This document shows positions 1-64,000 of a stretch of 64,000 bases of DNA, in pieces (position 1 is the stretch's first letter; every line of letters begins with the position of its first letter). The translations under genes were made by a program, and so were the position numbers. Source of the DNA: Rhizobiaceae bacterium (GTDB taxonomy: Bacteria; Pseudomonadota; Alphaproteobacteria; Rhizobiales; Rhizobiaceae); NCBI GenBank assembly GCA_027483885.1, contig JAIXTO010000042.1:18073-82072 (forward strand). Reading direction: 5' to 3'. The notes beneath the pieces are model-generated. The model had not been told where the DNA came from, ran no database searches, and saw only the letters and a program-made list of their open reading frames with translations.

Positions 1-1000
1 TCCACTTCAGGTATTTCCAGGCAGCGTCCTGCTTGGCCTTGTCCTGGGTGAGGATCACGGCCGAGTTGCCGCCTGTGGGCACGCCGCCCTTTTCCGGGTT
101 GTCCAGCGGGAAGGTCGAAGTGGTCAGCTTGAAGCGATCGCCAACGAGGCCTTCGATCGTCTGCACATGCGCCGGCGTCGAGAAGATGAAGCCGGTGAGG
201 CCTGCGCCGAACTGCTGGCGCGACTGGTCCCAGTCGAGCAGCGTCTGGCCGCCTTCGGTGACGAACTGGCGGGTGAGCTTCAGCGCGTTGAGGCCGATCT
301 CGTTGTCGAAGGCCACCTTTTTGGTGGCTGCATCGACCAACGTGCCGCCCTGCTGGAAGATCAGCGACTGCCACAGCCAGTCGTCCGGCCAACCGTTGAT
401 GTCATAACCCATGCCGGCGATCTTCGGATCGAGCGCATGGATCTTGGCGGCCAGCGCCAGCAGTTCCTTGAAGGTTTTGGGCATGTTGGCCGGGTCGCCA
501 CCGGCCTTCTTCACGAGGTCGGCGTTGACATAGATGATCGGCGAGGAGGCATTGACCGGCAGGCCATATTGCTTGCCATCGATCTGGCCAAGCGCGGCCA
601 TTTTCGGGCTGTAGTTCTTGTCGAGGAAGGCCTGGCCGCCTTCGGCTTGAATGAACGGGCCAAGGTCGGTGATCTGCTTGCGGGGGGCAAGTGTGTGAAC
701 GAGTTCGGCCGTCAGGTTATAGCCGGAGAAATACACGTCCGGCAGGTTGCCGGTCACGGCCGAACGCAGCACCTGCTGCTGGCCTTCATTGTAGCCGGGT
801 GCCGGTGCGAGAAAGTTGATCTTGATATCCGGATTGTTCTTCATGAACTCATCGGCGAGCGGCTGATGAAATTTCGTGAAGCCCGGAAGGTTGTAAAGAA
901 CCTCAAGCGTGACATCTGCGGCAAAACCTGGCTTGGCAAGGCCGGCCAGAGCAAGGCAGAGGGCAAGCCCGCCGGTTGCGGTGCGTCGGGTAATCTTCAT
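1..1000 (-). CDS. Extracellular solute-binding protein, family 1 (UgpB/MalE-like sugar SBP); 3' end outside window
   Basis: Read on minus strand from ATG at 1000: MKITRRTATGGLALCLALAGLAKPGFAADVTLEVLYNLPGFTKFHQPLADEFMKNNPDIKINFLAPAPGYNEGQQQVLRSAVTGNLPDVYFSGYN...; signal peptide, SBP1 pattern; absent from ORF track because no stop in window; adjacent permeases and ATPase. Confidence 0.88.
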   Translation of the reverse strand, partial: MKITRRTATGGLALCLALAGLAKPGFAADVTLEVLYNLPGFTKFHQPLADEFMKNNPDIKINFLAPAPGYNEGQQQVLRSAVTGNLPDVYFSGYNLTAELVHTLAPRKQITDLGPFIQAEGGQAFLDKNYSPKMAALGQIDGKQYGLPVNASSPIIYVNADLVKKAGGDPANMPKTFKELLALAAKIHALDPKIAGMGYDINGWPDDWLWQSLIFQQGGTLVDAATKKVAFDNEIGLNALKLTRQFVTEGGQTLLDWDQSRQQFGAGLTGFIFSTPAHVQTIEGLVGDRFKLTTSTFPLDNPEKGGVPTGGNSAVILTQDKAKQDAAWKYLKW

Positions 1001-1064
1001 GGTCAGTCTCCAAAAGGAATTTTTGAGGCAGTATGGGAGGGAGGAAAGCTGGACAGGGGCGCGG

Positions 1065-1886
1065 TTATTTGACCCCCGTCATCGTGATGCCTGCGATGAA
1101 ATGCCTGCGGGCAAAGAGGAAGCAGATGACCATCGGCGCGGTGATGATAGCGGCACCCGCCATCAGGGCACCGTAGTTGGCGCCGGATTCGACATCGGCA
1201 AAAAACAGCATGCCGAGCGGCGGCGGTGCGAGATTGGTGTCGGTGACGACGATCATCGGCCAGTAGAGGTCGTTCCAGTGCGCCACCAGCGAGAACACGG
1301 CAAAGGCTGCCAGCGACGGCAGCGATCCGCGCAGCACCAGCCGCCAGCAGATCTCCATCTCGGAAAATCCGTCCATGCGGGCCGCTTCGATCACCTCTTC
1401 CGGGTAGCTGCGGAAGGACTGGTGAAACAGGAAGATCGCAAACACCGAGAGGAAGAACGGTGCCATCATGGCAAAATAGGTGTTGAGCAGGTTGGCCTTG
1501 GCAAGCCCGACGAACAGCGGCAGCGCCAGCGCCTGCATCGGCACGCAGAGGGCGGCGATGATCAGCGTCATCATCAGCCGGCGCGCCGGAAAGCGCAGCT
1601 TTGCCAGCGCATAGGCGGCCGGCACGGCCGTCAGCACCTGGACGATGAGAATGCCGCCGCAGACGATGACACCGTTCAGCATGAAACGCAGCATCGGCAC
1701 CTGCGACGCGGCCCGCGAGTAGTTTTGCACGGCATCGAACTGTCGCGGGATCGGCCAGAGCGACACATCGAAGATTTCCGACGGCGAGCGGATCGACGTC
1801 AGGAACATCCAGTAGAAGGGCAAAAGCATCGGAATGGCGCCGAGTGCGAGCACCAGATGCGGCAGATATTTGCGGACGTGTCCCAT
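1065..1886 (-). CDS. Carbohydrate ABC transporter permease (MalG/UgpE-like)
   Basis: 273 aa multi-TM with EAA-like loop (YPEEVIEAARMDGFSEMEICWRLVLRGSLPSLAAFAVF). Confidence 0.93.
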   Translation of the reverse strand: MGHVRKYLPHLVLALGAIPMLLPFYWMFLTSIRSPSEIFDVSLWPIPRQFDAVQNYSRAASQVPMLRFMLNGVIVCGGILIVQVLTAVPAAYALAKLRFPARRLMMTLIIAALCVPMQALALPLFVGLAKANLLNTYFAMMAPFFLSVFAIFLFHQSFRSYPEEVIEAARMDGFSEMEICWRLVLRGSLPSLAAFAVFSLVAHWNDLYWPMIVVTDTNLAPPPLGMLFFADVESGANYGALMAGAAIITAPMVICFLFARRHFIAGITMTGVK

Positions 1887-2815
1887 CAGTAATGCACCTT
1901 CCGGTCCATATGCACCATCTGGCCAATCGACAGGATGAGCACGATCACCAGGAACAGCAGGGTGAGGGCTGCCGCATAACCGGTGTTGGAATATTCAAAG
2001 CCCTCGAGATACAGTTCGAACAGCAGCGTTTCGGAACCGAACCGGCCCTTCGTCAGCACGGCCACCGTCTCGAACACCTTGAAGGCGGAGATCGAGGTGG
2101 TGACGACGACGAACAGCGTCGTCGGCCCCAGCATCGGCCAGGTGACGGTGAGGAAACGATCGATCGGATTTTTCGCGCCGTCGAGGCGGGCCGCCTCATG
2201 CAGATCCCTGGGGATGGCGGTGAGGCCGGCCAGAAACAGCACCATGTTGAAACCCAGCACCTGCCAGATGCCGATCAGCGCCATGGTCGGGATCAGCAGA
2301 ACGGGGTTGGACAGGAATGCCACCGGCTCGAAACCAAAGGCCTTGATGGCGGCATTGACCGGGCCGAGCGAGGGATGCAGCAGGAACTGCCAGACGGTTG
2401 CCATCGCCACCAGCGTCGCGGTGACCGGCAGGAAATAGGCGATCTCCCAGAAGGCGCGGCTTTTCTTGCGTTTATAGACCAGAAGCGCCACGCCCAGCGC
2501 CAAGAGAACGCCGAACGGAATGACGATCACGGCATAGAGGACGGTATTCCTCAACGAGCGCAGAAACACCGTGTCGCTGAAGGCCTTGATGAAGTTATCG
2601 AACCCGACAAAATGGATCGACAGCGCGCCGAGCTGATAATCGGTGACCGAAAAGACGCAGAGAACGACAATCGGGATGATGTAGAAAGCCAGGAGCAGGA
2701 TGGCAGACGGTGCAGCAAAAAACAGCCCCAGCCGCGCCATCCGGCGGTCGGCGGGGGAGCGTTTGGCGCGGACCTTTGCCGGCTGTTTGACGAGTGTCAC
2801 ATCGGCCATCGTCAT
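1886..2815 (-). CDS. Sugar ABC transporter permease (MalF/UgpA-like)
   Basis: 309 aa; EAA loop IPRDLHEAARLDGAKNPIDRFLTVTWPML; overlaps next gene. Confidence 0.93.
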   Translation of the reverse strand: MTMADVTLVKQPAKVRAKRSPADRRMARLGLFFAAPSAILLLAFYIIPIVVLCVFSVTDYQLGALSIHFVGFDNFIKAFSDTVFLRSLRNTVLYAVIVIPFGVLLALGVALLVYKRKKSRAFWEIAYFLPVTATLVAMATVWQFLLHPSLGPVNAAIKAFGFEPVAFLSNPVLLIPTMALIGIWQVLGFNMVLFLAGLTAIPRDLHEAARLDGAKNPIDRFLTVTWPMLGPTTLFVVVTTSISAFKVFETVAVLTKGRFGSETLLFELYLEGFEYSNTGYAAALTLLFLVIVLILSIGQMVHMDRKVHY

Positions 2816-3957
2816 GCGGCAACCCGTGCGCGGGCGGACACATCGCAGCGCCTGCCATCAGCGCCGAACAGATGGGCGCGCTGTTCGGCAAAGCCCAGAC
2901 GCAGCAGGCCGTCGGCTTCACTCGGCAGGCTTTCGCCGGCATGCTGGCGCATGACGACACGCACCGACTGATCCTGCACCAGCGCGCAGGTGACGAAGCG
3001 ATCGGCACCATAGGTTTCGCTGCGCAGGACCCGAACGGCGAGACCATCTGCTGCCGGGCGAAGATCTTCGGCACGAATGCCAAGCGTCGCCGGGCCTGCA
3101 GCCTGTGCTGCCGCTTCAAGACCGAATTCCTGGCCGAAAGCCGAGATACGGCCGGACATGCCGATTTCCACGGGCAGGAGATTGATCGTCGGCGTTCCGA
3201 TGAAGCGGGCTACGGTCAAGGATGCCGGCCGCTGATAAAGTTCGTCCGGCGTGCCGAGTTGCTCGATACCGCCTTCCGACATCAGCGCGATGCGGTCGGA
3301 CATGGTCATCGCTTCGATCTGGTCATGGGTTACATAGATGAACGTGGCGCCGAGGCGGCGATGCAGGCCGGTCAGTTCCTCGCGCATATGGGCGCGCAAC
3401 TTGGCATCGAGGTTGGACAGCGGCTCGTCCATCAGGAAGGCGGCCGGCTGGCGCACCAGGGCACGGGCCAGAGCCACGCGCTGGCGCTGGCCACCGGAAA
3501 GCTGCGCCGGCTTGCGGTCCAGAAGATGGCCGATCTGCAGGGTTTCCGCGGCCTCTTCGACCGAAGTAGCGATGTCGCGCAATGTGTCAGCGCTGGCGAT
3601 CATTCGCCCGATCAGCGGCAGCCGAGCCGTAAACGACAGACGACGCATCCTGAGCGGCGTGGCAATGTTCTCACGCACCGTCATGTGCGGGTAAAGCGCG
3701 TAGGACTGAAACACCATGGCAAGGTTGCGTTCGCTCGGATCGACGTCGGTAACTTGTCTGTTGCCGATGGAGACTGTGCCCCGGTCGGGTGTCTCAAGGC
3801 CGGCGATGATCCGCAACAGGGTGGATTTTCCACATCCGGACATGCCGACCAGCGACAGGAATTCGCCGGGGCGGATGGCAAGATCGATGGATTTCAGGAC
3901 ATTGTCTGCCCCGAAGCTTTTTTCGATACCCTGAAGTTCTAGCGATTGCGGCTGCAT
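2812..3957 (-). CDS. Sugar ABC transporter ATP-binding protein (UgpC/MsmK-like)
   Basis: Walker A GMSGCGKST, signature LSGGQRQRVALARAL, Walker B LMDEPLSNLD; likely start MQPQSLELQG at 3957. Confidence 0.95.
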   Translation of the reverse strand: MQPQSLELQGIEKSFGADNVLKSIDLAIRPGEFLSLVGMSGCGKSTLLRIIAGLETPDRGTVSIGNRQVTDVDPSERNLAMVFQSYALYPHMTVRENIATPLRMRRLSFTARLPLIGRMIASADTLRDIATSVEEAAETLQIGHLLDRKPAQLSGGQRQRVALARALVRQPAAFLMDEPLSNLDAKLRAHMREELTGLHRRLGATFIYVTHDQIEAMTMSDRIALMSEGGIEQLGTPDELYQRPASLTVARFIGTPTINLLPVEIGMSGRISAFGQEFGLEAAAQAAGPATLGIRAEDLRPAADGLAVRVLRSETYGADRFVTCALVQDQSVRVVMRQHAGESLPSEADGLLRLGFAEQRAHLFGADGRRCDVSARARVAA

Positions 3958-4121
3958 GCGGCGCTCCTTTGCGGCGCACCGTATGCGTCCCAGCCATGAC
4001 AAACAGACGACAGTTTCTCGATGTTTTGATTATAACGCACAGAAAGGGCGTCGATCCCGCCATCATGGCGCAACGGCCATGCGGTGTCCGCATGGTCATC
4101 TTGGGCTGTCGAACACACCCA

Positions 4122-4152
4122 AATAAACATGATTTCTTTTGTCATGTTTATT
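4122..4152. promoter_or_regulatory. Perfect 11-bp inverted repeat AATAAACATGA-N9-TCATGTTTATT upstream of the sigma factor gene; candidate operator
   Basis: Directly read; AT-rich dyad in the divergent intergenic region between the UgpC-like gene (start 3957) and the sigma factor (start 4209). Confidence 0.6.
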
Positions 4153-4208
4153 GCCTGCCCATCAAATTTATCGTAAGCGGTGGCTCTCGCACAATCGACT
4201 GAAAGCTC

Positions 4209-4739
4209 TTGCCCATGTGGATTAAGTCTGCCGCGCACGCCCGCGTTGATGACGCCATGGAGATCCACTACCAAGAGCTTTGCCGCGCCATGAAACGGCG
4301 TGGGCATGCCGCCGCAACCTCGCAGGAAATCGTCCATGAGGTCTATCTGCGCCTCGCCAACACACCGAAACTGGTGGAGAACAGGCCGGTTCTGAGGGCA
4401 TTTCTCATCCGCGTCTGCGCCAATCTCGGGATAGACCGCCTGCGACGGGAGAGGCTGGAGCGCCGGCTGTTTTCAGGCATGACCGAGGAGGCGTTGAGTG
4501 TGCCCCAGCCGCTTGGCGACGCGGACGCGCGCGCCGATGGGCCGTACCGGCTGAAACGCCTGCGCCAGGCCATCATGAAAATGTCCTATCAGCGGCGACA
4601 GGTGTTTCTTGCCAGCTGCATTGGAAACCTCACCCCCGACGAGATTGCCACGCGCTGCGGGATCAGCCGCAACATGGTCGATCGCCACATCCGCAAGGCC
4701 TATCTGCATTGCCTCGAATGCCTTGAGGACACGCTCTGA
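4209..4739 (+). CDS. RNA polymerase ECF sigma factor, FecI-like
   Basis: 176 aa; sigma-70 region 2 and 4 patterns (EIVHEVYLRLANTPKLVENRPVLRAFLIRVCANLGIDRLRRERLERRL; LTPDEIATRCGISRNMVDRHIRKAYLHCLECLE); followed by FecR and TonB receptor. Confidence 0.9.
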   Translation: MPMWIKSAAHARVDDAMEIHYQELCRAMKRRGHAAATSQEIVHEVYLRLANTPKLVENRPVLRAFLIRVCANLGIDRLRRERLERRLFSGMTEEALSVPQPLGDADARADGPYRLKRLRQAIMKMSYQRRQVFLASCIGNLTPDEIATRCGISRNMVDRHIRKAYLHCLECLEDTL

Positions 4740-5683
4740 TGGCCGGGATGAAAACCACAAGGCAGATGCGCGAAGAAGCCATCGACTGGCTTTTCCAGCT
4801 GCGTGAGCATCCCGACGACGCGGCGATCCGGGCATCGTTCGAGGCCTGGGCTGCAGCCGATCCACGCCATCCGCAGATTTTCGAGCAGATCGAATGTCTG
4901 ATCGGCGATACGTCCCGGCTGCTTACCGAGGACGACCGGTTTCTGTCGAAGGCAAGCCGCAAGCCTGTTTCGCGAAAGGTGAAAGGGGCAGCGGCCGGCT
5001 TTGCCGGCCTCTGTCTGCTGGCAGGTCTTCACCTCGATATCCCACTTCGTCTTCGTGCCGACCATATCTCCGCCATCGGCCGCAGTGAAATCATCCGGAT
5101 GGCGGACGGCTCGGTCGTGACGCTGAACGCCAACAGTGCGATTGCAATTCGCTTCACGCAAGAGCAGCGCTGCATCATCCTGCTGCGCGGCGAGGTGTTC
5201 GTGGAGGTCCGTCCGGACCCGTCGCGCCCCTTCTGCGTGGAGGCGGGTGGTGGGAAAACGACAGCACTCGGCACCGCATTTGATGTCGACCTCCGGGGCG
5301 CTGAAACCCAGGTTGCGGTAGAGGAGCATAGCGTGAAGATCGAGGCCGGCGCGGCAACGCCCACGACGATCCTCCAGCAGAACCAGTCGATCGTTTATGA
5401 TGAGAACGGAAAGTTGCGTGATCCGCAAACGATGGATCCCTCGACCATCGGCGCCTGGCGACAGGGACGGTTGGTGTTCGAGAACCAGCCGCTTGGCGAT
5501 ATCGTCACCGGCATCCAACGATATCTGCCCGGCCATGTTCTCGTCGCCACGGCAAATCTGCGGCAAAAACGGCTCAGCGGCAGCCTTGATCTCACGCACC
5601 CGAAAGCCGCTCTCGATGACCTTGCGGCAGCCTTCGAGATCCGCGTCACCCATGTCGGCGCCTATCTCACGATCCTCCACTGA
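4739..5683 (+). CDS. FecR family anti-sigma/signal transducer
   Basis: 314 aa; N-terminal REEAIDWLFQLREHPDDAAIRASFEAWAAADPRHPQIFEQIE, FecR core RSEIIRMADGSVVTLNANSAIAI; TGATG overlap with sigma gene. Confidence 0.93.
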   Translation: MAGMKTTRQMREEAIDWLFQLREHPDDAAIRASFEAWAAADPRHPQIFEQIECLIGDTSRLLTEDDRFLSKASRKPVSRKVKGAAAGFAGLCLLAGLHLDIPLRLRADHISAIGRSEIIRMADGSVVTLNANSAIAIRFTQEQRCIILLRGEVFVEVRPDPSRPFCVEAGGGKTTALGTAFDVDLRGAETQVAVEEHSVKIEAGAATPTTILQQNQSIVYDENGKLRDPQTMDPSTIGAWRQGRLVFENQPLGDIVTGIQRYLPGHVLVATANLRQKRLSGSLDLTHPKAALDDLAAAFEIRVTHVGAYLTILH

Positions 5684-5772
5684 AGAAATTTTCGGTCAAC
5701 CTGTCCTGAAACGGAAGGCTCATTCGTACGGCTGGCAGAGAACATATTTTGCTGCCCAAGGAGCTTATCCGT

Positions 5773-8274
5773 ATGACAAACAACACCCGGTCAACGCGCC
5801 GCCGGTTGAGACTGCCGCTGCTTTCCCTGTTTCTGACGAGCGTCGCCCTGACCTCGCTTCCAGCGGTCGCAAACGCACAACAGGCCGGCCGGATCGCCAT
5901 TGACCTGCCCGCCGGCAGTGTTGCCACGAGCCTCAATCGCCTCGCCAGCCAGTCCGGCCTTCAGGTCGTTTTCGATGCGACGCTTGCAAGCGGGCGCACG
6001 AACGCCAGGATTACCGGTTCGATGACCGTGGGCGAGGCTTTGGAAAAGCTGCTGGCCGGAACGGGCCTCACCTATCGGTTTGTTGCCGAACGGACGGTGA
6101 AGCTTGAAAAACTCTCCCCTGATGCAGCCGCGGCAACCGGCGGCGATGAAACGGTTCTGCCGCGCGTGACGGTGGCAGCCGGCGGCCTGTTCAACAGCGG
6201 CGCGCCGAGCGTGGCGGAGATCAACGGGCGTCAGATCGAGGCCGCCCAATCAAACTCCCTGCCGCAACTTTTGCAGAAGACGCCGGGTGTCACCGCCACC
6301 GGCGGGGTCAGGCTGCAAGGGCAGAGCATCTCCATTCGTGGCTTTACCCGGCAATCGGATGTCCGGATCCTGCTGGATGGCGCGCCAAAGAATTTCGAGC
6401 GCTACGATCAGGGCACGGTCTTCGTGGACCCGGAACTGCTGAAGCGCGTGGAAATCCTCAAAGGAGCAACGTCGGTGCGTTATGGCAATGGCGGGTTCGG
6501 CGGCACGGTCATCATGGAAAGCAAGACCGCGGAAGACATGCTGCTTGAGGGGAAAAGTTTTGGAGCCTGGGTGAAGTCCGGTTATCAGAGCGCCAACAAA
6601 CAACGCCTGGGGTCGGCGGCCGTCTATGGCAAGTCCGATTTTGGCGGCCCCGTCACCTATGATGGCATGGCCTCGGTCATCTGGCGCAAGAGCGACAATG
6701 TGCGCGTCGGCGGCGGACAGGTCTACGAGGCCTCCAGCGATAAGCTGACATCCTTCTCCGCCAACGGGGGCCTGGAAGTCGACGGACACGAATTGAGGGC
6801 CTCCGTCATCTACGGTCGCTCGTCGGATTATGGCCCGCCGGCGGCCAATCGCGGTGACCTGGACCTCACGGCCTCCAGCATTGCTCGTTATGGATATGAG
6901 ACCGCGCGGCTGCGGGCGCTGGCCCTTCGCGAGATGGAGGACTTCTCCTCGACGCTGAAATACGCCTATACCGGCGACAGCGATCTGGTGAACGTCAAGG
7001 CGATGCTCAGCCTCTCCTCCACCGACCTGCACATGACGCGCCCGACGATCTCAGGCTACGTTCCCAGCGCGAGCCTCGGCGGCCAGGAGGATGATGCCAA
7101 ATACACCGATATCAAGTTCGAGCTGGAAAACACCTCGTATTTCGATCTGGGCGGCTTTTCGCATGCGGCCAATTACGGTGTTCAGTATGTGCATCACGAT
7201 CGCGACACCTGGATGTACGACATCGCCAACAAGAACAGCGCTCAGTATAATTATGGCTATTACTCGTCCTGGATCATGCCGCAAGGCAAGCAGGACACGC
7301 TCTCCGCCTTTGTCAGGGACGAGATCGGCCTGACGCCGGATTTCAAGGTAACCCCCGGGCTTCGCTTCGATTATGTGCGCTCGCAAGGCGTGCCGAATGC
7401 CGCGCCGCGCTATAACGATCCGGCAGCCGGCCACGACTATTCCGCCACGTCCCATACGGGGGTCACGCCCGCACTCAGCCTTCGCTGGGAGGCAACGCCT
7501 GAAACAACCCTCTTTGCCGACTGGGCCTATGCCATGCGCGTGCCTGTGATCGACGAGCTTTATTCCAGCCAGAGCGCCTCGACCAAGGCGTCCGCCACCT
7601 CCCGCGATCTTGAGGTCGAACGAAACAACACGATCAACATCGGCCTGTCACGCCAGTTCGACGGACTGCTGTCTGAAGAGGACACGCTGAAAACGTCCGT
7701 GGCAATCTTCTACAACCATGTCACCAACCCGGTGACGCGCCGGTTCGGCAGCGCCAATCTCGCCAACATCACCGGGCCTGTGCCGTTCTACTGGAATACG
7801 CCGAGCTACAAGATCTACGGCGCGGATTTCTCCGTGAACTACGATTCCGAGAGCATATTTTCCAACATCGGCCTTGCCTGGATGAACGGCTCGCGCAACG
7901 GCGCCATCAATGACGTCAGTGGTCCGAACACCTATTTCCAGGACCTTGCGCCGTTTACCGGCAATGTCCAGCTGGGCTACAAGATCCCGGAATGGGACCT
8001 GTCGATCAGCTGGAACGGTTTGTTCGTGTCAGCCCAGAAGCGTACCCCTTACAATCAGGGAACCGGCTATTTTTATGCCCGCCCCGAAAGCAAGGGCTAT
8101 GCCGTCCACGGCATTTCGGTGGACTGGACCCCGAAGGAGGGAAGCCTTGCGGGCATGGAGATGCATGCCGCAATCGACAACCTGTTCGACAAATATTACG
8201 AGCCCTATCTCTCGGATGGGATCGCGGCCATGCCGGGCCGGAACTTCAAGCTGTCGATCAGCCGAAAATTCTAG
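5773..8274 (+). CDS. TonB-dependent outer-membrane receptor with N-terminal STN signalling domain
   Basis: STN: AIDLPAGSVATSLNRLASQSGLQVVFDATLASGRTNARITGSMTVGEALEKLLAGTGLTYRF; plug domain, C-terminal beta-barrel ending MPGRNFKLSISRKF; likely start MTNNTRSTRRR at 5773. Confidence 0.95.
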   Translation: MTNNTRSTRRRLRLPLLSLFLTSVALTSLPAVANAQQAGRIAIDLPAGSVATSLNRLASQSGLQVVFDATLASGRTNARITGSMTVGEALEKLLAGTGLTYRFVAERTVKLEKLSPDAAAATGGDETVLPRVTVAAGGLFNSGAPSVAEINGRQIEAAQSNSLPQLLQKTPGVTATGGVRLQGQSISIRGFTRQSDVRILLDGAPKNFERYDQGTVFVDPELLKRVEILKGATSVRYGNGGFGGTVIMESKTAEDMLLEGKSFGAWVKSGYQSANKQRLGSAAVYGKSDFGGPVTYDGMASVIWRKSDNVRVGGGQVYEASSDKLTSFSANGGLEVDGHELRASVIYGRSSDYGPPAANRGDLDLTASSIARYGYETARLRALALREMEDFSSTLKYAYTGDSDLVNVKAMLSLSSTDLHMTRPTISGYVPSASLGGQEDDAKYTDIKFELENTSYFDLGGFSHAANYGVQYVHHDRDTWMYDIANKNSAQYNYGYYSSWIMPQGKQDTLSAFVRDEIGLTPDFKVTPGLRFDYVRSQGVPNAAPRYNDPAAGHDYSATSHTGVTPALSLRWEATPETTLFADWAYAMRVPVIDELYSSQSASTKASATSRDLEVERNNTINIGLSRQFDGLLSEEDTLKTSVAIFYNHVTNPVTRRFGSANLANITGPVPFYWNTPSYKIYGADFSVNYDSESIFSNIGLAWMNGSRNGAINDVSGPNTYFQDLAPFTGNVQLGYKIPEWDLSISWNGLFVSAQKRTPYNQGTGYFYARPESKGYAVHGISVDWTPKEGSLAGMEMHAAIDNLFDKYYEPYLSDGIAAMPGRNFKLSISRKF

Positions 8275-8320
8275 TCCGGACTTGCGGCATCACAGCCCGG
8301 ATGACGGGTGAGCGACGGGT

Positions 8321-8338
8321 GGTGAGATGCATCTCACC
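8321..8338. terminator. Perfect 18-bp palindrome GGTGAGATGCATCTCACC in convergent intergenic region; possible terminator hairpin
   Basis: Directly read; between convergent stops at 8274 (+) and 8423 (-); no strong U-tract. Confidence 0.4.
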
Positions 8339-8422
8339 TTGGTCAGCGGCCACCCTTTTCCCTACCCTGAGGCGAGGACCTTGAAGACAAGGCATATCGG
8401 CCCTCCCCGTCAAGCCGTGCCA

Positions 8423-10147
8423 TCAGGGCGCAATCCGGATTTCGACCAGCGCCTGGGTCTTTTCCGTGGTGACATGGGCAATGGCCGCCTGAAGCACGCC
8501 GAGCAGATCGACGGCCCGCTCGACCTGTGCTGTCCAGGCCCTGCTTGCCGCAGCCACCTTGGTGAAATCCGGAGACGGTGTGAGCGACACGAGCGGCATG
8601 GCGTTTGATTTTGCTGCATATCCATCCGGATAGACGCCAAGAACAGACTGGCGCACCGCGCCCCATTCGAGATTGTTGAGCACCAGAACCAGAAGCGGGA
8701 TTTCCAACGCCTCGGCGATCTGGTGGCAGGCGACGGGATTGGCAAACATGTAGGAACCGTCACCCATCGTGGCGATCACCAGTCTGTCGGGATCGGCAAG
8801 CTTCATGCCGAGCCCTGCCGGAAACGACCAGCCGAGACCGCCAGAATGTGGCTCCTGATACCAGGAACCATGCTCGCGCAGCGTCATCGGTTCCAGCGGC
8901 GCGCCCAGCTCTGACAGGATCGACGCATGTCTCCCCTCGATCGCCTTCGAGAGCGTCAGGCTGACAAAGGCCTTGGTCATCAGTTCGCCGCAGCCGGCCT
9001 CCGCCTGCCGGATCACCGCCGTGCGGTGTGTGACCGCCGCCTTTTCGACATCGGCGCGGCGCGCTGCCCGGCTGGAGGTGTTGGCTTCGAGATAGCCGGA
9101 GGCAGCATCCGCGAGCGCCATGATCACGTCGCTCGTGTCACCCGTCAGGGCAAGGTCGCACGGAAAATTGCGCACCGGGAAGCGCGAATAGAGCGGATCC
9201 TGGCCGATATGGATGACCTTGCAGCCCTCACCAAGCGTATGGGTGTCCGGCGACCACGGCGCAAGGCAGTCGATGACGAACACCAGATCGGCCTCGGCCA
9301 GCCATTTTGCCGGATCCATGCCCACCGCCATCGGGTGGTCGGTCGGCACGCCAAGCTGGATCGCCCAGTACTGGTTGACGGCAATCCCCCAATCCAGCGC
9401 GAATTTGGACAGCGCGGCAAAAGCCTCTTCGCTGCCGGCACCCCGCTGGCAGATGATGAGCGGGCGTTTGGCTTGGGCGAGCATCTTGGCCGCACGCTCC
9501 AGATCAGCGGGGCGCGGGGCTGATGTCGCCGCAGCGATGCGGCTTGGCCGATCCAGTTCGCCCGACGGGCAGGGCTGGCAGAGCACCTCGCGCGGCAGGC
9601 TGAGATAGACCGGTCCGCGCGGTGTGGAATTGGCGATGGCGGCAGCACGGTCGATGATGTCGACCGCCTGCTCGGGAAATTTCAGCTCGTAATCCCATTT
9701 GACCGATTCGCGGATCATGGCTGCCTGATCACGCATTTCCTGGCCCCAGCCGATGGGCACGGTGCGCGCACCGAGCCGGCCCTGTTCGACCACCGGCGTG
9801 CGTCCGGAAAAGATCAGCATCGGAACATGTTCGGTCGCCGCATTGATCGCGCCGATCGCGCAATTCGCCAGGCCGACATTGGTATGCGCCATCACAGCCT
9901 GCGCCTTGCCGGTGGCGAGGTAATAGCCATAGGCCATGCCCATCGCGGCATTTTCGTGCGGGATGACGATCGCCTTCGGCAGCGGGATCTGCTTGGCGTT
10001 CGCCTCCGCGAGCCCCTCGATGATCGGCGGGAAGTCGGTGCCGGAATTGGCGAAGATATAATCGACGCCGACCGCCTTCAGGCGGGCAAGGATCGCCCCA
10101 CCTGCGGTAATCGTGTCAGTCCCGGAGTTAGCCTTTGCATCAGTCAT
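8423..10147 (-). CDS. Thiamine-pyrophosphate-requiring enzyme (acetolactate synthase / benzoylformate decarboxylase superfamily)
   Basis: N-terminal ARLKAVGVDYIFANSGTDFPPIIEGL, conserved Glu in IPHENAAMGMAYG, C-terminal TPP motif GDGSYMFANPVACHQIAEALEIPLLVLVLNN; likely start MTDAKANSG at 10147. Confidence 0.92.
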   Translation of the reverse strand: MTDAKANSGTDTITAGGAILARLKAVGVDYIFANSGTDFPPIIEGLAEANAKQIPLPKAIVIPHENAAMGMAYGYYLATGKAQAVMAHTNVGLANCAIGAINAATEHVPMLIFSGRTPVVEQGRLGARTVPIGWGQEMRDQAAMIRESVKWDYELKFPEQAVDIIDRAAAIANSTPRGPVYLSLPREVLCQPCPSGELDRPSRIAAATSAPRPADLERAAKMLAQAKRPLIICQRGAGSEEAFAALSKFALDWGIAVNQYWAIQLGVPTDHPMAVGMDPAKWLAEADLVFVIDCLAPWSPDTHTLGEGCKVIHIGQDPLYSRFPVRNFPCDLALTGDTSDVIMALADAASGYLEANTSSRAARRADVEKAAVTHRTAVIRQAEAGCGELMTKAFVSLTLSKAIEGRHASILSELGAPLEPMTLREHGSWYQEPHSGGLGWSFPAGLGMKLADPDRLVIATMGDGSYMFANPVACHQIAEALEIPLLVLVLNNLEWGAVRQSVLGVYPDGYAAKSNAMPLVSLTPSPDFTKVAAASRAWTAQVERAVDLLGVLQAAIAHVTTEKTQALVEIRIAP

Positions 10148-10171
10148 GGACAGTCTCTCTTGCATATCGGG

Positions 10172-11470
10172 TCAGAGGTGGCTGGGAAGCCAGGTAACGA
10201 TCATTGGAAATGCGATCAGCAGGGCCAGCCGAATGATATCGGTGATGATGAAGGGGGTGACGCCCTTGAAGATCCGGGCGAAACTCAGTTCGGGAACGAC
10301 GCTCTTGATGACGAAGACATTCATGCCGACAGGCGGGGAAATCAGCCCCAGTTCCACCGTCATGACAACGATCACCGCAAACCAGATCGGGTCGAAACCA
10401 AGCGCGAGGATCACCGGATAGACGATGGGAACCGTCAGGATGATCATCGCCATTGCATCCATGATGCAGCCGAGCACGAGATACATCAGGATGATCAGCA
10501 GCAGCACGCCGTAGGACCCGATGCCGAGACCGCCGAGGAAGGCTGTCACCTTCTGCGGCGTGCCGGTAATGGTCAGGAAATAACCGAACATCAGGGCGCC
10601 GATGAGGATGGTGAACACCGCTGCCGCCGTTCGGGTCGCCTGCAACAGCGAGGTCAGGATCTTCTCCCTGTCGAGTTTGCCGCGCAGGAGCCCGATGATG
10701 AAGGCACCGCCTGCTCCGACGCCGCCGGCCTCCGTTGGTGTAAACAGGCCGCCGTAAAGGCCGCCGATGACGAAGAAGAACAGAAGCAGCGGTGCCCAGA
10801 CATCCTTCAGCGCATGCAGGCGTTCGTTCCAGCTGCTCTTCGGGCCGGCGCTCAGCATGTCCGGGCGCAGCCGGCCGATGATGACGATGGTGATCATGTA
10901 CATCAGCACGGCGAGAATGCCGGGCACGATGCCGGCCATAAACAGGCGGCTGATGTCCTGTTCGGTCAGGATGCCGTAGACGACGAGCACGGTCGAGGGC
11001 GGAAACATCGCCCCCAGCGTGCCGCCGGCCGCAATGGTGCCGGCCGCAAAGGACTGCGGATAATTGAACCGGCGCATTTCCGGATACGCAACGGTCGAAA
11101 ACGTCGCGGCGGTGGCAACCGACGAGCCGGAGATTGCCGCAAAGCCGGCGCAGGCGACGATGGTTGCGAGCCCCAGCCCGCCGCGCAAATGCCCGATGAA
11201 GGTGTTGGCGGCCCGAAACAACTCCCGGCTCATGCCGGAATTGGTGACGAAGGCGCCCATCAGCAGGAACATCGGGATGACGCCGAACGTGTAGTCGGTG
11301 ACGGTGCGCATGGAGGTCTGCCCGATCAGTTTCAGCGCCGGGCCAAAACCTGCGAGCAGCCCGAAACCGGTGATGCCGACGAGGCCCATGGCCATGCCGA
11401 CCGGCACGCGCAGCAGCATCAGGGCAAACAGCAGGACGAATCCCGATACGGCGATAAAATTCTGTGTCAT
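10172..11470 (-). CDS. TRAP transporter large permease (DctM-like)
   Basis: 432 aa, very hydrophobic; GSSVATAATFSTVAYPEMRRFNYPQSFAAGTIAAGGTLGAMFPPSTVLVVYGILTEQDI. Confidence 0.95.
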   Translation of the reverse strand: MTQNFIAVSGFVLLFALMLLRVPVGMAMGLVGITGFGLLAGFGPALKLIGQTSMRTVTDYTFGVIPMFLLMGAFVTNSGMSRELFRAANTFIGHLRGGLGLATIVACAGFAAISGSSVATAATFSTVAYPEMRRFNYPQSFAAGTIAAGGTLGAMFPPSTVLVVYGILTEQDISRLFMAGIVPGILAVLMYMITIVIIGRLRPDMLSAGPKSSWNERLHALKDVWAPLLLFFFVIGGLYGGLFTPTEAGGVGAGGAFIIGLLRGKLDREKILTSLLQATRTAAAVFTILIGALMFGYFLTITGTPQKVTAFLGGLGIGSYGVLLLIILMYLVLGCIMDAMAMIILTVPIVYPVILALGFDPIWFAVIVVMTVELGLISPPVGMNVFVIKSVVPELSFARIFKGVTPFIITDIIRLALLIAFPMIVTWLPSHL

Positions 11471-11474
11471 GGGC

Positions 11475-12059
11475 TTATTCGACCGGATCTGTAGTGTGTT
11501 CTTCGTTCACACTCTGGGGATTGAAGACGAGGCGGAAGGTGCGCACAGCAATCAGGACCACGGCGGCAACATCGCCCAGCCACGCCACGAGGAAGAAGGG
11601 CCAGGTGGGAAGCTGCAGATCGTAGGTGAGGACATTCTGCGCCCTGGTCTGCACGACCTTGTCGAACAGCATGATGGTCTGGACGGTGACGACGAGCAGC
11701 AGCACGAGCGTTGCGAACACATCGATCATGCGCTTGTGCTTCGGTCCGACGCTTTCCCAGAGGAGATCCACGGTGATGTGGGCGCCGCGATAGCTCGTGG
11801 CCGCAATGCCCCAGAAGATCAGGATGCCGAGGAAAAGCCGGCCGAAATCATAACCGTCGGGGATGGCGTAGTTGAAGAAATAACGCAGCATGACGGAGAT
11901 GAAGATGTCGGCGGCCACAAGGCCGACAAAGCCGGCCGCAATCCACTCGATCCCATCGATGAAACGATCCATCGCATTCTTTTTCGGCGGCGGTGAGCCG
12001 GATGGCGTCAACGCCTCTGCTGTTTGGCCTGTCATGAGGTTCCTCCTGTCTTTCCGCAA
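11475..12059 (-). CDS. TRAP transporter small permease (DctQ-like)
   Basis: 194 aa with 4 TM segments, between DctM and DctP homologues. Confidence 0.88.
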   Translation of the reverse strand: MRKDRRNLMTGQTAEALTPSGSPPPKKNAMDRFIDGIEWIAAGFVGLVAADIFISVMLRYFFNYAIPDGYDFGRLFLGILIFWGIAATSYRGAHITVDLLWESVGPKHKRMIDVFATLVLLLVVTVQTIMLFDKVVQTRAQNVLTYDLQLPTWPFFLVAWLGDVAAVVLIAVRTFRLVFNPQSVNEEHTTDPVE

Positions 12060-12107
12060 GGAAACCGGCCGATGCCTCCAACCCGCATCGGCCGTTTCCT
12101 GTTCTCG

Positions 12108-13154
12108 TCAGAACGCGGCCTTGTTGTCGGCAAGCGCCTTCTTCAGGTCGCCCAGAACCTGGGCTGCGTCATACCCCTTGGCCGTGACCTGTTTTTCCCA
12201 ATTGGCCTGCAAAGGGGCCGCGGCCTTGCGCCATTCGGCGACCTGCTCAGGCGTCAGCTCGACAACCTCATGACCGGGCGCCTTCTTCATCTTCTCGCGG
12301 CCGGCATGTTCGAACTCGGTCCAGGGGGCAGAGAGCTTCACCGCCCATTCGGAGGTGCAATGATCATCCAGAACCTTCTTCTGGGCGGCCGATGCCTGCT
12401 CGTAGACATCCTTGTTCATCACCCATGTGTAGGCCGTCGTGTAGAGCGGCACGTCGAGCGTGTATTTCGTTACCTTGTCGATGCCGAAGAGGAAGATCGA
12501 GTTCCACGGGAAGGTGATGGCATCGGCAATGCCGCGCTCCAATGCGTCGCGGGATTCCGGCGCCGAGGCCTGGACATTGGTGCCGCCAAGCGTCGTGACC
12601 AGCTCGCCCATCGTCTGCTGCGCCGGGCGCACCTTCAGGCCTTTGACGTCGGAGGGCAGGGTGATCTTCTTGCGCGTGGAATGCAGCGCGCCTGGATCAT
12701 GCACGAAGGCCATGCAGAAATGCGTGTCGGCCATCTCCTTGGGCGCATATTTGCGATACCAGCTGTCGACCGCCGCGGCCCCGCCCGTGGCGTTGGCAAC
12801 GGTGAAGGGCAGCTGTGCGGCATTGATGACCGGGAAGCGACCAGGCTGATAACCGGGGCTGACATAACCAACGTCGGCAATGCCGTCACGCACCATGTCA
12901 TAGTGATCGAAGGCCTTGCCAAGTTGCTCGGCCGGGAAAACCGTGGCGGTGATCGTTCCGCCGGACGCCTTGGTGATGCTGTCGGCCCATTCCTGGGTGG
13001 ATTTCACCAGAGGATGCACGGGCGGCACCCAGAGCGAGATCTTCAGGTTGATCGTCTTGTCCTGGGCTGACGCCGGCATTGTGCCGGATACCAGAACGGC
13101 TGCGACACCGATCGCCGCCGCCAACAGGCTCTTCCTCATAGGAATGCTAGGCAT
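12108..13154 (-). CDS. TRAP transporter substrate-binding protein (DctP-like)
   Basis: Signal peptide; KISLWVPPVHPLVKSTQEWADSITKASGGTITATVFPAEQLGKAFDHYDMVRDGIADVGYVSPGYQPGRFPVI. Confidence 0.93.
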   Translation of the reverse strand: MPSIPMRKSLLAAAIGVAAVLVSGTMPASAQDKTINLKISLWVPPVHPLVKSTQEWADSITKASGGTITATVFPAEQLGKAFDHYDMVRDGIADVGYVSPGYQPGRFPVINAAQLPFTVANATGGAAAVDSWYRKYAPKEMADTHFCMAFVHDPGALHSTRKKITLPSDVKGLKVRPAQQTMGELVTTLGGTNVQASAPESRDALERGIADAITFPWNSIFLFGIDKVTKYTLDVPLYTTAYTWVMNKDVYEQASAAQKKVLDDHCTSEWAVKLSAPWTEFEHAGREKMKKAPGHEVVELTPEQVAEWRKAAAPLQANWEKQVTAKGYDAAQVLGDLKKALADNKAAF

Positions 13155-13228
13155 GTTTTCTCCTCCATTTAGGGTGCGGCAGGCATGCCGCGTTCGTTTC
13201 CGGCCTCCCTCCTCGGAAGCCGAATTCC

Positions 13229-13244
13229 GCGGGACGTGTCCCGC
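13229..13244. promoter_or_regulatory. Inverted repeat GCGGGAC-GT-GTCCCGC between the MarR-like gene and the DctP gene
   Basis: Directly read; 7-bp perfect arms, 2-nt spacer. Confidence 0.35.
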
Positions 13245-13329
13245 CGATCTGCAATGTCTTCGAATGCCGGTCGCGCGGCGATCTGGTCTTGGCGCGGCAG
13301 GCTTTGGTCAGCCGTTTATCCGGCCCTGA

Positions 13330-13821
13330 TCAGCCGGTGCCCAGCGCATTCACGATGCGGGCGAGCACGGCAAGCACGACGTCCTTATCGTCGCCGGCGA
13401 TTTCATCCAGCCGCTGGTCATGCTTGTGGGCGATGGCATGCAGGCGACGCTGCATCTTGTGACCATCGTCGGTCAGACGCACACTGTAGCTGCGCTGGTC
13501 GTCCGGGTTCTGATGCCGTTCGATAAGACCGCGGATGACGAGACCCTTCAGCGTTGCTGTCAGCGTGGAGCGATCCCGACCGCAGACGCGGCTGAGATCG
13601 GACGGCGTCAGCTCACCATACTCGGACAGGATGGTGAGGATCGAATACCAGCCGGGCTTGAGGTCGGCCTTGTCGACGGCCGCACTGAACGCCTGGAAGG
13701 ATGCTTCCTGGGCCACCCGCAGATGGTAACCGAGCACGTTGCGGAAGGCCTCGGGGATGGTCGCATAGCTGTCATCGCCTCGCACCAGATCCAGTTTCGG
13801 TTTTGTCGACGCCTTGGCCAT
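13330..13821 (-). CDS. MarR family transcriptional regulator
   Basis: 163 aa; wHTH LTPSDLSRVCGRDRSTLTATLKGLVIRGLIERHQNPDDQRSYSVRLTDDGHKM. Confidence 0.92.
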   Translation of the reverse strand: MAKASTKPKLDLVRGDDSYATIPEAFRNVLGYHLRVAQEASFQAFSAAVDKADLKPGWYSILTILSEYGELTPSDLSRVCGRDRSTLTATLKGLVIRGLIERHQNPDDQRSYSVRLTDDGHKMQRRLHAIAHKHDQRLDEIAGDDKDVVLAVLARIVNALGTG

Positions 13822-14077
13822 TTGCTCTACGCTTTGTCCTGGAGCGGATGATGCTGGTGTGGATGTTCACAATGGTGGCAGTTTTGGGCGGCACGTTTTG
13901 CCGATCAGACATCGAATTATAGCCATCCAATCCTCCCGGCCATCAAAGCCTTGCGGAACGCAAGCCTTTGCGGGCCGAGACTGGCTTTTGCCGGAATGGA
14001 CCAATCCGCTCTTCTTCAGCAACCGGGCTCCCTCCCGGTCCTCCTTAAGGCGAACTTAAACCGATAACCCGGCAGAC

Positions 14078-14124
14078 TGCAAGATAGTTTGGCAACAAAT
14101 ATTTTGTCATCAAACTATCTTGCA
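14078..14124. promoter_or_regulatory. 47-bp dyad: TGCAAGATAGTTTG-N19-CAAACTATCTTGCA with inner ACAAA-TAT-TTTGT; candidate operator
   Basis: Directly read: 14-bp perfect arms plus a nested 5-bp inverted repeat on the same axis, in the MarR / ketopantoate-reductase divergent intergenic region. Confidence 0.7.
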
Positions 14125-14205
14125 TCGATCACGATTGGCGTCATGATAGAGTTGATCGAAGCGTGCCTGGAGAGGCGCGGCTCTATCGTGCCGGAGGGGG
14201 TGGAC

Positions 14206-15138
14206 GTGAAAATTGCAGTGATTGGGGCAGGCGCCATGGGAGGCCTGTTTGCCGGGCAGCTTGCCGCAAGCGGCCAGAATGTCTCGTTGGTAGAGGTCAA
14301 TCCCGTTCAGATCGACACCGTGAGCAAACAGGGCCTGCGGCTGACGATTGACGGGAAGGACAAGATAGTTGCCCTGCCGATCGACACGGCGCAAAACTAC
14401 TCCAGCGCCTTCGATCTGCTGATTGTCTTCACAAAAGGCATGCATACGCAGGCCGCGATCAAGGCGGCGTCCCATCTGGTCGGGCCGGCCACCCTGGCAC
14501 TGACGGTGCAGAACGGCCTTGGCAATGTCGAGATGATCGAAACGGTCATTCCCCGCGCGCGGATCATCAAGGGCATGACCAACTGGCCGGCAACGGTGAT
14601 CGGGACAGGCCATGTCAATGTTCCAGGTCGAGGTGAGGTGCATCTGTGGCCGGCAGCTGGCCAAAGCTTCCCAAGGTTCGAGGAGGTCTGCCATGTGCTT
14701 GATGAGGCTGGCCTGAACTGCTTTGCTGACCCATCGGTCGATGCAAGCATCTGGGAAAAGGTAGCCTTCAACGCGGCGCTCAATTCCGTTGCAGCGGTGG
14801 CCGGCATGACAGTCGGGGAGATGGCTGACAGCAGCGAAGCGCGCGAGATCATCCTGTCCATTCTGGAGGAGTCGCTTGCGACGGCATCGGCGCTCGGCGT
14901 GGACATTGACCGGCCAAGGACGAGACAATCGGTCGAGTACGCGCTGGCAAACCACCGCGATCACAAGCCGTCAATGCTCCAGGACAGGCTCGCCGGCCGC
15001 CCGATGGAAATTGACACGATTACCGGCGCTGTCGCAGGCGAAGCTGAACGCCAAGCCGTTCCGGCGCCCGTGACTGCGACGATCACGCGGGTATTGCGAC
15101 TGATCGACAGGCACCACGAGAACCAGGCCCTTAAATGA
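14206..15138 (+). CDS. Ketopantoate reductase (PanE/ApbA) family protein
   Basis: Rossmann KIAVIGAGAMGGLFAGQLAASGQNVSLVEVN; VQNGLGNVEMI; GTG start at 14206 preceded by GGAGG. Confidence 0.9.
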   Translation: MKIAVIGAGAMGGLFAGQLAASGQNVSLVEVNPVQIDTVSKQGLRLTIDGKDKIVALPIDTAQNYSSAFDLLIVFTKGMHTQAAIKAASHLVGPATLALTVQNGLGNVEMIETVIPRARIIKGMTNWPATVIGTGHVNVPGRGEVHLWPAAGQSFPRFEEVCHVLDEAGLNCFADPSVDASIWEKVAFNAALNSVAAVAGMTVGEMADSSEAREIILSILEESLATASALGVDIDRPRTRQSVEYALANHRDHKPSMLQDRLAGRPMEIDTITGAVAGEAERQAVPAPVTATITRVLRLIDRHHENQALK

Positions 15139-15250
15139 TCCGATAGGTTATGATGCGCCGCAGGCCCATCGCCGCCAATTGTGCCGCATGCTGGACATCG
15201 ATTAATCCGAAGCGTTAAACTCGCGCCCTGATTAAATGTGATGCCGAATA

Positions 15251-15880
15251 ATGAATATGCTAGATCCGCAGCCAAGGGCCGAGCTTCGTGAAGACAGGGG
15301 CGAGGACAAGATCCATTCCAATCCGGCACGCCTTGGCGCGCGGCTGAAATTGTCGCGTCAATCGCGCGGGATGACGCTGAAGGCGCTGTCGCTGGCGGCG
15401 GAATGTTCTGAAAGCCTGCTCTCCAAGATCGAAAACGGCAAGGCATCGCCATCGCTTCCCATGCTGCACCGGCTTGTCGGCGTGCTCGGAACCAATATCG
15501 GCTGGATGTTTGAGGAAACCGATGGTGACGAAGGCATCGTGTTTCGTGCCGGCACGCGGCCGCTGATCGCGCTTGATCCGCTGCGCCGCGGCGAGGGCAT
15601 TTCTCTGGAGCGGGTCATTCCTTATTCGGCCGGGCATCTTCTGCAGTGCAATATCCACCATATCGAGGCGGGCGGGCAGAGCAAGGAGCCGATCCGCCAT
15701 GTGGGCGAGGAAGTGGGTTATGTGCTGGCCGGCGAAATCGAGCTGATGGTGGATGAGCGCACCTATCGCATTGGTGCCGGCGATACATTCGTGTTCAATT
15801 CCGAGCGGCCGCACTGGTATCGCAATGTCGGCACGGAGCGGGCCAGCATCTTCTGGGTCAACACGCCGGCGACGTTTTGA
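15251..15880 (+). CDS. XRE-family HTH + cupin transcriptional regulator
   Basis: HTH LGARLKLSRQSRGMTLKALSLAAECSESLLSKIENGKASPSLPMLHRLVGVLG; C-terminal cupin HHIEAGGQSKEPIRHVGEEVGYVLAGEIELMVDERTYRIGAGDTFVFNSERPHWYRNVG. Confidence 0.93.
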   Translation: MNMLDPQPRAELREDRGEDKIHSNPARLGARLKLSRQSRGMTLKALSLAAECSESLLSKIENGKASPSLPMLHRLVGVLGTNIGWMFEETDGDEGIVFRAGTRPLIALDPLRRGEGISLERVIPYSAGHLLQCNIHHIEAGGQSKEPIRHVGEEVGYVLAGEIELMVDERTYRIGAGDTFVFNSERPHWYRNVGTERASIFWVNTPATF

Positions 15881-15918
15881 GCAGGTTTTTCCGCTGCCCG
15901 AAAACCATGCAGGCCACC

Positions 15919-15955
15919 ATTCAAGTCTCTTGACATTCATTCAAGTTACTTGAAT
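15919..15955. promoter_or_regulatory. Tandem operator-like sites: imperfect ATTCAAGT-C-TCTTGACA then perfect ATTCAAGT-T-ACTTGAAT, centres 20 bp apart
   Basis: Directly read at 15919-15935 and 15939-15955, 58 bp upstream of the SBP start codon and directly downstream of the XRE-cupin gene. Confidence 0.7.
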
Positions 15956-16012
15956 ACTTCCCCTCGTGAATTCGTGACGAGCCCTGAACGGGCCGCAACA
16001 AGGGGAACTTCC

Positions 16013-16954
16013 ATGCGTCTTACGAAATATCTTTTGAGTTGCGCCGTGGCCGCCACCATCTCGGCGGGCTTTGGGGCAGGGGCAGCACTGGCCGATACGT
16101 TCGCGCTGGTCACGATCAACCAGCAGGCGCTGTTTTTCAACCAGATCAATGATGGCGCAAAGGCCGCCGCCAAGGCTGCGAATGCCGACCTGGTGATCTT
16201 CAACGCCAACAACGTGCCCGCAGCCCAGAACGACGCCATCGAGAACTACATCACCCAGAAGGTAGACGGCATCATTCTCGTCGCCATCGATGTCAACGGT
16301 GTGAAGCCTGCCATCACGGCGGCAAAGAAGGCCGGCATTCCCGTCATCGCCATCGATGCGCAGATCCCTGATGGCGACAACGTTGCCTTCGTCGGCGTCG
16401 ACAACACCAAGGCCGGCGGAGAAATCGGCACGTTCTTCTCCGATTACGTCAAGGGCAGCATGGGCGGATCGGCTAAGGTCGGCGTCGTCGGCGCGCTCAA
16501 TTCCTTCATCCAGAACCAGCGCCTCGATGGCTTCAAGTCGGCGGTCAAGGCCGGCGGCCAGAAGGTGACCTTCCTCGACACGGTCGATGGCCAGAACGTG
16601 CAGGACGTGGCGCTGAGCGCTGCCGAAAACCTGATGACGGCCAACCCCGACATGTCGGCGCTTTACGCAACCGGCGAACCGGCTCTTCTCGGCGCCGTCT
16701 CGGCCGTTGCGAGCCAGGGCCGCACCGACAGCATCAAGGTGTTCGGCTGGGATCTCACCAAATCTGCCATCGACGGTATCGATCAGGGCTGGGTCACCGC
16801 CGTGATCCAGCAGGATCCGGCCGGCGAAGGCAAGGCTGCTGTCGAAGCACTGGCCAAGCTGAAGAAGGGCGAAAAGGTCGAGCCGATCATCAACGTGCCG
16901 GTCACCATCGTCACCAAGAAAAATGTCGATCAGTTCCGCGGCATGTTCAAGTAA
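16013..16954 (+). CDS. Sugar ABC transporter substrate-binding protein (RbsB-like)
   Basis: Signal peptide MRLTKYLLSCAVAATISAGFGAGAALA; DTFALVTINQQALFFNQINDGAKAAAKAANADLVIFNANN, AIENYITQKVDGIILVAIDVNGV. Confidence 0.93.
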   Translation: MRLTKYLLSCAVAATISAGFGAGAALADTFALVTINQQALFFNQINDGAKAAAKAANADLVIFNANNVPAAQNDAIENYITQKVDGIILVAIDVNGVKPAITAAKKAGIPVIAIDAQIPDGDNVAFVGVDNTKAGGEIGTFFSDYVKGSMGGSAKVGVVGALNSFIQNQRLDGFKSAVKAGGQKVTFLDTVDGQNVQDVALSAAENLMTANPDMSALYATGEPALLGAVSAVASQGRTDSIKVFGWDLTKSAIDGIDQGWVTAVIQQDPAGEGKAAVEALAKLKKGEKVEPIINVPVTIVTKKNVDQFRGMFK

Positions 16955-17031
16955 GCTCCGCAGAGGATGCCACGGTGGCGATGCCGCCGTGGCACCTCCT
17001 GCTGTTTCCTGTTCCGGCAAGCGTGCAAGGC

Positions 17032-17838
17032 ATGACTGTGATGATCGACACTGACACCTACCGCGTCAGGATGACCGGTATTTCCAAACGTTATGGCACG
17101 ATGCAGTCGCTTGACGACGCGTCGCTCAGCCTGAAACCCGGCGAAGTGCTGGGTCTGGTCGGCGATAACGGCGCCGGTAAATCCACCCTGAGCAAGGTGC
17201 TCTCAGGCGCGGTCATTCCGGATGCCGGCACAATCGAGATCGACGGCAAGCCGGTGTCCTTCACGTCGCCGGCGGATGCGCGGGCCGCCCATGTGGAAAT
17301 GGTCTACCAGGACTTGGCCCTCTGCGACACGGTGGATGTGGCGGGCAATCTCTTTCTCGGCCGCGAGCCGAAATGGCGGCTGGGCGGCATTCCCATGCTT
17401 GATAAGAAAACCATGCATGCCCGCGCCCGCACCATGCTCTCCAACCTCGGCATCGTCATTCCCGATACGCGCATGAAGGTGGAAAACCTCTCGGGCGGGC
17501 AGCGCCAGTCGATTGCGATTGGCCGCGCCACCTCGTTCAACCCCTCCGTCCTCATCATGGATGAACCGACGGCCGCCCTTGCCGTGGCGGAAGTGGAGGC
17601 GGTGCTGGAACTGATCCGCACGGTGAGCGCCCAAGGCGTCAGTGTCATCCTCATCACGCACCGGCTGCAGGATCTGTTTCTCGTCTGCGACCGCATCCAG
17701 GTGATGTACGAAGGTCGAAACGTTGCCGAACGGCGCATCGAGGACACCAGCATCGAAGAGGTGGTCAATCTGATCGTCGGACGAAAGTTTTCCGCCCGTT
17801 CCGCCGGGCGCGCTGCAGATGAAGGCGTTTTCGCATGA
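17032..17838 (+). CDS. Sugar ABC transporter ATP-binding protein (single ABC domain, Rbs/Frc-like)
   Basis: Walker A GDNGAGKST, signature LSGGQRQSIAIGRA, Walker B LIMDEPTAALAV; about 269 aa, one ABC domain. Confidence 0.93.
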   Translation: MTVMIDTDTYRVRMTGISKRYGTMQSLDDASLSLKPGEVLGLVGDNGAGKSTLSKVLSGAVIPDAGTIEIDGKPVSFTSPADARAAHVEMVYQDLALCDTVDVAGNLFLGREPKWRLGGIPMLDKKTMHARARTMLSNLGIVIPDTRMKVENLSGGQRQSIAIGRATSFNPSVLIMDEPTAALAVAEVEAVLELIRTVSAQGVSVILITHRLQDLFLVCDRIQVMYEGRNVAERRIEDTSIEEVVNLIVGRKFSARSAGRAADEGVFA

Positions 17839-18848
17839 CCGTGCCGCACTCCCACGCCAACCCCTCGCACCCGCCGCGCCTGCGCAAGGCGCGCCTCATA
17901 GACCGGGCCATCGCCAATGGCGGCATCGTGTCGATCGCGCTGTTTTTCCTCGTCGTCTGCATCATCTTCAGCGTCTACACGAATGCCTTCCTGACCGCGC
18001 CGAACCTCCTCAACATCATCCGCCAGTCGGCACCGCTGCTGATCGTGGCAGCCGCGATGACCTTCGTCATCACCACCGGCGGTATCGATCTCTCCGTCGG
18101 CTCGGTTCTGGCGCTCTCGGCCACGCTGTCGGCGGCGTCCTTGCAGGCCGGAATTCCCTGGCCCCTCACCATTCTGCTGATGCTCGGTCTTGGCGCGCTG
18201 ACCGGTGTCATCCAGGGCTATTTCATAGCCTATGAGCGCATCCCCTCCTTCATCGTGACGCTTGCCGGTCTGTCGGTCATCCGGGGGCTCGCGCTGCTGA
18301 TCACCGGCGGTTATTCCATTCCGGTCGAACCGTCGAGCCCGTTTACCGCAATCGGCCGTGCCTGGATCCTCGGCGTGCCGGCTCCGGCGCTGATTGCCAT
18401 CGTTATTCTCATTGCCGCCTTCGTCACCTTCAACGAAACGCCTTTTGGCCGTTACGTGACCGGCATCGGCGCCAATGCCGAGGCGGTGCGCAGGGCAGGG
18501 GTCAATACCCGCGTGGTGACTCTCTGCGTCTACGTCATCTCCGGCATGGCGGCGGCAACCGCCGGCATCATTCTGGCCGCCCGCCTCGGCTCCGGTTCTT
18601 CCAATGCCGGACAGGGCTTTGAGCTGGATGTGATCGCGGCCGTGGTTCTCGGCGGGACGAGCCTGTTTGGCGGACGCGGCACCGTTGTCGGCACCGTGCT
18701 TGGCGCACTGACGGTTGCCGTCATCGCCAACGGCCTCATTCTCTCGCACATGTCGCCCTTCTTCACGCCCATCGTGACGGGCCTCATCATTCTCGTCGCC
18801 ATCTGGCTGAACTTCCGCCTGTTCAAGGGCGGCGCACGGAGCCGTTGA
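17835..18848 (+). CDS. ABC transporter permease (RbsC-like)
   Basis: 337 aa; ITTGGIDLSVGSVLALSATLSA, NAEAVRRAGVNTRVVTLCVYVISG, VLGGTSLFGGRGTVVGTVLGAL. Confidence 0.95.
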   Translation: MTVPHSHANPSHPPRLRKARLIDRAIANGGIVSIALFFLVVCIIFSVYTNAFLTAPNLLNIIRQSAPLLIVAAAMTFVITTGGIDLSVGSVLALSATLSAASLQAGIPWPLTILLMLGLGALTGVIQGYFIAYERIPSFIVTLAGLSVIRGLALLITGGYSIPVEPSSPFTAIGRAWILGVPAPALIAIVILIAAFVTFNETPFGRYVTGIGANAEAVRRAGVNTRVVTLCVYVISGMAAATAGIILAARLGSGSSNAGQGFELDVIAAVVLGGTSLFGGRGTVVGTVLGALTVAVIANGLILSHMSPFFTPIVTGLIILVAIWLNFRLFKGGARSR

Positions 18849-18851
18849 TCC

Positions 18852-19943
18852 ATGATGGACCATCTCTTCAAGGACGAACCGCAGCCCCGCCACCCGATCG
18901 GCGTGCGCTCGGGCACCGTGATGACGGTGCTCGGACCGGTGCCCATTGCCTACATGGGCGTGACGCTGATGCACGAGCACATCTTTCTCGATGGCGCGAC
19001 CTCGTGGAAATGCCCGTGCCATCCGGATGAGCGGGCGATTGCCGAACAGCCGGTCAATATCGAGATCATCGGCGAGTTGCGGATGAACCCCTATATGAAC
19101 CGCGACAATGTTTCGCTGGATGATGGCGATCTCGCTCTGTCCGAGTTGAAGCGGTTTCAGGCGCTCGGCGGCCATACGGTGGTGGAAACCACCAATTTCG
19201 GCATTGGCCGCAATGCCGAGCAGTTGCATCGTGTCGCCCGCATGTCCGGCTTGAAGATCGTCATGGGCACCGGTTTTTATCTGGAGCATACCCATCCCGA
19301 ATGGCTGAAAGCCATGGATGTGGACGCGGTGACGCAGTTCATCGTCGATGATGTCGGCGGTGGCGAAACGCAGCCGGCAATCATGGCCGGTATCATTGGC
19401 GAAGTGGGCGTCAGCAAGGATTTCACCGCGGAAGAGCAGAAGTCGCTGCGCGCGTCGGCGCGTGCCTCGCGCATCACCGGCCTGCCGCTCTCCATCCATC
19501 TGCCGGGCTGGGAGCGGCTTGCCCACCGCGTGCTCGACATGATCGAGGAGGAGGGGGCAGATCTGAGGCATACCGTGCTCTGCCACATGAACCCCAGCCA
19601 CAACGACCTGCCCTACCAGAAGAGCCTGGCCGAACGCGGCGCCTTTCTCGAATACGACATGATCGGCATGGATTATTATTATGCCGACCAGAACGCGCAG
19701 TCTCCTTCCGACGAGGAAAACGCCCGCGCCATCGCAAGCCTCGTGGAAGCAGGCTATTGCGACCGTCTTCTGCTGTCGCAGGACGTGTTCCTGAAGATCA
19801 TGCTGACCCGTTATGGCGGCTTCGGTTACGGCTATATCCTGAAGCATTTCCTGCCGCGGCTGAAGCGGCACGGCATGACGCAGGAGGCCATCGACCGGAT
19901 GCTCATCGACAACCCCAAATCCGTGTTTTCCGCCGGCGCCTGA
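18852..19943 (+). CDS. Phosphotriesterase-family metal-dependent hydrolase
   Basis: VTLMHEHIFLDG (HxH), IIGEVGVSKDFTAEEQKSLRASARAS (Glu at bridging-ligand position), LPLSIHLPGWERLAHRVLDMIEEEGAD, LLLSQDVFLKIMLTRYGGFGYGYI. Confidence 0.9.
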   Translation: MMDHLFKDEPQPRHPIGVRSGTVMTVLGPVPIAYMGVTLMHEHIFLDGATSWKCPCHPDERAIAEQPVNIEIIGELRMNPYMNRDNVSLDDGDLALSELKRFQALGGHTVVETTNFGIGRNAEQLHRVARMSGLKIVMGTGFYLEHTHPEWLKAMDVDAVTQFIVDDVGGGETQPAIMAGIIGEVGVSKDFTAEEQKSLRASARASRITGLPLSIHLPGWERLAHRVLDMIEEEGADLRHTVLCHMNPSHNDLPYQKSLAERGAFLEYDMIGMDYYYADQNAQSPSDEENARAIASLVEAGYCDRLLLSQDVFLKIMLTRYGGFGYGYILKHFLPRLKRHGMTQEAIDRMLIDNPKSVFSAGA

Positions 19944-19976
19944 CGGCCCGGTGCGACCAATTTTGCAGGAGCAGAC

Positions 19977-20747
19977 ATGACCAAGAAAAAAGTTCTTCTC
20001 GCCGGTGAATCCTGGGTCTCCACCGCAACCCATATCAAGGGTTTTGACCAGTTTCCGACCGTCACCTACCACACCGGCGCCGACGAACTGTTAAAGGCGC
20101 TGAAGGCGAGCGAATTCGACGTGACCTTCATGCCCGCCCATGAAGCACAGCGCGATTTTCCCCAGACGATCGAAGCGCTCGACGAATACGCCGCCATCAT
20201 CCTCTCCGATATCGGCGCCAACACGCTGCTTCTGCATCCCGATACCTGGATCCATTCCAAGCGCACGCCGAACCGCCTGAAACTCCTGAAGCAGTATGTG
20301 GAAAACGGCGGCGCACTTTTGATGTTCGGCGGCTACTACAGCTTCCAGGGCATCAATGGCGGCGCGCGTTTCCACAAGACACCCATCGAGGAGATCCTGC
20401 CGGTTACTTGCCTCTCCGCTGACGACCGCGTCGAGGTGCCGGAAGGTTTTAACCCGGTGGTGACGGCAACGGAGCCGCATCCGATCCTTTCAGGGCTTGG
20501 CGCCGACTGGCCTTATCTTCTCGGCTTCAACGAGGTTGTGGCCAAGGCAGACGCGCAGGTTCTCGCAACGGTCTCGTCCGAATACGGCTCGCTGCCGCTT
20601 CTCGTCACCGGAACCTTCGGCAAGGGCCGCACGCTCGCCTGGACCTCCGATGTCGGCCCCCATTGGCTGCCGCCGGAATTCATTGCCTGGGACGGCTACA
20701 AGACCCTGTTTGAGCAGATGCTGGCCTGGGCCACGGCGAAAGACTGA
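19977..20747 (+). CDS. Putative glutamine amidotransferase-like protein (DUF1355-like)
   Basis: 256 aa; VLLAGESWVSTATHIKGFDQFPTVTYHTGADELLKAL, AAIILSDIGANTLLLHPDTW, LKQYVENGGALLMFGGYYSFQGINGGARFHKTPIEEILPV. Confidence 0.8.
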   Translation: MTKKKVLLAGESWVSTATHIKGFDQFPTVTYHTGADELLKALKASEFDVTFMPAHEAQRDFPQTIEALDEYAAIILSDIGANTLLLHPDTWIHSKRTPNRLKLLKQYVENGGALLMFGGYYSFQGINGGARFHKTPIEEILPVTCLSADDRVEVPEGFNPVVTATEPHPILSGLGADWPYLLGFNEVVAKADAQVLATVSSEYGSLPLLVTGTFGKGRTLAWTSDVGPHWLPPEFIAWDGYKTLFEQMLAWATAKD

Positions 20748-20754
20748 AGATACC

Positions 20755-21663
20755 ATGCGCCTTCACGTCGTCGGCAATATCTGCCTTGATACGACCTTCG
20801 GACTGCCGCACCTGCCGCAGCCGGGGGAAACCGTCAATGGCAAGCTGACGGCGGAAGGGCTGGGCGGCAAGGGCGCCAATCAGGCGGTCGCGGCCGCCCG
20901 CGTCGGCGCCGATATCAGGTTTCATGCCGCAATCGGATCTGATGCGGTTGCGGAACAGCTGATTGAAACGCTGGAGCAGGACCTTTCGGCGCAATATCTG
21001 GTGCGAACAGAAAATGCCACCGACCGCTCGACCATTCTGGTGGATCAGGCGGGGGAAAATGTCGTGATCAGCGCCGTTGCCTGCGCCACCGCATTTGATC
21101 CACGCGCAAACCTTGCTCCCCATTTGAGGGCAGGCGATACGCTGCTGATGCAGGGCAATCTTTCGCCGGAGGTCACGCAAGCCTGCCTTGCCCATGCCAA
21201 ACGCTGCGGCCTCTACACGATCTTCAACCCGAGCCCGCTCGGTCAGCAGGTGGACATCGATTTTTCCTCCGTCGACCTCTTGATTGCCAACAGGACGGAG
21301 GCAGCAACACTGGCCGCCACGCCTGACATGGCAGAAGCCATTGCAAAACTGGTTCAGCTCGGCGCGACAGGTGTCATCGTCACGCTCGGCGCCGACGGCT
21401 GCCTGGTTCAGGAAACGGCAGACGCCGCGCCGCTGCATATTGCCGGGTTAACGGTTGAAGCACGCGACACGAGCGGGGCCGGCGATTGTTTTGCCGGCAC
21501 GGTTGCCGGTCTTCTGGCGCTTGGAAAACCGTTGACGCCGGCCATCGCGGTCGCCATGGAGGCGGCAGCCCTTGCCGTGTGCCGGCCCGGAACCGTGGCA
21601 TCCTTTCCGTCCAGAGCGGAATTTGCCGTCCTTCTCACCAAATTCGAACTGGAACACCCATGA
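20755..21663 (+). CDS. PfkB-family carbohydrate kinase (ribokinase-like)
   Basis: MRLHVVGNICLDTTFGLPHLPQPGETVNGKLTAEGLGGKGANQAVAAARVGADIRFHAAIGSD; DTSGAGDCFAGTVAGLLALG. Confidence 0.93.
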   Translation: MRLHVVGNICLDTTFGLPHLPQPGETVNGKLTAEGLGGKGANQAVAAARVGADIRFHAAIGSDAVAEQLIETLEQDLSAQYLVRTENATDRSTILVDQAGENVVISAVACATAFDPRANLAPHLRAGDTLLMQGNLSPEVTQACLAHAKRCGLYTIFNPSPLGQQVDIDFSSVDLLIANRTEAATLAATPDMAEAIAKLVQLGATGVIVTLGADGCLVQETADAAPLHIAGLTVEARDTSGAGDCFAGTVAGLLALGKPLTPAIAVAMEAAALAVCRPGTVASFPSRAEFAVLLTKFELEHP

Positions 21664-22502
21664 GTGACACCACGAAATCCATTGGACAGGTTTCAGGCGA
21701 TGCCCTGATCGACCTTTTTGGCCGCGACAAGGCCATCATCGGCGTCGTGCATCTGGCGCCTCTTCCCGGTGCGCCGCGTTATGACGGCGAGGCCGTCGAG
21801 ACCATCTACCAGCGCGGACTGGACGATGCGCGCGCCTATCTCGGCGGCGGCTGCGATGCCGTGATCATCGAAAACCACGGCGATATTCCTTTTGCAAAGC
21901 CCGATGATATCGGCCACGAGACCTCTGCCCTCATGGCTGTCGTCTCCGACCGTATCCGTCGCGAACTTGGTCGCCCGATCGGCATCAACGTGCTCGCCAA
22001 TGCCGCCATTCCGGCCCTTGCCATTGCAACGGCGTCCTGCGCCGGTTTCGTGCGGGTCAACCAGTGGGCCAATGCCTATGTGGCAAATGAGGGCTTCATT
22101 GAAGGCGAGGCGGCCCGCGCCATGCGCTACCGCGCGCATCTGCGGGCCAAGGGCATCCGCATCTTTGCCGATGCACATGTCAAGCACGGCGCCCACGCCA
22201 TCGTCTCTGATCGGCCCGTCGAGGAACAGGTGAAGGATCTCGTCTTCTTCGATGCCGATGTAGTGATTGCCACCGGCCAGAGGACCGGGCATGCCGCCGA
22301 TCTCGGTTATATCGGCATGATCAGAAAGGCCGCCGGCCTTCCGACACTGGTTGGCAGCGGCGTAACGCCCGACAACGTCAACGAGATCCTTGAGGTCGCA
22401 GACGGCGTGATCGTGGCCAGCTCGCTGAAATACGACGGTGTCTGGTGGAATGCGGTGGAGCCGCAGCGCGTGAAGGACTTTATCGCGGGCATTCGCCGAT
22501 GA
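21660..22502 (+). CDS. BtpA/SgcQ family TIM-barrel protein
   Basis: IIGVVHLAPLPGAPRYDGEAVETIYQRGLDDARAYLGGGCDAVIIENHGDIPF; ADVVIATGQRTGHAADLGYIGMIRKAAGLPTLVGSGVTPDNVNEIL; ATGA overlap with kinase. Confidence 0.9.
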   Translation: MSDTTKSIGQVSGDALIDLFGRDKAIIGVVHLAPLPGAPRYDGEAVETIYQRGLDDARAYLGGGCDAVIIENHGDIPFAKPDDIGHETSALMAVVSDRIRRELGRPIGINVLANAAIPALAIATASCAGFVRVNQWANAYVANEGFIEGEAARAMRYRAHLRAKGIRIFADAHVKHGAHAIVSDRPVEEQVKDLVFFDADVVIATGQRTGHAADLGYIGMIRKAAGLPTLVGSGVTPDNVNEILEVADGVIVASSLKYDGVWWNAVEPQRVKDFIAGIRR

Positions 22503-23797
22503 CCATCACGCCGACAGTCGATGGATCAAGGCTGTTGCGACGTCTTGCCCAGTTCGCCTCCATCGGCGCAACGCCGGGCGGCGGTGTCAACCGGCAGGCG
22601 CTGAGCATCGAGGATCGCAAGGCGCGCCGGCTTCTGGCAGACCTTGCGGGCGCGCGGGGCTTTCTCGTCTATCAGGATGCGGCGGCAAACCTCTTTATCC
22701 AGCGGCCGGGCCGGCAGCCCGATCTTGCGCCGCTTCTCATCGGCAGCCATCTCGACAGCCAGCCCGGTGGCGGAAAATACGACGGCGCGCTCGGCACGCT
22801 CTCGGCCTTCGAGGTGCTGGAAGCCTTGGACGATGCCGGCGTCACCACCGAGCGGACGGTGGAGGTGGTGGCCTGGACGAACGAGGAAGGTAGCCGCTTT
22901 TCGCCCGGCTGCATGGGCTCCATGGCCTTCGTTGCCGCATCGCTGCCCGATGAATGGCTTGACATGACCGGCGCTGATGGCGCGCCGTTTTCAGCCGAAC
23001 TGTCCGCCACGCTTGCCGCCCTGCCCGATGCAGAATTGCGCCCGCTCGGCCATGCCGTGTCCGCCTATGTCGAACTGCACATCGAGCAGGGACCGATCCT
23101 CGAGCGCAGTGGCGTCGCCATCGGCATCGTGACGGCCGTGCAGGGCACCAAGTGGCTGGACATCTGCTTTACCGGCGAGGCCGCCCATGCCGGAACGACG
23201 CCGCTTCAATACCGAAGAGATCCGATGGCAGCCGCCGTGCAGGCGATCGCCGCATTGCAGGCATCGGTGATGCAAGGCGATGCGCTCGCCCGCCTCACCG
23301 TCGGCCGCATCGCCGTCGAGCCGGGCTCGATCAATGTCATTGCCCGCGAAGTCCGCTTGACCGTCGATATCCGCCATCCGGAGGCCGACAAACTTCAAGC
23401 CATGCTGCAGGTCGTCAACGCCCACTGCGCGGCAGCTGCTGAAGGGCAGGGCTGCACCGTGACCCTGACCGAACGCTTCGACATGCCGCCCGGCCGCTTT
23501 GACGAGGGCGTGATCGAGGCTATCTCAGAGGCCTGCAGAAGCTGCGGCATCACCTCCATGCCGATGGTATCGGGCGCGTTTCACGATGCCCTGTTTCTCG
23601 CCCGCGTGGCCCCATCCGCCATGATCTTCGTGCCCTGCCGGGATGGCATCAGCCACAATGAAGCGGAATTCGTGCCCGATGAAAACGTGATCCTCGGCGC
23701 AACGGCGCTGTTGCATTCCACAGTTCGCCTGAGTGCTGCACGCGCATCTGGAAAGGGTTTTTCGCAAATTTGGGCAACAGATGCCGGGCCCTGCTGA
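22499..23797 (+). CDS. M20-family Zn-dependent amidohydrolase (N-carbamoyl-L-amino-acid / allantoate amidohydrolase-like)
   Basis: PLLIGSHLDSQPGGGKYDGALGTLSAFEVLEAL, WTNEEGSRFSPGCMGS, HIEQGPILE, GTTPLQYRRDPMAAA; ATGA overlap with BtpA-like gene. Confidence 0.93.
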   Translation: MTITPTVDGSRLLRRLAQFASIGATPGGGVNRQALSIEDRKARRLLADLAGARGFLVYQDAAANLFIQRPGRQPDLAPLLIGSHLDSQPGGGKYDGALGTLSAFEVLEALDDAGVTTERTVEVVAWTNEEGSRFSPGCMGSMAFVAASLPDEWLDMTGADGAPFSAELSATLAALPDAELRPLGHAVSAYVELHIEQGPILERSGVAIGIVTAVQGTKWLDICFTGEAAHAGTTPLQYRRDPMAAAVQAIAALQASVMQGDALARLTVGRIAVEPGSINVIAREVRLTVDIRHPEADKLQAMLQVVNAHCAAAAEGQGCTVTLTERFDMPPGRFDEGVIEAISEACRSCGITSMPMVSGAFHDALFLARVAPSAMIFVPCRDGISHNEAEFVPDENVILGATALLHSTVRLSAARASGKGFSQIWATDAGPC

Positions 23798-24204
23798 GGG
23801 CCTTTCGGGCAGTGAGAATTGCGCAACCGGCCGAGAAACAAGCAGGGTGAACCGATGGCTCGCGTGGCCGATTGCCACTCGGCGGTCGTGCATCTGATTG
23901 GCGCTGGCGCTTTTCGGCTTTCCCCGACCGTTCACATCGGTGCGCACGCCTGCGCTCCTTGTCCCAGCCTTCCCGCTCGTCCGGGCCGATCTGGTTGGGC
24001 CCGGCCAGCAAGGAGTGGTCGTGTGCCGGCACCGCTGCACAGCCGGCAACCGGAATAGGACGGCGCGGAGAAGACAGTCTCTCTCCGGAGATCACTCGCC
24101 ATCATGACCCGTTGCCAAAACGGCAATTGATTTTGCGAACATCGGCACTTCGTTGCAACGCCGCCATCTGCAATAACCAGGGGGCAGCTGCGGAGGTTGG
24201 ACGC

Positions 24205-24555
24205 ATGGCCTATGTCATTACGGATCCTTGTATCGATGTGAAGGACGGCGACTGCACGACGGCCTGTCCGGTGGATTGCATCTATGAAGGCGGACGGTCC
24301 TTCTACATTCATCCGGATGAATGCATCAATTGCGGCCTGTGCCTGTCGGTCTGTCCGGTCGATGCCATTCTCTTCGACGAGGACATAGCCGGGCATAAGC
24401 AGGCCTACATCGCGGCAAACCGCGAATTTTTCGGCCCTGATGTCACCGGGTGGGGAGCGCCGGGCGGCTGGGAGCGAGGGCGGACAAGCCCGTTGGATCA
24501 CCCGCTCATGGCAGCCTTTCCAGTGCGCAAGGCGACGACCATGACTGCCGGATAA
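24205..24555 (+). CDS. 7Fe/8Fe ferredoxin (FdxA-like)
   Basis: MAYVITDPCIDVKDGDCTTACPVDCIYEGGRSFYIHPDECINCGLCLSVCPVDAI; two Fe-S cluster motifs. Confidence 0.92.
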   Translation: MAYVITDPCIDVKDGDCTTACPVDCIYEGGRSFYIHPDECINCGLCLSVCPVDAILFDEDIAGHKQAYIAANREFFGPDVTGWGAPGGWERGRTSPLDHPLMAAFPVRKATTMTAG

Positions 24556-24586
24556 GACCCTGTCGCGGACGCCGCGGCATGTGCCG

Positions 24587-25516
24587 TCACACGGTGCGTT
24601 TGGCGAGAGCTGTTGCAATCTTCAGGCTGAATTTTTCAAGGCCCTCGCTCAGGAAGTCCACCATCGTATTGGCGGCATGGGTCAGCTTGCGATGACGCGG
24701 CACGACGACGCCGACCTGCAGGTCTTTCAGGCGCGAACCGGCAATGGGGAGGGCGACGACCTCGCCTGCTTCCAGTTCCTGCAACAGGCCAAGAGGCGTG
24801 AAGAAGGCGACGCCGGCACCAGACAGGATCAGCGGTTTCAGCATCATCTGGCTGTTGGTCGACACGAAGCTGCGGCCGTTGCGCTCCAGCGCGCCCAGTT
24901 CGATCGAGATCATCGAACTCATGACATCGTTGTTGAGCTGCAGCAGAAGATTGAACTGGGCGCATTCCTGCAGGCTGACGGTCTTTTGTCGTGCCAGCGG
25001 GTGATGTCTGGCAACGATGGCCATCAACGGCATGCTGACACCCCGCACCATCGCGACATCGGCAGGACGGTCGACATCGAACGTGATGCCGATATCCACG
25101 TCGCCCTCGGCCAGGCGCTGGTAGATATTGTAGCTTTCGGCGCGGATGCGGAAATCCACGGCGGGATGGCGGCGGTGAAACTCGGCCACCTGTTCGGGGA
25201 GGAACTGCACGGCAAGACTGTCGAGGCATGCAATATGCACGCGGCCGGTCTTCTTGCCCTTGAGGTCGCCGAGATCTCCCTTCATCACGTCATAGCGCTG
25301 CAACGTTTCGCGCGCGTGGCGAAGCACCACCTCGCCGGCGGATGTCAGGCGCAGCCCATCGGAAAACCGCTCGAACACCGGCGTGCCGAGTTCGTCTTCC
25401 AGCTTCTTGATCTGGCGGCTGAGGGCAGAGGTTGCCACATGCAACTCCTCCGAAGCCTTGCGGATCGAGCCGGTGCGGGCAATCGTTGCGAAATATTTGA
25501 GAATGCTGGCGTGCAT
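24587..25516 (-). CDS. LysR family transcriptional regulator
   Basis: 309 aa; HTH LKYFATIARTGSIRKASEELHVATSALSRQIKKLEDELGTPVFERF. Confidence 0.94.
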   Translation of the reverse strand: MHASILKYFATIARTGSIRKASEELHVATSALSRQIKKLEDELGTPVFERFSDGLRLTSAGEVVLRHARETLQRYDVMKGDLGDLKGKKTGRVHIACLDSLAVQFLPEQVAEFHRRHPAVDFRIRAESYNIYQRLAEGDVDIGITFDVDRPADVAMVRGVSMPLMAIVARHHPLARQKTVSLQECAQFNLLLQLNNDVMSSMISIELGALERNGRSFVSTNSQMMLKPLILSGAGVAFFTPLGLLQELEAGEVVALPIAGSRLKDLQVGVVVPRHRKLTHAANTMVDFLSEGLEKFSLKIATALAKRTV

Positions 25517-25558
25517 CGGGCCTTCCTTGGGGTGTTTCGGCCCTCAATCTACAGAAAG

Positions 25559-26335
25559 TCAGCGACCCTGCCAGATGGGGGCCCGTTTCTCCTGGAAAGC
25601 CCGCACGCCTTCGCTGGCATCCTCGCTCTGCAGCGCCCGAACCAGCGCGGGGGTGCGCAGGGACTGGGCTTCGGCCGGTGAAAGATGCGCGGTGCGGTTG
25701 ACGGTCTGCTTGATCGCCCGCAGGGAAAGCGGCGCGCAGGCGATGAGATCAGCGACCCATCGTTCGACCGCCTCGTCCAGTTCCTCACGCGGCGTCACCT
25801 CATTGACGATGCCAAAGCGCGCCATGTCATCTGCCGAAAACTGCCGGCCGCTCAGCATCACGCCCATGGCCTGGTTAAAAGGGATCTTGCGCTGCAACAG
25901 CACCATGCCGCCATCCAGCGGCATACGCCCGACGCGGGCTTCCGGCAGTCCGAACCTTGCATTGTCGGAGGCGATGACGATGTCGCAGCCGAGCACCATT
26001 TCAAAACCGCCGCCCAGCGCAAAGCCGTTGACCCTGGCAATGACAGGCACGTCGAGAGACCGACGAAAGGCGATGCCGCCAAAACCGGCCGGGCGGGCAA
26101 AGGCCCAGTAATCCAGCCCGGATTTGCCGCTGCCGCCCTTGAGGTCTGCACCGGCGCAGAAGGCCTTTTCGCCCGCCCCGGTGAGCACCACGCAACTGAC
26201 ATCGTCACGCGCTTCGATCTCACGCCATACCGCCTCGAGCGCCTCTTCGGTTGCCGCGTCCACCGCATTCATCCGCTCGGGGCGGTTGAGGGTGACACGG
26301 GCAACCCGCTCGCGGATCTCCAACAGCACGCTCAT
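25559..26335 (-). CDS. Enoyl-CoA hydratase/isomerase (crotonase family)
   Basis: MSVLLEIRERVARVTLNRPERMNAVDAATEEAL; KAFCAGADLKGG; NGFALGGGFEMVLGCDIVIASDNARFGLPEARVG. Confidence 0.95.
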   Translation of the reverse strand: MSVLLEIRERVARVTLNRPERMNAVDAATEEALEAVWREIEARDDVSCVVLTGAGEKAFCAGADLKGGSGKSGLDYWAFARPAGFGGIAFRRSLDVPVIARVNGFALGGGFEMVLGCDIVIASDNARFGLPEARVGRMPLDGGMVLLQRKIPFNQAMGVMLSGRQFSADDMARFGIVNEVTPREELDEAVERWVADLIACAPLSLRAIKQTVNRTAHLSPAEAQSLRTPALVRALQSEDASEGVRAFQEKRAPIWQGR

Positions 26336-27492
26336 GCGGCGTCACCCCTTAAGGCCTCAGGCGTGGATGGAAAGAACTCCGCATTGTGCTCACCAAGCGT
26401 CGGCGGCGCAAGGCGCACCGTCACGGGAGCAGCCGAGAGCGCTATGGGAGACCCCACCAGCCGCACGGGGCCGGCCGGCGTTTCGCCAGCCTCCAGCACC
26501 ATGCCGTTGATGCGGGTCTGCTCGTCGTCCAGGGCTTCGGCCAGCGTCCGCACCGGCGCACACAGGATATCGACATCCTCCAGCCGCTTCAGCCAATGGG
26601 CACTGGAGTTTTGTGCAAAGCGGTGGTGAAAGATGGCCTGAAGGGCCGAACGATTGGTCATCTGCCGGTCGAAATCGGCAAAATCGGGCTTGAGCGAGAG
26701 GTCCTCCATCTCCAGGGCGGCGCAGATATCGCGCAACGGGTTCTGCTTGAAGGCGCCGACCATGACGATCTCGCCATCGGTGGTGGCAAAGCAGCCGGTC
26801 AGCGGAAAGGCGCCCCAGTTCAGCTTTTTCTCGCGCATCATCCAGGCGGCACCCTCCTGCATCTGCAGGGCAAGCATCGAGGAGTAAAGGCTGACCGAAA
26901 CCTGCTGGCCCTCGCCGGTCTTGGCCCGATGCAACAGCGCCAGCAGGATGCCCTGGGCCAGATGCATGCCAGCGGCATAATCGGCAAGCGGCGTTGCATA
27001 GATCGAGGTCGGATGGGCCTCGTCACTCTTGCGCTTCATCAAGCCCGTCAGTGCCTGGGCCAGAATGTCCTGGCCGCCCTTGTGCCGATAAGGCCCCTCG
27101 AGGCCGAAGCCGGTTCCCACGGCAAAAATCAGGCGCGGGTTGAGCGCCTTCAGCGTCTCGTAGCCCAGCCCCATGCGCTCCATCACGCCGGGCCGGAAAT
27201 TGTTGACCACCACATCGGCATCCTTGATCAGGTCGAGGATGCCCTTCAGCACGGCATCCTGCTTCAGATCCAGCGCCAGGCTCTTCTTGTTGCGATTGAG
27301 CGAGCAGAATACCGGGTTATTGAGCCCGTCCGGATCCGAGCCCAGAGACCAGCGCGACAGGTCGCCGATTTTCGCCTTCTCGATCTTGATCACCTCTGCG
27401 CCGTAATCGGCCAGGGTCTGGGTGCAGCAGGGGCCGAGCATGACCTGGGTGAAATCGATAACGCGGATGCCGTCGAGGGGAAGGGTGGTCAT
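26332..27492 (-). CDS. CaiB/BaiF family CoA-transferase
   Basis: LPLDGIRVIDFTQVMLGPCCTQTLADYGAEVIKIEKAKIGDLSRW; NRNKKSLALDLKQ; VVVNNFRPGVMERMGLGYETLKALNPRLIF. Confidence 0.95.
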   Translation of the reverse strand: MTTLPLDGIRVIDFTQVMLGPCCTQTLADYGAEVIKIEKAKIGDLSRWSLGSDPDGLNNPVFCSLNRNKKSLALDLKQDAVLKGILDLIKDADVVVNNFRPGVMERMGLGYETLKALNPRLIFAVGTGFGLEGPYRHKGGQDILAQALTGLMKRKSDEAHPTSIYATPLADYAAGMHLAQGILLALLHRAKTGEGQQVSVSLYSSMLALQMQEGAAWMMREKKLNWGAFPLTGCFATTDGEIVMVGAFKQNPLRDICAALEMEDLSLKPDFADFDRQMTNRSALQAIFHHRFAQNSSAHWLKRLEDVDILCAPVRTLAEALDDEQTRINGMVLEAGETPAGPVRLVGSPIALSAAPVTVRLAPPTLGEHNAEFFPSTPEALRGDAA

Positions 27493-28847
27493 TCGGCAGC
27501 CTCCAGGAATGATGCATTGGCAGACGGCCTGTCGCCGGGATCTGCCCCTTGCGCCCGCAGGCGTTTTCGAATCTGGCCTATATCGGCCTGTCTCACGGTA
27601 ACGCCGGCATGGAGCGCGACGACGGCAGCGACACCGGCAGCCTCCCCCATGGCCATGCAGGGAGGGATTTCGCGGCTCGATTTCTGCGCCTGCGGCGTGG
27701 CGGAATAGTGCCGGCCGGCCACCAGGATCTGGTCGATTTCGCGTGGCAGCATGGCCCGGTAGGGGGTGTAGTAATCCCGGCCGCGGCAGACGGTATCTTC
27801 AAAATGCCTTCGGCTTGCCACATCCTCCTTGGTCACCACATAGTCGCCCTGCAGCAGGCGCGTCTGGCGCACGCCGGTCTGTGGCGCGAAATCCACCACA
27901 TAAGCCTTTTCGAAACCCGGCAGCTGTTCGCGGGCGAAATCCAAGAGCTTGCCGATGCGGGTGCGCCCTTCCATTTCCGCCGTCGTCAGGTCCTCGACGC
28001 TCAGGCCGGAGAGCTTGGGCATATGCGGGCAGTTGAGCCAGATAACACCGGGCAGCGGCGTCTCCAGCCACCAGAAGGACCAGCAGCCGCCGATCAGGCG
28101 CTTGGCCTCATGATCCAGTCGCTTGAAGCGTTCCGGCTCCTCATGCTCGAAGCGCTCGGCAGCGTCGGTATCGACACCGCCCCAGCGCGACACGGTGGTC
28201 AGGAGAAAATTGTCCTCGATATGGGCCGCGCCGGCATTGGCTGCAACGTCGAGGTCGCCGGTGGTATCGATGATCACGTCGCCCATGATCGCCTGCTGAC
28301 CGGCCTTGGTCTGGCAAACCACCCCTTTCACCACGCCATCCTCGACGATGGTGTGCGAGAACCAGCTGTGGGTGCGAAGCTTCACGCCGGCCTCGCGGAT
28401 CAGGTCATAGGCCGTGCCCTTGAAGGCATCGGGATCGAAGGCTGCGGAAAAGCACACCGGATGCGGCATGGTCTGGGTGTGGAAGTCGAACAGGCCCCAG
28501 CGTGACCAGCGGCGCCAGGCCTCCGGCGTCGCCCGGATATGGTCCTGCATGTCCTTCGCATCGGGCGTGACGCACAGGCCCTTCTTCTGCATCCGCTCGA
28601 TCATTTCCAGGCACAGCCCGCGCACGGTCACCTCGTGATCGTTCGTCATGTCATCGAGCACCAGCACCATGCCACCGGAGGCAAGACCGCCCAGATAGGG
28701 ATAACGCTCAAGAAGGGTAACGGAGGCGCCGTTGCGTGCCGCCGAGACTGCGGCCGAGATGCCAGCCGGTCCGCCGCCGACCACGACCACGTTGGATCTG
28801 TCGACGACCGGGACGTCGGCCGCGGGTCGGTGAATTGTCAATGTCAT
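27489..28847 (-). CDS. FAD-dependent oxidoreductase (FAD_oxidored / PF12831-like)
   Basis: NVVVVGGGPAGISAAVSAARNGASVTLLERYPYLGGLASGGMVLVLDD; VIIDTTGDLDVAANAGA; C-terminal GEAAGVAAVVAL. Confidence 0.9.
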   Translation of the reverse strand: MTLTIHRPAADVPVVDRSNVVVVGGGPAGISAAVSAARNGASVTLLERYPYLGGLASGGMVLVLDDMTNDHEVTVRGLCLEMIERMQKKGLCVTPDAKDMQDHIRATPEAWRRWSRWGLFDFHTQTMPHPVCFSAAFDPDAFKGTAYDLIREAGVKLRTHSWFSHTIVEDGVVKGVVCQTKAGQQAIMGDVIIDTTGDLDVAANAGAAHIEDNFLLTTVSRWGGVDTDAAERFEHEEPERFKRLDHEAKRLIGGCWSFWWLETPLPGVIWLNCPHMPKLSGLSVEDLTTAEMEGRTRIGKLLDFAREQLPGFEKAYVVDFAPQTGVRQTRLLQGDYVVTKEDVASRRHFEDTVCRGRDYYTPYRAMLPREIDQILVAGRHYSATPQAQKSSREIPPCMAMGEAAGVAAVVALHAGVTVRQADIGQIRKRLRAQGADPGDRPSANASFLEAAE

Positions 28848-28872
28848 GGCTGATGTCCTGTCGATTCTAACG

Positions 28873-29733
28873 TCAGTGGTTGCTGGTCTTCCAGCGGACG
28901 ATTTTCTTTTCCGCCAGCGACACGATGGAAAACAGCGTGACGGCAAGGGCTGCTGCAATCATCACCGTGGCGTAGAGCAGCGGCGAGCGGAAATTGTAGG
29001 TGGCCTCGATGATCAGCGCCCCGAGCCCGAAGCTTGATCCGATCCACTCGGCAACGATGGCGCCCATGACGCAACTGGTGGCAGCGATGCGCAGCGCGGC
29101 AAAAAGAAAGGGCATGGAGGCCGGGAGGCGGACCTTCCAGAGGATTTCCATCTGGCTTGCGGAAAGAACGCGCATCAGGTCCAGCATGGCGGGGCTTGCC
29201 GAGCGCAGGCCCTGGACCATGTTGACCAGCGTTGGAAAGAAGCAGATCAGGCCGGCAATGATGATCTTGGGTGCCACGCCATTGCCGAAGATCAGCACCA
29301 GGATCGGTGCAAGCGCGATGATCGGGATCGATTTGATAAAGACGGCGATCGGATAAAAGGCCTTCTCCGCATTGCTGTTGTGAACGAACCAGACGGCAAG
29401 CAGGATGGCGGCGAGATTGCCGAAGAAAAAACCTGCCAGGGCTTCCATCAGGGTCGGAAGCAGGTTCGTCCACAGCACGCCGGCATTGTCGCGAAGGGCA
29501 GCAAGCACTTCCAGCGGAGCCGGTGCCATGAAGGTCGGCACAGAAAAGACCGTGATGACGGACTGCCACAAAACGATGCAGCCGATGGCCGCGGTGATCG
29601 TCGGCCAGCGGTTGGCAAGCCAGTTCATCACGCCCTTCTGCAGGCAAACGCCAAGCGGCAGCGGCGCATCCTGGCGCCCGGACATATCCGCATCGCCGGC
29701 GGCAATTTTTGTCGAGGGTGCAATCTCGCTCAT
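28873..29733 (-). CDS. ABC transporter permease (SsuC/TauC-like)
   Basis: EALAGFFFGNLAAILLAVWFVHNSNAEKAFYPIAVFIKSIPIIALAPILVLIFGNGVAPKIIIAGLICFFPTLVNMVQGL. Confidence 0.93.
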   Translation of the reverse strand: MSEIAPSTKIAAGDADMSGRQDAPLPLGVCLQKGVMNWLANRWPTITAAIGCIVLWQSVITVFSVPTFMAPAPLEVLAALRDNAGVLWTNLLPTLMEALAGFFFGNLAAILLAVWFVHNSNAEKAFYPIAVFIKSIPIIALAPILVLIFGNGVAPKIIIAGLICFFPTLVNMVQGLRSASPAMLDLMRVLSASQMEILWKVRLPASMPFLFAALRIAATSCVMGAIVAEWIGSSFGLGALIIEATYNFRSPLLYATVMIAAALAVTLFSIVSLAEKKIVRWKTSNH

Positions 29734-30548
29734 CAGCATTCCTCCAGAAGGGCACGCAGATGTGCGGTGATCTTCACGAATTCCAGCGTATCGCGGATCT
29801 TCAGCGAGCGGGGGAAGGGAAGGTCCACCTTCAGGAACTCCTTCACGCGGCCCGGATGAGATTGCAGCATCAGCACATGCTGGCCGAGAAACACCGCCTC
29901 CGGGATGGAGTGCGTGACGAAGAGGATGGTGGTCCCGGTCTCCTGCCAGAGGCGCAGCAATTCCTCGTTCAGCTTGTCGCGGGTGATTTCGTCGAGCGCG
30001 CCGAACGGTTCGTCCATCAGAAGGATGCGCGGGCGCGTCACCAGCGCCCTTGCAATCGCCACGCGCTGGCGCTGGCCGCCGGACAACTCGTCCGGCAGGG
30101 CATTTTCGCGTCCCTTGAGGCCAACCATGTCCAGCAGTTGCGCAGGATCGGCATAGGAACTGCCGGGACCATGGCGGCCGACTTCAAGCGGCAGGCGCAC
30201 ATTGTCGATCACAGTTCGCCAGGGCAAAAGCGTTGCCTCCTGGAAGACGAAGGCAAAATCGCGGCCTTCCCGCGCCTGCCTTGGCGTTTGCCCGTTGACC
30301 GAAACGGTGCCGCCGCTGATCGGCACGAGATCGGCGACACAGCGCAGAAGCGTCGATTTCCCGCAACCCGATGGACCCAGCATGGTGACGAAACCGCCCT
30401 GCGGAATATCCACGGACACTTTTGACAGTGCCGTGAATTGCGATGCGCCGCTTCCGAAACGGATGTCGAGATTGCGGATGGAAACGGCAGGCGCGCAAAA
30501 AGCCGCGTCCATGGGCGTGTGCTCTTTTGCAAGACCGGCTGCCATCAC
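29733..30548 (-). CDS. ABC transporter ATP-binding protein (SsuB/TauB-like)
   Basis: Walker A GPSGCGKST; LSGGQRQRVAIARAL; LLMDEPFGALDE. Confidence 0.95.
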   Translation of the reverse strand: MMAAGLAKEHTPMDAAFCAPAVSIRNLDIRFGSGASQFTALSKVSVDIPQGGFVTMLGPSGCGKSTLLRCVADLVPISGGTVSVNGQTPRQAREGRDFAFVFQEATLLPWRTVIDNVRLPLEVGRHGPGSSYADPAQLLDMVGLKGRENALPDELSGGQRQRVAIARALVTRPRILLMDEPFGALDEITRDKLNEELLRLWQETGTTILFVTHSIPEAVFLGQHVLMLQSHPGRVKEFLKVDLPFPRSLKIRDTLEFVKITAHLRALLEEC

Positions 30549-30550
30549 GG

Positions 30551-31582
30551 TTATCCCACCTGCTTGCGGATGTCGGCGGTGGCGTCGAGGATCGCCAGGC
30601 TCATGACGTCATCGACAGTCGGCACCGAGCCCTTGAACTGTCCGAGATCGGCATAGGCGCCGAGCTGGGCCTTCCAGTTGTCGGCGTTCATGGCGCCCCA
30701 GCCGCTTTTCGCCGTCACATCGTTGAAGGCAAATTTCATCAACGGGCCGATCGCTTCCAGTTCATTCGCCTTGTCGAGATTGGGGTAGGCCTCCACCAGA
30801 AGCGAGACCGCTTCCTCCTGGTGATCGCGGGCATAACCCCAGCCCCTGGCGGTGGCGCCCAGGAAGCGTGTCAACTCGTCTGAATGCTTGGAAAGCTGGG
30901 CGTCCGTGGTGTAATAAACGTTGGCGTAAAGCTGCAGCCCGCCATCCCACAACATGAGATCGACACGGTCGTCGCCGAGCACCTTGAGGGCGCTGGTATT
31001 GGTGAGCCAGCCGGTCACGGCATCGGCCTGACCGGTGATCAACTGGTTCATGTCGGAGCCCATGTTGACCATCTTCACCTGGTCTTCCGCAATGCCGTTC
31101 TTCGCGAGAAGCGCCCGCAGCAGGATGAAGGCCGTCGGTTGTGTGGCAATGGTCTTGCCGATCATGTCCTTCGGCGAGGCAATCGGCTTGCCCTTGCGCG
31201 AGAAGTAAGCAAACGGGTGCTTCTGATAACCCGCTGCAATGGCTTTCACCGGCATGCCGGCAGAGCGGGCCAGCATGACCGACGGGCTCGACGAGATCTG
31301 TCCGAGCGTCGATTGTCCGGCTGCGACGCCGGCCACGCCATCGACATTCGGGCCCCCGGGCACGATGTCGAGCGTGATACCCGCATCCTTGTAGAACCCT
31401 TTCTTCATGGCGACGACCTCGCCCAGAATTCCGTTGGAGGCCAACCAGCCGAGCTGCATGCGGATCGTAGCATCGGCGGCGCGGGCGCTGGAGATGCTGA
31501 GGAGACTTGAGGTGGCTGCAAGCGTGCCCGCAGCGGCGCTGCCGGCGAGAAATCCGCGCCGGTTCATCGATAAATTGGACAT
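30551..31582 (-). CDS. ABC transporter substrate-binding protein (NMT1/SsuA-like), Tat-type signal
   Basis: MSNLSMNRRGFLAGSAAAGTLAATSSLLSISSARAADATIRMQLGWLASNGILGEVVAMKKGFYKDAGITLDIVPGG; likely start 31582. Confidence 0.9.
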   Translation of the reverse strand: MSNLSMNRRGFLAGSAAAGTLAATSSLLSISSARAADATIRMQLGWLASNGILGEVVAMKKGFYKDAGITLDIVPGGPNVDGVAGVAAGQSTLGQISSSPSVMLARSAGMPVKAIAAGYQKHPFAYFSRKGKPIASPKDMIGKTIATQPTAFILLRALLAKNGIAEDQVKMVNMGSDMNQLITGQADAVTGWLTNTSALKVLGDDRVDLMLWDGGLQLYANVYYTTDAQLSKHSDELTRFLGATARGWGYARDHQEEAVSLLVEAYPNLDKANELEAIGPLMKFAFNDVTAKSGWGAMNADNWKAQLGAYADLGQFKGSVPTVDDVMSLAILDATADIRKQVG

Positions 31583-31672
31583 CTGGTTCCCCTTTTTGGA
31601 GCGCGACTGTGACCGGTCACGCCGTATGCCTTCTGGCACTGGAGGAAATGATGCGGGAAGGAAGCGTTCTAA

Positions 31673-31697
31673 GAAAGAAGAATTTTTAGTTTCTTTC
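31673..31697. promoter_or_regulatory. Inverted repeat GAAAGAA-N11-TTCTTTC upstream of the NMT1-type SBP gene, followed by TTGCC-N5-GGCAA (31699-31713)
   Basis: Directly read; two adjacent dyads in the promoter region of the minus-strand ABC operon. Confidence 0.4.
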
Positions 31698-31896
31698 ATT
31701 GCCGATATGGCAACGCATTTTAGGCAGGATCTGGTCGGCAAGACGGCCGCCGGCGCGGCCGCAGTTTTTGCCGATCAGTGCAAACCTTTGCCGCTTCCTC
31801 GATGCGGTTCATGTCTTGGGGGAAGGATCTCGATCGCCAACCGTTCGGCGAAACGTGCCTGCGGGGCTCCGCGTCAGCCCTTGCGCCGCCGCCCCA

Positions 31897-33972
31897 TCAA
31901 GGCGAATGCTGCGAGACGGCCACGCGAAAACCGTTGCCGCGCCAGTAGCCATCCGGTTCAAGGCTGCCGCGATAGGTGGTGCAGGCCTTCAGCTTGCCGC
32001 TCGAAAAACATCCGCCGCGCAGTACCCGGCGAATGCGCGGGCCGGCATCGGGGTCTTCCCGGCCATCCATGGCATAGGGGTATGTGAACGAGGGCGTCGT
32101 CATGTCGTTGCCCCAGAGCGTCGTTGTCCATTCCCAGACTTCGCCGGCCATGTCGAAGCAGCCGTAAGGGGACCGCCCCTTGGGAAACAACCCGACAGCA
32201 ACAGTGCGGTTGAAGCCGGCTTCCTCGGAATTGCAGGCGTCCGGCTGGAACTGCGCGCCCCAGGGATAAACGATGGTCTGGTCGCCAGCATCCGGCTGAT
32301 CGCCGCGGGCTGCCCGTTCCCATTCCGGTTCGGTGGGCAGGCGCACCACGTCATGCGGCTCGATCCGGCCTTCGGCCCGCCACCGCAGCGTCAGCCAGGC
32401 GCAGTAGGCGTTCGCATCATGCCAGGTGAGATCGGTTGCCGGCGCATTGCGGCGCTCGGGGTCGTGCGCCTCGGGGCTTTTCCATGACCGCCCCGTCTCT
32501 GCGATGAAGCGGGCGTAATCGGCATTGACGACGGGATAACGACCGAGGCGAAAGGCTTCCACGGTGACCGGATGGGCGGGTGCGGAATTCGGATGGGTTG
32601 CCGATCCGAACGTGAAGGTGCCGCCGGGGATATCGGCAAGCCCCTGCAGATCGCGCGGATCACCGAAATACGAGAGCGTGCGCGCGGCCCGTTCACGGCG
32701 ATAGGCCGAGAGGCGGCCCTCTTCGACAACCGACAGAAGAAGCGGCAGTACGTGCTGGCGAAGCTCTGGCGCCTGTTCCAGAAATTCGGCGGCGAGCAAC
32801 GCGCCGTGGAACGGCATGTCATCGGGTCCGGAAAGCAGTGGCTCGATCAGCGGTGCAATCGGCCGGCCGCTTGCCAGCAGCCGGCGGGCAAGGTTCTGGA
32901 TCAGCGGCTCGAAGGCCTGCGGGTTCTCGCGGTAGAGCGCTACTGCCTCTGCCGGCGGATGAAGATGAAGCTCGTTTGCAGCCAGCAGCGTCGAAAACCG
33001 GAGGCCTAGCGTCTGCAGTCTTTGCAGGATCGTGTCATTCTGTTCAAAACCATCGCCTGTGACATACGCCAGCGCATGACGCGTCACCACCATCGGATCA
33101 ATGCCGAGCTGCCGGGCGACTCCGCCCGCCCAGGCATCGGCCAGGGCCTGTTCGCTGTCCGGCTCCGTCTGCGGCTGGATTTCCATCCGGGCACCGAAGA
33201 GGGCCGGGTTGGCGGTCAGGCTCGAGAGCAGGTTTACCGGCATTTCGGGTGCGCCCGCCCGCCGCTGGCTGGCAAGAAGCGGCAGCAATTCATATCGCGG
33301 CAGATCGGCGGGCAGCGGCCAGTCGCGCACGATGCGGCTGTCGCCGAGAAGGAGAGCGCGCACATGGGGCGTCGTGGCCTGAAATTGTCGCACCGCATCG
33401 ATCATCTGTGGCCCCGCCGCCTGAAGGGCGTCGATGCCGTCGACAATCAGCAGCAAGCCGGCATCGCCGTCGCACCAGGTATCGCTGTCGAGGAGGGTGC
33501 AGAGACCGGGCAGGCGGCGCTCGATCAGCGTTTCAAGCGTCAGGCCCGCTTGCGCGTCGATCACCAGCGGCACGAGGTTTTGGATGTCGAACATTTCAGG
33601 CGCGGTGTCGCCTGCCTCGTTGCGGACGATCATGCGGGGTGCGTTTTCGCCCGAGGCAATCTGCCAGGCAAGCTGGCGGGCAAAGCTCGTCTTGCCGGCG
33701 CCGCTCTCGCCGGTGAGGAGCAGCAGGGCGTGGTCACGCACCATTTCCACAGCCGAAAAATGCTGCGGTACGGGAGGCGGGGCGCCGTCGGCAAACACAC
33801 GCAGGCCCTTGGCCGCCTTGTCCTCGTCGGTGAAATTGACAAGAAGCGGGATGAAACCCTCGATCAGCGAAACAGGCCGGCCCTGCGGCCCCTCGTCCGG
33901 CAGGACATGAACCACGGTGCTTGCAGCCGTGGCGACGGCCTCCGTTCGCAGGCGATCAAGGGCATCATGCAT
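31897..33972 (-). CDS. STAND/NACHT-like P-loop NTPase fused to C-terminal FGE-sulfatase (SUMF1-like) domain
   Basis: 691 aa. Walker A LLLLTGESGAGKTS (about residues 83-96), Walker B-like LLLIVDGIDAL (about 173-183), HEAT-like linker RRERAARTLSYFGDPRDLQ, then FGE-sulfatase IPGGTFTFGS...HPVTVEAFRLGRYPVVNADYARFI...RLPTEPEWERAARG...YGCFDMAGEVWEWT...RRVLRGGCFSS...YRGS...GFRVA. Confidence 0.88.
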   Translation of the reverse strand: MHDALDRLRTEAVATAASTVVHVLPDEGPQGRPVSLIEGFIPLLVNFTDEDKAAKGLRVFADGAPPPVPQHFSAVEMVRDHALLLLTGESGAGKTSFARQLAWQIASGENAPRMIVRNEAGDTAPEMFDIQNLVPLVIDAQAGLTLETLIERRLPGLCTLLDSDTWCDGDAGLLLIVDGIDALQAAGPQMIDAVRQFQATTPHVRALLLGDSRIVRDWPLPADLPRYELLPLLASQRRAGAPEMPVNLLSSLTANPALFGARMEIQPQTEPDSEQALADAWAGGVARQLGIDPMVVTRHALAYVTGDGFEQNDTILQRLQTLGLRFSTLLAANELHLHPPAEAVALYRENPQAFEPLIQNLARRLLASGRPIAPLIEPLLSGPDDMPFHGALLAAEFLEQAPELRQHVLPLLLSVVEEGRLSAYRRERAARTLSYFGDPRDLQGLADIPGGTFTFGSATHPNSAPAHPVTVEAFRLGRYPVVNADYARFIAETGRSWKSPEAHDPERRNAPATDLTWHDANAYCAWLTLRWRAEGRIEPHDVVRLPTEPEWERAARGDQPDAGDQTIVYPWGAQFQPDACNSEEAGFNRTVAVGLFPKGRSPYGCFDMAGEVWEWTTTLWGNDMTTPSFTYPYAMDGREDPDAGPRIRRVLRGGCFSSGKLKACTTYRGSLEPDGYWRGNGFRVAVSQHSP

Positions 33973-33980
33973 GACAGACC

Positions 33981-34376
33981 TCAGCGGAAAAGTTTGGCGA
34001 CGTCGGGATTGTGAAAGCGCTGGATCTCGATGGCATAACCGGCGGGATCCTCGAAAAAGAAATGTTCGCAGAACGTGCCGCGCAGCATATCCGAAAGACC
34101 GGGCACTTTTGCGGCAGAGAGCTTGTCATGCCAGGCCTGAACCTCTTCGCTGACGATGGTCAGCAGGACCGCGCTTTTCGGCTGGTGCTTCAGGTGGCCG
34201 CGATTGCCATCGACAATGCCGAAATAGCTGTTGGGCGCGATGCGATAGATGCGCGCCATGGTCTGGTCGAGCACCAGTTCGAAGCCCAGCACCTCCTCGT
34301 AGAAGGGAATGACGGCATGGATGTCGTCGTAATAGAAGAAGGTGATCGAATAATCTCTGGTCAAATCTCTGGTCAT
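33981..34376 (-). CDS. VOC-family (glyoxalase/bleomycin-resistance fold) protein
   Basis: 131 aa; SITFFYYDDIHAVIPFYEEVLGFELVLDQTMARIYRI...FGIVDGNRGHLKHQP...FFEDPAGYAIEIQRF. Confidence 0.9.
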   Translation of the reverse strand: MTRDLTRDYSITFFYYDDIHAVIPFYEEVLGFELVLDQTMARIYRIAPNSYFGIVDGNRGHLKHQPKSAVLLTIVSEEVQAWHDKLSAAKVPGLSDMLRGTFCEHFFFEDPAGYAIEIQRFHNPDVAKLFR

Positions 34377-34390
34377 GGGCTTTCTCCGGA

Positions 34391-35785
34391 TCAGGCGACG
34401 ACGAGCGTGCCCTTGTGGTCAATCGACAGGCCGTTCAGGCCTTTGCGGGCGGCAAACACGTCGATGGGATGGGTAATGTAGAGCCAGGGCGGGTTGTCCC
34501 TGAGGTGCGACAGGCATTTCCCATAGGCTGTTTCGCGGGCTTCCGGCGCGACCGCCGCGTTTGCCGCGGCAATCAACTGCTCGGCCTGCGGATCGTCGAA
34601 CCCCTGCCACCAAACGGCCTTCGTGACGCTTGAAATCTTGTCGTTCAGGATGCGGTAGGTGCTGTGCGGCGAGGAATCGAAGATCGCCATGTCGCCCATT
34701 TCCTTGCGGCCGATCTGGCGGGCGTATTCAGGTCTGTCCTCCTCGATTTCGACATCCACGACAAGGCCAACGGCCTCAAGCGCTCCCGCCACGAAGGCAC
34801 TGATCTCAGGAGCCCGCTCCGGCATGAAGGTGGGGCTGCGCAAACAGATGCGGGTGCCGATGGCGCCGATCTCTTCCAGAAGCGCACGGGCCTTTTGCGG
34901 ATCGTACGCGATCGGCTCCAGTTTGGCCGAGGCCATGCCGAGGTGGAAAGGGCTGACAATGGAGGAGGATGGGATGGCGAGGCCGTGAAAAATGTCCCGC
35001 ACGATGGCTTGGCTGTCGACGGCGTGGTTGACGGCAAGACGCGCCTGCGGGTGGCGGAAAAGCCCTGTCGAACAGTTGAGGTAATACATCACCGACAAGG
35101 TGTTTTCGGCCTGCCCCCAATCAAAGGCCGGATCGAAATCCGGCTTTCCGTGCATGCGCTCGAGATTAAGCGCTGCGTCGGCCTGCCCTTCCTTCATGAG
35201 CGAAAACCGCGCTTCAGCAGAAGGCTCGGCCAATGCTACAATCCTCTGCGGAGCAGCGGTGGCGTCGAGCCTTTCCAGTGTCACGCGCCTTCTTGGCTCA
35301 AAATCCGTGACCCGGAAAGGGCCGGTGCCAAGCGTTGGCGTGCCATCAGGTGCTGTACGGCAAATGTAGAATTCGGAGAAGATGTCGAGGATATCGGCAA
35401 TCGGCCGGGGATTGCTAACGCTGATCGTGAGGTCATCGGGGGCGGAAAGGGTCGCATCGGCGAGATAACGTGCATAGGACCATTTCATGCCAAAGGTGTC
35501 GACGGCCTCCAGAATACCGTCGATGAAGGCGAGGATGTCGGACGCGGTGCAGGGTTTGCCATCATGAAACCGAGCACCGTCGCGGATCCGGAACTGCCAG
35601 TGGCATCCTTCGTGATCCCGCGACCAACCGGAAAAAAGCGCCGGCAAAACCTTACCGTCACGCCATTTCAGCAGCGGTTCGAACACCAGATTTTTCAGCG
35701 TCAACACGCTGGTATCGTCGGTCACGCGGGTCGGCGGCAGGAAATCCACCTTTTCGAGCGCGATGGTCAGGGTCTCTTCTGCCAT
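34391..35785 (-). CDS. Family-5 ABC substrate-binding protein homologue with no recognisable signal peptide
   Basis: Start at 35785: MAEETLTIALEKVDFLPPTRVTDDTSVLTLKNLVFEPLLKWRDGKVLPALFSGWSRDHEGCHWQFRIRDGARFHDGKPCTASDI; the mature-type SBP5 sequence begins at residue 4. Confidence 0.88.
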   Translation of the reverse strand: MAEETLTIALEKVDFLPPTRVTDDTSVLTLKNLVFEPLLKWRDGKVLPALFSGWSRDHEGCHWQFRIRDGARFHDGKPCTASDILAFIDGILEAVDTFGMKWSYARYLADATLSAPDDLTISVSNPRPIADILDIFSEFYICRTAPDGTPTLGTGPFRVTDFEPRRRVTLERLDATAAPQRIVALAEPSAEARFSLMKEGQADAALNLERMHGKPDFDPAFDWGQAENTLSVMYYLNCSTGLFRHPQARLAVNHAVDSQAIVRDIFHGLAIPSSSIVSPFHLGMASAKLEPIAYDPQKARALLEEIGAIGTRICLRSPTFMPERAPEISAFVAGALEAVGLVVDVEIEEDRPEYARQIGRKEMGDMAIFDSSPHSTYRILNDKISSVTKAVWWQGFDDPQAEQLIAAANAAVAPEARETAYGKCLSHLRDNPPWLYITHPIDVFAARKGLNGLSIDHKGTLVVA

Positions 35786-35792
35786 GGAGGCC

Positions 35793-36632
35793 TCAGTTGA
35801 TCTGCGTGCGGCGGCGGGGATTAAACCAGTCGGCAAGGCTGTCACCGATCAGGTTGAAGGAGAGGACGGCGAGCAGAATGGCGCCGCCCGGGGCCAGCAC
35901 CACCCAGATGGCACTGCGCGCATATTGCAGGTTGAGCGCCACGTCCGCGCCCCATTCCGACAGCGGCGGCTGCGCGCCAAGCCCTAGAAAACCAAGGCTT
36001 GCCGTCTGCAGGATGGCACTGCCGAGCGCCAGCGTCGATTGCACCAGAAGCGGGCCGATGCCATTGGCAAAGATATAGCGCAGGAGGATGCGCCGCGATG
36101 ACAGGCCGAGCGAAACGGCCGCCTCCACATAAGGTTTGACGGAGATGGCGAGCGCCTGTCCGCGCGCAACGCGGGCAAATTGCGGGGCAAGCGTGATGGC
36201 AACGGCGAGCATGGCATTCTGCAGGCTGGGGCCGAAGGCGGCGGCAAGCGCGATGGCGAGAACCAGCGCCGGAAACGAGAGGATCGCATCGACGATGCGC
36301 ATGATCACCGTATCCGTCCATCCCCCGACATAACCGGCGAGCGTTCCGAAAAACACGCCGATAACAAAGGCAAGCCCGACAACGCCGAGCCCGATGGCAA
36401 GCGTTGCGCGCCCGCCATACATGATGCGGGTCAGGATATCGCGGCCGAAGGAATCTGTTCCCAGCCAATGGGCAGCGCTTGGTCCTTCGAGCTTATGCAG
36501 AATGTCGAGCTTGGTTGGCGTATAGGGGCTGACGAACGGGCCGACAAAGGCCAGAAGCAGAAGTGCTGCAAGGATGAGAGCGCCGACGAGCGCCAGCCGG
36601 TTGTGCCGGAAAAAGAGGATCGTCTCGGTCAT
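35793..36632 (-). CDS. Dipeptide/oligopeptide ABC transporter permease (DppC-like)
   Basis: MTETILFFRHNRLALVGALILAALLLLAFVGPFVSPYTPTKLD; HWLGTDSFGRDILTRIMYGGRATLAIGLGVVGLAF. Confidence 0.95.
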   Translation of the reverse strand: MTETILFFRHNRLALVGALILAALLLLAFVGPFVSPYTPTKLDILHKLEGPSAAHWLGTDSFGRDILTRIMYGGRATLAIGLGVVGLAFVIGVFFGTLAGYVGGWTDTVIMRIVDAILSFPALVLAIALAAAFGPSLQNAMLAVAITLAPQFARVARGQALAISVKPYVEAAVSLGLSSRRILLRYIFANGIGPLLVQSTLALGSAILQTASLGFLGLGAQPPLSEWGADVALNLQYARSAIWVVLAPGGAILLAVLSFNLIGDSLADWFNPRRRTQIN

Positions 36633-36634
36633 GG

Positions 36635-37645
36635 TCAGTCCATCCTCCGGCGAATGCGGGGGTCGAGCACGCCGTAGAGCAGATCGACGATGATCGAGGT
36701 GGTGACGAAGAGCAGGGCAAAGACGAGCGTCGTGCCCTGGATGACCGGATAATCGCGGTTCTTGATCGCCTCGAACATGTAGCGCCCGATGCCCGGCCAC
36801 GAGAACACGGTTTCGGTGAGGATCGCGCCGCCGAGCATTTCGGCAAATTTCAAACCGATCACGGTGAGCGCTGGCATCAGGGAATTCAAAAGCCCATGCT
36901 TCAGCACCACCTGATGGCGGTGAAGACCCTTGGCGGTGGCCGTGCGAATAAAGTCCTCCCCCATCACCTCCAGCATGGTGTTGCGCACGAAACGGGCAAG
37001 CGTGGCTGCCAGAAACAGCGCGAGAACCGTGACCGGCAGGACCAGATGCGCGAGCCCGCTCAGCGCTGCGGCCGGATTGCCGGCAATCAGGCTGTCGAGA
37101 ATGATGAAGCCGGTGATGGGTTCAACGGTCAGATAGGCATCGAGCCGTCCAGACACCGGCAGCCAGCCGAGATGGGTGGCAAAGATCAGTTGCAGCACGA
37201 GTGCCAGCAGGAAGGCCGGCATGGAAACGCCCATCAGCGAGACGACGCGCAGGGTGTGATCAAACAGCGTGTTGGCTTTGACGGCGGAGAGAACGCCAAG
37301 CGGAATGCCGACAAGAATGGCGACGAGAACGGCGAGCACCGACAGTTCGATGGTGGCGGGAAGGCGTGCCAGAATTTCACGCAGCACCGGCTCGCCGCTT
37401 TTGAGCGACAGGCCGAGATCGCCATGGGCAAGGCCGACCAGATAATCTGTAAACTGCAAAAACACTGGCCGGTCGAGATGCAGTTGCGCGCGAAGTGCGG
37501 CGATCTGCTCGGAGGTGGCGCCCGGGCCAAGCAGCGTCACGGCGGGATCGCCGGGGATGAGGCGGACCAGCGAAAACGCGATGACCAGCACGATGGAAAG
37601 CACCGGGATCAGTCCGATCAGCCGGCGCAGAAGAAAGTTCAGCAT
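36635..37645 (-). CDS. Dipeptide/oligopeptide ABC transporter permease (DppB-like)
   Basis: MLNFLLRRLIGLIPVLSIVLVIAFSLVRLIPGDPAVTLLGPGATSEQIAALRAQLHLDRP; LPVTVLALFLAATLARFVRNTMLEVMGEDFIRTATAKGL. Confidence 0.95.
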   Translation of the reverse strand: MLNFLLRRLIGLIPVLSIVLVIAFSLVRLIPGDPAVTLLGPGATSEQIAALRAQLHLDRPVFLQFTDYLVGLAHGDLGLSLKSGEPVLREILARLPATIELSVLAVLVAILVGIPLGVLSAVKANTLFDHTLRVVSLMGVSMPAFLLALVLQLIFATHLGWLPVSGRLDAYLTVEPITGFIILDSLIAGNPAAALSGLAHLVLPVTVLALFLAATLARFVRNTMLEVMGEDFIRTATAKGLHRHQVVLKHGLLNSLMPALTVIGLKFAEMLGGAILTETVFSWPGIGRYMFEAIKNRDYPVIQGTTLVFALLFVTTSIIVDLLYGVLDPRIRRRMD

Positions 37646-37718
37646 GGGCTCGCTGCCGCTCCTGTTGCGGATGCGCCATCAGAAGACGGCGCATCCGGTC
37701 TGTCGTATCGCAGGTAAC

Positions 37719-39281
37719 TTACCCCTTGGACACGCTCCAGTATTCATTGAGCGGCGGGGCGCTGTTGATGACGAGACCCTTCACGTTGGAACGGGCATAA
37801 ACGATGAGCTTGGGGCTGAACAGATAGGCGCCCGGCACCCGCTTCATGATCTCTTCCTGCACGGTGAAATAGAGCTTCTTGCGGGTTTCCATGTCGGCGG
37901 TCTGCTGCGCCTTGAGGATCAGCGCATCGAGATCCTTGTCTTCAGGCATGCGGAAGGTCATCGCCGTATTGGCAAGCGAAGACAGGTAACCGATGGTGAT
38001 ATGGGCATCCGGATCGTTGTACCAGGGCTGGCGGCCATCAAGCGCCACATCGAACTGGCCGGCGGTCTGCAGCGTGCGATAGGCCGGGAATTCGGTCTGC
38101 TCGATCGTCGCATTGATGCCGATATCGGCCAGGTTTGCCTGCACGAAGGTGGCAACCGCGCCCCAGAGCGGACCCTGGAAGCTGTAGAGCTTGATCGACA
38201 GGCTGGTCGGATCGACACCGGCTTCCTGCAGCAGCTTCTTGGCGAGGTCCGGATCGTATTTCGGTGCAAGCTCCTTCACCTTCGGATCGAAAGCCCAGCT
38301 GTTCGTGGTCAGCGGACCATAAACACGCTCGGCTGTGCCGCCGAAGACACCGGCAAGAAGGCCGTCGTAATCGATGGCGCTGGCAATCGCCTTGCGCACG
38401 CGCACATCGGCAAACGGACCGTCCTTCTTGGAATTGTTGAATTCGAGTTGGCGGATGATCTGGCTCGAGGCTTCGAGAACCTGCACATCCTTGTTTTTCT
38501 TCAGCGAGGCGATGTCTTCGGCGGCGATCGCCGAGAGCTGGCCCTGCTGCTGGACGACATCGACGCCGCCGTTTTCAAGCTCCAGCCGGCGCGTGGAGGC
38601 ATCCGGGATGACGCGGTAAACGATACGCGACAGTTTTGGCGCGCCGCGGAAATAGGAGGGGTTGGCGTCCAGGATCACATTGGTATCGGCCTGCGCGCTC
38701 TTGAACACGAAGGGGCCGGTGCCCACAGGGTTCTTGGCAAAGCTGTCGCCGAATTTCTGGACGGCAGCCGGGCTGACGATGGCGGCCTGCGGCTGGGCAA
38801 GGATCGACAGGAAAGCGGGGTAGGGCTGCGCGAGGCTGATCTTCACTTCCGTCGGCGAGACGACCGCGATATCGGAAATGAGGCCGAACGTCGCCTGCAC
38901 ATAGGAATTGCTCTTCTTCGTGCGCTCCAGCGAAAACTTCACTGCGGCCGCATCGAAATCGGTGCCATCATGGAACTTCACGCCGGGGCGAAGCTTGAAA
39001 TCAAACTCCTTGCCATCGGCCGACACGGTCCATGTATCAGCCAGGCGGCCTTCCACCTTGGTGAAATCAGGTGCGGTCCAGGCCACCAGCGTGTCGAACA
39101 CGTTGAGGATGATTTCGCTGCCGATGGGCTCGGCCTTGTTGGTGCCGGGCTCAAGCGCCACCGGATCGGACGGCACGGCAACGACCAGCGTTTTTGACTG
39201 GTCCTGGGCCTGGGCGTCGATTGCGCCCGCAAGGAGCGGCACCATCAATCCCAGAGTGGCAAACTGCTTCCAGACGGTCAT
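37719..39281 (-). CDS. Family-5 ABC substrate-binding protein (DppA-like) with signal peptide
   Basis: MTVWKQFATLGLMVPLLAGAIDAQAQDQSKTLVVAVPSDPVALEPGTNKAEPIGSEIILNVFDTLVAW; likely start 39281. Confidence 0.93.
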   Translation of the reverse strand: MTVWKQFATLGLMVPLLAGAIDAQAQDQSKTLVVAVPSDPVALEPGTNKAEPIGSEIILNVFDTLVAWTAPDFTKVEGRLADTWTVSADGKEFDFKLRPGVKFHDGTDFDAAAVKFSLERTKKSNSYVQATFGLISDIAVVSPTEVKISLAQPYPAFLSILAQPQAAIVSPAAVQKFGDSFAKNPVGTGPFVFKSAQADTNVILDANPSYFRGAPKLSRIVYRVIPDASTRRLELENGGVDVVQQQGQLSAIAAEDIASLKKNKDVQVLEASSQIIRQLEFNNSKKDGPFADVRVRKAIASAIDYDGLLAGVFGGTAERVYGPLTTNSWAFDPKVKELAPKYDPDLAKKLLQEAGVDPTSLSIKLYSFQGPLWGAVATFVQANLADIGINATIEQTEFPAYRTLQTAGQFDVALDGRQPWYNDPDAHITIGYLSSLANTAMTFRMPEDKDLDALILKAQQTADMETRKKLYFTVQEEIMKRVPGAYLFSPKLIVYARSNVKGLVINSAPPLNEYWSVSKG

Positions 39282-39509
39282 TCGTGATGCATCCTTCCTG
39301 TTGTGTGAAGCCTTGAGGGTGTGTGCCAAGGCCGGTGGCCGGGGAAAAGCTGTCATTTCCCTGTGATATTCCACGAAATATATCATTGGTTCGCAGCCTG
39401 TAAAGGTCGCATGCCTGTTTCCTGTCCAGGAAGCATGTTTTGCCTATTTTATACTCTCTTGCCGAATGAATTTACTGTATTTAAGCAGTACGACGGGTCG
39501 TTCCGCCAC

Positions 39510-40367
39510 TTATTCAGGCAGAGCGCCGGTCACAACAGGCCGGTCCGGGTCTGTCACCCAATGCGACCAGGAACCGGGATACATCGCAGCCTCGATGCCA
39601 ATGGCGGCAAGTGCCAGCACCGAATGGGCCGCCGACATGCCGGCACCACAATAGACGCCGACCGGCTTAGCCCCATCGGCGCCTAAGGCCGCATACATCG
39701 CGCGCAGCGTGTCGCTCTCGGTGAAATTGCCGTAATCGGTGACATTATCGGGGGCAGGGGCGGAGCGGGCGCCGGGAATATGCCCGCGCGGCGGCTGGCC
39801 GGGGGCGGCCACCCCGCCGATATAGTTCGGGCGGATGCGAGCATCGATGAGCACGCCCGAGCGGGCAATATCGAGCGCCTCGTCTGGCCCGAATTCCGGC
39901 ATGTGGCCGCCCGTCAGCGTGATCGTGCTGGGATGGGGTTGTGTTTCGGTGTCGCTGACCGGCAGTCCGGCGGAAAGCCAGGCGGGAAAACCACCGTCGA
40001 GCACGCGCACATCGGAAAATCCCGCCCAGCGCAGCACCCACCAGGCGCGCGCCGCCGTCATGCTGCGGTCGGCATCATAAACCACGATGGTGCTGTCGCG
40101 CCGCAGGCCCCACGCCCGGGCCCTTACCTCAAAATCCTCGATGCGGGGCAGCGGTCGCTGTCCGGCACCCGGCGAGGCGGGCGACTGGAAATCCCGGTAC
40201 GCCTCAGTATCGATGGCACCTTCGATGCGCTTGCCGGTAAAATAGTTTTGGCCCGTATAAGGGTTGACCGAGTGGACGGCGAGGATGGTGATGTCATGGC
40301 CGCCGAGCCGCATGGCCTGCAGCTGCTGCGGGGTTAAAAGCACGCGTTCACGGATCGGATCGGTCAT
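39510..40367 (-). CDS. Sulfurtransferase with two rhodanese domains (SseA-like)
   Basis: ILAVHSVNPYTGQNYFTGKRIEGAIDTEAYRDFQSPA; VVYDADRSMTAARAWWVLRWAGFSDVRVLDGGFPAWLSAGLP; active-site loop VYCGAGMSAAHSVLALAAIGIE. Confidence 0.9.
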   Translation of the reverse strand: MTDPIRERVLLTPQQLQAMRLGGHDITILAVHSVNPYTGQNYFTGKRIEGAIDTEAYRDFQSPASPGAGQRPLPRIEDFEVRARAWGLRRDSTIVVYDADRSMTAARAWWVLRWAGFSDVRVLDGGFPAWLSAGLPVSDTETQPHPSTITLTGGHMPEFGPDEALDIARSGVLIDARIRPNYIGGVAAPGQPPRGHIPGARSAPAPDNVTDYGNFTESDTLRAMYAALGADGAKPVGVYCGAGMSAAHSVLALAAIGIEAAMYPGSWSHWVTDPDRPVVTGALPE

Positions 40368-40401
40368 CGTCTGCCTTGTCCATGTAGTCCGACGGGGACG
40401 A

Positions 40402-41136
40402 CTAGAGCGTCAGGCCGGAGCGGCCGTTGGAGATGAGCGCCGTCAAAATGCCGACGCGGGTGTTTTCGTTGTGGCGCACCATGGCAGCGCGGGCTGCCTG
40501 CGCATCACGCTTGCGCAGGACCTCGACGATCTCGTGATGATCGCGGTTGGTTTCCGGGTTCACGTCGCGCATGCGCGCGCCCATGTAGAAGAGCCGGGCG
40601 CATTCCTCGAGATGGCTGATGACCAGAGCATGCAGGCGCGGATTGCGCGAGGCCTGGGCAATGGCCGCATGAAACGCCTGGTTTGCCTCGACAAAACTGC
40701 GCACGCTGGCGTTTTCGCCCAGCTCGTAATTGACGTCGGCCAGCCTATCCAGTTCATCGAGTTCTTCGGCCGTCAGGTTTTCCGCGGCGAGCGCTGCCGC
40801 CGATCCCTCCAGCATTTCACGGATGGCGAAGAGGTCGTTCATGTCCTTCACCGTCACCGGCGTCACGCGGTAGCCGCGCCGGGGATAGGCTTCCATGAAA
40901 CCTTCGACGCAGAGCCGTGCCAAGGCTTCACGTACCGGCGTCTTGCTCACCGAAAGCTGCTCGGCCAGTTCCGGCTCGGACACTTCCATGCCCGGCGGCA
41001 TATCACCGGTGATGATCCGCTCACGCAGGCTCGCATAGGCCATTTCCGTCAGCGACTTGCCGCGACGGGCCGTCTGGGGTTCGCCTGGCTGGTCCATATC
41101 CGCTGCAATCTCTGTCATTCTTCGTTCCGTTCGCAA
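40402..41136 (-). CDS. GntR family transcriptional regulator (FadR/FCD subfamily)
   Basis: wHTH LTEMAYASLRERIITGDMPPGMEVSEPELAEQLSVSKTPVREALARLCVEGFMEAYPRRGYRV; C-terminal FCD. Confidence 0.94.
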   Translation of the reverse strand: MRTERRMTEIAADMDQPGEPQTARRGKSLTEMAYASLRERIITGDMPPGMEVSEPELAEQLSVSKTPVREALARLCVEGFMEAYPRRGYRVTPVTVKDMNDLFAIREMLEGSAAALAAENLTAEELDELDRLADVNYELGENASVRSFVEANQAFHAAIAQASRNPRLHALVISHLEECARLFYMGARMRDVNPETNRDHHEIVEVLRKRDAQAARAAMVRHNENTRVGILTALISNGRSGLTL

Positions 41137-41284
41137 GGTCGCTGCCGATATAGGCGCTTCATGCGTTTCCCGCTATACCAGTGGCGCGCTTGTGCTTTGA
41201 CAGGCCGAAATCCCTGAGATATTACGTAGTATATTAACGGCGGTTCGTGTTGACCGCAATCCCTGTCATGCCCCGGATGCCCCA

Positions 41285-41947
41285 GTGTCTCAGATTCTCG
41301 TCATCAATCCCAACAGTTCCGTCTCCGTGACGCGGTCGATGGAGGATTGCCTTGCGCCGGTGCGCGCCGCCTCCCGCCATGACGTGATGTGTACGGAACT
41401 GGCAAAATCGCCGCCGGGCATCGAAACCGATGCACATGTGCAGGAAGTGATCCCGCATCTCATCGAAAAGATCCGCGGTTCGGATGCCGATGCCTTCGTC
41501 GTCGCCTGTTTTTCCGACCCGGGCATCGACACGGTGCGCAAGGCAACGACGCGCCCGGTGATCGGCATTGCGGAAGCCGCTTATCTCGCAGCACTCGGCC
41601 TTGGCCGTCGCTTCGGTATAGTCTCGCTTGGGCCATCCTCAATTGCCCGGCACCTGCGTTACCTCAAACATCTTAATCTCGATCAGCGGCTTGCCGGCGA
41701 TCGCTCCATCGACATGACGGTGGTGCAGTTGATGGCAACGGACGCCGCCGAACAGGTTGCACGGATCGGACGGGCATTGCGTGACGAGGATGGCGCCGAT
41801 GTCATCATTCTCGGCTGCGCCGGCCTTGGCGGTTATCGGCCTCAGATCGAGGCGCTGCTCGGCCTTCCCGTGGTTGATCCGGTGCAGGCCGGGGCAGCAC
41901 TTGCCTGCACCACGGTTGATTTGAACTATACGAGGACGCTTGCATGA
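41285..41947 (+). CDS. Asp/Glu racemase family protein (hydantoin racemase-like)
   Basis: ILVINPNSSVSVTRSMEDCLAPVRAASRHDVMC; DAFVVACFSDPGIDTVRKATTRPVIGIAEAAYLAALGLGRRFGIVSLG; ADVIILGCAGLGGYRPQIEALLGLPVVDPVQAG; GTG start. Confidence 0.9.
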   Translation: MSQILVINPNSSVSVTRSMEDCLAPVRAASRHDVMCTELAKSPPGIETDAHVQEVIPHLIEKIRGSDADAFVVACFSDPGIDTVRKATTRPVIGIAEAAYLAALGLGRRFGIVSLGPSSIARHLRYLKHLNLDQRLAGDRSIDMTVVQLMATDAAEQVARIGRALRDEDGADVIILGCAGLGGYRPQIEALLGLPVVDPVQAGAALACTTVDLNYTRTLA

Positions 41948-43305
41948 GCTTTGATCTTCTCATCCGCGGCACGCTTGTTTTGCCCGAAGGACCGCTGGAA
42001 AACGGCTGGCTTGCCATCCGGAGCGGCCGCATCGAGGCCATCGGCACCGGCGAGGCGCCGGCGGCAGGCGAGGTGTTCGATGCCGGTAACAATCTGATCA
42101 TTCCGGGTGTCGTCGACGGCCAGACCCATGCCGGCAGCTATGGCGGCCTCAAAGGCATCGGCTCGACCACCCGTTCGGCGATTGCCGGCGGCGTTACCAC
42201 CATTGTCGACATGCCCTATGACAACCCGGCGCCGCTCAACACCCGCGAGCGGTTGGGCGAAAAGATCGCCGCCATCAACGAACATGCCCACGCCCATGTG
42301 GCGCTTTATGCAACCGTGATGCCGGGGCAGGACATGGCGGAGGTGGCAGGCCTTGTCGAGGGCGGTGTCGTCGCATTCAAGATCTCCACCTTCGAAAGCA
42401 GCCCGACACGCTTTCCCCGCATCGGCGCCGACCAGATGCTGGATCTCTTCGAGGCGCTGTCGCAGACCGATATTCCGCTCGGCGTCCACAACGAGGACCA
42501 GGAGATTGTGCGTGCCCGCATTGCCAAGGCCAAAGTGGCCGGCCGCGATGGCATCGAGGCGCATTCGCAAAGCCGGCCGCCGGCCGCAGAACTTGCCGCC
42601 ACCGCGCATTTCCTCGAGTTGGGAGCCGCAGCCGGCGCCCACGCGCATATCGTCCACCTGACATCTTCGCGTGGTTTCCAGCTGGTCGAGCATTACCGCG
42701 CCGATGGTTTTCGCACGACGGGCGAGCTTTGCGTGCATTACCTGTGGTTTGATCCGGCAACCGATGGTGCGCTTGGTGCCCGCATGAAGGTAAACCCGCC
42801 GATCCGCCCCGGCGAAATCGAGCCGCTCTGGCAAGAAGTGCTGTCGGGCCGCGTTGCATTTGTCAGCTCGGATCATTCCAGCTGGCCGATCGACAACAAG
42901 TTCACGCCCTCCATCTTCGAGGCCGGCGCCGGCGTGCCGGGGCTCGAAACGCTGCTGCCGGCCTTTTATACCGGTGCGGAAAACCGCGGGCTCGATGCGC
43001 CGCAGCTCACCGTTTCTCAGCTTTGCGAACGCCCGGCACGTTTCTTTGGCCTTTATCCGCAAAAGGGCGTGTTGGCCGTGGGCGCCGATGCGGATATCGT
43101 CATTCTCAGCCGCGAAACCTATCCGTGGGACAGCGCCAAGGCCCATGACGATCTCAACTGGAGCCCGTTTGACGGGCGCAATTTCACCGTGCGGGTGGCC
43201 CGCACCTATCTGTCCGGAACGCTTGCCTTCGATGGTGCCTCCGTCGTCAACAAGGCCGGCGACGGCACCTATGCTGCCCGTGGCGCAAGCCACTGGTTTT
43301 CCTAA
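41944..43305 (+). CDS. Cyclic amidohydrolase (hydantoinase/allantoinase/dihydroorotase family)
   Basis: FDLLIRGTLVLPEGPLENGWLAIRSGRIEAIG; NLIIPGVVDGQTHAGSYGG; AFVSSDHSSWPIDNK; QKGVLAVGADADIVIL. Confidence 0.9.
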   Translation: MSFDLLIRGTLVLPEGPLENGWLAIRSGRIEAIGTGEAPAAGEVFDAGNNLIIPGVVDGQTHAGSYGGLKGIGSTTRSAIAGGVTTIVDMPYDNPAPLNTRERLGEKIAAINEHAHAHVALYATVMPGQDMAEVAGLVEGGVVAFKISTFESSPTRFPRIGADQMLDLFEALSQTDIPLGVHNEDQEIVRARIAKAKVAGRDGIEAHSQSRPPAAELAATAHFLELGAAAGAHAHIVHLTSSRGFQLVEHYRADGFRTTGELCVHYLWFDPATDGALGARMKVNPPIRPGEIEPLWQEVLSGRVAFVSSDHSSWPIDNKFTPSIFEAGAGVPGLETLLPAFYTGAENRGLDAPQLTVSQLCERPARFFGLYPQKGVLAVGADADIVILSRETYPWDSAKAHDDLNWSPFDGRNFTVRVARTYLSGTLAFDGASVVNKAGDGTYAARGASHWFS

Positions 43306-43353
43306 CAACTTTGCCGCACCATCCGCCCACAATCTGATTGTCGAGAGAGAGCC

Positions 43354-44280
43354 ATGACCCGCATTTCTGCCGAAAGCAAAGGCGTCTACATCATCGCCGT
43401 CACGCCGTTTCACGATGATGGCGCCATCGATACCGCAAGCGTCGACCGCATGGTCGATTTCTATATGGACAAGGGCGCTGACGGACTGACCATTCTCGGC
43501 ATGATGGGCGAAGCGCCAAAACTGACGCAGCAGGAATCCATCGACGTCACCCGCCAGGTGATCGCAAGGGCGGCGGGAAAACCGGTCGTGGTCGGCGTTT
43601 CTGCGCCGGGTCTTGCAGCCATCGGCGAACTGACCAAGGCGGTGATGGATCTGGGCGCTGCCGGCGTCATGGTGGCGCCGACCGCCGCCCTTCGCACCGA
43701 CGACCAGATCCTCGGTTATTACCGCAATGTCGTGGCAACGATCGGCCCGGACGTGCCGCTGGTGCTGCAGGATTTTCCGCTGGCAACCGGCGTGCAGATC
43801 TCCACCCGCACCATCGGCGCCATCATCGAGGCTCTGCCGAGCATGGTCATGCTGAAGCATGAGGATTGGCCGGGCCTCGACAAGATCAGCGATCTTCGCG
43901 ACGCGGAAGCCGCAGGCCGCCGGCGCATTTCCATCCTCTGCGGCAATGGCGGCGTGTTCCTGCCAGAGGAAATGGGTCGTGGTGCCGATGGTGCCATGAC
44001 CGGGTTTGCCTATCCGGAAATGATGGTCGATGTGGTGCGTCTGGCCAATGCCGGCGACATGCAGCGCGCGCAGGACCTGTTTGATGCCTATCTGCCGCTC
44101 GCCCGTTTCGAGCAGCAGCCGGGCCTTGGCCTTGCCGTGCGCAAATATGTGCTCGCCAAGCGCGGCGCAATCGCCAGCCAGGCCCAGCGTCGCCCGGGCG
44201 CCAGCCTCGGCGCAAAGGCGGTTGCCGAAGTGGATAACCTGATGGCACGGCTGGACAGGCGGCTTGCCGAACTGGCTTGA
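43354..44280 (+). CDS. Dihydrodipicolinate synthase (DapA/NanA) family protein
   Basis: KGVYIIAVTPFHDDGAIDTASVDRMVDFYMDKGADGLTILGMMGEAPKLTQQE; LQDFPLATGV; Schiff-base Lys in MVMLKHEDWPG. Confidence 0.92.
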   Translation: MTRISAESKGVYIIAVTPFHDDGAIDTASVDRMVDFYMDKGADGLTILGMMGEAPKLTQQESIDVTRQVIARAAGKPVVVGVSAPGLAAIGELTKAVMDLGAAGVMVAPTAALRTDDQILGYYRNVVATIGPDVPLVLQDFPLATGVQISTRTIGAIIEALPSMVMLKHEDWPGLDKISDLRDAEAAGRRRISILCGNGGVFLPEEMGRGADGAMTGFAYPEMMVDVVRLANAGDMQRAQDLFDAYLPLARFEQQPGLGLAVRKYVLAKRGAIASQAQRRPGASLGAKAVAEVDNLMARLDRRLAELA

Positions 44281-44335
44281 TGCCGAACATTTTTGCAGAG
44301 CCTCAGTTGAGGCATTGGCCGGACAGGGTGACCTC

Positions 44336-45490
44336 ATGACGTCCTTCGACTTCGATACGCTGATCGAGCGCCGCGGAACCGACGCAAAGAAATGGGCCGC
44401 CTATCCGGCAGACGTCCTGCCCATGTGGGTGGCAGATATGGATTTTGCAGCGCCCCCGTCGGTCATCGAGGCGCTGCAGGCCCGCGTCGAGCATGGCGTG
44501 TTCGGTTATGGCCTGCCGCAGGATGCATTTCGCCAGCAGATCGTCGATGACACGCAGGCGAAATATGGCTGGGCGATCTTGGCCGACGATATCGTCTTCC
44601 TGCCGGGGGTCGAGCCGGGCTTCAACATGGCGCTGAAATCGGAAACGAAGCCCGGCGACGGCCTGCTGATCCAGACGCCGATCTATAGCCCCATCCTCAA
44701 TGCGCACCGTCATTGGGGGCTGGAAAGCATCGAGGCGCCGCTGGTGACGACCGGCGAGGGTTACGAGATGGATACGGCAGCGCTGGATGCCGCCATGGCG
44801 AAAAGCCGGGCCTTCCTGCTCTGCAATCCGCACAACCCGACCGGCAAGGCGCTCACGCACAGCGAATTGACGGCCATCGCCGCCTCCGCCATTCGCCACG
44901 ACGTTCTGGTGATTGCCGACGAAATCCACTGCGAACTGCTGCTCGACGGTCGCCGCCACATTCCGATCGCCTCGCTCTCGCCGGAGATCGCAGAGCGAAC
45001 CATCACGCTGATGTCGGCCAGCAAGACCTATAATATCGCAGGCTTGAAGACGGCTTTTGCCATTGTCACCAACGCGAACCTGCGCAAACGCTTCAACAGT
45101 GCCCGTCTTGGGCTGGTGGACAGCGTCAATGTGCTCGGGCTTGAGGCAAGCCGCGCGGCCTATGCGACCGCCAGCGCCTGGCGCGATGCGCTGCTGACCT
45201 ATCTGCAGGACAACCGCGATTACCTGCAGGGCGAAATCGCACGACGCTTTCCCGCCATCCGCATGGTGCCGGCCCAGGCCACCTATCTCGCCTGGCTGGA
45301 TTGTTCGGCGCTTGGCCTCGCCGAACCGCCGCAGAGCTTCTTTCTCGACAGGGGCCGAGTGGCCTTCAGCGCCGGTTCCGATTTCGGTTCGAACTACGGA
45401 AAGTTCCTCAGGGTCAACTTCGGTTGCCCGCGCCCTCTTCTGGAGGAGGGGCTCAAGCGGATGGAAGCAGCGCTTTCATCGCGTCTCTAG
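44336..45490 (+). CDS. MalY/PatB-type PLP-dependent aminotransferase / C-S lyase
   Basis: FDTLIERRGTDAKKWAAYPADVLPMWVADMDFAAPPSVIEAL; LLCNPHNPTGKA; LVIADEIHCELLLDGRRHIPIASL; SASKTYNIAGLKTAFAIV. Confidence 0.93.
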   Translation: MTSFDFDTLIERRGTDAKKWAAYPADVLPMWVADMDFAAPPSVIEALQARVEHGVFGYGLPQDAFRQQIVDDTQAKYGWAILADDIVFLPGVEPGFNMALKSETKPGDGLLIQTPIYSPILNAHRHWGLESIEAPLVTTGEGYEMDTAALDAAMAKSRAFLLCNPHNPTGKALTHSELTAIAASAIRHDVLVIADEIHCELLLDGRRHIPIASLSPEIAERTITLMSASKTYNIAGLKTAFAIVTNANLRKRFNSARLGLVDSVNVLGLEASRAAYATASAWRDALLTYLQDNRDYLQGEIARRFPAIRMVPAQATYLAWLDCSALGLAEPPQSFFLDRGRVAFSAGSDFGSNYGKFLRVNFGCPRPLLEEGLKRMEAALSSRL

Positions 45491-45613
45491 CGTGGCGATA
45501 AAGCCGGGGGCATGCGACTGGCACTGGCGCTGACAATCCGCGTCTTCAGGACCGTCGCCCGCTGTCGTGCCCGTTCTTGATCAGCCTGAGATGCTGGATG
45601 GCACGCCGGGACG

Positions 45614-45639
45614 GATCCGTCACCAACTGGTGACATCCG
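45614..45639. terminator. Hairpin GTCACCA-AC-TGGTGAC with outer GGAT/ATCC pairing in convergent intergenic region
   Basis: Directly read (7-bp core arms 45619-45625 / 45628-45634); between convergent stops at 45490 (+) and 45648 (-); no U-tract. Confidence 0.35.
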
Positions 45640-45647
45640 GTAGTCTT

Positions 45648-46871
45648 TCAGGTCGAGGTTGCCGTGCGGATGTGATCGAGACAGATGGATTGCAGCCTGC
45701 TCGGCAGCCAGGTCTCGCGTATGGTGATGCCGATGGTGCGCGTGCCGAGCCGCTCGCGCACATGGTCGGTGACAGGAATGCACGACAGCAGCCCTTCGCG
45801 TTCCTCGACCGCGATCTGTCGGCTTGAGAGCATCGAAAGGCGGTCGCTTTCCAGGATGATGGCGCGGGTCAAAACGAGGGAGCTTGTCTCGATGCTGGCG
45901 CGGGGCGATACGGGGCATGTCTCGAAAAGCGCATCGAAGGCGGCGCGAATGGGCGTGCCCGATCGTTGCGCCACCCATTCCTGTTGCGCCAGGTCATCAA
46001 GCGATGCCCCCTTGGAGCGTACAGCGAGCGGATGGTTCGCCCGACCGACGATCGCATAGGGGTCGTTGAACAACGCTTCCGTTTTCAGGCCGGCCAGATC
46101 GCTTCCCGAGCGCAGGGCCCCGATCAGGATGTCGCTTGCCCCTGCACGCAACTGCTGTGACAGAAGTTCATAGGAACCGTCCATCACTTCGACCCTTGCA
46201 TGGGGATGAGCGGCGAGCAGCGGATTGAGCGCGCGAGACAGAAGCAGGGTGCGGGCAAGCGGCAGGCACGCGATCTTGATCCTTCCTTCCAGGCGGCCTT
46301 CGAGTTCCTTGAGTTCGTCAGCGGCCTGTTCCAGTTCGATGAGCGCCACCTGCCAGCGCATGGCGAGGCGCCGCCCGACCGTATTCGGCGCCAGACCGCT
46401 TGGGCTGCGCACGAAGATGGCCTTGCCGAGATTGGCCTGCAACTCGTGCAGCGTCCGGTGGAGGGCAGCTGCGGAGCGCGCACCGGCGCGCGCCGCTTCG
46501 GTGATCGAGCCGCTGCCGGCAAGCGCGATCAGCGCCTCGATCTGGCGAAAGCTGATATGGGCAAGGGCCTTGGACGCCAGGATGGGGTCGCGTTTCGAGC
46601 TGGCGCCGAGCGTTTCTCCGAGCGCCGCGATGAGCTGGTTTTCCATCCGGTACAACCGCGCCAGAAGCACCTCGCCGGCATTTGTCGGCTGGCTGCCGGC
46701 GGCATAGCGGGTAAGCAGCTGCGCACCGAAACGGGCCTCGATGCCGGCGAGAGCCACGGAGACCGAGGGCTGCGAGACATTAAGGTCGGCTGCCGCGCGG
46801 TTGAGGCTGCCCGTCTCGCAGACGCGCATGAAGGCACGCAGATGACGAAGATTGAGGTCGGTTGCGATCAT
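45648..46871 (-). CDS. LysR family transcriptional regulator (GbpR-like)
   Basis: Start MIATDLNLRHLRAFMRVCETGSLNRAAADLNVSQPSVSVALAGIEARFGAQLLTRYAAG at 46871; two LysR-HTH-like segments (second: FRQIEALIALAGSGSITEAARAGARSAAALHRTLHELQANLGKAIFVRSPSGL). Confidence 0.9.
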   Translation of the reverse strand: MIATDLNLRHLRAFMRVCETGSLNRAAADLNVSQPSVSVALAGIEARFGAQLLTRYAAGSQPTNAGEVLLARLYRMENQLIAALGETLGASSKRDPILASKALAHISFRQIEALIALAGSGSITEAARAGARSAAALHRTLHELQANLGKAIFVRSPSGLAPNTVGRRLAMRWQVALIELEQAADELKELEGRLEGRIKIACLPLARTLLLSRALNPLLAAHPHARVEVMDGSYELLSQQLRAGASDILIGALRSGSDLAGLKTEALFNDPYAIVGRANHPLAVRSKGASLDDLAQQEWVAQRSGTPIRAAFDALFETCPVSPRASIETSSLVLTRAIILESDRLSMLSSRQIAVEEREGLLSCIPVTDHVRERLGTRTIGITIRETWLPSRLQSICLDHIRTATST

Positions 46872-46982
46872 GTGAGAACCATACACGGATTCGCAAAAAG
46901 CTATAGGCCGGCACTGCTTTCGTATTAGCCCCGCGCTTACCTTTGGTGCGAATGTGCGCCTCAAACATGGAGGAGCATCAAC

Positions 46983-47717
46983 ATGCATCAGAAGACCGGG
47001 CTCGTTGTCAGTGCCCATTCCGCAGATTTCGTCTGGAGGGCCGGCGGCGCTATCGCGGCTCATACCAAGCAGGGTTATGCTGTCACCGTCGTGTGCCTGT
47101 CATTCGGCGAACGCGGCGAGTCCGCCAAGCTCTGGCGCAAAGCCGGCATGACACTCGACGCCGTGAAGACCGACCGCAGGCGCGAGGCGGAGAATGCCGC
47201 CAAAGCGCTTGGCGTTCACGATATCCAGTTCTATGACCTGGGCGATTATCCCCTGCAGATCACGCCGGCGGCGTTCGATCGGCTGGTCGATCTCTACCGC
47301 GAGATCCGCCCGGAATTCATGCTGACCCATTCCCGCCAGGACCCCTACAACTTCGACCACCCGATGGCCACGGAGTTTGCGCAGCATGCGCGGGTCATCG
47401 CCCAGGCACACGGGCACCGGCCGGACGTGCCTGTGCTCGGCGCTCCCCCGGTTTACCTCTTTGAGCCGCACCAGCCGGAGCAGTGCAACTGGAAGCCCAA
47501 TTTCCTTCTCGATATCACCGAGGTCTGGGAGAAGAAGCTGGCAGCCATCAAATGCATGGAAGGCCAGGAGCATCTCTGGGAATATTATACCCGGGTCGCG
47601 CTTCAGCGTGGTGTCCAGGCCTCGCGCAATTCCGACTATAAGATCACCTATGGCGAGGCCTATGAGGCGGTTTTTCCGCATGTCACCGGCACGCTCGGTC
47701 ATGGAGCCTTGGCATGA
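46983..47717 (+). CDS. galB: PIG-L/LmbE-family protein, probable 4-oxalomesaconate hydratase (GalB-like)
   Basis: [43 protein letters not shown]...[24 protein letters not shown]; followed by CHA aldolase and PrpF-type tautomerase homologues. Confidence 0.78.
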
Positions 47718-48388
47718 GTGTCGTACACCGCACCATCGAGCGGCCGCCGCTCGATATCGTCGATGCGCTGGCAAAATGCGGCACAGCGACCGTCCATGAA
47801 GCCATGGGCCGCATCGGCCTGCTGCAATCCTACATGCGGCCGATCTGGAAAGGCGCGCGTGTGGCCGGCACTGCGGTGACGGTTTCCATTCCGCCGGCAG
47901 ACAACTGGATGCTGCATGTGGCCGTGGAGCAATGCCGGGAGGGCGATATCCTGGTCGTTGCCCCGACCTCGCTTTGTGATGCCGGCTATTTCGGCGAGCT
48001 GCTTGCCACATCCCTCAAGGTGCGTGGCGTGCGCGGGCTGGTGATCGAGGCCGGTGTTCGCGACATCGCTGAACTGGAGGAAATGGGTTTTCCCGTCTGG
48101 TCCCGCTTCGTATCCGCACAGGGCACCGTCAAGGCAACGCTCGGTTCCGTCAATGTCCCCATCGTCTGTGCCGGCGCCAGTATCTCGCCCGGCGACATCA
48201 TCGTTGCGGATGATGATGGCGTGATGGTCGTGCCGAAAGCCAGGTCCGAAACTGCGCTGCAGGCATCCCGGGCGCGGCTGGAGAAGGAACGCCAGACCCG
48301 CGCGCGGCTGATGGCGGGGGAACTGGGCCTCGACATCTACGGGATGCGCGAGACGCTCGCTGCCAAGGGACTGACCTACATCGATTGA
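47714..48388 (+). CDS. galC: RraA-like 4-carboxy-4-hydroxy-2-oxoadipate aldolase (GalC/LigK/ProA-like)
   Basis: [97 protein letters not shown]. Confidence 0.85.
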
Positions 48389-48435
48389 TCAGAAGCCGGG
48401 AAAGGGGGAGGAACCTTTGCCGCACGGGAGGACAT

Positions 48436-49320
48436 ATGACCACGATTGCTTTCATCGGCTTCGGTGAGGCGGCGCAATCCATCGCCGGCGGCCTTAATGG
48501 CCATAATGCTGTGCGACTTGCCGCATTTGACCTGCGGTTTCAGGATCCGGCAGCTTCTGCAGGCCTGCGCGCCACTGCCGCAGAACGCGGCGTGCAGCCA
48601 CTCGACACGATTGCCGACATCGCGTCGGCGGACATCGTTCTGTCGCTCGTCGTGGGGGCAGCGACGAGGGCCGTTGCAGCGTCGGCCGCCCCACATCTTT
48701 CGCAGGATGCCCTCTTTATCGATCTCAACTCCGTCGGCCCGAATACCAAGGCTCTGGCTGCAGCCGAGATCGCGGCGGGCAAGGGCAGCTTCGTTGAAGG
48801 TGCCGTCATGGCGCGCGTGCCACCTTACGCACAGAAGGTGCCGATCCTTGTTGCCGGTCCACGCGCTTTCGAGGCTGCCGAGCGGCTGAATTCACTCGGG
48901 ATGAATCTCGAGGCCGTCGGCGACACGCCGGGCCAGGCCTCGTCGCTGAAAATGATCCGTTCGGTGATGATCAAGGGCGTTGAAGCACTTCTGATCGAGG
49001 CGTTGTCATCGGCGGAGCGGGCCGGCGTTACCGAACGTATCCTCGATTCCGTCGGCGAAACCTTCCCGGGGCTCGATTGGCGCCAGGTCGCCGATTATTA
49101 CCTGTCGCGTACGCTCGAACACGGTGCGCGCCGAGTAACAGAGATGACCGAAGCGGCCGAGACCATTGAATCGCTTGGACTGAAAGCTCCAATGTCCCGG
49201 GCGGCCTGCGAGACGATCGCCAAAGCCCATGCCGCGATGAAAAACCAGGGCCTGTCTGTTACCGACGGATACCGTGGTTTCGTGCCCGTCCTCGCACGTC
49301 GCCTGGCAGAGGGCCTCTGA
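48436..49320 (+). CDS. NAD(P)-binding 6-phosphogluconate-dehydrogenase-like protein (DUF1932-type)
   Basis: TTIAFIGFGEAAQSIAGGLNGHNAVRLAAFDLRF; DLNSVGPNTKALAAAEI; GQASSLKMIRSVMIKGVEALLIEALSSAERAGV. Confidence 0.85.
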   Translation: MTTIAFIGFGEAAQSIAGGLNGHNAVRLAAFDLRFQDPAASAGLRATAAERGVQPLDTIADIASADIVLSLVVGAATRAVAASAAPHLSQDALFIDLNSVGPNTKALAAAEIAAGKGSFVEGAVMARVPPYAQKVPILVAGPRAFEAAERLNSLGMNLEAVGDTPGQASSLKMIRSVMIKGVEALLIEALSSAERAGVTERILDSVGETFPGLDWRQVADYYLSRTLEHGARRVTEMTEAAETIESLGLKAPMSRAACETIAKAHAAMKNQGLSVTDGYRGFVPVLARRLAEGL

Positions 49321-49322
49321 CA

Positions 49323-49480
49323 TGGATGGCATCCTTCAGTCGCTCGGCGTCATTTTTTTTTTTTTTGTCCTTGTGGTTCTCATCCTCGGAGCCTTGCTCG
49401 GCATCATCATCGGCGCCCTGCCGGGGCTTGGCCCATCGATCGGGCTGTTCGCCAGACTGCTCGAACTTCCGCTACCCTGA
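49323..49480 (+). pseudogene. N-terminal remnant of a TctA-family tripartite tricarboxylate transporter large permease
   Basis: 52 aa MDGILQSLGVIFFFFVLVVLILGALLGIIIGALPGLGPSIGLFARLLELPLP then stop; LLGIIIGALPGLGPSIGL matches TctA N-terminus; contains T14 run at 49353-49366. Confidence 0.6.
49353..49366 (+). repeat. Homopolymer T14 inside the TctA-like remnant
   Basis: Directly read: gtcATTTTTTTTTTTTTTgtcc. Confidence 0.95.
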
Positions 49481-49504
49481 CCTCAACAAAAATCAACAGG
49501 AGTG

Positions 49505-50578
49505 ATGACCATGATGCAGAACGGGATCGCGTGCATGATGATGAGGGGCGGCACCTCGAAGGGGGCCTATTTCCTCGCCGACGATCTGCCTTCAGACAGC
49601 CATGAGCGCGACCGTCTTCTGCTGCGCATCATGGGCTCGCCCGATCCGCGCCAGATCGACGGTATCGGTGGTGCGGATCCGCTGACCAGCAAGGTCGCTG
49701 TCGTGCGCGCGTCGACCCGGCCGGGCTTTGATGTCGATTACCTGTTCCTCCAGGTTTTCGTCGACCAGGCGCTCGTCAGCGATAGCCAGAATTGCGGCAA
49801 TATTCTTGCCGGCATCGGTGCGTTTGCCGTCGAACGTGGGCTCGTCAAGGCCAGCGACGGCGAGACTGCGGTCCGCATCTACATGGAAAATACCGGACAA
49901 TCCGCCGTGGCCCGGATCCGCACCGAAAACGGCCGGCCCGTCTATACCGGCGACGCCTCCATAGACGGTGTGCCGTGGCCGGCGGCCCCCGTCTATCTCA
50001 CATTCACCGATGCCGCCGGCTCAAGCTGCGGAGCACTGCTGCCGACCGGTTCAGCTGCAACCGAGATCGATGGCGTCACCTGCACGCTGATCGACAACGG
50101 CATGCCTGTCGTTGTCATGCGCGCGGCGGATTTCGGCCTGTCCGGTTATGAAAGCCGCGAGGACCTGGAGGGGAACGAAAAGGTCAAGGCGCGGATCGAA
50201 CGCATCCGGCTTGCGGCAGGCCCGCTGATGAACCTCGGCGACGTCACGAAGAAATCCGTTCCGAAGATGACGCTGGTCGCACCGCCGTTAAGCGGTGGCG
50301 CCATCATGACCCGCAGCTTCATTCCCCACCGCGTCCATGCGTCCATCGGCGTCTTCGGTGCATTGAGTGTTGCCACGGCCTGCATGTTTCCCGAAAGCCC
50401 GGCCTCAGCCATGGCGGTCCTGCCGGCCGGTGACGACAACACCGTGGCCGTCGAACATCCGACCGGCCAAATGGAGATCCTGCTGCGCCTCGACCAGAAT
50501 GCGCCGGGCGGGCTCGGCGAATGTTCGTTTCTGCGCACCGCCCGCAAGCTTTTTGATGGACACGTGTTCGAAAACTGA
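49505..50578 (+). CDS. galD: PrpF-family isomerase, probable 4-oxalomesaconate tautomerase (GalD/LigU-like)
   Basis: NGIACMMMRGGTSKGAYFLADDLPSDSHERDRLLLRIMGSPDPRQIDGIGGADPLTSKVAVV; SQNCGNILAGIGAFAVERGLV; position in a galBCD-like cluster. Confidence 0.83.
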   Translation: MTMMQNGIACMMMRGGTSKGAYFLADDLPSDSHERDRLLLRIMGSPDPRQIDGIGGADPLTSKVAVVRASTRPGFDVDYLFLQVFVDQALVSDSQNCGNILAGIGAFAVERGLVKASDGETAVRIYMENTGQSAVARIRTENGRPVYTGDASIDGVPWPAAPVYLTFTDAAGSSCGALLPTGSAATEIDGVTCTLIDNGMPVVVMRAADFGLSGYESREDLEGNEKVKARIERIRLAAGPLMNLGDVTKKSVPKMTLVAPPLSGGAIMTRSFIPHRVHASIGVFGALSVATACMFPESPASAMAVLPAGDDNTVAVEHPTGQMEILLRLDQNAPGGLGECSFLRTARKLFDGHVFEN

Positions 50579-50757
50579 CATCGCGAGCACGAAGGGAGGC
50601 TTCATGGGGGACAGTCGATCGTCCCAGACTGGCGGTTGTTGAAAGGATCTTCGGAAGTCACGCGCCTCGGCAGTCGAATCCGTTGGCTCGATTGGTGGAT
50701 GGCACGAGAGAAATCTGCATCAATAATGTGCATGCTCGATTGTTGTGCTTGAAATTG

Positions 50758-50779
50758 CTGATACCACCGTTAGTATCAG
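50758..50779. promoter_or_regulatory. Inverted repeat CTGATAC-N8-GTATCAG upstream of the Pot-like operon
   Basis: Directly read; 66 bp upstream of the SBP start codon. Confidence 0.45.
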
Positions 50780-50844
50780 GGGGTCGAAGGGAGCAGATCC
50801 CCCGCGAGACCCCCGGCACATTTCCCGAAGAAGGACAAAACCCC

Positions 50845-51885
50845 ATGACGAAAGCAACTCGGCTGCGCGCCTCAGCTCTGGCGATCGGCGCCGTACTTGC
50901 CGCCTCGATCTCGACGATGGCTGAAGCAAAAACACTGACCATCTCCTGGTGGGGCTATAACGGCGACAAGCTGAACGCCAACATTGTCGAGCCGTTCAAG
51001 AAGATCTGCGGTTGCGACATCGTTTTTGAAACCGGCAACAATGCCGACCGCCTGAACAAGCTGAAGCTGCGCGGTGGCAAGGGCGTTGACGTCATCTACC
51101 TCACCGACAGCTATTCCCAGATCGGCATTGCCGAGGGCCTGTTCCAGAAGGTGGACGCCGCCAAGCTGACGAACCTTGCCGACCTCTACGACCTCGCAAA
51201 GGACCCGCAGGGCGGATACGGCCCGGCCTATACGATCGGGCGCGTCGGCATTGTCTATGACGCAGCCAAGGTCAATCCGGCGATCTCGTCGTGGAACGAT
51301 CTGTGGCGCGAAGACCTGAAGAGTGCGGTTACCCTTCCGGGCATCACCACCACCGCCGGCCCGATGGTCGTGCTGCAGGCGGCAAAACATGCGGGAGCCG
51401 ATGCTTTTTCCGATGCGGACAAGGCCTTTGCCGCGATCGAAGCACTGAAGCCGAACGTTGCCAAGAACTACAATACCGGTTCGGAACTGGTGAACCTCAT
51501 CTCCACCGGCGAAGCCAAGGTTGCCATCGCGCAGGATTTCACGCTCGTTTCGATGAAGGCTGCCGTGCCGACGATGACCTGGGCCAGCCTGTCTGACGGC
51601 GACATCGCCACGCTCAACACGGTCAACATTCCGGCAGGATCTGAAAACGTCGAACTGGCCCACCAGTTCATCAATTTCATCCTGTCGAAGGATGTCCAGC
51701 AGATCGAAGCCGAGCAGGGGGTTGATGCACCCGTCTCCACCAAGGTGTCGCTGACGCCGGAGCAGGCCAAGATCTGGACCTATGGCGCCGACATGATCGC
51801 CAAGCTCAACCGCCTCGATTACGTCAAGCTGAACGAGGCCAAGACCGACTGGATCGATGGCTGGAACGAGATTTTCAGCAAGTAA
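50845..51885 (+). CDS. Spermidine/putrescine-type ABC substrate-binding protein (PotD/PotF-like)
   Basis: Signal peptide; TLTISWWGYNGDKLNANIVEPFKKICGCDIVFETGNNADRLNKLKLRGGKGVDVIYLTDSYSQIGIAEGLF. Confidence 0.9.
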   Translation: MTKATRLRASALAIGAVLAASISTMAEAKTLTISWWGYNGDKLNANIVEPFKKICGCDIVFETGNNADRLNKLKLRGGKGVDVIYLTDSYSQIGIAEGLFQKVDAAKLTNLADLYDLAKDPQGGYGPAYTIGRVGIVYDAAKVNPAISSWNDLWREDLKSAVTLPGITTTAGPMVVLQAAKHAGADAFSDADKAFAAIEALKPNVAKNYNTGSELVNLISTGEAKVAIAQDFTLVSMKAAVPTMTWASLSDGDIATLNTVNIPAGSENVELAHQFINFILSKDVQQIEAEQGVDAPVSTKVSLTPEQAKIWTYGADMIAKLNRLDYVKLNEAKTDWIDGWNEIFSK

Positions 51886-52071
51886 GCAGCATAATCCGTG
51901 CATGACTGTGCCGGCCCGGCCGCAATCCGGGCCGGCACACTTGAATGAAAGGCGCGCTTGCGCCATCCTGACCTTGCGAGGCTTCAAGAGCCTCCGACAC
52001 CCATTCACGACATCGAAATCAAGGCTCCGTCCGCCCGTCAACCGACCCTGGACACGCCGCTTGAGCAAGAC

Positions 52072-52899
52072 ATGATAAAACGTTTAAGCCCCTGGATATT
52101 GGCCGGACCGGCAAGCCTGCTCGTGCTGGTATTCCTCATTCTCCCCGTCGGCTCGACGCTGATTGCGACCTTTACCGATGCGAAGGGCTGGGCCGCTCCC
52201 TATGCCGCCTTTTTCAACAGCGGCTTTCGCCGCACCGTGCTTTACCGCACCATCGAGATTTCGCTGATCACCACGATCATATCCGTCGTGCTGGGTTTTA
52301 TCGCCGCCTATGTGGTGGCGCAGATGCCGGCGCGGCTGAAAAGCATCATGATCATCGCCGCCGTCTTTCCGCTGCTGACCGGTGTCGTGGTGCGCTCTTT
52401 TGCCTGGCTGATCCTGCTTGGCAAGAACGGCATCCTCAACACGGCGCTTCTCTCTGTCGGGTTTATTTCCGAGCCGATCTCGATGCTCTACACCGAAGGC
52501 GCCGTCATTGCGGCCATGGTCTATCTTTTCGTGCCGCTGATGATCCTGACGCTTGCCGGCGTGCTGGAAGGCATCCCCAAGGATGTGGTGGAAGCGGCGA
52601 CCTCGCTGGGTGCAACGCCCTTTGCGGTGTTTCGCCAGGTCATCCTGCCGCTTGCCATGCCGGGCCTCATCGTCGGCGCGGTGCTCGTGTTTACCGGCAG
52701 CTTCACCTCATACGCGACGCCGCAGCTGCTTGGCGGCGAGCGCCAGATGATGATGGGAACGCTTCTCTACCAGCGGGCGATGGTGACCTTCGACTGGACC
52801 GGCGCCTCGACCGTTGCCGCGATCATGGTGGTCGTGACCATTCTCATCGTTGTCTTGATGACGCGGCTTGCACGCCGCCTGAACCCGATGGCGGGCTAA
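52072..52899 (+). CDS. ABC transporter permease (PotB/PotH-like)
   Basis: MIKRLSPWILAGPASLLVLVFLILPVGSTLIATFTDAKG; EGIPKDVVEAATSLGATPFAVFRQVILPLAMPGLIVGAV. Confidence 0.93.
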   Translation: MIKRLSPWILAGPASLLVLVFLILPVGSTLIATFTDAKGWAAPYAAFFNSGFRRTVLYRTIEISLITTIISVVLGFIAAYVVAQMPARLKSIMIIAAVFPLLTGVVVRSFAWLILLGKNGILNTALLSVGFISEPISMLYTEGAVIAAMVYLFVPLMILTLAGVLEGIPKDVVEAATSLGATPFAVFRQVILPLAMPGLIVGAVLVFTGSFTSYATPQLLGGERQMMMGTLLYQRAMVTFDWTGASTVAAIMVVVTILIVVLMTRLARRLNPMAG

Positions 52900-52903
52900 A
52901 ACC

Positions 52904-53692
52904 ATGCGCAACACACTTCACCCGGCCCTGACCATCACCGCCTCGATCATCTTCATCATCCTGATCGCCCCGCTCTTCATCATTCTGGGTGCGGCCGTCA
53001 GCGACACCAATTACCTCACCTTTCCACCGCAGGGTTTCACCATGCGCTGGTTCAGCAATATCTTCGAGATCAGCGCCTTTCGCACCACAGCCATCACCAG
53101 CCTGCAGATCGCCTTTTTCGGCACGTTCCTGGCGCTTCTCATCGGCATTCCCGCCGCCTATGCGCTCAATCGTTTTCGCATAAGGCTGCCGTCCTGGCTG
53201 TCGAACGTCTTCGTGCTGCCCATCCTGGTGCCGGAAATCGTGCTTGGCTTCTCGCTGATGAAATCGGTGACGATCGGCCTCAACCTGCCGGTGTTTACGA
53301 CGCTGCTGCTCGGTCATGCGCTCTTGGTGCTGCCCTATGCGGTGCGGGTGGTGGGAGCAAGCCTTGCCTCCTTCGACTTTTCCATCGAGGAGGCCGCCAT
53401 CAGCCTCGGTTGCCCGCCGCTCAAGGCATTTTTGACGGTGGTGCTGCCCAATATCAGCGCCGGCGTCATCGCCGCGTTCATCCTGGCCTTCATCACCTCA
53501 ATCAATGACGTGTCCATCTCGCTGTTTTTGACCGGCCCCGGCATTTCCACGCTGCCGATCCAGATCCTTGCCCATATGGAACAGTTTTTCGACCCGACGA
53601 TTGCCTCCGTTTCCGTGCTTCTGATGCTCTTGACGGTTGGCGTGATGGCCATCGTCGAAGCCACCCTTGGCCTCACCTTCCTGACAAAGTGA
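52904..53692 (+). CDS. ABC transporter permease (PotC/PotI-like)
   Basis: FSIEEAAISLGCPPLKAFLTVVLPNISAGVIAAFILAFITSINDVSISLFLTGPGISTLPIQI. Confidence 0.93.
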   Translation: MRNTLHPALTITASIIFIILIAPLFIILGAAVSDTNYLTFPPQGFTMRWFSNIFEISAFRTTAITSLQIAFFGTFLALLIGIPAAYALNRFRIRLPSWLSNVFVLPILVPEIVLGFSLMKSVTIGLNLPVFTTLLLGHALLVLPYAVRVVGASLASFDFSIEEAAISLGCPPLKAFLTVVLPNISAGVIAAFILAFITSINDVSISLFLTGPGISTLPIQILAHMEQFFDPTIASVSVLLMLLTVGVMAIVEATLGLTFLTK

Positions 53693-53699
53693 ATTTGCC

Positions 53700-54758
53700 G
53701 TGACCGTTTCGCTGACACTCGACCACATCACCGCCCATTACGGCTCCACGCAGGTGCTGGAAGACCTTTCGCTCGCCATCAAGGCCGGCGAACTGGTTTC
53801 GCTGCTCGGCTCCTCCGGCTGCGGCAAGACAACGACGCTGCGCCTGGTTGCGGGTTTTCTCGAGCCGACAAGCGGCACGATCCAGCTTGGCGAGCGCGAC
53901 CTCACCCGCCTTGCCGCCCACAAGCGCGATATCGGGCTGGTGTTCCAGAATTATGCGCTGTTTCCGCATCTGTCGGTGCGCGACAATGTTGCTTTTGGCC
54001 TGAAACAGCGCGGCCTTGGCGGCACCGAGCGCACCGCCAAGGCCAATGCCATGCTGGAGCGGGTCGGTCTTTCATCCTTTGCCGATCGTATGCCGGCGGC
54101 CCTGTCCGGCGGGCAAAAACAGCGAGTGGCCCTTGCCCGTGCACTCGTCATCGAACCGCCGCTCTTGATGTTCGATGAGCCATTGTCCAACCTCGATGCC
54201 AAGCTGCGCGTCGACATGCGCGTCGAAATCCGGCGGTTGCAACGCGCCAACGGCACGACCTCGCTGTATGTAACGCACGACCAGGAAGAAGCATTTTCGA
54301 TTTCCGATCGCGTCGCCATCATGAACGCCGGCAGGATCATGCAGCTTGATCGGCCGGAAGTGCTCTACCAGCGCCCGGCCAACAGTTTTGTCGCCCGTTT
54401 CGTGGGGTTCGAGAACCTGATCGGAATGACGGTCACCGCACGTGACGGCGAGACGGTCACGGCGGTGACGCAGGCGGGCGCGACGCTGAAGCTGTCGCAA
54501 TCGGTCTTCGGCGCCATCCCCGACCGCTTTGTGCTGGCCGCCCGTCCCGATGGTCTGGCCGTCAGCCGGGAAGGGGAGGGCATCCCCGTAACGCTCGGCA
54601 TCCGCACCTATCTCGGACGCGCCTATCAATACCAGTGCACGACGCCGGCCGGAGATTACCTCGGCAACGGGCCGCTCACCGAATTGCTCGACCCGGGCAC
54701 GGCAGCCGTGCTGACCCCTGTGCCCGAACAGTGCTGCATCCTGCCTTCAGACGCTTGA
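53700..54758 (+). CDS. ABC transporter ATP-binding protein (PotA/PotG-like)
   Basis: Walker A GSSGCGKTT; LSGGQKQRVALARALVIEPPLLMFDEPLSNLDAKLR. Confidence 0.95.
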   Translation: MTVSLTLDHITAHYGSTQVLEDLSLAIKAGELVSLLGSSGCGKTTTLRLVAGFLEPTSGTIQLGERDLTRLAAHKRDIGLVFQNYALFPHLSVRDNVAFGLKQRGLGGTERTAKANAMLERVGLSSFADRMPAALSGGQKQRVALARALVIEPPLLMFDEPLSNLDAKLRVDMRVEIRRLQRANGTTSLYVTHDQEEAFSISDRVAIMNAGRIMQLDRPEVLYQRPANSFVARFVGFENLIGMTVTARDGETVTAVTQAGATLKLSQSVFGAIPDRFVLAARPDGLAVSREGEGIPVTLGIRTYLGRAYQYQCTTPAGDYLGNGPLTELLDPGTAAVLTPVPEQCCILPSDA

Positions 54759-54768
54759 GGAAAATCCC

Positions 54769-56163
54769 ATGCCGCTTTCCGATGCCGAACTCGACGCTGT
54801 CCTCGCCCAAGCCGACGCCACGCTGCCGCAGGCGCTTGACCGTCTGTTTGCGCTGATCCGCATCCCGAGCGTTTCCACCGATCCGGCCTATGCGGCCGAT
54901 TGCCGGCGCGCGGCGGAATGGCTGGCGCAGGATCTTGCCAATATCGGCTTTGACGCCTCGGTGCGCGATACGATCGGCCATCCGATGGTTGTCGGCCATG
55001 CCAGACAAGAGGAGGGGGCCAACATCCTCTTCTACGGGCATTACGATGTGCAGCCGGTCGATCCGCTGGCGCTGTGGGAAACCGATCCCTTCGAGCCGGT
55101 GATGAAGCCGCTGCCCAATGGCGACACCGCCATCGTTGCGCGCGGCGCCTCCGACGACAAGGGACAGATGATGACCTTTGTCGAGGCCTGCCGCGCCTTC
55201 AAGGTGGTCACCGGCGGGCTTCCGGTCGGCATCAGCATTCTCTTTGAAGGGGAAGAAGAGGCGGGAAGCCCAAGCCTTGCGCCCTTCATGGAAGAGGCGG
55301 CAGACGAGTTGAAAAGCGATGTCGTCTACGTCTGCGATACCGACATGTGGGACCGCGAGACACCGGCGATCACCACCATGCTGCGCGGCCTTGTCAGCCA
55401 GGAAATCGAAATCACCTGCGCCGACCGCGACCTGCATTCGGGCATGTTCGGCAATGCCGCGCGCAATGCGCTGCAGGTGCTGGGCGACGTCGTGGCAAGC
55501 CTGCGCCATGCGGATGGCAGCGTCGCCGTCGACGGTTTTTATGAGGGCGTGACGGAGCTTTCCGATGAGGTGAGGGCGCTCTGGCAGCGGTTGCCGTTTG
55601 ACGAGCAGGCGTTCCTGAGCGATGTCGGCCTGTCAATCCCGGCAGGGGAGGAGGGCCGCTCCATCCTCGAACAGGTCTGGGCGCGACCCAGCTGCGAGAT
55701 CAACGGCATGACCGGCGGCTATACCGGGGAGGGGTTCAAGACCGTTATTCCCGCCAAGGCGTCTGCCAAGATTTCCTTCCGCCTCGTCGCCGGCCAGGAC
55801 CCGGAAAAGATCCGCGACGCATTTCAGGCGCATGTGCGGGCAAGAATTCCGGCCGATTGTAGCGTTACCTTCAAGACCTATGGCCTGGCGCCCGCCATCA
55901 CCATGCCGCTCGACAGCGAATTTCTGCGCGCCACAAGCGGAGCACTGACAGCGGAATGGGGTCGTGAAACAGCACTTGCCGGAACCGGCGGTTCCATTCC
56001 GATCGTCGGCGCCTTCAAGGAGAAATTGGGGGCCGATACGCTTCTCGTCGGCTTTGCCCGCTTCGACAACCGGGTTCACAGCCCGAACGAGAAATACGAC
56101 CTGTCGAGCTTCCGCCACGGCATCCGCTCATGGATCCGTATTCTCGCGGCCCTTTCGGCCTGA
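54769..56163 (+). CDS. M20-family dipeptidase/deacylase
   Basis: LFYGHYDVQPVDPLALWETDPFEPV; RGASDDKGQMMTFVEACRAF; FEGEEEAGSPSL; GGSIPIVGAFKEKLGADTLLVGFA. Confidence 0.94.
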   Translation: MPLSDAELDAVLAQADATLPQALDRLFALIRIPSVSTDPAYAADCRRAAEWLAQDLANIGFDASVRDTIGHPMVVGHARQEEGANILFYGHYDVQPVDPLALWETDPFEPVMKPLPNGDTAIVARGASDDKGQMMTFVEACRAFKVVTGGLPVGISILFEGEEEAGSPSLAPFMEEAADELKSDVVYVCDTDMWDRETPAITTMLRGLVSQEIEITCADRDLHSGMFGNAARNALQVLGDVVASLRHADGSVAVDGFYEGVTELSDEVRALWQRLPFDEQAFLSDVGLSIPAGEEGRSILEQVWARPSCEINGMTGGYTGEGFKTVIPAKASAKISFRLVAGQDPEKIRDAFQAHVRARIPADCSVTFKTYGLAPAITMPLDSEFLRATSGALTAEWGRETALAGTGGSIPIVGAFKEKLGADTLLVGFARFDNRVHSPNEKYDLSSFRHGIRSWIRILAALSA

Positions 56164-56178
56164 CGTGCAAAAAAGCCA

Positions 56179-56202
56179 TCCGGCAGGCGAGAACCTGCCG
56201 GA
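56179..56202 (-). terminator. Rho-independent terminator hairpin TCCGGCAGG-N6-CCTGCCGGA with T6 on minus strand
   Basis: Directly read; on the minus strand the stem is followed by TGGCTTTTTTGC; lies between convergent stops at 56163 (+) and 56221 (-). Confidence 0.8.
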
Positions 56203-56220
56203 CCTTTCCAATCGGGGCGA

Positions 56221-58089
56221 TCAGAACACGATCTTCTGCACCGCCCCGGTCTGGACATTGACAAGCCCCTGCGGCGCATAGTCGGAGGGCGCGACAAGCA
56301 CCCAGCGCCACGGCGCGCAGGTGAGCGTGGCAAAGGCCAGCCGCTCGGGAAAACCCGGAAACCAGCGGGGGCTGAAGGTCGGCTCGTACATCCAGTCGAT
56401 CTTGTCACCCTCGGCATAAAGCGCCTGCATTTCCTCATGCAGCAATTCCGGAGCCCGACACGTCATCAGGCCGGCCACTTCATAACGCACGGTTGCGACC
56501 AGCTTCCCTTCGCGCACCAGCGCCCAGCCACCGTCATCCTCGGCGATGGCGTTGACGGCCATGGCCATGGCGGCATCGGAGGACCCGACGCACCAGATAT
56601 TGTGTTTGTCATGCGCCATGGAGCAGGCAAGGGCCGTCTCCGACGTTTTTGGGCCGCAGCCGATCCAGAACATTTTTGAGACGGCCGCCTTGCCGGAGAA
56701 GCGGTCGATGACGGAAAACTTGGTGATGTTGCGGCTTTCGTCGCGCTGCACCAGCCCTCCCTCGACCGGCAGTTCATAGGTCAAGAAATCATCGGCCCAG
56801 TGGAAGGGGCGCAGCACGGCAGCCTGCATCGTCTGGCGGCCGGGTTCGGCAAAGATGGCAAAATCTGCATCGGTCAGGGGACGGCCGATATTGACAGTTT
56901 TTGTCGCCCATTCCGGCCAAGCGATTTCAGGCACATCCGGCAGATAGGTCTTGCCTTCGGATACCTGTTTTCCGTCGGCCCAGACTTTTGCAATCTCGAA
57001 TGTCTCGACATCCGAGAGCAGCACGATATCCGCGTAGCGGCCCGGCGCAAGCGAACCGACCCAGGGGGTCAACCGCATGTGGCGGGCCGGATTGATCGTC
57101 ACGCACTGGATGGCGATTTCCGGTGCAAGGCCGGATTGGATCGCAAGCCGGACGTTATAGTCGGTGGCGCCCATCTTCAGCGTATCGGAAGCGCTGCGGT
57201 CATCGGTGGTAAAGGCGATCTGCGACCAGTCGGAAAGCCCCCTGTCCAGAAGGCCCTTGATCACCTCCGGCAGGCTGTGCGGGCGAAGCTCCATGAACAG
57301 GCCGTGGGTGAGCTTGTCCCAGAATTCTTCAAAGGTCCAGGCTTCGTGGTCGGAGGCAAGGCCGGCGGCGGCAAAGGCGTTGATCGTCGGCAGATCACGG
57401 ATGCCCGCCGCATGGCCTTCCACCACACCGCGCTGCTCGAATGTGGCGCGGATCATGCCCCAGAGGCGGGTGTGCGACGGATTTTCCGGGTTCCAGACGG
57501 CCGGCCAGTCCATGACTTCGTCAAGGCCCGCCACCATCAGGCTCTCCTTGAGGAAGGCCTTCTGCTCGTCATAGCCCAGATATCCGCCACCGTGTTCGTA
57601 ACCGGTCGGTGGCACGGCGGAGCCCGGGAGAGGGAAAATCTTCAGGGGGGAGCCTGCCTCGCGCGCTTTCAGCCAGAATTCCAGCGTCTTGCCGCCATTG
57701 ACGTTGGAAAACTCGTGGCTTGCCTCGCAGGTCCAGGTATTGCCGCGCGGCAGGACAAGAGCCGCCTCCCATTCCGGCGTCAGATGCGAGCTTTCGATGT
57801 GCTTGTGAACCTCGCCAAGTCCCGGCACGGCGGAAAGATCCGGTTCGTGAACGTGCCGCGCCACCTCGCCCGGATAGCTGCCGGCCGGCCCGACATAGGC
57901 GATGCGCCGGCCCTTGATGACGATTTCCTGATCCTCGGCCCAGGTGCGGGTCGCAACGTCGAGCAGGCGCCCGACGCGCAGCGCCACATCCGCCGGCTCC
58001 TTGCCCAGCGCCACCAGCGTCAACTGCTGGCGGATGGCGATTTCGGTGGCGGAATCGGGATTGATGTCGATGAGGGCGGGGCGCGTCAC
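56221..58089 (-). CDS. Adenine-deaminase-like amidohydrolase (AdeC family, divergent)
   Basis: 622 aa; VPGLGEVHKHIESSHLTPEWEAALVLPRGNTWTCEASHEFSNVNGG; TDDRSASDTLKMGATDYNVRLAIQSGLAPEIAIQCVTINPARHMRLTPWVGSLAPGRYADIVLL; C-terminal MAHDKHNIWCVGSSDAAMAMAVNAI. Confidence 0.85.
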   Translation of the reverse strand: MTRPALIDINPDSATEIAIRQQLTLVALGKEPADVALRVGRLLDVATRTWAEDQEIVIKGRRIAYVGPAGSYPGEVARHVHEPDLSAVPGLGEVHKHIESSHLTPEWEAALVLPRGNTWTCEASHEFSNVNGGKTLEFWLKAREAGSPLKIFPLPGSAVPPTGYEHGGGYLGYDEQKAFLKESLMVAGLDEVMDWPAVWNPENPSHTRLWGMIRATFEQRGVVEGHAAGIRDLPTINAFAAAGLASDHEAWTFEEFWDKLTHGLFMELRPHSLPEVIKGLLDRGLSDWSQIAFTTDDRSASDTLKMGATDYNVRLAIQSGLAPEIAIQCVTINPARHMRLTPWVGSLAPGRYADIVLLSDVETFEIAKVWADGKQVSEGKTYLPDVPEIAWPEWATKTVNIGRPLTDADFAIFAEPGRQTMQAAVLRPFHWADDFLTYELPVEGGLVQRDESRNITKFSVIDRFSGKAAVSKMFWIGCGPKTSETALACSMAHDKHNIWCVGSSDAAMAMAVNAIAEDDGGWALVREGKLVATVRYEVAGLMTCRAPELLHEEMQALYAEGDKIDWMYEPTFSPRWFPGFPERLAFATLTCAPWRWVLVAPSDYAPQGLVNVQTGAVQKIVF

Positions 58090-58205
58090 GGGCCACTCCT
58101 TGGCATTGCAGAGGATCGGGTTGGACCGGCCGGCTTGTCAGCCATCCGGCAATGGTGCCACTGGGCATAAACCCGCCCCGGCCTGATCGCAACCGGCGTT
58201 TTCCG

Positions 58206-58862
58206 TCAGTCGTCGTCTTCTCCTGCCCCTTCGAGAAGCGGGCTCAACTCGTCCTTCTGCATCTGGTGACGGCTGAGGAGGCCGGCATCTTCCAGCATGT
58301 CGAGATCAGGCAATTCGCGAAGGGTGGCAAAGCCGAAGGCGGCGAGAAAGGCCGGCGTCGTCACATAGGTATAGGGCGAACCGGGGCCCGTGCTGCGCGG
58401 GCCAGACGTGATGAAACCAAGGCGCTTGATCGTGGCAATCGTGTCGCGGTTCACCTCGCGGCCAAAGATGCGCGACAGCTCGCTGCGGGTCACCGGCTGG
58501 AAATAACCGATTACCATCAGAACCATCGCCTCCTGCTGCGACAGCTCCGCCGGGATTTTCACCGGTGCGCCCGAGGAGCGTACCACATGGGCATAAGCCG
58601 GACGTGTGCGATACTGGAAACCGCCGGCGACGGAGACGAGATCGAAGGGCCGGTTTGCCAGTTCGGCGCGGATATCGTCGATGATCAGGTCGATATTGCA
58701 GTCGCGCCCAACTACCCGGGCCAGCACGTCACGTCCGACCGGTTCGCTGGAGGCAAAAACCACGGCCTCCACACGGTTCATCCATTCACGCCAGCGCGCC
58801 TGCGGGACAAGGTCTGAAAGTTCGGTATCGAGAAGCACGGGCTGTTTCGGATTGCGCGCCAT
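58206..58862 (-). CDS. ScpB-type segregation and condensation protein (accessory copy, no ScpA or Smc nearby)
   Basis: 218 aa; WMNRVEAVVFASSEPVGRDVLARVVGRDCNIDLIIDDIRAELANRPFDLVSVAGGFQYRTRPAYAHVV...QQEAMVLMVIGYFQPVTRSELSRIFGREVNRDTIATIKRLGFI. Confidence 0.88.
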   Translation of the reverse strand: MARNPKQPVLLDTELSDLVPQARWREWMNRVEAVVFASSEPVGRDVLARVVGRDCNIDLIIDDIRAELANRPFDLVSVAGGFQYRTRPAYAHVVRSSGAPVKIPAELSQQEAMVLMVIGYFQPVTRSELSRIFGREVNRDTIATIKRLGFITSGPRSTGPGSPYTYVTTPAFLAAFGFATLRELPDLDMLEDAGLLSRHQMQKDELSPLLEGAGEDDD

Positions 58863-58864
58863 GG

Positions 58865-59815
58865 TCAGAGCCCAAACACGCGCGAGTTCTGACGACCGGA
58901 AAGCTCGCGGATCGCCTCGAAATCCAGAAGCCGCTCGAACAGCCGGCGCGAGGCGAACCGTGACAGCTTGCGGGTCACCAGCGAGCCGGACACCGCATCC
59001 TCGTTCAAAAGAAGATCGACCGCATCCCCGGCGCCCTTTGCGCGAAGTTTTGGCACCACCTCCAGGAGACGCCCGGCCCGCCGGTCGATGTCGCCGGCAA
59101 AACGCACCGCATCGATGGCGGCATCGGCAAGCGACAGGGTAACGGCGCGGGTAAAACCGTCCGTTTCAGGCGACAACCGCTTCTGGCTGCGCTCGGTGCG
59201 AAAATAGGCCGATTGCCGCTGCGCCATCATCAGGGGCAGAGCCACCGGCCAACCCATCATCTCCTTCAGCATCTGGTCTGCCACCCACCAGGCCAGAAGC
59301 TCGTAGGGGGCACCCAGCGCCATGATGCGCGACACGATCTGCGCTATTGCCAGCGGCGGCGACGATGTTGCCCGCCGCAGCGCATCGCACCCGTGCGGCA
59401 CGGCTTCCAACTCGTCGGTCCAGCGCAGATCGAGGGACACGGCCACCTCCTTCAGCGTCTCGGCCTCCAGGAAAAGCGGCCGCGCCGCAAGTCGCTTCCA
59501 GGCGCCGTACAGGGTGCCGGAGGGGCCGGCATCGTCGCCGGGGCGGCGCAGAACCCAGGCATCGCGCAACTGTGCCTCCTCTTCGCGCCGGCCGGAGAGG
59601 CGAACCGCGACAACCGCACATTTCAGCGCCTGACGCTGACGCCACGCGCCGGCCCAAAGGTGATCAGCGCGCATGATCCGGTCGAGCGCCAGAAGTGCCC
59701 CACCCGCCACAAAGGCTGCCTCCGCATCACTGTCCACGGCAACGCGACGCGTTGTCCAGGCTGGAACCTGAAAAGCCGGATCAAGCGGCAGCGGGGGTTT
59801 TCGCGCAGGAATCAT
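58865..59815 (-). CDS. DUF1403-type protein of unknown function, paired with ScpB
   Basis: 316 aa; PAFQVPAWTTRRVAVDSDAEAAFVAGGALLALDRIMRADHLWAGAWRQRQALKCAVVAVRLSGRREEEAQLRDAWVLRRPGDDAGPSGTLYGAWKRLA; 2 bp from the scpB-like start. Confidence 0.75.
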   Translation of the reverse strand: MIPARKPPLPLDPAFQVPAWTTRRVAVDSDAEAAFVAGGALLALDRIMRADHLWAGAWRQRQALKCAVVAVRLSGRREEEAQLRDAWVLRRPGDDAGPSGTLYGAWKRLAARPLFLEAETLKEVAVSLDLRWTDELEAVPHGCDALRRATSSPPLAIAQIVSRIMALGAPYELLAWWVADQMLKEMMGWPVALPLMMAQRQSAYFRTERSQKRLSPETDGFTRAVTLSLADAAIDAVRFAGDIDRRAGRLLEVVPKLRAKGAGDAVDLLLNEDAVSGSLVTRKLSRFASRRLFERLLDFEAIRELSGRQNSRVFGL

Positions 59816-59880
59816 CAGGGGATCATAATGGCTTTGAGCGCTTCTGCCAGAGCATGACCCTCGAACCGCACAGTTCTTCT

Positions 59881-60828
59881 CTAATCCGCATCATCCTGAA
59901 GGCGCTCATGTTCAAGCCGGCGCGACAGCAACGGATAAACCACCAGCCCGTCCTCCTCTCCGCGGGGAAACTGCCCGTCGCGATGGCGCTTTTCGGCCGC
60001 CTTGTAGCCGGCGGGGCTGACGCCGATATAATGCTTGAACATGCGCGAAAAATAGTAGCTGTCGCTGTAGCCGACCTGCGCCGCCGTCTGCTTCACCGAG
60101 CGCCCGCCCGCAAGCAGCCCCATGGCGCGTTCCATGCGCTTGAACTCCTGGTATTTGGTGGGCGTCAGCCCCACCTGCCGGCGAAAGGTGCGGCGGAAAT
60201 AATCCTGGTTATAGGGGATCGACCCGAGCACCATCTCGACGATGCCATCATCCAGCGGGTCTGCCGCAATGCGGCTTGCCGCCACCATCACCGCCAGCGA
60301 CAGCGCATCCGGATTGTCGACCGAGACCTCCTGCTGCTGGCGCCAGCCGATGAAGGCCGCCTCGATATATTCGGTGAGGAACACCATGAACATGTGGTGT
60401 TGGGCAAGCGTGGTTGAGGACAGCGGCACCGTCTCGCGGTAGTGGCGCACCAGCGGCTGCAGCATCGGCCAGCGCGGCAGGGCAACCGCGCGGCGCATCT
60501 CCATCTGCGAGATCAGATCCATGCGGCCGAAGACATTGAGCGTAAAATGCTGGGCAACGCCGGTGTAGAGGTCGCTGGACACCGTGCGCCCGACAAATTG
60601 CGTATTGGCCTCGATCAGCATGGCGGAGCCCGGCTCCATCACCACCCGTTCGCCCGCCACCTCATACTCGCCACGCCCTGTAAGACATATGACAAGATCA
60701 TGCACCGTATTCGTCTTGTCGATGCGCCAACTGGGGGAGTGCTGCATCTTGATGGTGGAGCGCGTGAGGTTGAGCGTCAGCGATTGCACGGGAATAGCGG
60801 CCAGCGGCCCTTGTTCGTTTTTATCCAT
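59881..60828 (-). CDS. AraC family transcriptional regulator
   Basis: C-terminal double HTH VEMVLGSIPYNQDYFRRTFRRQVGLTPTKYQEFKRMERAMGLLAGGRSVKQTAAQVGYSDSYYFSRMFKHYIGVSPAGYKA. Confidence 0.95.
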   Translation of the reverse strand: MDKNEQGPLAAIPVQSLTLNLTRSTIKMQHSPSWRIDKTNTVHDLVICLTGRGEYEVAGERVVMEPGSAMLIEANTQFVGRTVSSDLYTGVAQHFTLNVFGRMDLISQMEMRRAVALPRWPMLQPLVRHYRETVPLSSTTLAQHHMFMVFLTEYIEAAFIGWRQQQEVSVDNPDALSLAVMVAASRIAADPLDDGIVEMVLGSIPYNQDYFRRTFRRQVGLTPTKYQEFKRMERAMGLLAGGRSVKQTAAQVGYSDSYYFSRMFKHYIGVSPAGYKAAEKRHRDGQFPRGEEDGLVVYPLLSRRLEHERLQDDAD

Positions 60829-60888
60829 CTTTTTGTCCGAAAGCCTCTATTCTCTTCTGCCTGCCTCCAGAAGATAGTAGCGCCCATC

Positions 60889-60911
60889 GATGGAAAACAC
60901 CAGTTTCCATC
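60889..60911. promoter_or_regulatory. Inverted repeat GATGGAAA-N7-TTTCCATC between the divergent AraC and ABC permease genes
   Basis: Directly read; perfect 8-bp arms. Confidence 0.55.
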
Positions 60912-61173
60912 ACCTGTTCAATGGGAGGAGCGGGGCATTTTGGGGAGGAGAGGGTGCATCGAAGCGCCGCCATTCCCTTTGCCTCGATATCAAGATGCAG
61001 AATTTTGAATACCCGGAACCCACCCGGCCGGACCACGCGATAACAGCTGTGTCCGCCATTCCCCGGATCGATGGCATTTGCGTCAATGAGCAGCAGGTGC
61101 GCCAAAACCTGTATGACATGCCCTTGGAGATGGCGGCGAACGAGGCCTCGTTGCGGTCTGCGGGAGCCGCCGC

Positions 61174-62058
61174 ATGAGTGGAGACAACCGCTTTCTCGGG
61201 CTCTTTTACCTGTCGCCCTATATCATCGGGCTTCTGGTTTTTACCGCGCTGCCCTTTGCCGCCTCGTTTTACCTGAGCTTTACCGATTACAACCTGATGT
61301 CGTCGCCGGTGTTTACCGGGCTCGACAATTACTGGAAGCTGTTTACCGGCGACCGCACGTTCCGCAAGTCACTGTGGGTCACGCTCGTCTACGTGTTCAC
61401 CACCGTACCGCTGAAGCTCGCCTTTGCGCTCTTCATCGCGGTCATCCTGAACTACAAGCTGAAATTCATCAATTTCTTCCGCACCGCCTTCTACGTGCCC
61501 TCGATCCTCGGCGGCTCCATCGCGATTGCCGTGATGTGGCGGTATCTTTTTGCCGATGTCGGCATCGTCAACATGGGGCTGGCCACGCTCGGCTTCGAGC
61601 CGGTCAACTGGTTCGGCGATCCCACAAACGCGCTCTTCACCATCACGCTTTTGCGCCTCTGGCAGTTCGGCTCGGCCATGGTGATCTTCCTGGCGGCGCT
61701 GCAGAGCATCGACAAGTCGCTCTACGAGGCAGCCTCGATCGATGGCGCGGGCAAGTTTGCCACCTTCTGGCACATCACCATGCCGCTGATCACGCCGGTC
61801 ATCTTCTTCAACCTGATCATGCAGATGGTCCAGGCCTTCCAGGAGTTCAACGGCCCCTACATCATCACGCAGGGAGGGCCGCTCAAATCCACCTATCTCC
61901 TGCCGCTCTACATCTATGAGGAAGCCTTCCGGCGTTTCGACATGGGCTATGCCTCGGCCATTGCCTGGGTGCTTTTCGTGATCATCATGGTGCTCACCCT
62001 CATCGCCTTCTGGTCCTCGCGCCATTGGGTCTATTACGCCGGCGACAAGAGGAGCTGA
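61174..62058 (+). CDS. Sugar ABC transporter permease (MalF/UgpA-like)
   Basis: NRFLGLFYLSPYIIGLLVFTALPFAASFYLSFTDYN; YEAASIDGAGKFATFWHITMPLITPVIFF. Confidence 0.94.
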   Translation: MSGDNRFLGLFYLSPYIIGLLVFTALPFAASFYLSFTDYNLMSSPVFTGLDNYWKLFTGDRTFRKSLWVTLVYVFTTVPLKLAFALFIAVILNYKLKFINFFRTAFYVPSILGGSIAIAVMWRYLFADVGIVNMGLATLGFEPVNWFGDPTNALFTITLLRLWQFGSAMVIFLAALQSIDKSLYEAASIDGAGKFATFWHITMPLITPVIFFNLIMQMVQAFQEFNGPYIITQGGPLKSTYLLPLYIYEEAFRRFDMGYASAIAWVLFVIIMVLTLIAFWSSRHWVYYAGDKRS

Positions 62059-62062
62059 TCCG

Positions 62063-62971
62063 ATGGCAAACCATATCCTTTCAGAAAACCTTGCGCTCGA
62101 TCAGGAAGCAGACCGCATCCTGAAGGCGCAGCGCCGCCGCCAGTTCGTTAGTGCCACCCTGCGCTACGGTGTGCTGACGCTCGTCGGCCTCATCATGCTC
62201 TATCCGCTGATCTGGCTGATCGGGGCCTCGTTCAAGTCCAATTCCGAAATCTTTGCCGGTGCCGGCTTCATCCCCAACGAAGCCACCATTTCCGGCTATG
62301 TGCAGGGCTGGCAGACCTCGACGCCCTATACGTTCGGGCGGTTCTTCTGGAACACGTTCCTGATCGTCGTGCCAAAGATGATCGGCACGGTGATTTCCTG
62401 CACGGCGGTCGCCTATGGGTTTGCCCGCTTTGATTTTCCCGGCAAGAAGGTGCTGTTTGCCTCGCTGATTGCCACGCTGCTGTTGCCGAACGTCGTCACC
62501 CGCATTCCGCAATATCTGCTGTTTCGCGATCTCGGCTGGCTCGACAGTTTCCTGCCGCTCTGGGTTCCCTCGGCTTTTGCCGGCGATGCCTTCTTCGTCT
62601 TCATGCTGGTGCAGTTCCTGCGCGCCATTCCGCGCGACATGGAAGAGGCCGCCCGCGTCGATGGCGCCAACACCTGGCAGGTGCTGCTGTTCATCGTTGT
62701 GCCGCTTCTGACGCCGGCGCTGATCTCGGTCTGCCTCTTCCAGTTCATGTGGACCATGAACGATTTTCTAGGCCCCCTGATCTACCTCTCGTCGGTCGAC
62801 AAGTTCCCGGTGTCGCTCGCCCTCAAGCTCTCCATCGATACCACCGAAGCCTTCGAGTGGAACCGCATCCTCGCCATGTCGGTGCTGACCATCATGCCGG
62901 CGCTCATCGTGTTCTTCGTGGCGCAGAAATATTTCATCGAAGGCATCTCCGCCGGTGGCGTGAAAGGATAA
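62063..62971 (+). CDS. Carbohydrate ABC transporter permease (MalG/UgpE-like)
   Basis: LYPLIWLIGASFKSNSEIFAGAGFIP; IPRDMEEAARVDGANTWQVLLFIVVPLLTPALI. Confidence 0.94.
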   Translation: MANHILSENLALDQEADRILKAQRRRQFVSATLRYGVLTLVGLIMLYPLIWLIGASFKSNSEIFAGAGFIPNEATISGYVQGWQTSTPYTFGRFFWNTFLIVVPKMIGTVISCTAVAYGFARFDFPGKKVLFASLIATLLLPNVVTRIPQYLLFRDLGWLDSFLPLWVPSAFAGDAFFVFMLVQFLRAIPRDMEEAARVDGANTWQVLLFIVVPLLTPALISVCLFQFMWTMNDFLGPLIYLSSVDKFPVSLALKLSIDTTEAFEWNRILAMSVLTIMPALIVFFVAQKYFIEGISAGGVKG

Positions 62972-62975
62972 GACA

Positions 62976-64000
62976 ATGGCTCGCCTGCAGCTTAGAAACC
63001 TCGAAAAAGACTATGGCGGCTTCAAAGCCGTGCACGGGATCAACCTGGATGTCGCAGACGGCGAGTTCATGGTTCTGGTCGGCCCCTCCGGCTGCGCCAA
63101 ATCCACGACGCTGCGCATGATCGCCGGCCTGGAGCGCATCACCGGCGGTGAAATCCGCATCGGCGACAACCTCGTCAACGACAAGGCGCCCGGCGAGCGC
63201 GGCATCGCCATGGTGTTCCAGAACTATGCGCTTTATCCGCATATGAAGGTGCGCAAGAACCTCTCCTTCGGGCTTCGCCTGAAGCGCCGGCCGGCCGAAG
63301 AAATCGAGCAGGCGACGCAGGACGTCTCCACCATCCTGGAGATCGGCGACTATCTGGAGCGTCTGCCAAAACAGCTCTCCGGCGGACAGGCGCAGCGTGT
63401 GGCCGTCGGGCGCGCCCTTATCAAGAAGCCGCAGGTTTTCCTGTTCGACGAGCCGCTGTCGAACCTCGATGCCAAGCTGCGCGTGGTCATGCGGACCGAG
63501 ATCAAGGCGCTGCACCAGCGGCTGCAGACAACCTCGGTCTACGTGACGCATGACCAGATCGAGGCGATGACCATGGCCGACCGGATCGTGGTGATGAACG
63601 CCGGCCGTATCGAGCAGATCGGCACGCCGCTGGAACTTTACGACACGCCGGCCAATCTCTTCGTGGCGGATTTCATTGGGTCTCCGTCAATGAACTTCCT
63701 GCGGGGTACGCTGGACAACGGTGGGCTTCGGCTTGCGGATGGCAGCCTCTTGCCGCTGGCAAGGGTCGGCCGGGGTGCCCTGGGGCAGAAAGTGGTCTTC
63801 GGCATCCGGCCCGAGCATCTGGTTCTATCCGAAGATAGCCGTAACCTCGCCGCCGAAGTGGAGGTGGTCGAGCCGACCGGAGCCAATATCCAGGTCTACG
63901 CCAAGGTCGCCGGGTCGCCGCTTTGTGCTGTGTTTACCGAGCGGCACGATTTTCGACCGGGGCAAAGAATAATGCTATCCTGGGACGATGAAAGATCCCA
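62976..64000 (+). CDS. Sugar ABC transporter ATP-binding protein (UgpC/MalK-like), truncated by window end
   Basis: Read from ATG 62976: MARLQLRNLEKDYGGFKAVHGINLDVADGEFMVLVGPSGCAKSTTLRMIAGLE...LSGGQAQRVAVGRALIKKPQVFLFDEPLSNLDAKLR...; no stop before 64000, so not in ORF track. Confidence 0.93.
   Translation, partial: MARLQLRNLEKDYGGFKAVHGINLDVADGEFMVLVGPSGCAKSTTLRMIAGLERITGGEIRIGDNLVNDKAPGERGIAMVFQNYALYPHMKVRKNLSFGLRLKRRPAEEIEQATQDVSTILEIGDYLERLPKQLSGGQAQRVAVGRALIKKPQVFLFDEPLSNLDAKLRVVMRTEIKALHQRLQTTSVYVTHDQIEAMTMADRIVVMNAGRIEQIGTPLELYDTPANLFVADFIGSPSMNFLRGTLDNGGLRLADGSLLPLARVGRGALGQKVVFGIRPEHLVLSEDSRNLAAEVEVVEPTGANIQVYAKVAGSPLCAVFTERHDFRPGQRIMLSWDDERS

Follow-up and report, generated by a model that had tools for sequence, protein, structure and literature searches.

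We report that genes for a NACHT-FGE protein, a cytosolic SBP5-fold protein, a VOC-fold protein and a Dpp-type importer form a conserved association, found here in a 64,000-nucleotide stretch of Rhizobiaceae DNA (the window). Judging from the sequence, this association may best be explained as an uptake and catabolism regulon under GntR control that has co-opted a STAND-FGE sensor, with the cytosolic solute-binding protein and the VOC protein as its partners, a reading to which we give a probability of about one half. No earlier description of the operon was found in literature searches. The features of the locus are as follows.

31897-33972, minus strand: NACHT/STAND-like NTPase with an FGE domain, effector-less (Pfam, Walker motifs, AF2, Foldseek)
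33981-34376, minus strand: VOC-fold protein (Pfam Glyoxalase, 6e-10)
34391-35785, minus strand: cytosolic SBP5-fold protein, no signal peptide (Pfam SBP_bac_5, 1e-43)
35793-36632, minus strand: DppC-type permease (profile matches)
36635-37645, minus strand: DppB-type permease (profile matches)
37719-39281, minus strand: periplasmic SBP5 with signal peptide (DppA/GsiB/NikA type)
39364-39385, no strand assigned: operator TGATATATTTCGTGGAATATCA, ahead of SBP5 (chance expectation in the window: 0)
39510-40367, minus strand: two-domain rhodanese (3-mercaptopyruvate sulfurtransferase-like, MST), CGAGMSA motif
40402-41136, minus strand: GntR/FCD-family regulator, conserved beside the cluster
41215-41236, no strand assigned: second operator TAATATACTACGTAATATCTCA, in the GntR-racemase intergenic region
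41285-41947, plus strand: Asp/Glu/hydantoin racemase family, conserved among loci
41944-43305, plus strand: hydantoinase/amidohydrolase, closest to ErtD (hydantoin-5-propionate amidohydrolase)
43354-44280, plus strand: DHDPS-family lyase/aldolase, 61-99% identity where loci have sufficient flank
44264-45490, plus strand: PatB/MalY-family PLP C-S lyase (420 bits, above the cut-off of 340)

The six minus-strand open reading frames between 31897 and 39281 are present as the original prediction described them, and Pfam assigns their products to SBP_bac_5 (two), BPD_transp_1 (two), Glyoxalase/VOC and FGE-sulfatase. A gap of 73 bp separates SBP5 from DppB; the following gaps measure 2 bp (DppB-DppC), 7 bp (DppC-cytosolic SBP5), 14 bp (cytosolic SBP5-VOC) and 8 bp (VOC-NTPase), confirming the tight spacing of the last five genes. 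A longer SBP5 reading frame, from 39386, would take in the operator at 39364-39385, which speaks for the start at 39281. As a core, the six-gene unit stood, but its extent had been drawn too short: the upstream MST and GntR genes belong to it too, and the divergent hydantoinase operon and the operator common to both promoters had been overlooked.

The neighbourhood survey that the original prediction called for showed that the cytosolic SBP5 and VOC genes accompany the NACHT-FGE gene and the importer in every one of 37 further alphaproteobacterial loci, with the order SBP5–DppB–DppC–signal-less SBP5–VOC–NACHT-FGE unchanged throughout. These loci span Rhizobiales, Rhodobacterales and Rhodospirillales at 40-60% protein divergence. 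The unit is also kept in all 13 of the 13 Rhizobiaceae genomes that carry a cytosolic SBP5 orthologue of at least 46% identity, and in 25 of the 37 loci the VOC and NTPase reading frames overlap by 4 bp, which fits translational coupling. Because NACHT-FGE, cytosolic SBP5, VOC and importer form a conserved unit, the proposed intracellular sensing module tied to uptake is a fair reading, in which the unit is observed and the sensing presumed. That the three unusual genes are passengers kept by operon inertia, with no joint function, is improbable given this full co-occurrence and fixed order across several orders, the frequent 4-bp overlaps and the purifying selection described below. What speaks for it is a sister locus, L141, in which cytosolic SBP5-like and VOC-like genes (the latter 35-37% identical) occur without a NACHT-FGE gene; the three genes are therefore separable in evolution.

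The absence of a signal peptide from the second SBP5, noted in the original prediction, is real and holds in every homologue, all of which start at the mature N-terminus. Its AF2 model (pLDDT 93) shows a complete SBP fold, as does Foldseek, and the protein is predicted to be cytosolic. The VOC protein is 65-83% identical across orthologous loci (96% in N. galegae), and no homologue was found among solved structures. Since a VOC query of a class-wide sample of 386 genomes returned no close copy beyond the window genome, the cluster is rare.

The NACHT-FGE protein comprises an NTPase (about residues 1-245), a helical region (246-440) and an FGE/C-type-lectin-fold domain (441-691). In the window protein, the matches of the NTPase half to NACHT, nSTAND3 and AAA all fall short of the Pfam cut-offs; the STAND/NACHT-like assignment is borne out through homologues, 21 of 31 of which match the NACHT profile (best 4.8e-8). 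The Walker A lysine is present in 30 of 31 homologues (Arg in L047) and the Walker B Asp178 in all 31 (pattern hhhhD[GA]x[DE]). Pfam detected no effector or output domain, with only about 45-80 residues ahead of the P-loop, and no DNA-binding domain in the window protein or its homologues; neither an HTH nor a TPR domain was found. The gene is under purifying selection, and its product is under looser constraint than any other protein of the operon (dN/dS 0.18, versus 0.03-0.10 in the other operon genes). This looseness, like the lack of a DNA-binding or effector domain, counts against the reading that we favor.

The FGE domain matches PF03781 at 4e-43. Its nearest solved relative by sequence is ToxD (7SPQ; 3e-22), which is also the top Foldseek match of the AF2 model (pLDDT 85; TM to target about 0.7). 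This likeness lends some weight to the idea that NACHT-FGE, together with VOC and the cytosolic SBP5, is a processing or maturation factor, in which the FGE domain, in the manner of ToxD or of the C-terminal domain of EgtB/SenA, would share in chemistry on the imported compound while the NTPase acts as chaperone or remodeller. The metabolic character of the rest of the operon, an invariant Cys655 (31 of 31 homologues) and the far better conservation of the FGE half (58-76% identity, versus 26-46% for the NTPase half at most loci) are all in keeping with it. However, the catalytic copper-binding Cys pair of FGE is not kept, the first Cys being absent and the second replaced by Asn in 9 of 31 homologues, and we therefore rejected NACHT-FGE as a formylglycine-generating enzyme. 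Pfam also found no N-terminal DinB-like iron-binding domain of the EgtB/SenA/OvoA type, and NCBIfam matches to those sulfoxide synthases reach 69-74 bits against cut-offs of 360-420. Moreover, the nearest relatives outside this lineage are signalling-type NACHT-FGE proteins of Chloroflexota. We thus regard a processing role as unlikely, though worth keeping in mind.

STAND-FGE proteins are known from conflict systems (PMC10907252, PMC7159879), and the NTPase and helical regions are the fastest-evolving parts of the protein, two points that could suggest an anti-phage or anti-toxin STAND protein lodged inside a metabolic operon. Against this stand the lack of an effector domain, an FGE domain that is conserved and not diversified, the recurrence of the gene in the same nutrient operon every time (37 of 37) and the metabolic-regulon operator that precedes this operon. 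PADLOC returned no meaningful match (weak P-loop matches only, best 5e-4), and an anti-phage system was rejected for want of PADLOC support. Defence is accordingly a quite improbable function for this gene.

The importer had been called ATPase-less. This holds for the window unit, which contains no DppD/DppF ATPase, but not for the system: a fused DppD-DppF-type ABC ATPase is encoded in 33 of the 37 loci, nearly always adjoining the rhodanese (MST) gene, and ABC ATPases are thus not consistently absent near NACHT-FGE. The cluster ATPase is missing only from Neorhizobium-type loci, the window included, and from two loci cut by contig ends; the Neorhizobium lineage has lost it. Other DppD/F-type ATPases are numerous in the window genome, and the nearest share 65-67% identity with the cluster ATPase. 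A relocated orthologue was rejected, as the nearest copies, C179 and C110 (the latter cut by its contig end), each adjoin their own SBP and permease genes; both branch apart from the Rhizobiaceae cluster ATPases, in a long-branched tree that still allows substitution. The unusual energisation once proposed does not survive these findings. That the STAND NTPase powers the importer in place of ABC ATPases could draw on the window and three related loci without a local ABC ATPase; however, NACHT-FGE and the fused ATPase co-exist in most loci, close ABC ATPase homologues are present elsewhere in the window genome and the STAND protein, as originally stated, has no ABC motifs. We rejected this idea as having next to no chance of being correct.

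The palindromic operator is the same element at the SBP5 promoter and at the GntR/racemase promoter, and these are its only two sites in the 5.5-Mb genome (0 control matches). It is kept upstream of SBP5 in relatives and often also lies at the ATPase/MST promoter, and transcription is probably governed by GntR and this operator. Where the flanks are intact, an MST-type gene adjoins SBP5 at nearly every locus, and PatB-like relatives occur in L039, L041, L046-L048, L050, L107 and L109-L111. With ErtD the hydantoinase reaches 504.5 bits, well ahead of the next families but short of the NCBIfam equivalog cut-off of 600, for which reason ergothioneine breakdown was rejected; a scan of neighbouring genes turned up neither ergothionase nor thiourocanate hydratase. 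In the Rhodospirillales loci, the flanks seen held no hydantoinase genes next to the cluster, and the link to hydantoins may therefore be confined to some lineages.

In the regulon that we favor, we infer the substrate to be a small nitrogen- and probably sulfur-containing compound, hydantoin- or opine-like. It would be imported by the periplasmic SBP5 and DppBC with a DppDF-type ATPase, cluster-encoded in relatives; in the window genus another DppDF-type ATPase of the genome presumably stands in for the lost one. The racemase, hydantoinase, DHDPS-like lyase, PatB-like lyase and sulfurtransferase would process the compound, while the cytosolic SBP5-fold and VOC-fold proteins may bind the ligand or an intermediate. 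The effector-less NACHT-FGE STAND ATPase could then act as a switch, gated by ligand or by these two partners, that sets importer or enzyme activity. The arrangement suggests re-use of an immune-type sensor for nutrient monitoring. In its most specific form, in which a domesticated NACHT-FGE is the importer's own nutrient sensor and a signal runs from ligand through cytosolic SBP/VOC to the STAND protein, which gates importer or pathway, the proposal is tentative and rather doubtful. If true, it would add a new class to the known modes of nutrient sensing inside cells, one that uses a solute-binding protein relocated to the cytosol. STAND-FGE proteins have been discussed as sensors of antigens or in immunity; in several orders of Alphaproteobacteria, one lineage of them has become a fixed part of a regulon for nutrient uptake, next to a cytosolic solute-binding protein. 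This small clonable system of eight core genes and one operator lets one ask what is sensed by FGE domains and by STAND ATPases that lack an effector domain, and why cells retain an SBP fold in the cytosol.

Like Dpp, Gsi, Nik and Opp importers, the cluster encodes SBP5, DppB and DppC, with a fused DppDF (GsiA-like) ATPase in relatives; unlike them, it has extra cytosolic SBP5, VOC and NACHT-FGE genes, and has lost the ATPase gene in the window genus. MalT is a STAND sensor that controls the maltose ABC-importer regulon; the importer ATPase holds it back, as does MalY, a lyase of the PatB/MalY family. The cluster likewise ties a STAND ATPase to an ABC-importer regulon and contains a PatB-family gene, whereas NACHT-FGE has neither the LuxR-type DNA-binding domain nor the TPR sensor of MalT. 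As in SgrR, a cytosolic regulator with an SBP_bac_5 domain, the SBP5 fold is used in the cytosol, but here as a separate protein beside the importer and without a DNA-binding domain. ToxD, to which the FGE domain is nearest among solved structures, lacks an NTPase and comes from toxoflavin biosynthesis, and the divergent hydantoinase is nearest to the ErtD family yet below its cut-off. NACHT/STAND-FGE proteins occur in Chloroflexota and in multicellular bacteria and have been proposed as antigen sensors (PMC10907252); in this analysis they are represented by L061, L062, L064, L065 and L075. The cluster protein has their domain order, a NACHT-type NTPase followed by a helical linker and an FGE domain at the C-terminus, and shares with them the GC(L/Y)DM motif and 37-43% identity over the FGE end. 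In contrast to them, it lacks an N-terminal effector/adaptor region of the usual size, its NTPase is shrunken, its FGE domain has been conserved and not hypermutated, the cluster flanks showed no reverse transcriptase, and its gene is locked into an ABC-importer operon.

All six genes that the original prediction had placed on the minus strand at window positions 31897-39281 were found, namely SBP5 (39281-37719), DppB (37645-36635), DppC (36632-35793), a signal-less SBP5 (cytSBP5, 35785-34391), VOC (34376-33981) and NACHT-FGE (33972-31897). Pfam and NCBIfam assigned them to a periplasmic SBP5, DppB, DppC, a second SBP5, a VOC protein and an NTPase-FGE protein, and the intergenic gaps along the unit are, in order, 73, 2, 7, 14 and 8 bp. 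The predicted boundary did not hold: within this 5.5-Mb draft genome (window G000:C219:18073-82072), the unit reaches further upstream and includes divergent genes. The upstream features are:

39510-40367, minus strand: two-domain rhodanese of the 3-mercaptopyruvate sulfurtransferase type, upstream of SBP5 (Pfam and NCBIfam matches)
40402-41136, minus strand: GntR/FCD regulator, on the same strand upstream of the six genes
39364-39385: first copy of the operator palindrome, upstream of SBP5 (pattern search of the window)
41215-41236: second copy of the operator palindrome, between GntR and racemase (pattern search of the window)

The divergent genes encode an Asp/Glu/hydantoin racemase, a hydantoinase whose nearest family is ErtD (with a score under the ErtD cut-off), a DHDPS-family protein and a PatB-family C-S lyase. 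In the window the last two of these overlap directly, without the SDR-family gene that separates their counterparts at locus L109 (about 4530-5250). Genes for a PIG-L deacetylase, a LigK-type aldolase and a PrpF-type isomerase (46983-50578) flank the catabolic operon. Directly after the NACHT-FGE gene, on its strand, a neighbouring unit (25559-31741) encodes a taurine/nitrate-type ABC importer (SBP, ATPase, permease), an FAD oxidoreductase, a CaiB-type CoA-transferase and an enoyl-CoA hydratase; in relatives it did not turn up as a conserved neighbour of the cluster.

The search for NACHT-FGE homologues covered 248 family genomes, of which 8 (window genome counted) gave matches, and a GTDB-wide contig collection, which gave 79 loci. 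The order SBP5-DppB-DppC-cytSBP5-VOC-NTPase-FGE was identical in all 37 alphaproteobacterial loci that had both protein halves on a long enough contig. The predicted linkage of NACHT-FGE with the signal-less SBP5 and VOC genes, which co-occur with it in 37/37 loci, is thus far stronger than sequence alone could tell. Taxa represented include Rhizobium, Neorhizobium, Shinella, Devosia, Martelella, Aquamicrobium, Roseomonas, Pseudooceanicola and Rhodospirillales MAGs, and of the loci found, the one in Neorhizobium galegae comes closest, with 75-99% identity per gene. A 4-bp overlap joins the VOC and NTPase ORFs in 25 of the 37 loci. In the reverse test, starting from cytSBP5 (at least 46% identity), VOC and NTPase genes adjoin in 13/13 Rhizobiaceae genomes, the window genome included; a more distant cytSBP5 clade (about 30-34% identity) is without them. 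Two cluster copies (L042 and L079) carry several apparent frameshifts, with split ATPase, DppC, cytSBP5, VOC or NTPase matches, reflecting sequencing errors or decay. No earlier description of the operon was found in the searched literature, which was thin on subscription journals.

The palindrome, TNATATAYTWCGTRRWATATCA, was first spotted by eye when intergenic regions were compared. Two copies are observed in the window against 0.00 expected, none occurs elsewhere in the 5.5-Mb genome with up to 2 mismatches, and a reversed-sequence control gave 0 matches there. Allowing up to 3 mismatches, it is found in nearly all cluster loci having an upstream GntR gene and, by this pattern, not in most of those without one; the pattern was derived from cluster loci, which makes its presence there partly circular, a limitation that does not touch its absence elsewhere in the genome. 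A third copy often lies between the ATPase and sulfurtransferase genes of cluster loci, and 561 kb of unrelated loci contain none. With a copy at each of the two promoters, the NACHT-FGE and hydantoinase transcripts thus appear to form one regulon, and the palindrome is probably bound by GntR itself.

The original prediction had also considered a transporter with unusual energisation, lacking a DppD/DppF ATPase. Such ATPase-less energisation is refuted, and ABC ATPases are not consistently absent: 33/37 loci encode a fused DppD-DppF-type ATPase of about 600 residues, which adjoins the sulfurtransferase gene in most relatives and in L039 sits downstream instead, after the PatB gene. No cluster ATPase is present in the window, Rhizobium rhizoryzae (L009), N. 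galegae (L024) or Neorhizobium sp. (L026); the contigs of L041 and L049 stop nearby. Other oligo_HPY ATPases abound in the window genome (52 profile matches), the nearest being 65-67% identical to the cluster ATPase. Because the nearest copies from the window genome and R. rhizoryzae form their own branch in a tree, apart from Rhizobiaceae cluster ATPases, and have their own transporter genes alongside, the most plausible reading of the absence is that this genus lost the gene and that another ATPase stands in. R. rhizoryzae encodes a second ABC importer a few kb beyond its cluster (L108 4000-16000); it comes with two ATPase and two amidohydrolase genes, GntR and a racemase, and carries the cluster's operator (L108 position 4107).

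Every cytSBP5 homologue starts where a mature SBP would begin, and the sequence upstream in that frame belongs to the adjacent gene, which is read in another frame. The AlphaFold model shows a complete SBP fold (pLDDT 93) matching DppA, YliB and NikA (TM about 0.75-0.85). A sister clade of signal-less SBPs in other genomes lies behind DppD/F-type ATPases or stands alone. The same placement, just behind DppD/F-type ATPase genes or stand-alone, is seen in a wider alphaproteobacterial signal-less SBP5-fold family with the motif DPHDCTDxND and about 30-34% identity to the window protein (L138 8712-10106; L139 9366-10799; L140 9523-10986; L142 9247-10665; L131-L137). One locus, L141, encodes VOC, SBP5, B, C, D, F, a cytosolic SBP, amidohydrolases, racemase and DHDPS without NACHT-FGE. 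Therefore, the SBP-VOC-importer-racemase set can exist without NACHT-FGE, which suggests that the latter was an addition in one lineage.

Among 31 NACHT-FGE sequences, the Walker A lysine is present in 30 and the Walker B aspartate in all. Identity between most loci is only 26-46% in the NTPase half versus 58-76% in the FGE half. Comparing the window gene with its N. galegae counterpart gives a dN/dS of 0.18 (helical region 0.29, FGE 0.13), against 0.03-0.10 for the remaining genes; NACHT-FGE is selected, yet the least constrained of the genes. Its closest homologues beyond Alphaproteobacteria are Chloroflexota proteins, which share the FGE end and carry a clear NACHT domain and a longer N-terminal region; the alphaproteobacterial form has no space for an effector domain. 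The catalytic cysteine pair of FGE is missing from its FGE domain, which is nearest to ToxD by both sequence and fold. In multicellular bacteria, an antigen-sensing role has been proposed for FGE domains on STAND NTPases (PMC10907252; see also PMC7159879). In further relatives, the FGE domain is joined to a KAP NTPase, DnaJ or protein kinase domain (L067, L083, L093).

Building on the observed gene order, the operator common to both transcripts and the assigned folds, we infer a GntR-controlled regulon that would import and break down a small compound containing nitrogen and probably sulfur. The cytosolic SBP and the VOC protein may act as intracellular binders, and the STAND-FGE ATPase as a switch gated by ligand or partner; the sensing module of the original prediction stays a candidate. 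A precedent exists in MalT, a STAND ATPase linked to the regulon of an ABC importer; NACHT-FGE, however, is without a DNA-binding domain and is not a MalT-type regulator.

Follow-up and report, generated by a model that had tools for sequence, protein, structure and literature searches.

The window, the whole stretch of 64,000 nucleotides that was analysed, carries on its minus strand a set of solute-import genes, here designated N, M, L, K, J, I and X in that order. N (39510-40367) encodes a protein like rhodanese or 3-mercaptopyruvate sulfurtransferase, M (37719-39386) a family-5 solute-binding protein, L (36635-37645) an OppB/DppB-type permease, and K (35793-36632; the listed ORF extends to 36800, with 36632 as the likely start) an OppC/DppC-type permease. 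J (34391-35788; listed ORF 34391-35845, likely start 35788), located between permease K and gene I, encodes a second family-5 solute-binding protein, which is devoid of a signal peptide. I (33981-34376) encodes, as judged from Pfam and locus comparison, a VOC/glyoxalase-fold protein of 131 amino acids, and is situated directly before X (31897-33972) in 20 loci. The homologues of M that were read begin with signal-peptide-like segments, and the copies of J with readable N-termini lack a signal peptide as does J itself; from these N-termini, J is probably a cytosolic binding protein.

At the head of the locus is the gene for a GntR/FCD regulator, O (40402-41136, minus strand). A divergent arm on the plus strand includes a member of the Asp/Glu/hydantoin racemase family (41285-41947), an amidohydrolase that resembles the ergothioneine-type hydantoin amidohydrolases and is closest to ErtD, the hydantoin-5-propionate amidohydrolase (41944-43305), a DHDPS-family enzyme (43354-44280), and a PatB-family C-S lyase (44264-45490). 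The PatB-family enzyme passes the NCBIfam cutoff (420 vs. 340 bits), and the amidohydrolase stays below the equivalog cutoff (504.5 of 600 bits) and is therefore not an ErtD member. It is possible that this arm (41285-45490) represents an undescribed pathway of sulfur or hydantoin catabolism. A promoter scan gave results at the chance level, with two sites found against 2.1 expected. In the literature search, no paper was found on this cassette, nor any that joined ergothioneine, hydantoin-5-propionic acid and amidohydrolase.

The product of X, 691 amino acids from an ATG start, is encoded on the minus strand, and the plus strand over the same positions is interrupted by stops. As identified by ORF, Pfam, structural model and homologues, the protein is composed of three parts, a NACHT/STAND-type NTPase, HEAT-like helices, and a fold of the formylglycine-generating enzyme (FGE), with intact Walker motifs and with loss of the FGE copper cysteine pair. 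In the alignment of 18 homologues, Walker A (GESGAGKT, residues 88-95 with K94) was positioned at 33688-33711 and Walker B (LLLIVDGIDA, residues 173-182 with D178) at 33427-33456, both on the minus strand; the GKT of Walker A and D178 are invariant in all 18, and the first Gly of the GxxxxGKT pattern is replaced by Ala in four of them (L086, L087, L101, L103). The motifs listed in the initial annotation, GESGAGKT, LLLIVDGIDAL around D178, RRERAARTLSYFGDPRD and RGGCFSSGKLKACTTYRG, are all present in the translation of this ORF. Proteins of this type on plasmid records carry the automatic annotation 'SUMF1/EgtB/PvdO family nonheme iron enzyme'.

For X alone, the P-loop families of Pfam remained below threshold (nSTAND3, 25.4 of 27.2 bits; NACHT, 23.0 of 26.7 bits). 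Among 11 homologues, matches were obtained to AAA_16 in 11, to nSTAND3 in ten (best E=1.5e-07), and to NACHT in nine (best E=1.8e-07), and the Terrarubrum homologue was above the NACHT cutoff (30.9 vs. 26.7 bits). By hhalign, the profile of eight N-terminal halves of the X family matched the NACHT region of the TIR-NACHT-FGE protein of Candidatus Chlorohelix (L118) across 144 columns that stretch from the P-loop past Walker B (probability 97, E=1.2e-10), and a Chloroflexota protein (L035) across 61 columns (E=2.3e-07). Since an ABC ATPase, included as control, was aligned over 22 columns with a probability of 56.7, the NACHT homology of X extends well past the P-loop. Together with the invariance of the Walker residues, this alignment bears out the earlier assignment of the N-terminal half to the STAND/NACHT-like NTPases. 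No Pfam effector domain was detected ahead of the P-loop in X or in the 11 homologues, and no DNA-binding domain was recognized in X.

The model of residues 25-345 alone (four sequences) was poor, with a mean pLDDT of 54.6. Its structural matches are AAA+/STAND proteins, NLRC4 (Z 9.2), NAIP5, NOD2, NLRP3 and ORC/Cdc6; these matches agree with the sequence result but, given the low confidence of the model, do not prove it. The full-length model (14 sequences; mean pLDDT 68.3, pTM 0.55) is good from around residue 346 and weak before it; pLDDT is mostly below 50 for residues about 213-330, and the ARC/winged-helix part is not recognizable. Residues 346-440 (32653-32937, minus strand) form predicted helices, with block pLDDT mostly of 77-95. 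A weak match to HEAT_PBS in one homologue (E=0.007, below cutoff) and a structural match to ToxD reaching residue 385 (see below) agree with these helices in pointing to the HEAT-like linker as first described.

The C-terminal domain (residues 446-685; 31918-32637, minus strand) matches Pfam FGE-sulfatase (PF03781) with E=4e-43, in line with the initial annotation, which had named an FGE-sulfatase domain and had also noted the lack of two closely spaced catalytic cysteines. Upon direct alignment with four FGEs of canonical motif, X reads GGCF---SSGKLKA opposite GGS-x-L-C-H-E-S-Y-C, and neither copper cysteine is present. The motif GGS-x-x-C-x4-C is absent from the C-terminal stretch of all 18 homologues, and thus no intact copper-coordinating site, which had been taken to imply an ordinary sulfatase activator, was found in this family. 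C655 (codon 32008-32010, minus strand), the sole invariant cysteine near the former copper site, aligns with the Ser of GGS and with neither of the copper cysteines; no second cysteine is invariant among the 18 homologues. Because the copper cysteine pair is missing, X is not an FGE. The Pfam match and the FGE fold would suit an ordinary sulfatase-activating enzyme, but besides the loss of both cysteines, no sulfatase was found among the identified surrounding genes and the X family is placed in the FGE tree as a clade of its own (support 100/99), away from canonical FGEs, so that an activator of sulfatases is highly improbable.

The top structural match of X is ToxD of toxoflavin biosynthesis (7spq; Z 29.2, rmsd 3.4, 260 aligned positions, residues 385-688), which includes part of the helical linker. 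The next matches, TvpA, PorK, PvdO and human FGE, are at about Z 25. Thus X shares with SUMF1/FGE the overall fold, and with ToxD the fold and also a helical N-terminal extension, but ToxD-like proteins have only about 316-339 amino acids, lack a P-loop, and are separated from the clade of X. At three plasmid loci, the genes for ToxD-like proteins adjoin ribA or ribD, together with a gene for a WD40 or beta-propeller protein, and this toxoflavin context (ribA/ToxB, WD40/ToxC) was not found in the X cassette. On the Agrobacterium plasmid pAt1D1460 (L120), a ToxD-like gene lies beside WD40, ribA, VOC and LuxR/LuxI-type genes, and the group has the appearance of a toxoflavin-type cluster. The literature search yielded no paper that joined toxoflavin with formylglycine-generating.

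The level of conservation differed markedly between the parts of X, as estimated from the 18 intact homologues with mean identity measured to X. The FGE domain stands far above the rest, with 93 of 248 positions invariant and a mean identity of 0.71, followed by the linker (10 of 95; 0.40), the NTPase core (11 of 135; 0.37), and the helices after the NTPase core (5 of 130; 0.34). The C-terminal stretch RVLRGGCF...RGNGFR ranks among the best-conserved parts. Except for near-identical pairs with too few changes, dN was lower than dS in every domain of the homologue pairs tested. In this respect X is unlike immune sensors, and its conservation pattern, as read from the alignment, is the reverse of that of a diversified immune sensor. 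One candidate role, as target of a diversity-generating retroelement (DGR), was rejected on the ground of the invariant C-terminus, and no such element was seen near X.

Among sensor proteins, conservation is usually higher in the NTPase. Since in X the NTPase is less conserved than the FGE domain, an enzymatic FGE domain fits at least as well. The domain would then catalyse one step of the pathway, as an oxidase other than FGE or as an enzyme of sulfur chemistry (cf. ToxD, PvdO, EgtB and SenA), with the NACHT module serving only to regulate, load or oligomerize it. The FGE-fold relatives EgtB, OvsA and SenA act on sulfur or selenium substrates, and sulfur genes are present at the locus of X as well; C655, H460, D636, E639 and E672, all invariant, are candidate site residues, but invariance alone is no proof of catalysis. 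The sulfoxide or selenoxide synthases EgtB, OvoA and SenA resemble X in the C-terminal FGE-like fold and in the sulfur context, but no DinB domain, as is found in EgtB-type enzymes, was hit by Pfam in X, the FGE copper pair is missing too, and the curated models all score far below cutoff against X (SenA, 73.7 of 420 bits; EgtB, 68.9 of 360 bits; OvoA and PvdO likewise). We consider a pathway enzyme rather unlikely, but it is a serious rival, because no other part of X is as well conserved as the FGE domain and because ToxD is a pathway protein.

The gene order N-M-L-K-J-I-X, with X as the last gene, was the same in all 20 genomes or plasmids read, that is, the window, 13 related stretches, two further genomes (G264 and G707), and plasmids of Alloyangia, Terrarubrum, Rhizobium sp. 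BG6 and Neorhizobium sp. EC2-8. Found in soil bacteria, the cassette with X thus spans at least three families, including Terrarubrum (Terrirubraceae) and Alloyangia (Rhodobacterales). In two of the 20, G042 (L078) and Neorhizobium sp. EC2-8 (L104), several genes are frameshifted, which may stem either from errors of assembly or from a cassette that is decaying as a whole. Of 100 related genomes, the 14 with J are also the 14 with full-length X, the window's own genome and the frameshifted G042 among them, and J and X likewise share the same eight plasmid records; among the matches listed from the 401 plasmid records that match X, only these eight match at least 65% of its length. The location of X in a metabolic operon had been regarded as unexpected; the fixed gene order and the co-occurrence with J lend it much firmer support than was available at that time. 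The exceptions, which count against X as an obligate part of the cassette, are an orphan J in G159 (about 51% identical; L095, 12407-13768), with neither the cassette nor X around it, and a lichen contig (L034), in which X runs off the contig edge and has PatB and N as neighbours in an arrangement unlike that of the cassette.

Downstream of X, the genes differ between the loci of the 13 related stretches, and the NMT1, ABC, FAD and CoA-transferase genes of the window (24587-31741) are not conserved as a group beside X in these stretches and are therefore not counted as part of the cassette. Transposase genes of IS5 and IS110 adjoin X in Alloyangia. In the loci of several relatives (L076, L077, L086, L087, L101, L103), a fused GsiA-like ABC ATPase is encoded, between N and O, which is missing from the corresponding position of the window (40367-40402). 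Only a fragment of this ATPase, 86% identical, was matched at L068 (17676-18182), and the best matches in the window's genome are 63-66% identical; the importer of the window would need to borrow an ATPase. The idea that X is a stand-in for the missing ABC ATPase was rejected, because the relatives that keep the fused ATPase also keep X.

The X family is narrow and patchy. Its N-terminal half was matched in five of 297 Rhizobiales genomes (clearly in the window and G264, weakly in three), and in three of 398 genomes at the phylum level (clearly in the window and G707). A class-wide profile search gave 20 of 385, but all except the window were weak (E of 6e-5 or worse, and mostly of P-loop size). 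Among the 297 Rhizobiales genomes, the VOC protein I was found in three (the window, G264, and a 40% match in G082) and J in five (the window, G264, G159, and two 30% matches). In the FGE tree, which consists of 30 rows, is midpoint-rooted and has several forks open, the X clade adjoins, though weakly supported (82/51), two NTPase-HEAT-FGE proteins of Chloroflexota and shares one half of the tree with ToxD and the TIR-NACHT-FGE protein (80/92). X may therefore be a NACHT-FGE protein that, after losing an effector or without ever having carried one, was fixed in a nutrient cassette. The genome of the window contains a second match to the FGE domain, in an open frame of 1613 amino acids on contig C226 (L002).

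In PMC10907252, PMC7159879 and PMC8195603, FGE/CLec domains are described as parts of STAND systems and of ternary conflict systems, and in the first of these papers STAND-FGE/CLec proteins are tied to putative defence. A further possibility is that X is an anti-phage, STAND/Avs-like defence protein located by chance in a metabolic operon. Its nearest architectures outside the cassette are of conflict type, TIR-NACHT-FGE in Candidatus Chlorohelix and NTPase-HEAT-FGE in two Chloroflexota bins, and its distribution is patchy and often plasmid-borne. The TIR-NACHT-FGE protein (1055 amino acids, encoded at 2230-5397 of L118, a Candidatus Chlorohelix plasmid) has the same order of NACHT and C-terminal FGE/C-type-lectin fold as X, but X differs from it in that neither TIR nor another effector is recognized, in the near-invariant FGE domain, and in the setting within an import cassette. 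In addition, PADLOC gave weak matches for X (best E 4.6e-4, residues 79-107) and no convincing defence system in a scan of ten neighbourhood genes, and of the 14 phage records that match X, none covers 80% and the five listed match only residues 445-686. Taken with the fixation of the cassette over at least three families, these observations make a defence protein improbable, and for the direction of defence, to which the proposed assays of induced toxicity and phage plating point, no support was found. As a separate case, the Acaryochloris plasmid L117 carries a DGR-linked conflict locus, consisting of genes for a serine protease, a MoxR ATPase, two FGE proteins, a reverse transcriptase and Avd.

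MalT-type STAND regulators combine the logic of a nucleotide switch with nutrient uptake. X resembles these regulators in that the Walker A of three homologues (L086, L087, L101) reads APxGxGKTT, but differs in that it has no recognized DNA-binding domain. We favour, over a pathway enzyme of FGE fold, the reading of X as a switch: it would be an effector-less, NLR-like ATPase that forms an obligate cytosolic part of the cassette for solute import and catabolism and is gated by the imported solute as ligand, a proposal to which we give about an even chance. The FGE-fold end would bind a single, invariant ligand, for which the imported solute or its product is the likeliest candidate, and J could present this ligand to the domain. 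Binding of the ligand would then gate the binding or hydrolysis of ATP in the NACHT module, by MalT-like logic. Because neither an effector nor a DNA-binding domain is recognized in X, its output would go to a partner, such as J, I, the permease or the GntR regulator. The presence of this GntR regulator at the locus, however, counts against X as a switch. The solute is probably a sulfur-containing compound of cysteinyl or hydantoin type, because genes for a sulfurtransferase, a C-S lyase, an ErtD-like amidohydrolase and a racemase are located nearby, although this guess is drawn from neighbouring families of which only PatB is above a curated cutoff.

Discussion of STAND-FGE proteins has treated them as immune sensors whose lectin-fold ends are diversified. 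The same architecture, frozen in a nutrient-import cassette, offers a tractable case for how an FGE fold engages its ligand and how a NACHT module switches in the absence of an effector. The analysis also corrects the automatic annotation of these proteins as nonheme iron enzymes of the SUMF1/EgtB/PvdO family, and points to a possibly undescribed locus of sulfur or hydantoin catabolism with a cytosolic binding protein. More tentatively, with somewhat less than an even chance, an NLR-type receptor may have moved here from immune sensing to nutrient handling, with a NACHT ATPase and a lectin-fold reader working together with a cytosolic binding protein; no effector would be needed, because the output would be the control of uptake or catabolism. 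If this is true, the module that receives an imported solute within the cell is of a type with which other bacteria detect phages.
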